Virus record (IMG/VR): IMGVR_UViG_3300034198_004213 | Coordinates: 1 to 27,528 of that record | Reading direction: 5' to 3' (one strand) | DNA from: a virus | DNA: 27,528 nt | Shown: positions 1 through 27,528 of the stretch, in pieces | Layout of the letters: the number at the start of each line of letters is the position of its first letter | How positions within the stretch are numbered: the stretch's first letter is position 1 | The notes under the pieces: generated by a model | The model's database searches: none | Told to the model about the DNA's origin: nothing | Seen by the model: the letters and a program-made list of their open reading frames with translations, nothing else | Translations under genes and position numbers: made by a program

Positions 1-128
1 GTCACCTGTGGGCATGGAAAGAGGGTGAAATCAATGACCTTGAAACTGGCAAACATCACTTAGCACATGCTATGTGTTGCCTCATGTTTCTATATGAACA
101 TGATACAATCTATTCACGTGACGAATAA
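1..128 (+). CDS. C-terminal end of a DUF5664-like (dATP/dGTP diphosphohydrolase-type) protein, 5' truncated
   Basis: An open frame enters from the left edge (codons in phase with base 3) and stops at TAA 126-128. It encodes about 41 residues containing HLWAWKEGEIND, ETGKHHLAHA and LMFLYEH. This H-L-x-x-W-x-E-G-E...E-x-G-x-x-H-L-x-H-A...F-L-x-E pattern is what I recall for DUF5664, a phage family linked to dATP/dGTP diphosphohydrolase activity in nucleotide-pool control. Only the end is visible, so catalytic residues cannot be checked. A role in nucleotide metabolism would suit the replication genes that follow. The frame is sure; the family name rests on memory of the motif. Confidence 0.6.
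   Translation, partial: HLWAWKEGEINDLETGKHHLAHAMCCLMFLYEHDTIYSRDE
82..109 (+). promoter_or_regulatory. Putative early/middle promoter of gp45 with abutting inverted repeat
   Basis: TGATACAAT at 101-109 is a perfect extended -10 (TG-N-TACAAT). It is directly abutted by a perfect 7-bp inverted repeat, TCATGTT (82-88) and AACATGA (97-103), with an 8-nt centre. There is no good -35 at 16-18 bp. Predicted start is near 116, about 30 nt before the gp45 ATG. The promoter lies inside the end of the preceding gene. Confidence 0.5.
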
Positions 129-145
129 CCTTATTGGAGTATATT

Positions 146-826
146 ATGAAATTATCGACTGACACTATTAACGTATTAAAAAACTTTGCTACTATTAATC
201 AAGGCATCTTGTTTAAGCAAGGCAAAACAATTAAAACTGTTTCTTCACACAAGAACATTCTTGCAGAGGCAACAATCAACGAAGAAATTCCTACAGAGTT
301 TGGTGTTTATGACCTGAACAATTTCTTGTCTGTTGTTTCAATGCACAAAGACGAACCATCTTTTGAGTTCGTACAGAATGACGTTGTTATCTGTGGTAAC
401 AAAGGACGTTCAAAGATTAAATATCGATTCTGTGACCCTAAAAGCATCGTAACACCACCCGAAAAGGCACTTCAAATGCCTGACCCTGAGATTGCATTTG
501 AGCTCTCACAAGAAGACTTAGATTGGGTATTACGGGTTGCTTCTGTTCTCTCTTCACCACAAATCGCTCTTGATTCTGATGGTTCTAAAATTAGTTTGAT
601 GGCAATGAATTTGCAAGATGACTCAGCACACACCGATACGCTTCAAATTGCTGATGGTAATGGTGACAAGTATCGTATGGTATTCAAGACTGAAAACTTG
701 AAAATGATTTCTGGTTCATATGATGTGAAGGTTTCTTCAAAAGGTATCTCACACTTTAAGAACAAGAACAAAGACCTGCAATACTGGATTACTACAGAAG
801 CTGGTTCTACCTTCACCAAAGGTTAA
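146..826 (+). CDS. 45: Sliding clamp (T4 gp45-like DNA polymerase processivity factor)
   Basis: The 226-aa product is close to T4 gp45 (228 aa). In T4-type phages this protein forms a trimeric ring that holds gp43 on DNA and also activates late transcription. The N-terminal half (MKLSTDTINVLKNFATINQG, then a strand-rich stretch with a DLNNFLSVV segment) and the second half (FELSQEDLDWVLRVASVLSS, ending in an acidic/Thr tail) fit the two-domain clamp fold. The start at 146 is chosen because GGAG (136-139) sits 6 nt upstream; the longer TTG-started frame from 134 would include that ribosome binding site. It is followed by a promoter and gp44, as in T4. Dual use in replication and late transcription is known for T4 and inferred here. 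Confidence 0.93.
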   Translation: MKLSTDTINVLKNFATINQGILFKQGKTIKTVSSHKNILAEATINEEIPTEFGVYDLNNFLSVVSMHKDEPSFEFVQNDVVICGNKGRSKIKYRFCDPKSIVTPPEKALQMPDPEIAFELSQEDLDWVLRVASVLSSPQIALDSDGSKISLMAMNLQDDSAHTDTLQIADGNGDKYRMVFKTENLKMISGSYDVKVSSKGISHFKNKNKDLQYWITTEAGSTFTKG

Positions 827-835
827 TCGTAAAAA

Positions 836-878
836 ACTTTACGTCAAAGATGCCATTTGATGTAAAGTGTGATACAAT
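836..878 (+). promoter_or_regulatory. gp45-gp44 intergenic hairpin and extended -10 promoter
   Basis: A 13-bp inverted repeat with one G-U wobble pairs 836-848 (ACTTTACGTCAAA) with 856-868 (TTTGATGTAAAGT) across a 7-nt loop. TGATACAAT follows at 870-878, a perfect extended -10 with no clear -35. Predicted start is near 885, leaving about 18 nt before the gp44 ATG with GAGGTG at 892-897. There is no U-tract, so the hairpin is not a classical terminator. It may protect the gp45 mRNA 3' end or act as an operator. Confidence 0.5.
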
Positions 879-902
879 ATTATTTTATTATGAGGTGTGT
901 GA

Positions 903-1835
903 ATGTCGGAACAATTATTGTGGACAGAGAAGTATCGTCCAAAAACAATCAATGAATGTATTCTTCCTGAACGTTTGAAGAAACCGTTTCAAGAATACGT
1001 CAACTCAAAAGAAATCCCCAATCTCTTGCTTGCTGGTGGCGCAGGTGTCGGTAAGACAACTGTTGCTAAGGCAATGTGTGAAGAGATTGGTTGCGATTAC
1101 ATGGTCATTAATGGTTCTGATGACAATGGTGTTGATACTGTTCGTTATAAGATTAAGAACTATGCATCAAGTATGTCTCTTGCAGGTGGTCGTAAGGTCA
1201 TTATTGTTGATGAGGCAGACTATCTATCGCCTAACGCACAGGCAGCTTTCCGTAATGTGATTGAAGAATTCGCAGGTAACTGTTCATTTATCTTTACATG
1301 TAACTTTAAGAATAAGATTATTGAACCGTTGCACAGTCGGTGTGCGGTCGTGGACTTCATTCTGAAGAACAATGAGAAGGCACAGATGGCTGGCCAATTC
1401 TTCAAGCGAATTCAAGGTGTTTTGCAAAGTGAAGAAATCAAGTATGATGACAAGGTTATTGCAGAACTGGTGAAGAAACACTTTCCAGACTTTCGCCGTG
1501 TTATCAATGAACTGCAACGCTACTCAAAGTTTGGCGAAATCAATACTGGTATTCTTTCACAGATTATTGAAGTTGGCCTATCTGATGTTATTCGACACCT
1601 GAAAGAAAAGGACTTTGGTTCTATTCGCAAATGGGTTGCATCAAATGATATCGATGCGGCATCTTTGTACCGTAAGTTGTATGATAATCTCTATGACGTT
1701 CTGAAACCACAATCTATTCCTCAAGCAGTTATTATTCTTGCTGACTATCAGTACAAACATGCATTTGTTGCCGATGCAGAAATAAATACTGTTGCATGTC
1801 TAACTGAATTGATGGTAGAATGTGAGTTTCAATGA
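903..1835 (+). CDS. 44: Clamp loader large subunit (T4 gp44-like AAA+ ATPase)
   Basis: This 310-aa AAA+ protein (T4 gp44 is 319 aa) loads the gp45 ring at primer-template junctions as a gp44/gp62 complex. It opens with LLWTEKYRPKTINECILPE, the usual RFC/gp44 beginning. Walker A is GGAGVGKT (residues 45-52), Walker B is VIIVDEADYLS, and the arginine-finger motif appears as LHSRC, the RFC box SRC. An Ssp1-like sensor region (FIFTCNFKNKII) precedes it. GAGGTG at 892-897 gives a good ribosome binding site. Its stop overlaps the next ATG (ATGA), so downstream genes are probably translationally coupled. RegA, encoded in the same operon, represses gp44 translation in T4; that is inference here. Confidence 0.95.
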   Translation: MSEQLLWTEKYRPKTINECILPERLKKPFQEYVNSKEIPNLLLAGGAGVGKTTVAKAMCEEIGCDYMVINGSDDNGVDTVRYKIKNYASSMSLAGGRKVIIVDEADYLSPNAQAAFRNVIEEFAGNCSFIFTCNFKNKIIEPLHSRCAVVDFILKNNEKAQMAGQFFKRIQGVLQSEEIKYDDKVIAELVKKHFPDFRRVINELQRYSKFGEINTGILSQIIEVGLSDVIRHLKEKDFGSIRKWVASNDIDAASLYRKLYDNLYDVLKPQSIPQAVIILADYQYKHAFVADAEINTVACLTELMVECEFQ

Positions 1836-2119
1836 TTATTGACCTTTTCAAACCGACTGTAGATTGGATTAAAGATGATTGGAATAGTAACCCTTTCCGT
1901 TTTATCATTGAGCTTATTGCTTGGGCTATTAGTATTGGTTGCTCCATTACTATGGCGAGTACCGTACCAAATCCTCCCTTACTGGTATTGTATCCTATTT
2001 GGATTGCCGGTTGCGGGCTGTATGCTTGGGCTGCTTATACTAGGAAATCTTTTGGGATGTTGGCTAACTACCTCCTGTTAACAACTATTGACACCATCGG
2101 TCTAATTCGAATGTTATGA
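1832..2119 (+). CDS. Small conserved phage membrane protein, function unknown
   Basis: The 95-aa protein has a polar start (MIIDLFKPTVDWIKDDWNSN) and then three hydrophobic stretches: FIIELIAWAISIGCSITMA (about residues 24-42), LLVLYPIWIAGCGLYAWAA (about 49-67) and a weaker LANYLLLTTIDTIGLI near the C-terminus. It is probably an inner-membrane protein with two or three spans. It overlaps gp44 and the following gene by ATGA junctions, so it is locked into the clamp-loader operon. I recall similar small proteins in aquatic T4-like phages near these genes but know no function. A membrane anchor for replication is possible but not shown. Confidence 0.75.
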   Translation: MIIDLFKPTVDWIKDDWNSNPFRFIIELIAWAISIGCSITMASTVPNPPLLVLYPIWIAGCGLYAWAAYTRKSFGMLANYLLLTTIDTIGLIRML

Positions 2120-2769
2120 CCGAAAAAGAAATCTTCATATGTAATCTCTTCAAGGCATCAGGTGGCCACGGTTTAACCGAACTTCAATTGCATAAACAAT
2201 TGTACTCTTCTAACGATATTAATATGTTAGTGTATACAATTAAAAAAGCATTTGAATTAAATGGTAATTCATGGTTGTCTGTTACCGAATCGTATGATGA
2301 AGATATTATTGGTTCATGGTCATCATGGCACCAAATTGATGAGAAGTATTCACCTGAGTGGGGTTTTAAGAAGACACAACCTGGATGTTATATCTATGGT
2401 TTGTTTGAAACATCACCAACCGGTCAAGCCAATCATTTGATGGATGAAGTATTCTATATTGGTGAAAGTAGAGCAGTAACACGTAATTGTATGTTGGGAC
2501 GTAGAGGTGATTTTGTCAGTACTGTACGAAATAATCCTCATTGTCCATATGGATGTGGAACATCTTTTCTAAACATCTTTGGAAAAGAGAACATAGATAA
2601 AGTATATCAAGCTTATCTGCCAACACCAGCACATCAATGCAAAAAGAAAGAAGCTGATTTATTGGTTGATTATTACAGGAAATATGGTAAAATACCTGTA
2701 TGTAATTATCACACCGATTTGAATAGAATTGCCAAGTTGTCATCAAATTTAGAGAATTTTATATTATGA
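2116..2769 (+). CDS. GIY-YIG domain protein, probable endonuclease
   Basis: The 217-aa protein carries a GIY-YIG-type core in its second half: CYIYGLFETSP, then VFYIGESR, then an Arg-containing segment (GRRGDFVSTVRNN), a Glu in KKKEADLLVDYY and an Asn in PVCNYH. That order of Tyr, Tyr-x-Gly, Arg, Glu and Asn fits the catalytic layout of the family. About 85 residues before it (MTEKEIFICNLFKASGGHGL and on) have no recognised domain. A CPYGCG motif sits between the Arg and Glu regions. It overlaps both neighbours by ATGA and sits between gp44 and gp62, unusual for a recently arrived homing endonuclease. It may be a domesticated nuclease acting in replication or repair, or an old homing gene. 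Target unknown. Confidence 0.7.
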   Translation: MTEKEIFICNLFKASGGHGLTELQLHKQLYSSNDINMLVYTIKKAFELNGNSWLSVTESYDEDIIGSWSSWHQIDEKYSPEWGFKKTQPGCYIYGLFETSPTGQANHLMDEVFYIGESRAVTRNCMLGRRGDFVSTVRNNPHCPYGCGTSFLNIFGKENIDKVYQAYLPTPAHQCKKKEADLLVDYYRKYGKIPVCNYHTDLNRIAKLSSNLENFIL

Positions 2770-3149
2770 GTCCATTTGATTTTGTAAACCAAATCCTACA
2801 AAGTAAGCAACAACTAATTGTAGATGAACAGACCGAAGGTGAATATGCACCTTTCTTGGTCAACCGTAGTCTTTCCTACCATAAAGATACTATTCTTTAT
2901 GCAAATGAGATGAATCGGAGACACCACTTAGATAAAAAACTACAGAATGATTTTTTACTAAATACCGTAAGGTCTAGGAAAAGGCCTTTCGTTAAGTGGG
3001 TTAAATCTGATAAAAGTGAAGACATATCATGTATCAAACAAGTCTATGGTTTTTCAGACACCAAAGCCCGTGAAGCACTACGCCTCCTTAATGATGAACA
3101 AATCCAACAATTAAAAAAACAAACCGATATCGGTGGATTAAGGAAATGA
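2766..3149 (+). CDS. 62: Clamp loader small subunit (T4 gp62-like)
   Basis: The 127-aa protein is much shorter than T4 gp62 (187 aa), but the segments YAPFLVNRSLSYHKDTILYA, ANEMNRRHHLDKKLQNDFLL, TVRSRKRPFVKW and GFSDTKAREALRLLNDEQI match the pattern I know for short gp62 proteins of aquatic T4-like phages. gp62 completes the 4:1 gp44/gp62 loader. Its position after gp44 and immediately before regA is the T4 order, interrupted here by the membrane protein and the GIY-YIG gene. It starts inside the previous stop codon (ATGA), consistent with coupling. The N-terminal collar-contacting part of T4 gp62 may be reduced. Confidence 0.88.
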   Translation: MSPFDFVNQILQSKQQLIVDEQTEGEYAPFLVNRSLSYHKDTILYANEMNRRHHLDKKLQNDFLLNTVRSRKRPFVKWVKSDKSEDISCIKQVYGFSDTKAREALRLLNDEQIQQLKKQTDIGGLRK

Positions 3150-3150
3150 C

Positions 3151-3555
3151 ATGTTTGACCTATCAAATTTCGTTGAGGTTGTACTCAACGAACAAGATGA
3201 TTTCTTGAAGGTTCGTGAAACGTTAACACGAATCGGAGTGTCTTCACGCAAAGAAAAAGTGCTTTATCAATCTTGCCACATTCTACATAAACAAGGCAAG
3301 TACTACGTAGTACACTTTAAAGAATTATTTGCATTGGATGGTAAACCATCTAATATTTCAGAAAACGATATTCATAGACGTAACGCTATTGCTAAGTTAC
3401 TAGAAGAATGGGGTCTAATTCGTATAATTAACCCTGAGATTATAGTAGATAAGATTGCACCTTTGCATCAAATTAAAATTATATCTTTCAAAGAAAAAGA
3501 TGAATGGGAATTGATTGCGAAGTACCAAATTGGCACCAAGAAAAAAGAATTTTGA
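3151..3555 (+). CDS. regA: RegA translational repressor
   Basis: The 134-aa protein (T4 RegA is 122 aa) contains DDFLKVRETLTRIGVSSRKE, KVLYQSCHILHKQGKYYVVH, HFKELFALDG, AIAKLLEEWGLI and IISFKEKDEWELIAKYQIG, which follow the T4 RegA sequence closely. RegA binds mRNA at initiation regions of early genes, including those for clamp, clamp loader and itself, and blocks ribosome binding. The N-terminal extension of about 9 residues (MFDLSNFVE) is longer than in T4. It starts 1 nt after the gp62 stop, as the end of the replication operon. Which mRNAs it controls here is not visible. Confidence 0.95.
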   Translation: MFDLSNFVEVVLNEQDDFLKVRETLTRIGVSSRKEKVLYQSCHILHKQGKYYVVHFKELFALDGKPSNISENDIHRRNAIAKLLEEWGLIRIINPEIIVDKIAPLHQIKIISFKEKDEWELIAKYQIGTKKKEF

Positions 3556-3566
3556 AATGAGTAGTT

Positions 3567-3737
3567 ATGAGAGTATTCAAATTGAAGAACCGTTTTACGG
3601 GAGATATTGTTCTCTGTAATGATATGAATAACATTACTGAATCTAATGGTATGAAATTCGTTCGAGTGTATAAACAGGAAAATCCTAACAGAACCTTCTT
3701 AGTTAACCTCGAAGCATTTACAATTTTGGATAAATAA
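3567..3737 (+). CDS. Conserved small phage protein (56 aa), function unknown
   Basis: A 56-codon frame starts MRVFKLKNRFTGDIV and ends LVNLEAFTILDK, with stop TAA at 3735-3737. The mix of basic N-terminus and alternating hydrophobic residues suggests a small beta-rich domain. It lies 11 nt after regA and I recall near-identical small ORFs downstream of regA in aquatic T4-like phages. The ribosome binding site is weak. Its last three codons (gat aaa taa) are also part of a late-promoter-like GATAAATA, so the gene end and the hsp20 promoter share bases. Function unknown. Confidence 0.7.
   Translation: MRVFKLKNRFTGDIVLCNDMNNITESNGMKFVRVYKQENPNRTFLVNLEAFTILDK
3729..3736 (+). promoter_or_regulatory. 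T4-type late promoter (GATAAATA) for the hsp20 leader
   Basis: GGATAAATA at 3728-3736 matches the T4 late -10 element TATAAATA at 7 of 8 positions and is identical to the element at 15383-15391. Predicted transcription start is about 3742, just ahead of a structured leader. It overlaps the stop codon of the 56-aa gene. Confidence 0.5.
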
Positions 3738-3740
3738 TTC

Positions 3741-3940
3741 ATCTCGGGATGGGATCGAGGTGGAGGCAACCTCGCTAAAAACCTTCACGAACACCTACCT
3801 TAGGTTCCGTTGGCCGCTACGGCATAAGGCGTCCGTGTAATTACACCCTTGACACGAAAGTTCAAGCCAGTATAAGGTAAGCTGGGCTGATGCGCCTAAT
3901 GGGCATCTATTTCGATAACTCGCTTAATAAGGAGACTTTA
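3741..3940 (+). ncRNA. Unidentified structured RNA / long 5' leader of hsp20
   Basis: No credible ORF fills this 200-nt gap, but hairpins run end to end: CGAGGT/ACCTCG (3756-3761 with 3769-3774); a two-part stem CCTTA/TAAGG (3798-3802 with 3825-3829) enclosing CCGT/ACGG (3807-3810 with 3819-3822); the palindrome GTGTAATTACAC (3835-3846); CTTGA/TCAAG (3848-3852 with 3862-3866); AGCCAG/CTGGGCT with one bulge (3865-3870 with 3882-3888, alternative to the end of the previous stem); and GATGC-CC/GG-GCATC closed by TAAT (3889-3907). By hand count 89 of bases 3741-3910 are G or C (52%), well above the AT-rich surroundings. I do not recognise a known RNA family. It could be a cis-regulatory leader (for example an RNA thermometer or ligand sensor for hsp20), or a separate small RNA. 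Confidence 0.55.
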
Positions 3941-4384
3941 ATGACGTTAATTCGTTCACCTTTTGGAACTTTGCTTCCATCTACAGTTGGTTTTGACCGT
4001 GTGTTCAATGTATTTGATAACATGGTTACAGAAAAATCAACATACCCTCACCACAATATTGTAAAAAAAGAAGACAACAAGTATATTGTTGAACTCGCTG
4101 TTTCTGGTTTCACCGATGCCGATATTGATATCGAAATTGTTGACAGCACTTTACATATTCGTGGTGCCAAAGAAGATAATGTAGAAGTAACATATCTACA
4201 TCGTGGCATTGCTACTCGGTCTTTTCACAAAACTGTTCGCCTAGCCGAAACTGTTGAAGTGACTGGTGCTGACCTTGAAAATGGTATTCTCAAAGTCTAT
4301 CTTGAAAACAAGGTAGAAGAAAAGAAATCTGTCAAGGTACCTATCGGTAAAATTGCCGGTAAAAAACAGTTACTCGTAGAGTAA
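3941..4384 (+). CDS. hsp20: Hsp20 / alpha-crystallin family small heat-shock chaperone
   Basis: The 147-aa protein has a short N-terminal arm (MTLIRSPFGTLLPSTVGFDR), an alpha-crystallin domain at about residues 40-130 (NIVKKEDNKYIVELAVSGF, then the A-x-x-x-N-G-I-L signature as ADLENGILKVYLE) and a C-terminal VKVPI resembling the I-x-I/V oligomerisation motif. Small heat-shock proteins hold unfolding proteins; phage copies are common in aquatic T4-like phages and may help virion assembly or host proteostasis. The start at 3941 is supported by AAGGAG (3929-3934) 6 nt upstream; a longer in-frame reading from 3890 runs through hairpin sequence and is rejected. A strong terminator follows, so this is probably a single-gene unit from the late-type promoter at 3729. 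Confidence 0.92.
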   Translation: MTLIRSPFGTLLPSTVGFDRVFNVFDNMVTEKSTYPHHNIVKKEDNKYIVELAVSGFTDADIDIEIVDSTLHIRGAKEDNVEVTYLHRGIATRSFHKTVRLAETVEVTGADLENGILKVYLENKVEEKKSVKVPIGKIAGKKQLLVE

Positions 4385-4397
4385 TACTTCCGTACTA

Positions 4398-4429
4398 GTG
4401 TGGATGTTTGCCGCATCCACACTTTTTTT
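4398..4429 (+). terminator. Rho-independent terminator after hsp20
   Basis: GTGTGGATG (4398-4406) and CATCCACAC (4414-4422) form a perfect 9-bp stem with a 7-nt loop, followed by seven T (4423-4429). It ends the hsp20 unit and isolates it from the promoter that starts two bases later. Confidence 0.92.
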
Positions 4430-4430
4430 A

Positions 4431-4439
4431 TGTTATAAT
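4431..4439 (+). promoter_or_regulatory. Extended -10 promoter for the metallophosphoesterase gene
   Basis: TGTTATAAT is a perfect extended -10 (TG-N-TATAAT). There is no consensus -35 at 16-18 bp, where the terminator stem lies. Predicted start is about 4446, only 3 nt before the ATG at 4449, so the mRNA would be essentially leaderless. Confidence 0.55.
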
Positions 4440-4448
4440 GGACTCATT

Positions 4449-5384
4449 ATGAAAATCGCAATCTGTTCTGACATCCATTTAGAGTTTCGTACCATCGTGT
4501 TAGAAAACACAGAAGGTGCGGATGTGCTCGTTCTCTCAGGTGATATCTGTGTTGAGCGTGATTTACAAATGTACGACCGTAGACAAGTTGAGTTAGGTTT
4601 CTCAAGCAAGAAAAGTGATTCATACCATGAGTTCTTTCAAACTTGTGGAGAAAACTTTCCTCATGTAATCTACATTGCAGGTAATCACGAACACTATCAT
4701 GGTGACTATCGTTTCACTATTAATGAGTTGAAACGTAAACTGTCATATATCAAAAACTTGTATGTACTTGACCGTGAAATCAAAGTAATCGATGATGTAA
4801 CATTCATTGGTGGTACTTTGTGGACTGATATGAACAAAGAAGACCCATTGACATTGCTTCATATGAAGTCAATGATGAATGATTTCGTTTGTGTTGCAAA
4901 CAGTAATCGTCAAGTGAACTACAAGGTCTTTATGCCTGTAGATAAACCTGTTGGTGTGACTGATGAAGAATGGTTGAAAGAACCTACTGAAACACGGAAC
5001 AAACCTGTGTTTAAGACACGTGATGCAAAGTTTGCGCCAGAAGATGCAGTTGAAGACCATAAGAACATGTTGCAATACATTCAAGTGGTAACTGATATGA
5101 TGGGTAAAAACGATAACAAATATGTTGTTGTTGGACACCATGCACCAAGTCGGCAGTCAACTCATCCACGTTACAAACAAGATGTAATTATGAATGGTGG
5201 TTACTCAAGTGACTTGAATCAATTCATTGAAGACCGTCCTTGTATCAAATTGTGGACTCATGGACATACACATGAACCATTTGACTATATGATTGGTGAA
5301 ACACGAATCGTATGTAACCCACGTGGTTATAAGGGGCACGAACAACGTGCTGAAGATTTCGAATTAAAATATGTAGAGGTTTAA
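4449..5384 (+). CDS. Calcineurin-like metallophosphoesterase
   Basis: The 311-aa protein has the family's metal-binding blocks in order: MKIAICSDIHLEF (D-x-H), VLVLSGDICVE (G-D), YIAGNHEHYHG (G-N-H-E), VVVGHHAPS (G-H-H) and LWTHGHTHE (G-H-T-H), so a two-metal phosphoesterase is expected. An insert of about 60 residues between GNHE and GHH is larger than in minimal members. Substrate unknown; nucleic acid ends or nucleotides are plausible in a replication region. The start at 4449 puts the D-x-H motif at residues 8-10 as usual; a longer in-frame reading from 4398 would begin inside the terminator. No Shine-Dalgarno is visible, in line with a leaderless transcript from 4431-4439. The next gene starts directly after its stop. 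Confidence 0.88.
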   Translation: MKIAICSDIHLEFRTIVLENTEGADVLVLSGDICVERDLQMYDRRQVELGFSSKKSDSYHEFFQTCGENFPHVIYIAGNHEHYHGDYRFTINELKRKLSYIKNLYVLDREIKVIDDVTFIGGTLWTDMNKEDPLTLLHMKSMMNDFVCVANSNRQVNYKVFMPVDKPVGVTDEEWLKEPTETRNKPVFKTRDAKFAPEDAVEDHKNMLQYIQVVTDMMGKNDNKYVVVGHHAPSRQSTHPRYKQDVIMNGGYSSDLNQFIEDRPCIKLWTHGHTHEPFDYMIGETRIVCNPRGYKGHEQRAEDFELKYVEV

Positions 5385-5699
5385 ATGAATACATATACAC
5401 CCGACCGTTGGGTTGTTTTAGAATTCGACTACAATGGTGATGACATTCGCAAGGTATTTGCAGGATGGTACGGTGGTTATGCCGGTTCTGATTCTTGGAA
5501 ACTATCAAGTGGCATCACAGAGACTAAAGAGTTTGAAGATAGATATGAGTTCCTTAACGAAAGTGGTTCACTCTATATCTGTTATAAAACTGGATATGGA
5601 ATGGGTGGATATCAATCAGCAATTTATTATCAATGGCAAACTGAAGTTGCCAAGAGTGATAAAGTAACAATGAAATTAATAGAGGATTATGATGTATAA
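5385..5699 (+). CDS. Hypothetical phage protein, 104 aa
   Basis: I do not recognise a family. The protein is Tyr/Trp/Gly rich (PDRWVVLEFDYNGDD, KVFAGWYGGYAGSDSWKLSS, YICYKTGYGMGGYQSAIYYQ), suggesting a compact beta domain. It begins at the base after the metallophosphoesterase stop, with GAGG just upstream, and overlaps the next small ORF by a few bases, so it belongs to the same operon. I recall similar proteins in other aquatic phages, without a function. Confidence 0.7.
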   Translation: MNTYTPDRWVVLEFDYNGDDIRKVFAGWYGGYAGSDSWKLSSGITETKEFEDRYEFLNESGSLYICYKTGYGMGGYQSAIYYQWQTEVAKSDKVTMKLIEDYDV

Positions 5700-5859
5700 A
5701 ACAAGTGCAAACTTTAGAATTGAAAAACAAGTAAAACGTACAATGGCAACTATAGTTGACCCTATTGCTCGTAATGCATATAAGAATAGTATGATTCAAG
5801 CACAGATGTTTGAATTAAACAGTCGCCCAAAAGGCAAAGGTAAAAAGTCTGAAGCATGA
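5692..5859 (+). CDS. Small basic phage protein (55 aa), function unknown
   Basis: The frame reads MYKTSANFRIEKQVKRTMAT, then IVDPIARNAYKNSMIQAQMF and a Lys-rich tail ending at TGA 5857-5859. AGAGG at 5681-5685 is a good ribosome binding site; an in-frame ATG at 5689 is an alternative start one residue earlier. It overlaps the 104-aa gene upstream and the deaminase ATG downstream. The positive charge would allow nucleic-acid binding, but no motif is recognised. Confidence 0.7.
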   Translation: MYKTSANFRIEKQVKRTMATIVDPIARNAYKNSMIQAQMFELNSRPKGKGKKSEA

Positions 5860-6362
5860 AAACCAAGTACATTCAATCGTACATGGCAACTGCTGAAATC
5901 TTTGCTGAGCATTCTTCAGCAAAGAGACTTCACGTTGGTGCAGTCATTGTAAAAGATGACCGTATCATTTCTATTGGTTACAATGGAATGCCAAGTGGTT
6001 GGGATAATACTTGTGAAGATAGAGACTATATGAGTTCTGATGCTGGCGGCTGGCTTAATCCAGATGAGATTGAGGAACGCTGGCCATTTGAAGATGAATC
6101 GGTGAAAAGTGGATATCGCAGATATGCATTGAAAACAAAACCTGAAGTACTTCATGCAGAAACTAATGCAATTGCTAAACTTGCAAAATCTACTGAGAGT
6201 GGTGATGGTGCTACTATGTTCATCACTCATGCTCCTTGTGTTGATTGTGCCAAGTTGGTTTATCAGAGTGGTATTAATTCTGTCTACTACCGCAACAGTT
6301 ATCGTGATGAAAATGGAATTGAATTCTTGAGAAAAGCAGGAGTAAAAGTTGAACAATTATAA
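5856..6362 (+). CDS. dCMP/deoxycytidylate deaminase family protein
   Basis: The 168-aa protein makes dUMP from dCMP, feeding dTMP synthesis for phage DNA. Zinc-site motifs are HAETNAIAKLA (H-A-E) and APCVDCAKLV (P-C-x-x-C). Other family blocks are KRLHVGAVIVKDDRIISIGY, NGMPSGWDNTCE and an insert before HAE, as in phage dCMP deaminases (T4 Cd is 193 aa). The C-terminal AGVKVEQL is typical. The start overlaps the preceding stop (ATGA). The next gene begins with TTG inside this gene's last codons. Confidence 0.92.
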   Translation: MKTKYIQSYMATAEIFAEHSSAKRLHVGAVIVKDDRIISIGYNGMPSGWDNTCEDRDYMSSDAGGWLNPDEIEERWPFEDESVKSGYRRYALKTKPEVLHAETNAIAKLAKSTESGDGATMFITHAPCVDCAKLVYQSGINSVYYRNSYRDENGIEFLRKAGVKVEQL

Positions 6363-6981
6363 ATCATACACATCGAATGTATTAGAAATTTGTGATAACG
6401 GTGATGCAATCATTGAATTGCCACCTGAATTATGTAAAGAAATGGGTTGGGAAACAGGCACAGTTTTAAACATCGAAGAAAAAGATGGTGCTATTTACCT
6501 CAACGAAGTAAAACCTATGGAGAAAAATATGAGTTTAACAATTAAGAATCTTGAGGCCGCTTTTGCAGGTGAGTCTCAAGCACATACAAAATATCGATAC
6601 TTTGCCAAATTGGCACGTGCAGAAGGTTTCGAAGATGTTGCAAAACACTTTGAACATACTGCTGACCAAGAGTTACTTCATGCATGGGGGCACCTTGAAT
6701 TATTGATTGGTAAACCTGATACCAAAAAATGTCTTGAAATGGCAATCGCAGGTGAGACAGAAGAATATACAAATATGTACCCTACAATGAAAGCAGAAGC
6801 AATCGTTGAAGGTAACCAAGAAGCAGAACGTGAAGCAGCACATCAAATTGCTGAATCAGAATACCATGCACAAGAATTTAGAAAAGTTCTTGCCCAAGCA
6901 GAGAAACGTTTTGCTGCGTTAGCTAAAGTTGAGAAACGTCATGCAAGTGCTTATCAAAAAATGTTACAGGAGATTCAATAA
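6349..6981 (+). CDS. AbrB-like domain fused to rubrerythrin-like diiron domain
   Basis: The 210-aa frame starts at TTG 6349, supported by AGGAG 6 nt upstream. Residues about 8-55 (NVLEICDNGDAIIELPPELC, then EMGWETGTVLNIEEKDGAI) form a SpoVT/AbrB-type swapped-hairpin domain, as in antitoxin-type DNA binders. From about residue 61, MSLTIKNLEAAFAGESQAHT, KHFEHTADQELLHAWGHLEL, AIAGETEEY and QIAESEYHAQEF follow the four-helix ferritin-like rubrerythrin pattern with Glu and E-x-x-H metal-ligand candidates. Rubrerythrins reduce peroxide using a diiron site and electrons from rubredoxin. An internal ATG at 6529 has its own GGAG (6519-6522, spacing 6) and would yield a 150-aa stand-alone rubrerythrin. 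So one gene may give two proteins. The next ORF is a mini-rubredoxin. Confidence 0.85.
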   Translation: MNNYKSYTSNVLEICDNGDAIIELPPELCKEMGWETGTVLNIEEKDGAIYLNEVKPMEKNMSLTIKNLEAAFAGESQAHTKYRYFAKLARAEGFEDVAKHFEHTADQELLHAWGHLELLIGKPDTKKCLEMAIAGETEEYTNMYPTMKAEAIVEGNQEAEREAAHQIAESEYHAQEFRKVLAQAEKRFAALAKVEKRHASAYQKMLQEIQ

Positions 6982-7112
6982 TGGAACACGTATGCATAGT
7001 TTGTGGTCATGTACACGATGAAACAACAGAAGGTAAATGGGAAGATTTACCGAATACATTTGAATGTCCAGAATGTGGCGTAGGTAAAGAAGACTACGTT
7101 GCAATGGACTGA
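6981..7112 (+). CDS. Mini-rubredoxin (43 aa)
   Basis: The frame MEHVCIVCGHVHDETTEGK then FECPECGVGKEDYVAMD carries the two rubredoxin knuckles, C-x-x-C-G and C-P-x-C-G-V-G-K, that bind one iron. Usual rubredoxins are 50-54 aa; the loop between the knuckles is shortened here. Its ATG overlaps the rubrerythrin stop (TAATG), so the two are translated together: this is the electron-carrier half that classical rubrerythrins carry as a C-terminal domain, here split off. It may supply electrons to the diiron domain for peroxide removal in the infected cell. Confidence 0.85.
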   Translation: MEHVCIVCGHVHDETTEGKWEDLPNTFECPECGVGKEDYVAMD

Positions 7113-7124
7113 TATATACAATAT

Positions 7125-7198
7125 AGCGGATTAGTGAAACGGTATCACAAAGGACTCATAATCCTTAATTCCTAGTTCGAATCTGGGGTCCGCAACCA
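7125..7198 (+). tRNA. tRNA with CAU anticodon (Met, or Ile2 if lysidine-modified)
   Basis: A full cloverleaf folds: acceptor strand AGCGGAT with GTCCGCA, TA at 8-9, D-arm GTGA/TCAC with GG in the loop, anticodon stem AAGGA/TCCTT around loop CTCATAA (anticodon CAT at 7157-7159), a 4-nt variable loop, T-stem CCTAG/CTGGG with loop TTCGAAT, and encoded CCA at the 3' end. With conserved positions aligned, bases 1 and 72 are both A and cannot pair. The D-stem T11-A24 and the anticodon stem, which lacks three consecutive G-C pairs, argue against an initiator. Elongator Met and Ile(CAU) share this loop and cannot be separated here. Confidence 0.9.
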
Positions 7199-7207
7199 AG
7201 GATAATT

Positions 7208-7558
7208 ATGACAATGAATAGTGATGTGGTGCGTTTTATTGACGCCTGTGACCAATTGAAATTACCAGAGAATGCATCTTTGTATCGCAACCTCATGGTA
7301 GAAGAATACAATGAATTCATTGTAGCACTAAACAAAAAAGACGAAGTAGAACAACTAGATGCCTGCATGGACTTAATTTGGGTGACCCTCGGATTTTGTT
7401 ACATGAAAGGTTATGATGTAGACGGCGCATGGACAGAAGTTGCCCGAAGCAATCTTGCCAAGATTGATGCAACAACAGGCAAGGTTATCAAGCGTGCAGA
7501 CGGTAAAGTTCTCAAACCTGAGGGCTGGACACCGCCTGACCTAAGACCTTACGTTTAA
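7208..7558 (+). CDS. MazG-like / phosphoribosyl-ATP pyrophosphohydrolase-like protein
   Basis: The 116-aa protein shows the all-alpha NTP pyrophosphohydrolase pattern: NLMVEEYNEFIVAL (E-E-x-x-E), then QLDACMDLIWVTLGFCYMKG (D-x-x-x-D), then DGAWTEVARSNLAKID and a Lys/Gly tail GKVLKPEGWTPPDL common in phage members. These enzymes hydrolyse nucleoside triphosphates to monophosphates; the substrate cannot be told from sequence. AAGG ends 6 nt before ATG 7208, which supports that start over the in-frame ATG at 7214. It lies 9 nt after the tRNA. Confidence 0.85.
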   Translation: MTMNSDVVRFIDACDQLKLPENASLYRNLMVEEYNEFIVALNKKDEVEQLDACMDLIWVTLGFCYMKGYDVDGAWTEVARSNLAKIDATTGKVIKRADGKVLKPEGWTPPDLRPYV

Positions 7559-7567
7559 GGTAAAGAT

Positions 7568-7608
7568 GTAACATAGAGCTTGTTATCTAACATAAACTAT
7601 GTTACAAT
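7568..7608 (+). promoter_or_regulatory. Promoter with nested inverted repeats
   Basis: TTGTTA (7580-7585), a 17-bp spacer and TGTTACAAT (-10 at 7603-7608) form the best sigma70-type promoter in the window. It is overlaid by a perfect 9-bp inverted repeat, GTAACATAG (7568-7576) and CTATGTTAC (7597-7605), enclosing a second repeat TGTTA/TAACA (7581-7585 with 7588-7592). The arms cover both -35 and -10. Predicted start is about 7615. Confidence 0.65.
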
Positions 7609-7645
7609 GCACAATCAATGTTAATTAATGAGGTTAGATTTTAAT

Positions 7646-7876
7646 ATGAACACCAACAAACTCGCAAAACAAATCGCTATCGAAAACAATTTGCCACGGG
7701 CATATAAGTACGATTTGTTCCTGAGGAATTTCGACAATATGGTTGAAGTTGTGGGACTTGTGGATGACCCCACAAGTGATATGAGAAATTATGTAGGAAG
7801 GGAAATGATGTTCCCTAAAAAGTGGGTCACACTTGATGTGATGGATGCAAAAGCTAACTTTAAGATGCCAGCATAA
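7646..7876 (+). CDS. Hypothetical phage protein, 76 aa
   Basis: First gene downstream of the promoter at 7568-7608. The protein reads MNTNKLAKQIAIENNLPRAY, then YDLFLRNFDNMVEVVGLVDD and a C-terminal KKWVTLDVMDAKANFKMPA. No family is recognised; an N-terminal helix followed by strands seems likely. ATG 7646 gives the more protein-like start; ATG 7628 in the same frame (six residues longer) is possible, and GAGG at 7630-7633 is far (12 nt) from 7646 but useless for 7628. Its stop overlaps the next ATG (TAATG). Confidence 0.65.
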   Translation: MNTNKLAKQIAIENNLPRAYKYDLFLRNFDNMVEVVGLVDDPTSDMRNYVGREMMFPKKWVTLDVMDAKANFKMPA

Positions 7877-8046
7877 TGTATCGGGTTTCATACACAAATG
7901 ATAAAAATCCTGCTGTGTATATCAGAGAGTTTGAAACTTTCTCTGACGCAGCCTCATTTTCACTACAACAACATTTTATTATAGAGATTAAACATTATGA
8001 ATTTAAAACTAATAACTCTCAAGACGAATCATACAATTTTGGGTGA
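7876..8046 (+). CDS. Small overlapping ORF (56 aa), function unknown
   Basis: The ATG at 7876 overlaps the stop of the 76-aa gene (TAATG), the coupling seen at real junctions in this window. The product starts MYRVSYTNDKNPAVYIREFE, continues TFSDAASFSLQQHFIIEIKH and ends at TGA 8044-8046. Its last 50 bases overlap the start of the next gene in another frame. The regular strand-like and helix-like segments look like a small folded protein, and I recall similar 'MYRVSY' ORFs near gp43 in related phages. Without it, 120 bases would be empty, rare in this genome. Confidence 0.55.
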   Translation: MYRVSYTNDKNPAVYIREFETFSDAASFSLQQHFIIEIKHYEFKTNNSQDESYNFG

Positions 8047-8311
8047 TGTGACAGACCTGCCTGAAAATTCTTTCGTAAACATTACCAAACCAGTTCAGGT
8101 TATTTCCGTACCACCAAGTCAAACTAATCCGCAAGGTGGTATTGCATTCTCACCATTCGTAGAATACTCAGAAGAATTTAAATCTGGTGGTTACAATATT
8201 CAGCGTGCTGATATTCTATTCGTGTCTACTCCGGTACGTGAACTAGAAAATCAATACAGTCAAATTTTCGGTAGTGGTATTCAAATTGCCTCATCTATTC
8301 CAAATGTGTGA
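7997..8311 (+). CDS. Conserved phage protein upstream of gp43, 104 aa
   Basis: The protein reads MNLKLITLKTNHTILGDVTD, then VNITKPVQVISVPP, IAFSPFVEYSEEFK and FVSTPVRELENQYSQIFG. The first part is beta-rich with a pattern reminiscent of small Sm/SH3-like barrels (I infer this from strand spacing only). Similar proteins directly upstream of gp43 in aquatic T4-like phages are, as far as I know, uncharacterised. The gp43 promoter lies across its stop codon. GAG upstream of ATG 7997 gives a modest ribosome binding site. Confidence 0.75.
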   Translation: MNLKLITLKTNHTILGDVTDLPENSFVNITKPVQVISVPPSQTNPQGGIAFSPFVEYSEEFKSGGYNIQRADILFVSTPVRELENQYSQIFGSGIQIASSIPNV

Positions 8312-8317
8312 TATAAT
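8309..8317 (+). promoter_or_regulatory. Extended -10 promoter for gp43
   Basis: TGATATAAT is a perfect extended -10; the hexamer 17 bp upstream is not -35-like. Predicted start is about 8324, the A of the gp43 ATG. No Shine-Dalgarno is present before that ATG, so translation of a leaderless mRNA is implied. Confidence 0.55.
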
Positions 8318-8323
8318 CAATAA

Positions 8324-10852
8324 ATGAATTACTATACAAGTGTATTGACAGTTGGCAATAACATTCTGTATCGTGGAGTTAAAGAAGGTCGGCGAGTAAA
8401 ACTGAAAATCGGCTACTCGCCTACACTTTTTTTGGCAGCCAAGAAACAGAGTAAGTTTTCGAATCTTCAAGGCGAGCCACTCGAACCTATGAAGTTTGAA
8501 AACATGAGAGAAGCCCGTGACTTCATTAAAAACTATGAAGACGTTGGCAACTTTAAAATCTATGGTCAATCTCGTTTCGAATATGCCTTTATTGCTGAAC
8601 AGCATAAGGGTATGATTGATTGGGACAAAGACCAAATTTCTATTGGTGTAATCGATATCGAGGTCGGTTCAGAGAATGGTTTCCCTGACCCATATAAAGC
8701 ATATGAACCAATCACAGCTATCTGTTTGAAGTATGTGAGTGGTGAAACATATGTGTGGGGTTGTGGTGATTATGAAAACAAAGGCAATGAAATCTATATC
8801 AAGTGCCGTGATGAACATGACCTGATGACCAAGTTCTTGCAACAATGGCAAGAACAAACACCAGATATTATTACTGGTTGGAACATTAAGTTCTTTGATA
8901 TTCCATATCTGTGCAATCGTTTTGAGAAACTATCTGGTGAAGATGCCAAAGAGAAACTTTCGCCTTGGGGTATAATCTCTGAGCGTAAAGTTATGGCGAT
9001 GGGTAAAGAAAACGTTGCATATGAATTACTTGGTTGTGCCACACTAGACTATATTGAATTGTACAGATGGTATGCGCCGGGTGGTAAATCACAAGAATCA
9101 TATCGCCTTGACAATATCGCCAACGTTGAAATTGGTGATGCGAAGTTGACATATGATGAATATGATAACTTGCACGACCTATACAAACGTAATTACCAAC
9201 TCTTTATTGAATACAACATTAAAGACGTTGAGTTGATTTTGAAATTGGATGAGAAGTTGAAGTTGCTTGAATTGGCAATGACACTTGCATATGATACCAA
9301 AACCAACTATGAAGATATCTTTGCACAAACCCGCATGTGGGATTCAATGACTTATTCCTATTTGTTGGAACAAGGCATCGTTGTACCGCCACGTATTGTT
9401 CAAAGTAAAAACTCCGCATTTGAAGGTGCATATGTTAAAGATGTACAAGTTGGTATGCATAATTATGTTGCCAGTTTTGACTTGAATTCTTTGTACCCTC
9501 ATTTGATGATGCAGTACAATATCTCACCTGAGACATTGATACAACCCGAAGACTATACACCAGAGATGCGCCAGATTCTTTCGCAAGGTGTAACAGTCGA
9601 TAAGATGATTGATAAATTGATTGACTTATCACAATTAAAGAATGCAACGATTACACCAAATGGTCAATTCTTCCGTACAGACAAGATTGGTTTCTTGCCT
9701 AAGATGATGGAAGAAATGTATGAAGACCGTAAAAAGTTTAAGAACTTGATGATTAAGGCGAAGCAAGATTATGAAGTTGAAACTGATGATTCTAAAAAGT
9801 ATGAGATTGAAAAACGTATCGCTCGATATAACAATCTACAACTAGCAAAGAAAGTCGGTTTGAACTCTGCTTATGGTGCTCTTGGTTCACAATATTTCCG
9901 TTTCTATGACTTACGTATGGCTCTCGCAGTTACACTTGCAGGCCAATTGTCTATTCGTTGGATTGAAAAGAAACTTAATGCCTATATGAATGGCTTACTA
10001 AAAACGAATAAAGATTATGTTATCGCCTCAGACACAGATTCGATTTATCTCAAGATTGGTCCACTTGTTAACAAAGTGTATTCTGAAAAGACAGATGTTA
10101 ATCAGATTATCTCCTTCATGGACCGTGTCTGTGAGGATAAGATTCAACCTTACATTGACGAAAGTTATCAGGAACTTGCTACGTATGTCCATGCGTATTC
10201 CCAAAAAATGCAAATGAAACGTGAAGCCTTGGCAGATAAAGGTATCTGGACTGCCAAGAAACGTTACATCATGCATGTATACAACAACGAAGGCGTTCAA
10301 TACACCACACCCGATATTAAGGTGATGGGTCTTGAAATGGTCAAGTCATCTACTCCATCTATCATTCGTGGTAAGATGAAGGAATTGATTGCGTTGTGTT
10401 TACGTGGAAGTGAAGAAGATGTGCAAAAATTTATCTCCGATTTTAGAGAAGAATTCAAAGGTCTACCACCCGAAGAAATTAGTTTCCCACGTGGTCTGAA
10501 CAACTTGAAAGAGTATTCCGATTCTACAATGCTGTATAAGAAAGGCACACCTATTCACGTTAAAGGTGCGATTATCTACAATCACTTTTTGAAACAGATG
10601 GGTCTTGAAAAGAAGTACCCTCTAATTCAGGAAGGCGAGAAGTTGAAGTTTACATATCTCAAACAACCTAATCCGTTTAAAGATATGGTAATTTCATACC
10701 CTGGTCGTTTGCCTTCTGAATTTGGTATGCATCAATACGTTGATTATGACACACAGTTTTCAAAGGCATTCCTTGAACCTGTTGATGTTATCATTAAAAG
10801 TATTGGTTGGAATCATGAGAAGGTAAACTCGCTAGAGTCCTTCTTTGGTTGA
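8324..10852 (+). CDS. 43: Family B DNA polymerase (T4 gp43-like)
   Basis: The 842-aa replicative polymerase with proofreading (T4 gp43 is 898 aa) has all active-site motifs intact. Exo I is VIDIEV (D111, E113), Exo II NIKFFD (N187-D192), Exo III YNIKD (Y297, D301). Pol motif A is DLNSLYP (D386), motif B KKVGLNSAYG (K510, N514, Y517), motif C DTDS (D570, D572), with KKRYIMHV after it. It replicates the genome with gp45 and gp44/62, also encoded here. The start at 8324 gives the usual short N-terminus (MNYYTSVLTVGNNILYRG). It has no ribosome binding site and a promoter directly upstream. A hairpin and a late-type element follow its stop. Confidence 0.97.
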   Translation: MNYYTSVLTVGNNILYRGVKEGRRVKLKIGYSPTLFLAAKKQSKFSNLQGEPLEPMKFENMREARDFIKNYEDVGNFKIYGQSRFEYAFIAEQHKGMIDWDKDQISIGVIDIEVGSENGFPDPYKAYEPITAICLKYVSGETYVWGCGDYENKGNEIYIKCRDEHDLMTKFLQQWQEQTPDIITGWNIKFFDIPYLCNRFEKLSGEDAKEKLSPWGIISERKVMAMGKENVAYELLGCATLDYIELYRWYAPGGKSQESYRLDNIANVEIGDAKLTYDEYDNLHDLYKRNYQLFIEYNIKDVELILKLDEKLKLLELAMTLAYDTKTNYEDIFAQTRMWDSMTYSYLLEQGIVVPPRIVQSKNSAFEGAYVKDVQVGMHNYVASFDLNSLYPHLMMQYNISPETLIQPEDYTPEMRQILSQGVTVDKMIDKLIDLSQLKNATITPNGQFFRTDKIGFLPKMMEEMYEDRKKFKNLMIKAKQDYEVETDDSKKYEIEKRIARYNNLQLAKKVGLNSAYGALGSQYFRFYDLRMALAVTLAGQLSIRWIEKKLNAYMNGLLKTNKDYVIASDTDSIYLKIGPLVNKVYSEKTDVNQIISFMDRVCEDKIQPYIDESYQELATYVHAYSQKMQMKREALADKGIWTAKKRYIMHVYNNEGVQYTTPDIKVMGLEMVKSSTPSIIRGKMKELIALCLRGSEEDVQKFISDFREEFKGLPPEEISFPRGLNNLKEYSDSTMLYKKGTPIHVKGAIIYNHFLKQMGLEKKYPLIQEGEKLKFTYLKQPNPFKDMVISYPGRLPSEFGMHQYVDYDTQFSKAFLEPVDVIIKSIGWNHEKVNSLESFFG

Positions 10853-10853
10853 A

Positions 10854-10885
10854 CTAAATATAATAGTGGGGTAGTTCCCCACTTT
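10854..10885 (+). terminator. Post-gp43 hairpin (weak terminator) with CTAAATA element
   Basis: AGTGGGG (10865-10871) and CCCCACT (10877-10883) form a perfect 7-bp GC-rich stem with loop TAGTT, but only a short T run follows, so termination may be partial or the hairpin may be an mRNA end. CTAAATA (10854-10860) directly before it resembles a late-promoter variant. uvsX starts 34 nt further on, after AAAGGAAA. Confidence 0.5.
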
Positions 10886-10916
10886 AAAACAATCAACACA
10901 ACATAAAGGAAATAAA

Positions 10917-11969
10917 ATGAGTTTACTCGAAAAAATGAAAAAAGTTGGTTCTATTAAATCTGTAGAACTATTAAGTGAATCAACCTTCTTCAACAAGAAG
11001 GAAGCAGTACAAACCGAAGTGCCAATTATTAACATGGCATTATCCGGTGAAGTGGATGGTGGTTTAGTATCAGGTCTTACCTTTCTAGCCGGCCCATCAA
11101 AACATTTCAAATCTCTCCTCGGTTTAGTTATGGTAAAGTCCTACATGGACAAGTATAAAGATGCCATCTGTTTATTCTATGATTCAGAATTCGGTATCAC
11201 ACCAGACTATATTAAAACCAACGGCATCGACACAGAACGTGTACTACACATTCCAATTGAACACTTAGAACAGTTGAAGTTTGATATCTCTAAACGATTA
11301 GAGGCAATCGAACGTGGTGACAAAGTGATTATCTTTATTGATTCAGTTGGCAACTTGGCTTCAAAGAAAGAAGTTGAAGATGCACTTGATGAAAAATCAG
11401 TTGCAGATATGTCACGTGCTCGTGTTATGAAGTCTCTATGGCGTATCGTTACACCACACTTGACCACAAAAGATATTCCATGTATCGCAGTCAATCATAC
11501 TTACCAAACTATGGAAATGTTTAGTAAATCTGTTATGTCTGGTGGCACAGGCGGTATGTACTCCGCTAATCAAGTGTTTATCATTGGCAAAGCACAAGAA
11601 AAAGATGGCACAGACCTAGTTGGTTGGAACTTCACCATCAACATTGAGAAGTCACGTTTTGTCCGTGAGAAATCCAAGTTCCCATTTCTTGTTACATTCG
11701 AAGGCGGTATTCAGAAATATTCTGGTCTAATGGACATTGCACTTGAAGGTGGCTTTGTAACTAAACCATCAAATGGTTGGTTTTCAAAAGTTGACCGTGC
11801 AACAGGTGAAATCGGTGAGAAGAAACGCATGGCTGACACCTTGTGTGCTGAATTTTGGGATTCAATCCTTAAAGACCAAGAGTTCAAAGATTACGTTAAA
11901 TCTAAATTCACTATTGCTTATGGTAGTTTAATGGGAGAACAAAATGTTCAATCTGAACAAATTGCCTAA
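10917..11969 (+). CDS. uvsX: UvsX RecA-like recombinase
   Basis: The 350-aa protein (T4 UvsX is 391 aa) catalyses strand exchange for recombination-dependent replication and repair. The Walker A loop is the UvsX variant GPSKHFKS (residues 59-66); Walker B is KVIIFIDSVGNLAS; a conserved MSGGTGGMYSANQV segment matches the RecA-type DNA-binding/loop region. The N-terminus (MSLLEKMKKVGSIKSVELLS) is typical for phage UvsX. AAAGGAAA gives the ribosome binding site. Its 3' end overlaps the next ORF by 26 bases. The gene lies between gp43 and gp41, so replication and recombination genes form one block. Confidence 0.95.
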   Translation: MSLLEKMKKVGSIKSVELLSESTFFNKKEAVQTEVPIINMALSGEVDGGLVSGLTFLAGPSKHFKSLLGLVMVKSYMDKYKDAICLFYDSEFGITPDYIKTNGIDTERVLHIPIEHLEQLKFDISKRLEAIERGDKVIIFIDSVGNLASKKEVEDALDEKSVADMSRARVMKSLWRIVTPHLTTKDIPCIAVNHTYQTMEMFSKSVMSGGTGGMYSANQVFIIGKAQEKDGTDLVGWNFTINIEKSRFVREKSKFPFLVTFEGGIQKYSGLMDIALEGGFVTKPSNGWFSKVDRATGEIGEKKRMADTLCAEFWDSILKDQEFKDYVKSKFTIAYGSLMGEQNVQSEQIA

Positions 11970-12297
11970 AGAAGGCACACATTATGAGTTTATTGAAACA
12001 CCGGAAGTAACTAGTGTAAAACTCATCAAAGGTAAATATAAAGACATTGTTTATAATTACGGCACGGTAAAGGTTGTACCTGATGAATCTAAGCCTACTG
12101 TCCAATTTGATTACACAGTCACCAACTTTGGTAAACATGAGCCTGACCTATTGACGGCAGACAAAAAATTCACTAAAATGATGGGTGACATATTAATTAA
12201 TATTTTTGAAACCGAAATGAACGGTTTTGATTGGACAAAAAAGGAAGAAGATGAATCGTCTGGAATTATCGATACTGAAGAACCTGATTTACAATGA
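11944..12297 (+). CDS. Hypothetical protein between uvsX and gp41, 117 aa
   Basis: The protein begins MFNLNKLPKEGTHYEFIETP, has a beta-rich middle (VTSVKLIKGKYKDIVYNYG, TVQFDYTVTNFGKHEP) and an acidic tail (TKKEEDESSGIIDTEEPDLQ). No family is recognised; I recall an ORF of this type at the same place in other aquatic T4-like phages. It overlaps uvsX upstream, with GGGAG 7 nt before its ATG, and gp41 downstream by 47 bases, so all three are probably co-expressed. The acidic tail resembles those of proteins that contact ssDNA-binding or recombination partners, but that is speculation. Confidence 0.75.
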   Translation: MFNLNKLPKEGTHYEFIETPEVTSVKLIKGKYKDIVYNYGTVKVVPDESKPTVQFDYTVTNFGKHEPDLLTADKKFTKMMGDILINIFETEMNGFDWTKKEEDESSGIIDTEEPDLQ

Positions 12298-13660
12298 TGA
12301 TTATGCTCGAAAGGTTTTGCCTTTTCTTTCAGCCGATTATTTCAATGATGTAGTTGAGAAAAACATCTTCAAAGAGGTGAATGACTTTATCAACAAGTAT
12401 AAAGTTCTTCCCACCCATGAAGCATTGGTAATTAATTTTACTGAGAGTAAGAATCATACAGAAGACCAGGTTAAGTCCGCAATCAATACTCTTAAAGAGA
12501 TTGATGATGCTAAGAATCAACCTACTGAAACACAATGGTTGACTGAACAAACTGAAAAGTTCTGCCAAGATAAGGCACTCTATAATGCAATTATGGAATC
12601 TGTCTCCATCTTGGATGAGTCCAATAAAACACTCAAGAGCAAAGGTGAGATTCCAAAACTTCTTGCTGATGCACTTGGTGTGTCTTTTGACCAAAACATC
12701 GGTCACGATTACATGAACGATTCAGAATCTCGTTTTGAATTTTATCACAAAAAAGAATCTCGTATTCCTTTTGACCTAGAATTCTTTAACAAGATTACAA
12801 AAGGTGGATTACCTAAGAAAACATTGAACATTGCACTTGCTGGCACCGGTGTTGGCAAGTCCTTGTTTATGTGTCATTGTTCTGCCGCTGCGATTAGTCA
12901 AGGTCTGAATGTACTCTATATCTCCCTTGAAATGGCAGAAGAACGTATTGCTGAACGTATCGATGCTAATTTACTGAACGTGACGATGGATGATTTACAT
13001 TCTATCCCACGTGCAGACTATGACCGTAAATTCGGTGCATTGAAGAACAAGGCACAAGGTAAGTTAATCATTAAAGAATATCCAACCGCAAGTGCTGGGT
13101 CTATGCACTTTCGTTCTCTAATGAATGAATTGCATTTGAAGAAGAACTTTAAACCTGATATCGTATTCGTTGATTACCTAAACATCTGTTGTTCGTCACG
13201 TATCAAACAAGGTGGTTCTGTAAACTCATACACATACATCAAAGCAATTGCAGAAGAACTACGTGGTCTTGCTGTTGAGTTTGATGTACCAATCGTATCT
13301 GCAACACAAACAACTCGTTCTGGTTTCTCCAACTCTGACGTTGGTTTGGAAGATACTTCTGAATCATTTGGTCTACCTGCAACTGCCGACTTTATGTTTG
13401 CATTGATTAGTACTGAAGAACTAGAACAACTTGGTCAGATTATGGTCAAGCAATTGAAGAATCGTTATAACGACCCCAACTTCAACAAGAAGTTTGTTAT
13501 TGGTGTTGACCGTTCTAAGATGAGATTGTATGATGCAGAGAATTCGGCACAAACAGATTTATCCGATAGTGGTCAGGCAATACCTGATAAACCACTAAAC
13601 ACATTTGGAAACCGTGAGAATAAATTTCAAAAGAAAAGTTTTGGTGGATTAAAAGTATGA
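12251..13660 (+). CDS. 41: Replicative DNA helicase (T4 gp41-like, DnaB family)
   Basis: The 469-aa product matches T4 gp41 (475 aa), the 5'-3' hexameric helicase of the primosome. It starts MNRLELSILKNLIYNDDYAR, the usual N-terminal helical domain. The RecA-like domain has Walker A GTGVGKS (residues 198-204), Walker B DIVFVDYLNIC and a QTTRSG sensor segment. The start at 12251 is chosen because AAGGA lies 5 nt upstream; a longer in-frame ATG at 12227 lacks this. The C-terminal end (NKFQKKSFGGLKV) is basic and may bind the primase or gp59-like loader, neither of which is in this window. It overlaps the upstream ORF and ends in ATGA with the next gene. Confidence 0.95.
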   Translation: MNRLELSILKNLIYNDDYARKVLPFLSADYFNDVVEKNIFKEVNDFINKYKVLPTHEALVINFTESKNHTEDQVKSAINTLKEIDDAKNQPTETQWLTEQTEKFCQDKALYNAIMESVSILDESNKTLKSKGEIPKLLADALGVSFDQNIGHDYMNDSESRFEFYHKKESRIPFDLEFFNKITKGGLPKKTLNIALAGTGVGKSLFMCHCSAAAISQGLNVLYISLEMAEERIAERIDANLLNVTMDDLHSIPRADYDRKFGALKNKAQGKLIIKEYPTASAGSMHFRSLMNELHLKKNFKPDIVFVDYLNICCSSRIKQGGSVNSYTYIKAIAEELRGLAVEFDVPIVSATQTTRSGFSNSDVGLEDTSESFGLPATADFMFALISTEELEQLGQIMVKQLKNRYNDPNFNKKFVIGVDRSKMRLYDAENSAQTDLSDSGQAIPDKPLNTFGNRENKFQKKSFGGLKV

Positions 13661-14262
13661 AACACATAACTCTTTACAAAAAACTCCATGCATTTGCACC
13701 AAAATTATACGGTGAGAAAACTACGGGTCAATTGATGTATTGGGTTAGAAAGATGTTAACACCGCACAAGGTCAAAGTAAATCGAATCATTGATAAGAAA
13801 AACTTGGCATTGAGTGGTTATACGATAGGTGGTTTCTACGATTCAACAGGTGAGTTTGGTGATAAAGACATTGAAATGTATCTTGTTTTCAATGAAGAAG
13901 ATAAGAACAAAACATTTCTGTTTGAAGAGTGGAGTGTTAAGATGTTGATTGATGAATTGTTTATCACACTTGCACATGAGAAACGACACCGTTATCAATT
14001 CAAACAAAGAGGCAATGCTTTTGGTCCACAATATCGAAGCAAAGTTACCGATGAAGATTTGAAGGCAGAGTTGGAATATTACGGTGACCCCGATGAGTTG
14101 GATGCCTATGCACAAGAAGCAATCATCGAGGAGAGATTAGGTAGAGATACGCTAATGGGTGCTCAGGCAAAGTACAGACAAATGTTTGCCAATTATGACC
14201 CAAAAGTGTATAATAAATTCTTGAAGAAAAAATATAAATTTGACCAAAAAGTTTCATTATGA
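13657..14262 (+). CDS. HExxH metallopeptidase-like phage protein
   Basis: The 201-aa protein has a zinc-protease-type helix TLAHEKRHRYQFKQRG (H107, E108, H111) and a downstream GDPDELDAYAQEA segment that could supply the third ligand Glu, an arrangement found in gluzincin-like and SprT/ImmA-like proteins. A predicted mixed alpha/beta N-terminal part and a basic C-terminal tail (KKKYKFDQKVSL) surround it. Substrate unknown. It is coupled to gp41 and to the following gene by ATGA overlaps, so it is made with the replication proteins. The motif is directly visible; protease activity is inference. Confidence 0.65.
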   Translation: MKHITLYKKLHAFAPKLYGEKTTGQLMYWVRKMLTPHKVKVNRIIDKKNLALSGYTIGGFYDSTGEFGDKDIEMYLVFNEEDKNKTFLFEEWSVKMLIDELFITLAHEKRHRYQFKQRGNAFGPQYRSKVTDEDLKAELEYYGDPDELDAYAQEAIIEERLGRDTLMGAQAKYRQMFANYDPKVYNKFLKKKYKFDQKVSL

Positions 14263-15374
14263 ATTTAACTAAAGAGCAGGCAATCCATGGTGCCAATGTA
14301 TTCTCAGACTACTTTGATAGGTTTGGTCGTATCGATGAGTACATGCGTGAACAGAAACTAACTGCGATGGCCGAAAGGCCATTCGTTCTTCCTGGCATGG
14401 GACCTGAAGAAGATTTGTTCTCTGATTTTTCTATGTCACCTGCTGACATGGATTTTGAGATTGTGGAGTTGCCGCAAGAACGTTGGGACACTTATCTCAA
14501 TATGATTTCAAGTCACTCAAACATGACCAGTATTCCTGGTCGTTGCTTGCGCCTTGCTGTATTTGAAAAGAAAACACAGAAGTGGTGTGGTTTCATTCGC
14601 CTTGGTTCACCAGTTATCAATTGTAAACCACGTAACGAAATGTTAGGTGAAGTCTTTACTCAACGTGACGGCGGCGCCCAACAGTTCAACAAGTGTGCAA
14701 TCATGGGTTTCGTAATTGTACCTGCACAACCATTCGGTTTCAATTATCTTGGTGGTAAGTTACTTGCTGCTATCTGCACATCACATGAAGTACGTAAGAT
14801 GATGAACGCCAAATATAACATGACCACATGTCTGTTTGAGACCACATCACTCTATGGTTCATCTAAGACTGTATCACAATATGATGGTATGAAACCTCTG
14901 ATTCGTTTCAAAGGCTTGACTGATAGTGACTTCTTGCCTATGTTGCACGGCAAAACATATACAGACTTAAAAGACTACATTGAGAACATTACAGGCGAAC
15001 CACTTGCACCACTAGATGCTTCTAGTCGTAAGTTGAAAATATCAAATGCAATGGTTGGCATGATTAAAGTTGCACTCAAAGGCAAACCAGAAGGTGAGAA
15101 GTTTGCAAAAACTATTGAGAATGCAAAGAATCTAAACGAACAAAAACGTTATTTTGTTTCTGATTATGGTTTTAAGAACATGGTTGACGTAGTGAATGGT
15201 AAGGCAGATAAGTTGATTCCAGGTGAAAACTATGAGAAACACAATCTAGCCAATATTGTGGAGTGGTGGAGAAAGAAGGCCATCAACCGATTTGATACTT
15301 TGAATATAGAAGGTCGCATTCGTACTGAACAAGAGGTCTGGACAGGCGATAAACATATTGACATTATTAGGTGA
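14259..15374 (+). CDS. DruA/DUF4338-like protein, function unknown
   Basis: The 371-aa protein contains FGFNYLGGKLLAAICTSHEV, then YNMTTCLFETTSLYGSSKTV and a QYDGMKPLIRFKGLTDSD segment. Loss of distance between a large ribosome-like 'GGKLLA' helix and an E-T-T-S-x-Y-G-S-S strand is the pattern I associate with DUF4338, the family of DruA in the Druantia anti-phage system, also seen in many phages. The N-terminal 90 residues (MNLTKEQAIHGANVFSDYFD and on) are unassigned. The C-terminus is basic and Trp-containing (NIVEWWRKKAINRFDTL). It is coupled to the HExxH gene and closes the helicase operon. Activity is unknown; it may bind DNA. The assignment is from memory of motifs and could be wrong. 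Confidence 0.5.
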   Translation: MNLTKEQAIHGANVFSDYFDRFGRIDEYMREQKLTAMAERPFVLPGMGPEEDLFSDFSMSPADMDFEIVELPQERWDTYLNMISSHSNMTSIPGRCLRLAVFEKKTQKWCGFIRLGSPVINCKPRNEMLGEVFTQRDGGAQQFNKCAIMGFVIVPAQPFGFNYLGGKLLAAICTSHEVRKMMNAKYNMTTCLFETTSLYGSSKTVSQYDGMKPLIRFKGLTDSDFLPMLHGKTYTDLKDYIENITGEPLAPLDASSRKLKISNAMVGMIKVALKGKPEGEKFAKTIENAKNLNEQKRYFVSDYGFKNMVDVVNGKADKLIPGENYEKHNLANIVEWWRKKAINRFDTLNIEGRIRTEQEVWTGDKHIDIIR

Positions 15375-15383
15375 TTGTGATAG

Positions 15384-15391
15384 GATAAATA
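15384..15391 (+). promoter_or_regulatory. T4-type late promoter (GATAAATA)
   Basis: GGATAAATA (15383-15391) is identical to the hsp20 element and one base off the T4 late consensus TATAAATA. By the T4 spacing the start would be near 15397, inside the loop side of the hairpin described next. Confidence 0.6.
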
Positions 15392-15416
15392 CCTAGAAAA
15401 TTTCAACTCTAGGTAT
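15389..15416 (+). promoter_or_regulatory. Hairpin sequestering the ribosome binding site of the 366-aa gene
   Basis: ATACCTAGA (15389-15397) and TCTAGGTAT (15408-15416) form a perfect 9-bp stem with a 10-nt loop. The 3' arm contains AGGT (15411-15414), the only Shine-Dalgarno for the ATG at 15420. Read-through RNA from the gp41 operon would mask it; RNA started at the late promoter would lack most of the 5' arm and leave it free. Confidence 0.6.
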
Positions 15417-15419
15417 AAA

Positions 15420-16520
15420 ATGAAAATTCCATCGAAAGTTAATGTAGATACAGAAGGTAAAGTCTCAGGTGCTGGCTCAGAAGTTACTGCTTTGGCGGAA
15501 AGTTTACAGGCATATGCTTGTGCCACAAGGCAACACCTTGGTAAAGACTTGAATGATGTTTCTCAGATTACCAAATCTACAGTTGCTGATGCTGATTGTG
15601 ATAGAACACTTGATGCTTGTATGAAAGGTCTTGATGAGAATTGGTTCAGAAGTGTCGTGTTAACCGCTAACTTAATCTTTGAAGAAGTACCTGGTGCAAA
15701 GACAGGTAAGAATTTTAAATTTTATCGTGGTGGAAATTTAGTCAATTCAATCTATGATAATTGGCGCAAATTTAAAAAAGGTAGTGGTATCACAGGTGAT
15801 GACAAATGGAATCCTGCTGATATTTGGATGATTAAAAAAGGTTTCAAATTAAAAACCGAGTTTGATACTTTGACAGAGTACAATCGTTATGTTTATGATG
15901 AGTTTGCTTACACCAATATGATTGGTATTTCATTGAAGAAGATTGGTCCTAAGGACAGTCCACATTCTAAGTTTTTCAACAATGGCAAACCTCTTGTTGC
16001 ACAATTTACTGGTGTGAAACTTGGCATGAACATGACCGATTCGAAAGACATTTACATCAAGTATAAGTCTGAAGGTAAAGATGGTGAAGTTCAGTTACGT
16101 AATTTCTCAAGTCGTCCTGTACCATCATCATGGCAAGGCGAGATTAAAGGTAAGGCTGCAGCAGGTGGTAAAATTGGTGGTGGTGTTATTTTTGAAGGTG
16201 CAATTGAAACTGGTGTCAGTAAAACTAAGTTGACTTTACCTAATCAAACACCAATTGATAAACCATCAGATGCTGACTTTAAAAAGTTTGCAACAATGTT
16301 TAAAGAGTTATCAGGTTCAAAAGATAAATTAGAAACTTTGATTACTCAAGCAAAAGCAGGACACAGACAAGATAAGACTTGGTGGATGTCAAAGTATATT
16401 GGTATTGATTTAGTCTATACCGTTATCAAAGAAAAGAAGATGGATGCGTTGTGTAAATACATCTATGAGTATGCATCTTCAGCAACCAAAAACAGTAGTA
16501 TATTCATAAAGTATAGTTAA
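15420..16520 (+). CDS. Phage protein of unknown function, 366 aa, late-expressed
   Basis: I do not recognise the family. Visible features are MKIPSKVNVDTEGKVSGAGS at the N-terminus, a KFYRGGNLVNSIYDNW segment, WNPADIWMIKKGF near the middle, IYIKYKSEGKDGEVQLRNF, and a Gly-rich stretch GEIKGKAAAGGKIGGGV that looks like a flexible loop. No membrane segments or signal peptide. An L-A-E-S site near residue 28 fits the prohead-protease cleavage rule only loosely. The late promoter and the RBS-masking hairpin upstream suggest late synthesis, and the head-targeted genes that follow suggest a virion-linked or packaged role, which is inference. Confidence 0.75.
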   Translation: MKIPSKVNVDTEGKVSGAGSEVTALAESLQAYACATRQHLGKDLNDVSQITKSTVADADCDRTLDACMKGLDENWFRSVVLTANLIFEEVPGAKTGKNFKFYRGGNLVNSIYDNWRKFKKGSGITGDDKWNPADIWMIKKGFKLKTEFDTLTEYNRYVYDEFAYTNMIGISLKKIGPKDSPHSKFFNNGKPLVAQFTGVKLGMNMTDSKDIYIKYKSEGKDGEVQLRNFSSRPVPSSWQGEIKGKAAAGGKIGGGVIFEGAIETGVSKTKLTLPNQTPIDKPSDADFKKFATMFKELSGSKDKLETLITQAKAGHRQDKTWWMSKYIGIDLVYTVIKEKKMDALCKYIYEYASSATKNSSIFIKYS

Positions 16521-16521
16521 T

Positions 16522-17754
16522 ATGGACTTCAAACAATATTTAATCGAAGCGAAAAAAGAAGGTGCTAACCTTCACCTAGAACACCTTGAAGATGAAATTT
16601 TGAATCGTGGCGTTCGAGGTGGCCGTGATGCAATCAATTTCTTACAGGCATTGAGAGATATGCTTGCGGGTCATTCACAAGTAAAAGTAAACACTACAAC
16701 AAAATGGGATGGTTCTCCTGCAATCTTTTGCGGTATCAATCCAGACAATGGCAAATTCTTTGTTGGTACAAAAGGTGTATTCAATGCAAATGCAAAGTTG
16801 AATTACACCGATGCTGATATCGATACAAATCATCCAGGTGAAGGTCTAAATGCAAAACTTAAAGTTGCATTACGATATCTTCCAAAACTTGGTATCAAAG
16901 GTGTTCTGCAAGGTGATATGATGTTTGCAAAAGGTGATATCACAGAGAAGACATTTGATGGAGAAGACTATATCACATTTCAACCAAATACATTAATCTA
17001 TGCTGTGCCTTCTGGTTCTAAGTTGGCCAAAACAATGCAGGCTGCACAACTAGGTGTGGTGTTTCATACTTCATACACAGGCAAAACATTTGCTGATATG
17101 AAGGCATCATTCAATATTGACATTAAGAATTTAACATCAACTAAAGATGTTTGGTTTCGTGATGCATATTTTACCGATGCATCTGGTACGGCATCATTCA
17201 CCGAAGAAGAAACAAAACAAATGACTTACATTCTTTCTACTATTGGTGCAACATTCAAGCAAACAAATGCATTGTCTATTAATAGAATATCTTCAAGTGA
17301 TACAGTTAGAGAATACATTAAGACATTCAACAACACCAAAGTTAGAGAAGGTCAAAAGATTACAAACACCGCAGCACATACAAAAGAATTATTAAGATGG
17401 GTTGAAGATAGATTGAATAAAGATATTGTCTCTGCAAAGATGGAGAAGACAAAGAGAGATAAGGCGATGATTAAGAATGAAATCATGCGTACTCTCCGTG
17501 GTGCTGCAAATGATTTGATTAAAATGTTTGACATACAGAATGGCATGGTAGATGCCAAAAATATGGTCATCAAAAAGTTGCAACAGATGAAACAAGTTAC
17601 AAGTACATTCGTACAAACTGAAGATGGTTTCAAAGTGACAAATCCCGAAGGTTTTGTTGCAGTTGATAAGATATCAGGTAATGCAGTTAAATTGGTTGAT
17701 AGATTGGAATTTAGTCATTTGAATTTCACCGCACAGAAAAACTGGAGTAAGTAA
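16522..17754 (+). CDS. DUF6267-like protein with ligase-type KxDG motif and capsid-targeting-like N-terminus
   Basis: The 410-aa protein begins MDFKQYLIEAKKE, close to the T4 capsid-targeting pattern with an L-I-E|A cleavage site after residue 9. HLEHLEDEIL follows. TTKWDGSPAIFCG contains K61-x-D-G, like motif I of covalent nucleotidyltransferases (DNA/RNA ligases, capping enzymes); downstream FFVGTKGVFN, GVLQGDMMF and GFVAVDKISGN may be motifs III, IV and V. A helical, Lys-rich segment (residues about 290-370) follows. I recall such proteins as DUF6267 in aquatic T4-like phages. Ligase activity is not shown for that family as far as I know. It may be an injected end-joining or RNA-repair enzyme. 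Confidence 0.7.
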   Translation: MDFKQYLIEAKKEGANLHLEHLEDEILNRGVRGGRDAINFLQALRDMLAGHSQVKVNTTTKWDGSPAIFCGINPDNGKFFVGTKGVFNANAKLNYTDADIDTNHPGEGLNAKLKVALRYLPKLGIKGVLQGDMMFAKGDITEKTFDGEDYITFQPNTLIYAVPSGSKLAKTMQAAQLGVVFHTSYTGKTFADMKASFNIDIKNLTSTKDVWFRDAYFTDASGTASFTEEETKQMTYILSTIGATFKQTNALSINRISSSDTVREYIKTFNNTKVREGQKITNTAAHTKELLRWVEDRLNKDIVSAKMEKTKRDKAMIKNEIMRTLRGAANDLIKMFDIQNGMVDAKNMVIKKLQQMKQVTSTFVQTEDGFKVTNPEGFVAVDKISGNAVKLVDRLEFSHLNFTAQKNWSK

Positions 17755-18035
17755 TGGCTGATAAAAAGTTTGATTTGAATGAAATCTTTGCTGAGTATGG
17801 TGAAGATGATTTTGGTTTTACTGCGACTGATGAGGCAGAATATAATTCAGTTATTGCACAGAAAGAAGAAACAGTCGAAGAATACAAAGACCGTTTAGTA
17901 CAAGTAGAGAAACTAATTCTACCATTCTTAATGCAATTGTTAAAGACCGCTGACCAACCAATCATCAAATGGCCAAATCGCAAACCAATTATTGAATCAC
18001 AGATTCAAAAGATTCTGAATCTAACAAGAGGTTAA
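17754..18035 (+). CDS. Small conserved phage protein, 93 aa
   Basis: The acidic N-terminal half (MADKKFDLNEIFAEYGEDDF, then GFTATDEAEYNSVIAQKEET) is followed by a predicted coiled helix (VEEYKDRLVQVEKLILPFLM) and a basic end (IIKWPNRKPIIESQIQKILN). Its ATG overlaps the preceding stop (TAATG). I recall homologues next to similar genes in aquatic T4-like phages but no function. The helical, amphipathic nature and the neighbourhood would suit a small structural or assembly protein. It has no capsid-targeting-type N-terminus. Confidence 0.7.
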   Translation: MADKKFDLNEIFAEYGEDDFGFTATDEAEYNSVIAQKEETVEEYKDRLVQVEKLILPFLMQLLKTADQPIIKWPNRKPIIESQIQKILNLTRG

Positions 18036-18036
18036 T

Positions 18037-18375
18037 ATGGATTTCAGAGACTTCAAAGAATTACAGGAAGCTGCATATGCCGGTAACATTGGCATTATGG
18101 AACTAATTAAGTTCAAAAGCAAAGCAACACCAGAACAGAAAAAGAAATTTGATGATTTGTTGAAGAACAAAAAAGGTAAAGAAGTGTGGGACTTGGTACA
18201 AGATGTTACTGGTATCAAGTTACACAAATCGGTACATGAAGAAGTTAAACCTAACATTCTCCCAAAATCTGGTGCTGGTGCATGGGGTACGCAAGATTTA
18301 GTAGATACATATAAGAAGGACACACCTGGTCAAACACCAAAAAAGGTAAAGTCATTTAAAGAATACAAAAAATAA
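18037..18375 (+). CDS. Small protein with capsid-targeting-like N-terminus, 112 aa
   Basis: The start MDFRDFKELQEAAYAGNIG has the short acidic/aromatic leader and an L-Q-E|A site after residue 11, as expected for prohead-protease processing. The rest is helical and basic (IMELIKFKSKATPEQKKKFD, then LVQDVTGIKLHKSV), ending DTPGQTPKKVKSFKEYKK. I recall 'AYAGNIG' proteins in aquatic T4-like phages, uncharacterised. After cleavage it would be a small basic internal head protein, comparable in size to T4 IPI-IPIII. AAGAGG lies before its ATG. The sugar cassette follows. Confidence 0.7.
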   Translation: MDFRDFKELQEAAYAGNIGIMELIKFKSKATPEQKKKFDDLLKNKKGKEVWDLVQDVTGIKLHKSVHEEVKPNILPKSGAGAWGTQDLVDTYKKDTPGQTPKKVKSFKEYKK

Positions 18376-18393
18376 TTGTTACGTGAGGTTATT

Positions 18394-19260
18394 ATGAAAG
18401 ATATTGTGGTAGGGTGTATTACTAATTACACTTTTGATAAAATTGAACCGTGGGTAAATTCTTTAGACCGTTCAGGATTTGACGGTACTAAACTTATGAT
18501 TTGTTACAACATTGGTTATGATGTTGTAGAGGAATTAAGCAAACGTGGTTACGTTGTGTTTGGTTTCAATCGTAATGATACATTACGGAGACTAGAGTAC
18601 GACAAGAAAGATTTCAATATCTGCCTTGAACGTTTCATTCATATCTGGTACTTCTTAAATAAACTCCAAGATAAAGAACAGTTCCGTTACGTCATTTCTA
18701 CTGACGTTAAGGATGTTATCTTTCAGAGTAATCCATCTACATGGCTCGAAGAAAACATTGGTGATAAACAAATCAATGTTGCGAGCGAATCAATCAAATA
18801 CAAAGACGAAGGTTGGGGCAACAACAATCTATACCAATCGTTTGGTCCTTTTGTACACGACATGAACAAAGAAAACACAATCTACAATGCCGGCACCATT
18901 GCAGGCAAGTTTGATGTTGTACTTGATTTGTTCTTAAACATCTACTTGGCCTGTGGTGGCGCACCATCGAATGTTCCAGGTGGCGGTGGTCCAGACCAAG
19001 CTGCATTGAATGTATTGTTGAACACAGTATCATATAAGAACATTACCAACTTTGCACCAAGTGAATCAGGTTATGCGGCACAATTAGGTACAACTGCTGA
19101 CCCATCTAAGATTGACCAGTTTAGACCTTTCTTGTTAGAACCAACTCCTATCTTTGAAGATGGTATTGTGAAAACATCTACAGGTAAACCTTTTGCAATC
19201 GTACATCAGTATGATAGGGTACCTGAATGGCGTGCTATCATTGAAGAGAAATACCGATGA
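18394..19260 (+). CDS. Glycosyltransferase-like protein (GT-A fold predicted)
   Basis: The 288-aa protein begins MKDIVVGCITNYTFDKIEPW, has YVISTDVKDVIFQSNPSTWL (a D-x-x-D segment at the position of the metal-binding motif of nucleotide-sugar enzymes), TIYNAGTIAGKFDVV and GGGGPDQAALNVLL. The N-A-G...G-x-D-Q-A pattern is common in family 8-like and related transferases that read sugar nucleotides. Start 18394 has GAGG 6 nt upstream; the frame can extend to TTG 18376 without a ribosome binding site. It is first of six coupled genes. Donor and acceptor are unknown. Confidence 0.7.
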   Translation: MKDIVVGCITNYTFDKIEPWVNSLDRSGFDGTKLMICYNIGYDVVEELSKRGYVVFGFNRNDTLRRLEYDKKDFNICLERFIHIWYFLNKLQDKEQFRYVISTDVKDVIFQSNPSTWLEENIGDKQINVASESIKYKDEGWGNNNLYQSFGPFVHDMNKENTIYNAGTIAGKFDVVLDLFLNIYLACGGAPSNVPGGGGPDQAALNVLLNTVSYKNITNFAPSESGYAAQLGTTADPSKIDQFRPFLLEPTPIFEDGIVKTSTGKPFAIVHQYDRVPEWRAIIEEKYR

Positions 19261-19877
19261 ACTTCAGTTTTGGAATTACAACCGATTACTCCGACCAGAA
19301 TCGGTTGAATGAAATCATATCTTCTATTCGTAGTTTGCAAATACCAAATTATGAAATAATGGTTATTGGTGGACAAAAACCGGAAGACAAACAGGATGTG
19401 AATCATATCTTCTTTGATGATACTGCGAATCCAGGTTGGGTAACACGTAAGAAGAATACTCTTACACAGGCCGCAAAGTATGACAACGTAGTTATTTTCC
19501 ATGATTACTTTGTGTTTGAAAAAGATTGGTATAAAAACTTCTTAGAATTCGGTGATGATTGGGATGTTTGTTCTAATGCACAGTATTTAATTTCGGGCAA
19601 GAGACACTTCACAGATTGGGTTGTATGGGATTCACCAATCTTTCCACGTTACTGGTCACTAAACTATGACGATTGGTCGCACACTAAGTATATGTACCAA
19701 TCAGGCGGTTACATGATTGTTAAGAAACAATTCATGGAGAAGTTCCCATTAAATGAGAAAATGATTTGGGGTACTGGTGAAGACGTTGAATGGTCTTTGC
19801 GTATGCGTGATAAAGCAAATTGGAAATGTAATGGTAAATCCATTGTGACACATAATAAGGTTCATCGTGATGCATAA
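19257..19877 (+). CDS. Family 2-like glycosyltransferase
   Basis: The 206-aa protein starts MNFSFGITTDYSDQNRLNEI, with NPGWVTRKKNTLTQAAKYDN (nucleotide-sugar pocket), VVIFHDYFVFEKDWY (H-D in place of D-x-D) and WGTGEDVEWSLRMRD, the E-D segment typical of the family 2 catalytic base. It is short but has all core blocks. It overlaps the upstream gene by ATGA and the downstream gene by about 8 bases. It probably adds a sugar to a surface or nucleic-acid acceptor; the target is not visible. Confidence 0.75.
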   Translation: MNFSFGITTDYSDQNRLNEIISSIRSLQIPNYEIMVIGGQKPEDKQDVNHIFFDDTANPGWVTRKKNTLTQAAKYDNVVIFHDYFVFEKDWYKNFLEFGDDWDVCSNAQYLISGKRHFTDWVVWDSPIFPRYWSLNYDDWSHTKYMYQSGGYMIVKKQFMEKFPLNEKMIWGTGEDVEWSLRMRDKANWKCNGKSIVTHNKVHRDA

Positions 19878-21240
19878 GTTAATTATTTTTGACCTAGATG
19901 GTGTATTGATTGAGAGTAGAGAACTTCATTATCATTCATTGAATGATGCTCTATCCAGAGTTGGTGGAGATTACATTATCTCCCGTGAGGAACACCTATC
20001 AATCTATGATGGGTTGAGCACAACTAGAAAACTTGAAATGTTGTCTGAACGTAAAGGTTTAGACCGCAAGTTTTTCAATCAGGTCTGGCAAGACAAACAA
20101 ACTGCCACATTCAATCTGATTCGTAGAATTCCAAAGAACAATGACCTACGCCAGATGTTTGCAGGCATTCAATCACGGGGTTATAAGATTGCCGTTGCAA
20201 GCAATTCTATACGTGAGACTATCAAACTTGCCCTTCTGTCCATCGGTGTTATGGAATATGTTGACTATTACGTTTCGAATGAAGATGTTAAGAGAACAAA
20301 ACCTTACCCTGAAATGTACTGGCAATGTATGACTGCTTTAAATGCACTTCCTAAAAGTACAATTATTGTAGAAGATAGTCATATTGGGCGCCAAGGTGCA
20401 ATTGATAGCGGTGCTCATCTATTGCCCGTTGAGAACTCAAGGGACTTGACTTCATATAAAGTTTTTAGTAAAATCGATGAGGTTGATGAAAACGGACACA
20501 AACAAACTATACCATGGAGAGATAAGAAATTGAATGTACTAATCCCTATGGCAGGCGCAGGCAGTAGATTTACACAAGCTGGCTACACATTCCCTAAACC
20601 TCTGATTGAAGTCAGAGGCAAACCAATGATTCAAGTTGTTGTTGAGAACTTGAATATTGAAGCAAACTATATTTTCTTGGTGCAGAAATCACATTATGAG
20701 AAATACAACTTGCAATCTGTACTAACCATTCTGAAACCAGGATGTAAGATTGTTCAAGTTGATGGTCTAACTGAAGGTGCTGCCTGCACTACACTACTCG
20801 CAAAAGAATTGATTGATAATGATGAACCACTTGTTATGGCAAACTCTGACCAGTTTGTTGAGTGGGATTCAAACAACGTTATGTACTCATTCACCGCAGA
20901 TGGCATCGATGGTGGTATTCTAACATTCAAGGCCACACATCCTAAATGGTCATATGCAAAACTAGATGAGAATGGTTTTGTATCGCAAGTCGCAGAAAAG
21001 AATCCTATCTCTGATAATGCAACAGTAGGTGTTTACTACTGGAAGAAAGGTTCTGATTACGTTAAATATGCAGAGCAAATGATTGAGAAGAACATTCGCA
21101 CCAATAATGAATTCTATGTCTGTCCAGTATTCAACGAAGCAATTGCAGGCGGCAAAAAGATTCGTGTTAAAGAGATATCCAAGATGTGGGGTATTGGAAC
21201 ACCAGAAGATTTAAACTACTTTTTAGAGAACCATAAATGA
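19870..21240 (+). CDS. HAD phosphatase fused to sugar nucleotidyltransferase
   Basis: Residues 1-205 are a HAD-superfamily domain: LIIFDLDGVLIESRELHYHS (motif I D-x-D), IAVASNSIRETI (motif II Ser), KRTKPYPEMY (motif III Lys) and IIVEDSHIGRQGAI (motif IV), similar to beta-phosphoglucomutase. From about residue 219, LNVLIPMAGAGSRFTQAGY, FPKPLIEVRGKPMI, LVMANSDQFVEW and the end MWGIGTPEDLNYFL are the RmlA/GlmU-type nucleotidyltransferase blocks (G-x-G-x-R, K-P). The fusion would dephosphorylate or isomerise and activate a sugar phosphate. The start is ATG 19870, or GTG 19867, which is better spaced from AAGG (19857-19860). It is the donor-making step of the cassette. Confidence 0.85.
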   Translation: MHKLIIFDLDGVLIESRELHYHSLNDALSRVGGDYIISREEHLSIYDGLSTTRKLEMLSERKGLDRKFFNQVWQDKQTATFNLIRRIPKNNDLRQMFAGIQSRGYKIAVASNSIRETIKLALLSIGVMEYVDYYVSNEDVKRTKPYPEMYWQCMTALNALPKSTIIVEDSHIGRQGAIDSGAHLLPVENSRDLTSYKVFSKIDEVDENGHKQTIPWRDKKLNVLIPMAGAGSRFTQAGYTFPKPLIEVRGKPMIQVVVENLNIEANYIFLVQKSHYEKYNLQSVLTILKPGCKIVQVDGLTEGAACTTLLAKELIDNDEPLVMANSDQFVEWDSNNVMYSFTADGIDGGILTFKATHPKWSYAKLDENGFVSQVAEKNPISDNATVGVYYWKKGSDYVKYAEQMIEKNIRTNNEFYVCPVFNEAIAGGKKIRVKEISKMWGIGTPEDLNYFLENHK

Positions 21241-21923
21241 GCAATTATCAGAAAATATTTACATTTGATGACGGTCCAGTCCAGTATGAAAACTCAGGCA
21301 AAGACCATATCAAAATGAAACAACATCCTTTTCCCTATTCAATTAAGGAAGAGGAATTCAACTTCATCACAGACACCATTGTAAAGTATGATTTGAAACG
21401 TGGTTATGAATGTGCTACCGCATTCGGTGTTTCAACAATGGCATGTGCATTAGGTTTCAAACAAACCGGTGGTAGAATGGTCACAATGGATGCATACATC
21501 GAAGAAGATACTGCTAATCCTGAGGCATATAAAAATCACGAAGAGAAACAAACATTTTCTGATTCTGATGGTTACAAATCTGTAGTGTATCTACGTGAGA
21601 AATTTGGTGTACAAGACAACCTAGAGTGTGAAGTTGGTTGGTCACCTGATGATACAGAGAAAACAATTCGTAAACATTTTGGTGACGAGAAGATTGACTT
21701 TGTATTCCTTGATGCAGGACATTTCCCTGGCCAGATTATCAAAGACATTGATTCGTTTGTACCGTTCTTAGCGGAGAAGTTTGTTGTATTGTTCCATGAT
21801 GATTACACATGGAGTTTTACACAAGATGTACACAATCACATCCAGAATGTATTTGGTTGCAAAACAGAAATTTTTATCCCTCATCCAAGAGGTGAGAACT
21901 TATCAGGAGTTATCAAAGTATGA
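21237..21923 (+). CDS. Class I SAM-dependent methyltransferase-like protein
   Basis: The 228-aa protein has YECATAFGVSTMACALGF (a variant of motif I), RMVTMDAYIEED (acidic ribose-binding end of strand 2), DKIDF-like KIDFVFLDAGHFPGQIIKDI (motif IV region) and FVVLFHDDYTW. This matches the small-molecule/sugar methyltransferase group often found in polysaccharide clusters (Methyltransf_24-like). An insertion around residues 85-120 is acidic. It overlaps both neighbours by ATGA. It probably methylates the sugar made by the cassette, by position only. Confidence 0.7.
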   Translation: MSNYQKIFTFDDGPVQYENSGKDHIKMKQHPFPYSIKEEEFNFITDTIVKYDLKRGYECATAFGVSTMACALGFKQTGGRMVTMDAYIEEDTANPEAYKNHEEKQTFSDSDGYKSVVYLREKFGVQDNLECEVGWSPDDTEKTIRKHFGDEKIDFVFLDAGHFPGQIIKDIDSFVPFLAEKFVVLFHDDYTWSFTQDVHNHIQNVFGCKTEIFIPHPRGENLSGVIKV

Positions 21924-22372
21924 GATTGATTGCACATCGAGGCCTAATGTATGGCCCAAATAAAGAGATTGAGAATCATCCCGATACAATCGAAGAAGCT
22001 TGGGCTAATGACTTTGATTGTGAAATAGATTTATGGCGAATCGACCACAGGTGGTTCCTTGGCCATGATGCACCCACATATGAAGTGCCAAGTTATTTCT
22101 TAATGCTTGGTCGTTCATGGTTTCATTGTAAAAACTTTGAAGCACTAGATTGGTTGAGTACTTGGTCAAAAGGAATTAATTTCTTCTGGCACCAAAAGGA
22201 TAACTATACCATGACCAGTTTCGGATATGTGTGGGCATATCCTGGTCAATCTGTCGGTGACAACACCATCTTTGTAATGCCTGAACAGGTGATGAAATTA
22301 GAAGATGTGAAGACATTGAAATGTTTCGGTGTCTGTAGTGATTACGTTAATGATATTAAAGGTATGTTATGA
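21920..22372 (+). CDS. Short GDPD-like (glycerophosphodiester phosphodiesterase family) protein
   Basis: The 150-aa protein starts MRLIAHRGLMYGPNKEIENH and continues CEIDLWRIDHRWFLGHDAP. H-R-G, E-N-x-P-x-x-I, E-x-D and G-H-D are the GDPD metal and catalytic motifs. The family's usual length is about 240 aa, so part of the TIM barrel is missing; it may be a reduced form. It sits in the sugar cassette between a methyltransferase and a glycosyltransferase with ATGA overlaps. Its substrate could be a phosphodiester-linked polymer or a lipid head group. Confidence 0.75.
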   Translation: MRLIAHRGLMYGPNKEIENHPDTIEEAWANDFDCEIDLWRIDHRWFLGHDAPTYEVPSYFLMLGRSWFHCKNFEALDWLSTWSKGINFFWHQKDNYTMTSFGYVWAYPGQSVGDNTIFVMPEQVMKLEDVKTLKCFGVCSDYVNDIKGML

Positions 22373-23331
22373 AAATTTGTTTTGTTGTTCATCGTTATGC
22401 TCCATTTCCTGGCGGGTCGGAGTATTATGTTCAGCAGATGGCTGAAGAATGCGTTCAACGTCACCATGATGTGACTGTTCTTGCAGGTGAACATCAAGGC
22501 GATTTGAATGGTGTACGTGTGACAAGTGAAGCACATCACCTACATGACCAAGATTTGGTCGTTGTACATGGCGGTGATGTTCATGTACAAAACTTTGTAT
22601 TATCCAACGCAAAGAACATTAATTCACCAATGTTGTATATGCTCATCAAACCTTCTGATAGTCAGGTTTGTGTACAAGCAATGCAAGATGTTGCCTTCAT
22701 TGGTTGCTCTGCACCAGAGGATTGGGAACATGTTGAGAAACACGGACTAAAACAAAAGGCACACCGAGTTATTCATGGTATTTCACCTACCGATTGTATC
22801 GGCACAAAAGGTAAGTTTAAGAAGAAATACGGTATTCCTGAAGATAAAGAAATGTTCTTGTCTTGCGGTGGGTATTGGCCAAACAAACAGATGATTGAAT
22901 TGGCGGAGTGTTTTAAACGTGCCAATAGACCTAATGCTGTACTCGTTACAACTGGTTATGATAATCGATTCGGTATCATGCCACATGCGTCCGAGACGGT
23001 CATTCCATTGATGGTTGAAGACCCTATGGATGTCAAAGATGCAATTGCCGATGCTGATTGTTATGTGATGAATTCAAATGCCGAAGGTTTTGGTCTGGTA
23101 ATCTTAGAATCTATGATTAACAAGACACCATGGATTGCACGTGAAATTGCTGGCGCAAGATTGTTACACAACTACGGCACCACATATCATAAAGAAGATG
23201 TTTTGATTGAACATATCAAAGAGTTTAAACGTAATGATAAACTTGTCAAAGATGCATTTCAATATGTTATTGCGAACCATTTAATTAAGAACACAGTAGA
23301 TGACATTCTGGCACTAATAAATACTAAATAG
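22369..23331 (+). CDS. GT-B glycosyltransferase (family 4-like)
   Basis: The 320-aa protein starts MKICFVVHRYAPFPGGSEYY, the G-G-S/A-E acceptor loop of family 4 enzymes. The C-terminal domain has FLSCGGYWPNKQMIELAECF and NSNAEGFGLVILESM, the E-x7-E motif (E239, E247) that binds the sugar nucleotide. It is somewhat short for the family (about 370 aa). It ends the cassette, 30 nt before the next gene, and late-promoter elements overlap its end. It may transfer the sugar prepared by the upstream proteins. Confidence 0.85.
   Translation: MKICFVVHRYAPFPGGSEYYVQQMAEECVQRHHDVTVLAGEHQGDLNGVRVTSEAHHLHDQDLVVVHGGDVHVQNFVLSNAKNINSPMLYMLIKPSDSQVCVQAMQDVAFIGCSAPEDWEHVEKHGLKQKAHRVIHGISPTDCIGTKGKFKKKYGIPEDKEMFLSCGGYWPNKQMIELAECFKRANRPNAVLVTTGYDNRFGIMPHASETVIPLMVEDPMDVKDAIADADCYVMNSNAEGFGLVILESMINKTPWIAREIAGARLLHNYGTTYHKEDVLIEHIKEFKRNDKLVKDAFQYVIANHLIKNTVDDILALINTK
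23316..23330 (+). promoter_or_regulatory. Tandem late-promoter-like elements before the 754-aa gene
   Basis: AATAAATA (23316-23323) is directly followed by CTAAATA (23324-23330). The first matches T4 late TATAAATA at 7 of 8 positions and overlaps the stop region of the glycosyltransferase gene. Predicted start is about 23329-23336; the gene's ATG is at 23362 with GAGG and GGAG just upstream. Confidence 0.5.
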
Positions 23332-23361
23332 AAGATAAACTTAACTGCTGTAGAGGCGGAG

Positions 23362-25626
23362 ATGAAATTTAGAGAATTTATTACGGAAGCCAAAACTGGC
23401 AAGGTTATCGTTGTGTACGGTGGTGGATTCCAGCCGTTCCACGCTGGCCACATCAGTTCATATGAACAAGCAAAGCGAGCATTTCCTTCTGCTGATTTCT
23501 ATGTTGCGTCCAGTAATGACGTTAAACAACGTCCAATCCCCTTCAAAGATAAACAATTTCTTGCCCAACAGGCAGGCGTAACTGACGCTTTTGTACAAGT
23601 TTCACAACCAGTTAATCCACAAGAAATTCTCACCAAATACAATCCCGACAAAGATATTCTTATTCTTGTCCGTTCAGAACGTGACCCTGTTAACTACACT
23701 AAAAAAGATGGTTCTTCAGCATATTATCAACCGTTCAAATCCTTAAAAGACTGTAAACCATTTAATCCCAAAAAAGATGGTCATGGCTATGTTTTTGTCA
23801 CCAAGAAAAAAGTGTTCTCTATTGGTGGCAAAGAAATATTTTCAGGCAGTCAAGTTCGTTCAATGTATTCAAAAGGTGATGATATTGAACGTAGAGATAT
23901 GATTAGAGATTTATATCCGAAAGCGAAATCCCCATTGAAAGTTAAAACATTGCTAGACAAATACATCGGCGGTGTAAATGAAGAAGTTGACCTAGATGAA
24001 GCGGTTCAACATATCATTTCAGAAGGTGTACACGATAAATCAATCTTCAAGGCAGTATTTCTTGCTGGTGGTCCAGGTTCTGGAAAAGATTATGTACTCG
24101 ACAATACACTTGCTGGTCACGGACTAACAGAACTTAACTCAGACAAAGCTTTAGAGTTTTTAATGGACAAAAGCGGTCTTGATAAGACTATGCCTGCATC
24201 TGAAACAGAAAAGCGTGATATCGTTCGTGGTAAGGCAAAGAGTCTTACAGACCTACGTCAACGTTTGGCTCTATTAGGCCGTAATGGCCTTATCATCAAT
24301 GGTACAGGTGATGATGTTGAGAAGATTAAAAAGATTAAGGCACGTTTGGAAGAAATCGGATATGATACGCATATCATTGTTGTCAATACTGCCGATGAAA
24401 TTTCTGCACAACGTAATGTAGAACGTGGCCAGCGTGGTGGACGTACAGTACCAGAAAAGATTCGTAAACAAAAGTGGGATGCTGTTCAAAATGCACGTCC
24501 AGAACTTGCAAAGATTTTTGGTGACAATTATGTGGAGTTTGATAACTCAGAAGATTTACGACAAGCACCACCTGAAGTAGTTAAGGCCAAAAAAGACGAA
24601 ATGCTAAATGTATTTAAGAAGATTAAAGCATTTACATCGGCACCGCCAAAATCACCAGAATCCCAATTATGGATTGCTAGTGAAATGTCTAAAAAAGATA
24701 AACTTGGTGTTCCTAAATCTGGTGAAGGTACTCAATTGGCACCACATCCAGATTCAGGTGCTGCTGAAGAAGCCAAGAAACTTGGCCTATCATATTTTGG
24801 TTTTGGTCGTTGGGGTAAAGAAGGTGTTGTTACACACCATTCAGTACACGATTCTCTAGTGCCTATTGAGAAAGAAAAAATAGGTCAGAAAACATTAAAG
24901 ATTGCTGCACCAGGTCAATCTAAGACCACAAACTCTACAATCAATAAGGTACAAATGAATCCGACCAAAGTTAATGAAGACTTTGAAAATTTCTTGACCG
25001 AAGCAGTAGCAATTACCGTTGAGGCAGAAGAAACTTTTGATATTCATCAAGAGGAAAAAAAACAAGAGTTGCACCATAACCAACTACTAAAAAGTAGTAA
25101 TGGTAAAGTAAAAACTTTTATGTTACGCCGTGCAGCCGCAAAAGAAGCACACATCAATGGTGGTGTTGTGCATAAACAAGGCGCAGGTTATGTTATTAAA
25201 ATAAAGGAGAGCGAAGATGTTTCAAGCATTAATCAACCTATTCAAGAAGCAACCACAGGTAGAAGTACCGTACAAAGTGGAAGTACCACAAGTACAAGAA
25301 GTCTTGTCCCCGAAAGTGGAGACTCCAGTTGTGACTGTGGAACCTGCAGCAGTTGTGGAACAGAAGGCACCCGCCAAAAGAAAAGCGTCACCGAAGCCAA
25401 AAAATTATGGCAGAAAAAAGTCAGTACCGAAGCAATAGATGCTGGTACTGAGGCTGGCATGTCTTTAAGTGGTGCATCAAAAGAAAAATTAGACAAAAAT
25501 GGTAAAGTCACTATGACTGAACTGACAGGTGATGAAACCACTTTGTCTATTGGTGACCAAAAAGAAGATGAGTTGAAAAAAGTTGGTATCAATCTATCAA
25601 CATTCAAAGCAAAGAAATTCGTATGA
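23362..25626 (+). CDS. Multi-domain packaged-protein candidate: cytidylyltransferase-like + P-loop kinase-like + C-terminal modules
   Basis: The 754-aa protein starts MKFREFITEAKTGKV, a capsid-targeting-like leader with I-T-E|A after residue 9. Residues 14-200 have VVYGGGFQPFHAGHISS (the H-x-G-H motif of nucleotidyltransferases such as NMN adenylyltransferase) and IFSGSQVRSMYSKGD, like the closing I-S-x-T/S-x-x-R motif. Residues 230-420 are a P-loop domain: FLAGGPGSGKDYV (Walker A 236-243), with INGTGDD and an Arg-rich lid (VERGQRGGRTVPEK), kinase or zeta-toxin-like. A small module near 572-613 includes MLRRAAAKEAHINGG. Further [L/I]-x-E|[A/G/S] sites lie after residues 213, 221, 547, 616 and 629, all between modules. 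Residues about 618-690 overlap another gene and are Ser/Thr/Cys-rich. Substrates unknown. Confidence 0.8.
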   Translation: MKFREFITEAKTGKVIVVYGGGFQPFHAGHISSYEQAKRAFPSADFYVASSNDVKQRPIPFKDKQFLAQQAGVTDAFVQVSQPVNPQEILTKYNPDKDILILVRSERDPVNYTKKDGSSAYYQPFKSLKDCKPFNPKKDGHGYVFVTKKKVFSIGGKEIFSGSQVRSMYSKGDDIERRDMIRDLYPKAKSPLKVKTLLDKYIGGVNEEVDLDEAVQHIISEGVHDKSIFKAVFLAGGPGSGKDYVLDNTLAGHGLTELNSDKALEFLMDKSGLDKTMPASETEKRDIVRGKAKSLTDLRQRLALLGRNGLIINGTGDDVEKIKKIKARLEEIGYDTHIIVVNTADEISAQRNVERGQRGGRTVPEKIRKQKWDAVQNARPELAKIFGDNYVEFDNSEDLRQAPPEVVKAKKDEMLNVFKKIKAFTSAPPKSPESQLWIASEMSKKDKLGVPKSGEGTQLAPHPDSGAAEEAKKLGLSYFGFGRWGKEGVVTHHSVHDSLVPIEKEKIGQKTLKIAAPGQSKTTNSTINKVQMNPTKVNEDFENFLTEAVAITVEAEETFDIHQEEKKQELHHNQLLKSSNGKVKTFMLRRAAAKEAHINGGVVHKQGAGYVIKIKESEDVSSINQPIQEATTGRSTVQSGSTTSTRSLVPESGDSSCDCGTCSSCGTEGTRQKKSVTEAKKLWQKKVSTEAIDAGTEAGMSLSGASKEKLDKNGKVTMTELTGDETTLSIGDQKEDELKKVGINLSTFKAKKFV
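25217..25438 (+). CDS. Nested ORF in an alternate frame: Pro/Val/Lys-rich 73-aa protein
   Basis: This ORF lies wholly inside the 754-aa gene in another frame, with its own AAGGAG (25204-25209) 7 nt before ATG. The product starts MFQALINLFKKQPQVEVPYK and continues with PQVQEVLSPKVETPVVTVEP, then a basic end (AKRKASPKPKNYGRKKS). A hydrophobic N-terminal helix plus a Pro/Val/Lys tail looks like a genuine small phage protein. The overlapped part of the host frame has an odd Ser/Thr/Gly/Cys composition (for example SSCDCGTCSSCGTEGT), which suggests that the nested frame is under stronger constraint here. Confidence 0.6.
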   Translation: MFQALINLFKKQPQVEVPYKVEVPQVQEVLSPKVETPVVTVEPAAVVEQKAPAKRKASPKPKNYGRKKSVPKQ

Positions 25627-26000
25627 AATCCTTAAAAGAATTTATTAACGAAGGAGGTCGTTGCTGGCCAGGTTATAAAGCTGTAAAAGGCAAAGAACCT
25701 TTTTCTCCAGGTAGTTGCGAAAAAGTATCAGAAGAATCTGCCGCATGGCAACGCAAAGAAGGTAAGAATCCTGAAGGTGGTTTAAACCGCAAAGGCATCG
25801 CTTCATATCGCCGTGAAAATCCTGGTTCCAAACTGTCAATGGCAGTTACAACACCCCCATCTAAATTGGACCCCGACAGTAAGGCAGCAAAGCGCCGCAA
25901 ATCATTTTGTGCTAGAATGTCTGGTGTTGATGGACCAATGAAGAAACCTAATGGTGAACCAACACGCAAAGCATTGGCATTAAAAAAATGGAATTGTTAA
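25623..26000 (+). CDS. DUF6321-like basic protein with capsid-targeting-like N-terminus, 125 aa
   Basis: The start MKSLKEFINEGGRCWPGYK has an I-N-E|G site after residue 10, and closely matches the T4 internal-protein leader (M-K-x-x-x-E-F-I-x-E). Behind it, CWPGYKAVKGKEPFSPGSC and then KNPEGGLNRKGIASYRREN, KAAKRRKSFCARMSGVDGPM and RKALALKKWNC are what I recall as the DUF6321 phage domain, rich in Lys, Arg and Cys. Four or more Cys could bind metal. It overlaps the previous stop (ATGA). A small DNA-binding protein packaged with the genome is a reasonable inference. Confidence 0.75.
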   Translation: MKSLKEFINEGGRCWPGYKAVKGKEPFSPGSCEKVSEESAAWQRKEGKNPEGGLNRKGIASYRRENPGSKLSMAVTTPPSKLDPDSKAAKRRKSFCARMSGVDGPMKKPNGEPTRKALALKKWNC

Positions 26001-26031
26001 TAGGTAACAAAGAATAATAAAAGGAGAACTT

Positions 26032-26787
26032 ATGTTCAAAGATAAAATTAATCAATCGGTGGCAGAAGCTGCTGCAAAAATTATGATGGGTGAAAAAGCA
26101 TTACATCCAAACCAACAAAAGTTGGATGTGCATGAACCAGAGAAAGATGAATTGACTGCTGACGATTTCAAAAAACTTCGTGCTAAAAAAGAAGTAAAGC
26201 AAGAAGAAGTTGAAGGTTTGCTTGAATATGAAACCAACAAAGATGGTAAATACGTACACAATGCAAAAACAGGCAGATATGGTGGTTCAGAAAAACCAAC
26301 AGACCCGTTTGCTGGTGTTCGTGGTCCATCTACCGCTGCTCTTTCAGCAATTGAAAAAGAGAAGCAAAAGAAGAAGAAGAAATTCTCTGAAATGGTAGAT
26401 GTTTACAATACTACTGGTATCAAAGGTCTATTCGAAGAACTTCAGATTGCGAAAGAAGAAGCTTCACAAGAAGAATTTAATGCTGAATTAGAAAAGCAAA
26501 AAAAGAAAGCATCTGGTACTGCTGCTGAAGCAGATAAAGCAAAAGTTGCTAAGCCAGCAGTTCAAGCAGTTCAGCAAGAAGAAATTCAAGTCATTAATGC
26601 AGACATTGCAAATGGTGTTGATACTGTTAACATTGCAGAACGTGAACTTACTGGTGGTGAAATGAAGAAAAAAGAAGAAATCGTTATGAGCATGAAAAAA
26701 GGTATCGAAGGTTTCAAGTCTCGTTACGGTAAAGATGCTAAGTCTGTAATGTACGCAACTGCTACAAAACAAGCTAAAGGCGAGTAA
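26032..26787 (+). CDS. Charged helical phage protein, 251 aa, possible head or core protein
   Basis: The protein is rich in Lys, Glu and Ala. It begins MFKDKINQSVAEAAAKIMMG, with V-A-E|A resembling but not strictly matching the prohead-protease rule, has long charged helices (EKEKQKKKKKFSEMVDVYNT, EEFNAELEKQKKKASGTAAE) likely to form coiled coils, and ends EEIVMSMKKGIEGFKSRYGK then DAKSVMYATATKQAKGE. I recall that ending in uncharacterised proteins of aquatic T4-like phages. Composition resembles T4 prohead core proteins, but no direct homology can be claimed. AAGGAG precedes its ATG. The next gene begins in its stop codon. Confidence 0.7.
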   Translation: MFKDKINQSVAEAAAKIMMGEKALHPNQQKLDVHEPEKDELTADDFKKLRAKKEVKQEEVEGLLEYETNKDGKYVHNAKTGRYGGSEKPTDPFAGVRGPSTAALSAIEKEKQKKKKKFSEMVDVYNTTGIKGLFEELQIAKEEASQEEFNAELEKQKKKASGTAAEADKAKVAKPAVQAVQQEEIQVINADIANGVDTVNIAERELTGGEMKKKEEIVMSMKKGIEGFKSRYGKDAKSVMYATATKQAKGE

Positions 26788-27528
26788 TGAAAAAGTTTCG
26801 TCAACTATCTGAACAATTGGATATGCCTTCTGCTAATGGTAGAGCAGCTGGACGTTTCTCGTCTGGTGCTTCGAAGAAAGTTATTCCAACACAAACTCAA
26901 GCAACACCACGCAGAGAAGTTGACGAAGCCTCACCAGAAGCAGGTGAAGATATTAACAATCAACCATCACCTGCGTTAGTTCGCAAGAATGGAAAAGTTA
27001 AAACTGCTGATGCATTACCTGATGCTGAAATGGGTGGCACTATGTCACGTTATATGCCAGAAGAACGTATGTCTGCCGCAGTTAAATTACAAAGAGCATT
27101 TCAACGTCAGCAAGAGAAATCTGCAGCATCACGAAAAAGAGCAGAAGAACTTTTAAGACCAAAACAAGAACCAGTAAAACCAGTTAGTGAAGATTTGCGT
27201 AAGTGGTTTAGTAAGACTGATCCCGAAGGTGGTTGGAAAAGAATCAATAGTAAAGGTGAAGCAATTGGTCCTTGTGCAAGAGAACCTGGTGAACCTAAAC
27301 CGAAATGTATGTCTAATGAAAAAAGAGCATCATTAAGTAAAAAAGAAAGAGCCTCGGCTGTTGCCTCTAAAAGAAAACATGACCCGAATCCTGAAAGAAA
27401 AGGTGAACCAATCAATGTTTCCAATTTTGGAAAAGGAAAGATAAGTGAACATATGGAAAACTTAAACGAAAAAAATGAACCAACAAACCCTGAGTTGTGG
27501 TCAAGAGCAAAAGCACTAGCCCGTTCTA
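26787..27528 (+). CDS. DUF6321-like basic protein with targeting-like N-terminus, 3' truncated by window
   Basis: The frame is open from ATG 26787 to the right edge (247 codons seen). The start MKKFRQLSEQLDMPSANGRA has L-S-E|Q in the position of the cleavage site (Gln rather than Ala/Gly after it). The centre is flexible and rich in Pro, Arg and Ala. DPEGGWKRINSKGEAIGPCA, KPKCMSNEKRASLSKKERAS and KHDPNPERKGEPINV form a DUF6321-like basic Cys-containing domain, related in style to the 125-aa protein two genes upstream. NPELWSRAKALARS begins another known phage segment cut by the edge. TAATG couples it to the previous gene. Confidence 0.75.
   Translation, partial: MKKFRQLSEQLDMPSANGRAAGRFSSGASKKVIPTQTQATPRREVDEASPEAGEDINNQPSPALVRKNGKVKTADALPDAEMGGTMSRYMPEERMSAAVKLQRAFQRQQEKSAASRKRAEELLRPKQEPVKPVSEDLRKWFSKTDPEGGWKRINSKGEAIGPCAREPGEPKPKCMSNEKRASLSKKERASAVASKRKHDPNPERKGEPINVSNFGKGKISEHMENLNEKNEPTNPELWSRAKALARS

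Follow-up and report, generated by a model that had tools for sequence, protein, structure and literature searches.

Enzymes with capsid-targeting-type leaders as candidate head cargo of an aquatic T4-like phage

The T4 protein Alt, a head-borne enzyme which is cut by gp21 and ejected, offers one likeness to the proteins considered here, although as an ADP-ribosyltransferase it is unlike them in activity. The internal proteins IPI, IPII and IPIII of T4 (PMC9026906, PMC12373910) are late head proteins and resemble the present set in the N-terminal propeptide of about ten residues, the aromatic targeting residues, the gp21 site [L/I]-x-E, and the occurrence of one leader on unrelated bodies. According to a review of T4 head assembly (PMC9026906), ten N-terminal residues of IPIII are enough to have it packaged, targeting depends mainly on residues 4 and 7 and processing on residues 8 and 10, and gp21 cleaves after L/I-x-E. 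However, the T4 internal proteins are small, and those whose function has been established are inhibitors of type IV restriction enzymes, whereas the bodies found here are larger enzymes and, unlike in T4, sites also lie inside fusions.

In phiKZ-like phages and SPN3US (PMC9026906, PMC7411985) a gp21-like protease cleaves many head proteins behind a Glu residue, and these proteins are thought to be ejected. These phages differ in the phiKZ motif (S/A-x-E), in their large inner protein mass and in having no T4-like short leader. A homologous enzyme with the same leader type is the NMNAT/cytidylyltransferase detected in cyanophage virions (PMC3037559, PMC9146016, PMC9602691, PMC10665884), whose authors name no mechanism of targeting and consider that the enzyme may have co-purified; the NMNAT of our locus is of a different lineage and is fused to a kinase. 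In the open-licence papers searched we found no link of the cyanophage virion enzymes to a capsid-targeting sequence. Targeting by such leaders has precedent; the novelty lies in a cargo rich in enzymes, with sites at domain junctions, in T4-like phages of aquatic habitats.

The locus, its virus and its timing

The window, that is the whole stretch of DNA analysed, comprises 27,528 nt (positions 1 to 27,528 of the IMG/VR virus record IMGVR_UViG_3300034198_004213). It represents part of a T4-like phage genome in which the clamp, clamp loader, polymerase, UvsX and gp41-type genes keep their order, and it belongs to the same virus as the 88,399-bp contig G001 (99.975% identity over 27,493 bp). 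A similar gene order after gp41 is found in Melnitz (Methylophilales), HTVC008M (Pelagibacter) and cyanophages, and comparison of related loci showed the leader block to be widespread in the lineage. Features are listed in Table 1.

Table 1. Features of the leader block in the window (a slash marks the predicted cut)
Positions	Strand	Feature	Remarks
15385..15391	+	Late-promoter-like ATAAATA	35 nt before 15420; same place in G001, G004, G005
15420..16520	+	phrog_1462 protein, 366 aa, without leader here	PHROG match
16522..17754	+	DUF6267 protein, 410 aa	Ligase-like motifs KWDG (61), LQGD (129), PEGF (375), VKLVDR (389)
16522..16548	+	Leader MDFKQYLIE (then A), DUF6267 protein, strict T4-type	Pattern check
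18037..18375	+	ORF112, small protein, 112 aa	No Pfam or PHROG match
18037..18069	+	Leader MDFRDFKELQE (then A), ORF112, non-canonical spacing	Site before AAYAGNIG
18376..23331	+	Inserted island: glycosyltransferase, HAD-nucleotidyltransferase, methyltransferase-like genes	All without leaders
23317..23330	+	Late-promoter-like ATAAATA and CTAAATA	Starts 23317, 23324; before NMNAT-kinase gene
23362..25626	+	754-aa fusion: NMNAT/cytidylyltransferase-like (from ~residue 18) and zeta-toxin/AAA_33-like P-loop kinase (from ~230)	
23362..23388	+	Leader MKFREFITE (then A), NMNAT-kinase protein, strict T4-type	Pattern check
24016..24024	+	ISE of internal site IISE/GVHDK between NMNAT and kinase domains	Predicted cut after residue 221
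25623..26000	+	Small basic DUF6321 protein, 125 aa	PF19846 over cut-off
25623..25652	+	Leader MKSLKEFINE (then G), DUF6321 protein, strict T4-type	Pattern check
26787..27528	+	ORF247, basic protein truncated by window end	Homologue of S-CREM2 virion protein ORF160
26787..26813	+	Leader-like MKKFRQLSE (then Q), ORF247, non-canonical spacing	

The phrog_1462 protein heads the block. The family related to it bears the leader in other phages (MQGFKTFLSEA in Melnitz, MGSFKNYLNED in locus L010). A PD-(D/E)XK nuclease identity of this protein was a motif impression only and was dropped, Pfam and fold matches being absent.

The DUF6267 protein contains motif I, KxDG, of covalent nucleotidyltransferases (DNA/RNA ligases); the assignment of the later motifs is our own. 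Residues K61, D63, G64, G131, D132, E376, G377 and K390 were invariant in 41 sequences, and the best PDB match of a fold search was a DNA ligase IV complex, at a non-significant level (E 0.17, probability 0.60). The protein is ligase-like, a candidate ligase rather than a proven one.

A PF03420 search of the window itself gave no match because the window is a fragment. G001 contains a gene for a gp21-type prohead protease (at 16721 of that contig; Peptidase_S77, E 3.8e-33) and encodes a scaffold and the major capsid protein as well. By inspection, same-type sites occur in the protease (YLTE/S) and the capsid protein (QIME/A).

The exact T4 late promoter, TATAAATA, does not occur within the window; the lineage seems to use [AC]TAAATA. 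In the three genomes compared (G001, G004 and G005) this late-promoter-like motif showed a strand bias of 18:1, 25:2 and 49:12, and it lay 12-56 nt upstream of gp18, gp19, gp22 and other structural genes. In each of them it is also found ahead of the gene with which the block opens and ahead of the NMNAT-kinase gene, and in G005 it precedes the leader-bearing SAM lyase gene. This placement suggests that the block is transcribed late, as the head genes are.

Leaders and their conservation

Five near-identical leaders had been claimed for this block. All five N-termini stood as written; however, "near-identical" was overstated, for only three (16522, 23362 and 25623) fit the strict T4-type pattern [FYL]xx[FYL][LIVMF]xE. 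The leaders at 18037 and 26787 keep [L/I]-x-E and lack the spacing of aromatic residues, and the residues corresponding to the IPIII targeting positions 4 and 7 divide the five in the same way, 3/5. The gp21 site ends the propeptide in 5/5, followed by Ala, Ala, Ala and Gly in four and by Gln at 26787, just as the sequence-only reading had it. In the DUF6267, ORF112 and DUF6321 proteins the leader site is the sole [LI]-x-E-[AGSDQ]. A sixth leader at 26032 (MFKDKINQSVAEA) was dropped as its homologues do not keep the site.

No such leader was detected in the 19 upstream genes tested or in any gene of the glycosyltransferase island, which lies within the leader block and serves as a natural control for leader presence. 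Among related loci the strict leader began 196 of 3,241 genes where shuffled N-termini give an expectation of 7.4 (maximum 14), a ratio inflated because the loci were collected by homology to leader proteins; at internal Met positions of these loci the strict pattern was found in 0.26%. Could the leaders be a product of composition, since AT-rich genes often begin MKF..F..E? A+T-rich codons do favour K, F, I and E, and two of the five leaders are loose, but the excess over shuffled N-termini and the persistence of the leader at ~50% body identity, with indels adjoining the site, already strongly disfavour this explanation, which we regard as hardly credible.

Counted back from the cut, IPIII residues 4, 7, 8 and 10 correspond to P7, P4, P3 and P1. 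Among 110 distinct DUF6267 leader DNAs, P7 was F in 98 and P4 was F or Y in 94, while P6, P5 and P2 were variable; P3 and P1 are constant by virtue of how the set was anchored. A spacer of 2 to 8 residues follows the site in DUF6267 homologues, and indels adjoin it. E9 is near-invariant while body identity drops to about 50%, so the case that the sequence-only reading had named as a refutation, leaders that vary over conserved bodies, does not arise in this lineage. The leader site is absent from the DUF6267 proteins of L179, L182 and two cyanophages, and the NMNAT of L133 and L134 has no leader.

Similar leaders precede differing bodies in the DUF6321 family (RCWPGHK, DLRKWF, DWSKVNK, GRPSQRH), and the leader is also found on a RimK-type ATP-grasp enzyme in Melnitz and on the SAM lyase of G005. 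As a cut site, EDLRKWF was kept in 11/11 sequences and was given little weight because its E may be part of the domain.

Sites at domain junctions

In the 754-aa protein both enzyme domains were recognised by Pfam: PF01467 (CTP_transf_like) with 33.5 bits (cut-off 21), PF06414 (Zeta_toxin) with 44.7 bits (cut-off 22.3), and PF13671 (AAA_33), also over its cut-off. The [LI]-x-E-[AGSDQ] sites of this protein, at residues 9, 213, 221, 547, 616 and 629, fall in neither the nucleotidyltransferase domain nor the core of the kinase. The kinase is encoded by a separate gene in Melnitz (start MKTFAELQE/GVYDPN) and in HTVC008M (start MIPFILKE/GLYDPG), and the site before the kinase domain, N-terminal or within the fusion, is kept in 28/28 distinct sequences. 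A homologue from the jumbo phage Atu_ph07 has VTE/GVND before the kinase domain, so that part of this conservation may be a property of the domain itself. The kinase-like enzyme with a leader that had been proposed earlier has no leader of its own here; what it has is the internal site of the fusion.

The ORF112 family behaves similarly. A site precedes YAGNIG in 19/19 distinct homologues, though the upstream leaders are mutually dissimilar; in L048 it lies 212 residues into the ORF, and the site of L066 connects a HAD-like sequence with the ORF112-type domain. The background for a site in a span of five residues is 6.9%.

Another explanation is that the leader proteins are morphogenesis factors of the prohead core, targeted and cut like gp67 and gp68, which help to assemble the head or to organise its DNA and at no time act in the host. 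T4 core proteins have the same protease sites and most of their fragments exit the head (PMC9026906), DNA binding inside the head is conceivable for the block's small basic proteins, and the block is widespread in the lineage. Nevertheless, NMNAT, kinase and SAM lyase folds are poorly suited as scaffold, and the enzyme domains are without cut sites whereas core proteins are cut to pieces. We consider this explanation unlikely.

Virion proteins and the proposed packaging

Mass spectrometry has detected the cytidylyltransferase in virions of S-SM1 (T4-GC190; PMC3037559), S-SZBM1 (S-SZBM1_140; PMC9146016) and S-CREM2 (ORF154; PMC10665884), and the strict leader begins all three proteins. Other leader-bearing virion proteins of S-CREM2 are a SAM lyase (MKDFDSFLEE), ORF13, an APH/ChoK-like kinase (VKRFDAFLTEE) and ORF136. 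Within the Cas9-annotated ORF12, RFASFMAEA occupies residues 18-26. The SAM lyases of S-CREM2 (virion) and G005 share the leader type and the SSLSR start directly after the site. In S-CREM2 the leader was found in 5/52 virion proteins versus 2/167 others (Fisher p 0.009, several related patterns having been tried). This test is pattern-dependent: looser patterns gave p 0.06 to 0.19, among them the loose [LIMF]-x-E patterns, not significant at 0.13 and 0.19, and only patterns including aromatic residues separated virion from other proteins.

Leaderless DUF6267 homologues, S-SZBM1_141 and S-CREM2 ORF87, are absent from the published virion tables. The S-CREM2 virion proteins ORF155, ORF156 and ORF160 of the block have no canonical leader, which means that other routes exist or that leaders have degenerated. 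The cytidylyltransferases of PA5oct and phAPEC6 are leaderless, and the PA5oct gene is without the ESI-MS/MS note that its neighbours have; this is consistent, if weakly, with a link between leader and virion.

The N-terminal motif might instead have another role, such as partner binding or translation regulation, with virion detection due to co-purified late proteins. The S-CREM2 authors themselves voiced caution about co-purification (PMC10665884), and [L/I]-x-E taken singly occurs often, 15% of internal Met positions fitting the loose pattern. Yet leaderless homologues of the same phages go undetected in virions, the conserved columns are the T4 targeting and processing residues, and the site is also kept at internal junctions, where an N-terminal role is impossible. 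In our opinion this explanation is very improbable.

The best reading, and to our mind a probable one, is that a leader of the T4 internal-protein type, removable by the protease, packages these enzymes. It is preferred because the conserved leader columns are the IPIII targeting and processing residues (PMC9026906), and because of the junction sites (28/28 and 19/19), the S77 protease, the late motif and the leader-bearing homologues detected in virions. The earlier proposal of enzymes loaded into the head by T4-like leaders gained from the leaders, the conserved site, the protease, the promoter motifs and, in three cyanophages, the leader-bearing virion homologues, and lost in that two of the five leaders are non-canonical and the kinase has an internal site in place of a leader.

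Judging from homologues and sequence, packaging and trimming of the leader proteins in the window phage are likely. The leader would direct each protein, presumably made late, into the prohead core, where the gp21-type protease of the phage would, by analogy with T4, cut after [L/I]-x-E and remove it. The ligase-like DUF6267 protein, NMNAT, P-loop kinase and small basic proteins would remain in the head, and the same protease probably splits the NMNAT-kinase fusion at the internal site before the kinase. The same analogy suggests that the enzymes in the head are probably ejected with the DNA and so injected; their delivery before any transcription, as the sequence-only reading proposed, would likewise follow the T4 precedent.

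We tentatively go further and suggest, as a possibility somewhat less probable than its opposite, a modular enzyme kit released by protease in the head: one leader type exchanged among many bodies (ligase-like, NMNAT, kinase, HAD-like, ATP-grasp, SAM lyase), fusions split inside the capsid, and enzymes which, on injection and before any phage gene is expressed, would weaken host defences or else mend nucleic acids and provide NAD. It is speculative that the enzymes act together at entry in nucleic-acid repair or NAD supply.

No route of entry has been stated for the enzymes repeatedly found in cyanophage virions, which might also have co-purified. A short leader that can be recognised in the sequence would explain their packaging and predict cargo across the very large group of aquatic T4-like phages. 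The SAM lyase leaders of S-CREM2 and G005 point to injected counter-defence. The position of cut sites between domains suggests that polyproteins are processed inside the capsid and nowhere else.

Probable late promoter of the lineage

In the 88-kb contig of the same virus (G001) and in two relatives' genomes, G004 and G005 (L147-L166), the motif [AC]TAAATA has a strong strand bias, and it seems to be this motif, not the exact T4 late promoter TATAAATA, that forms the late-promoter core of the lineage.

Genes in the window and in the leader block of a relative

One window protein, flanked by clamp-loader genes, contains YIYGLFETS...EVFYIGESR, by eye resembling a GIY-YIG nuclease fragment. Another reads by eye like an AbrB-type N-terminus fused to rubrerythrin. 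Two G005 genes within the leader block, IscA-like and IscU-like, read by eye like iron-sulphur assembly proteins.

SAM lyases and other proteins with leaders

Table. Coordinates of the genes discussed
Source	Position	Feature
L141 (S-CREM2)	3837-5081	SAM lyase (PF23780), capsid-targeting-like leader
G005 (in L165)	131153-131701	SAM lyase (PF23780), capsid-targeting-like leader
L141 (S-CREM2)	7704-10313	Virion protein, annotated Cas9-like
L001 (Melnitz)	82-1131	RimK-like ATP-grasp enzyme
G005 (in L164)	100103-100814	IscA-like and IscU-like genes
Window	2116-2769	GIY-YIG-resembling protein
Window	6349-6981	AbrB-rubrerythrin-like fusion

The Melnitz enzyme, distant from the leader block, begins with a strict leader, MTQKFSQFITEE. 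The Cas9-like protein of cyanophage S-CREM2 has RFASFMAEA at residues 18-26; its annotation is doubtful, because no Pfam domain was found in it.

In both SAM lyases the body starts with SSLSR directly after a site, and that of S-CREM2 is a virion protein according to published mass spectrometry (PMC10665884). An enzyme of this kind, if injected, would act directly against restriction.
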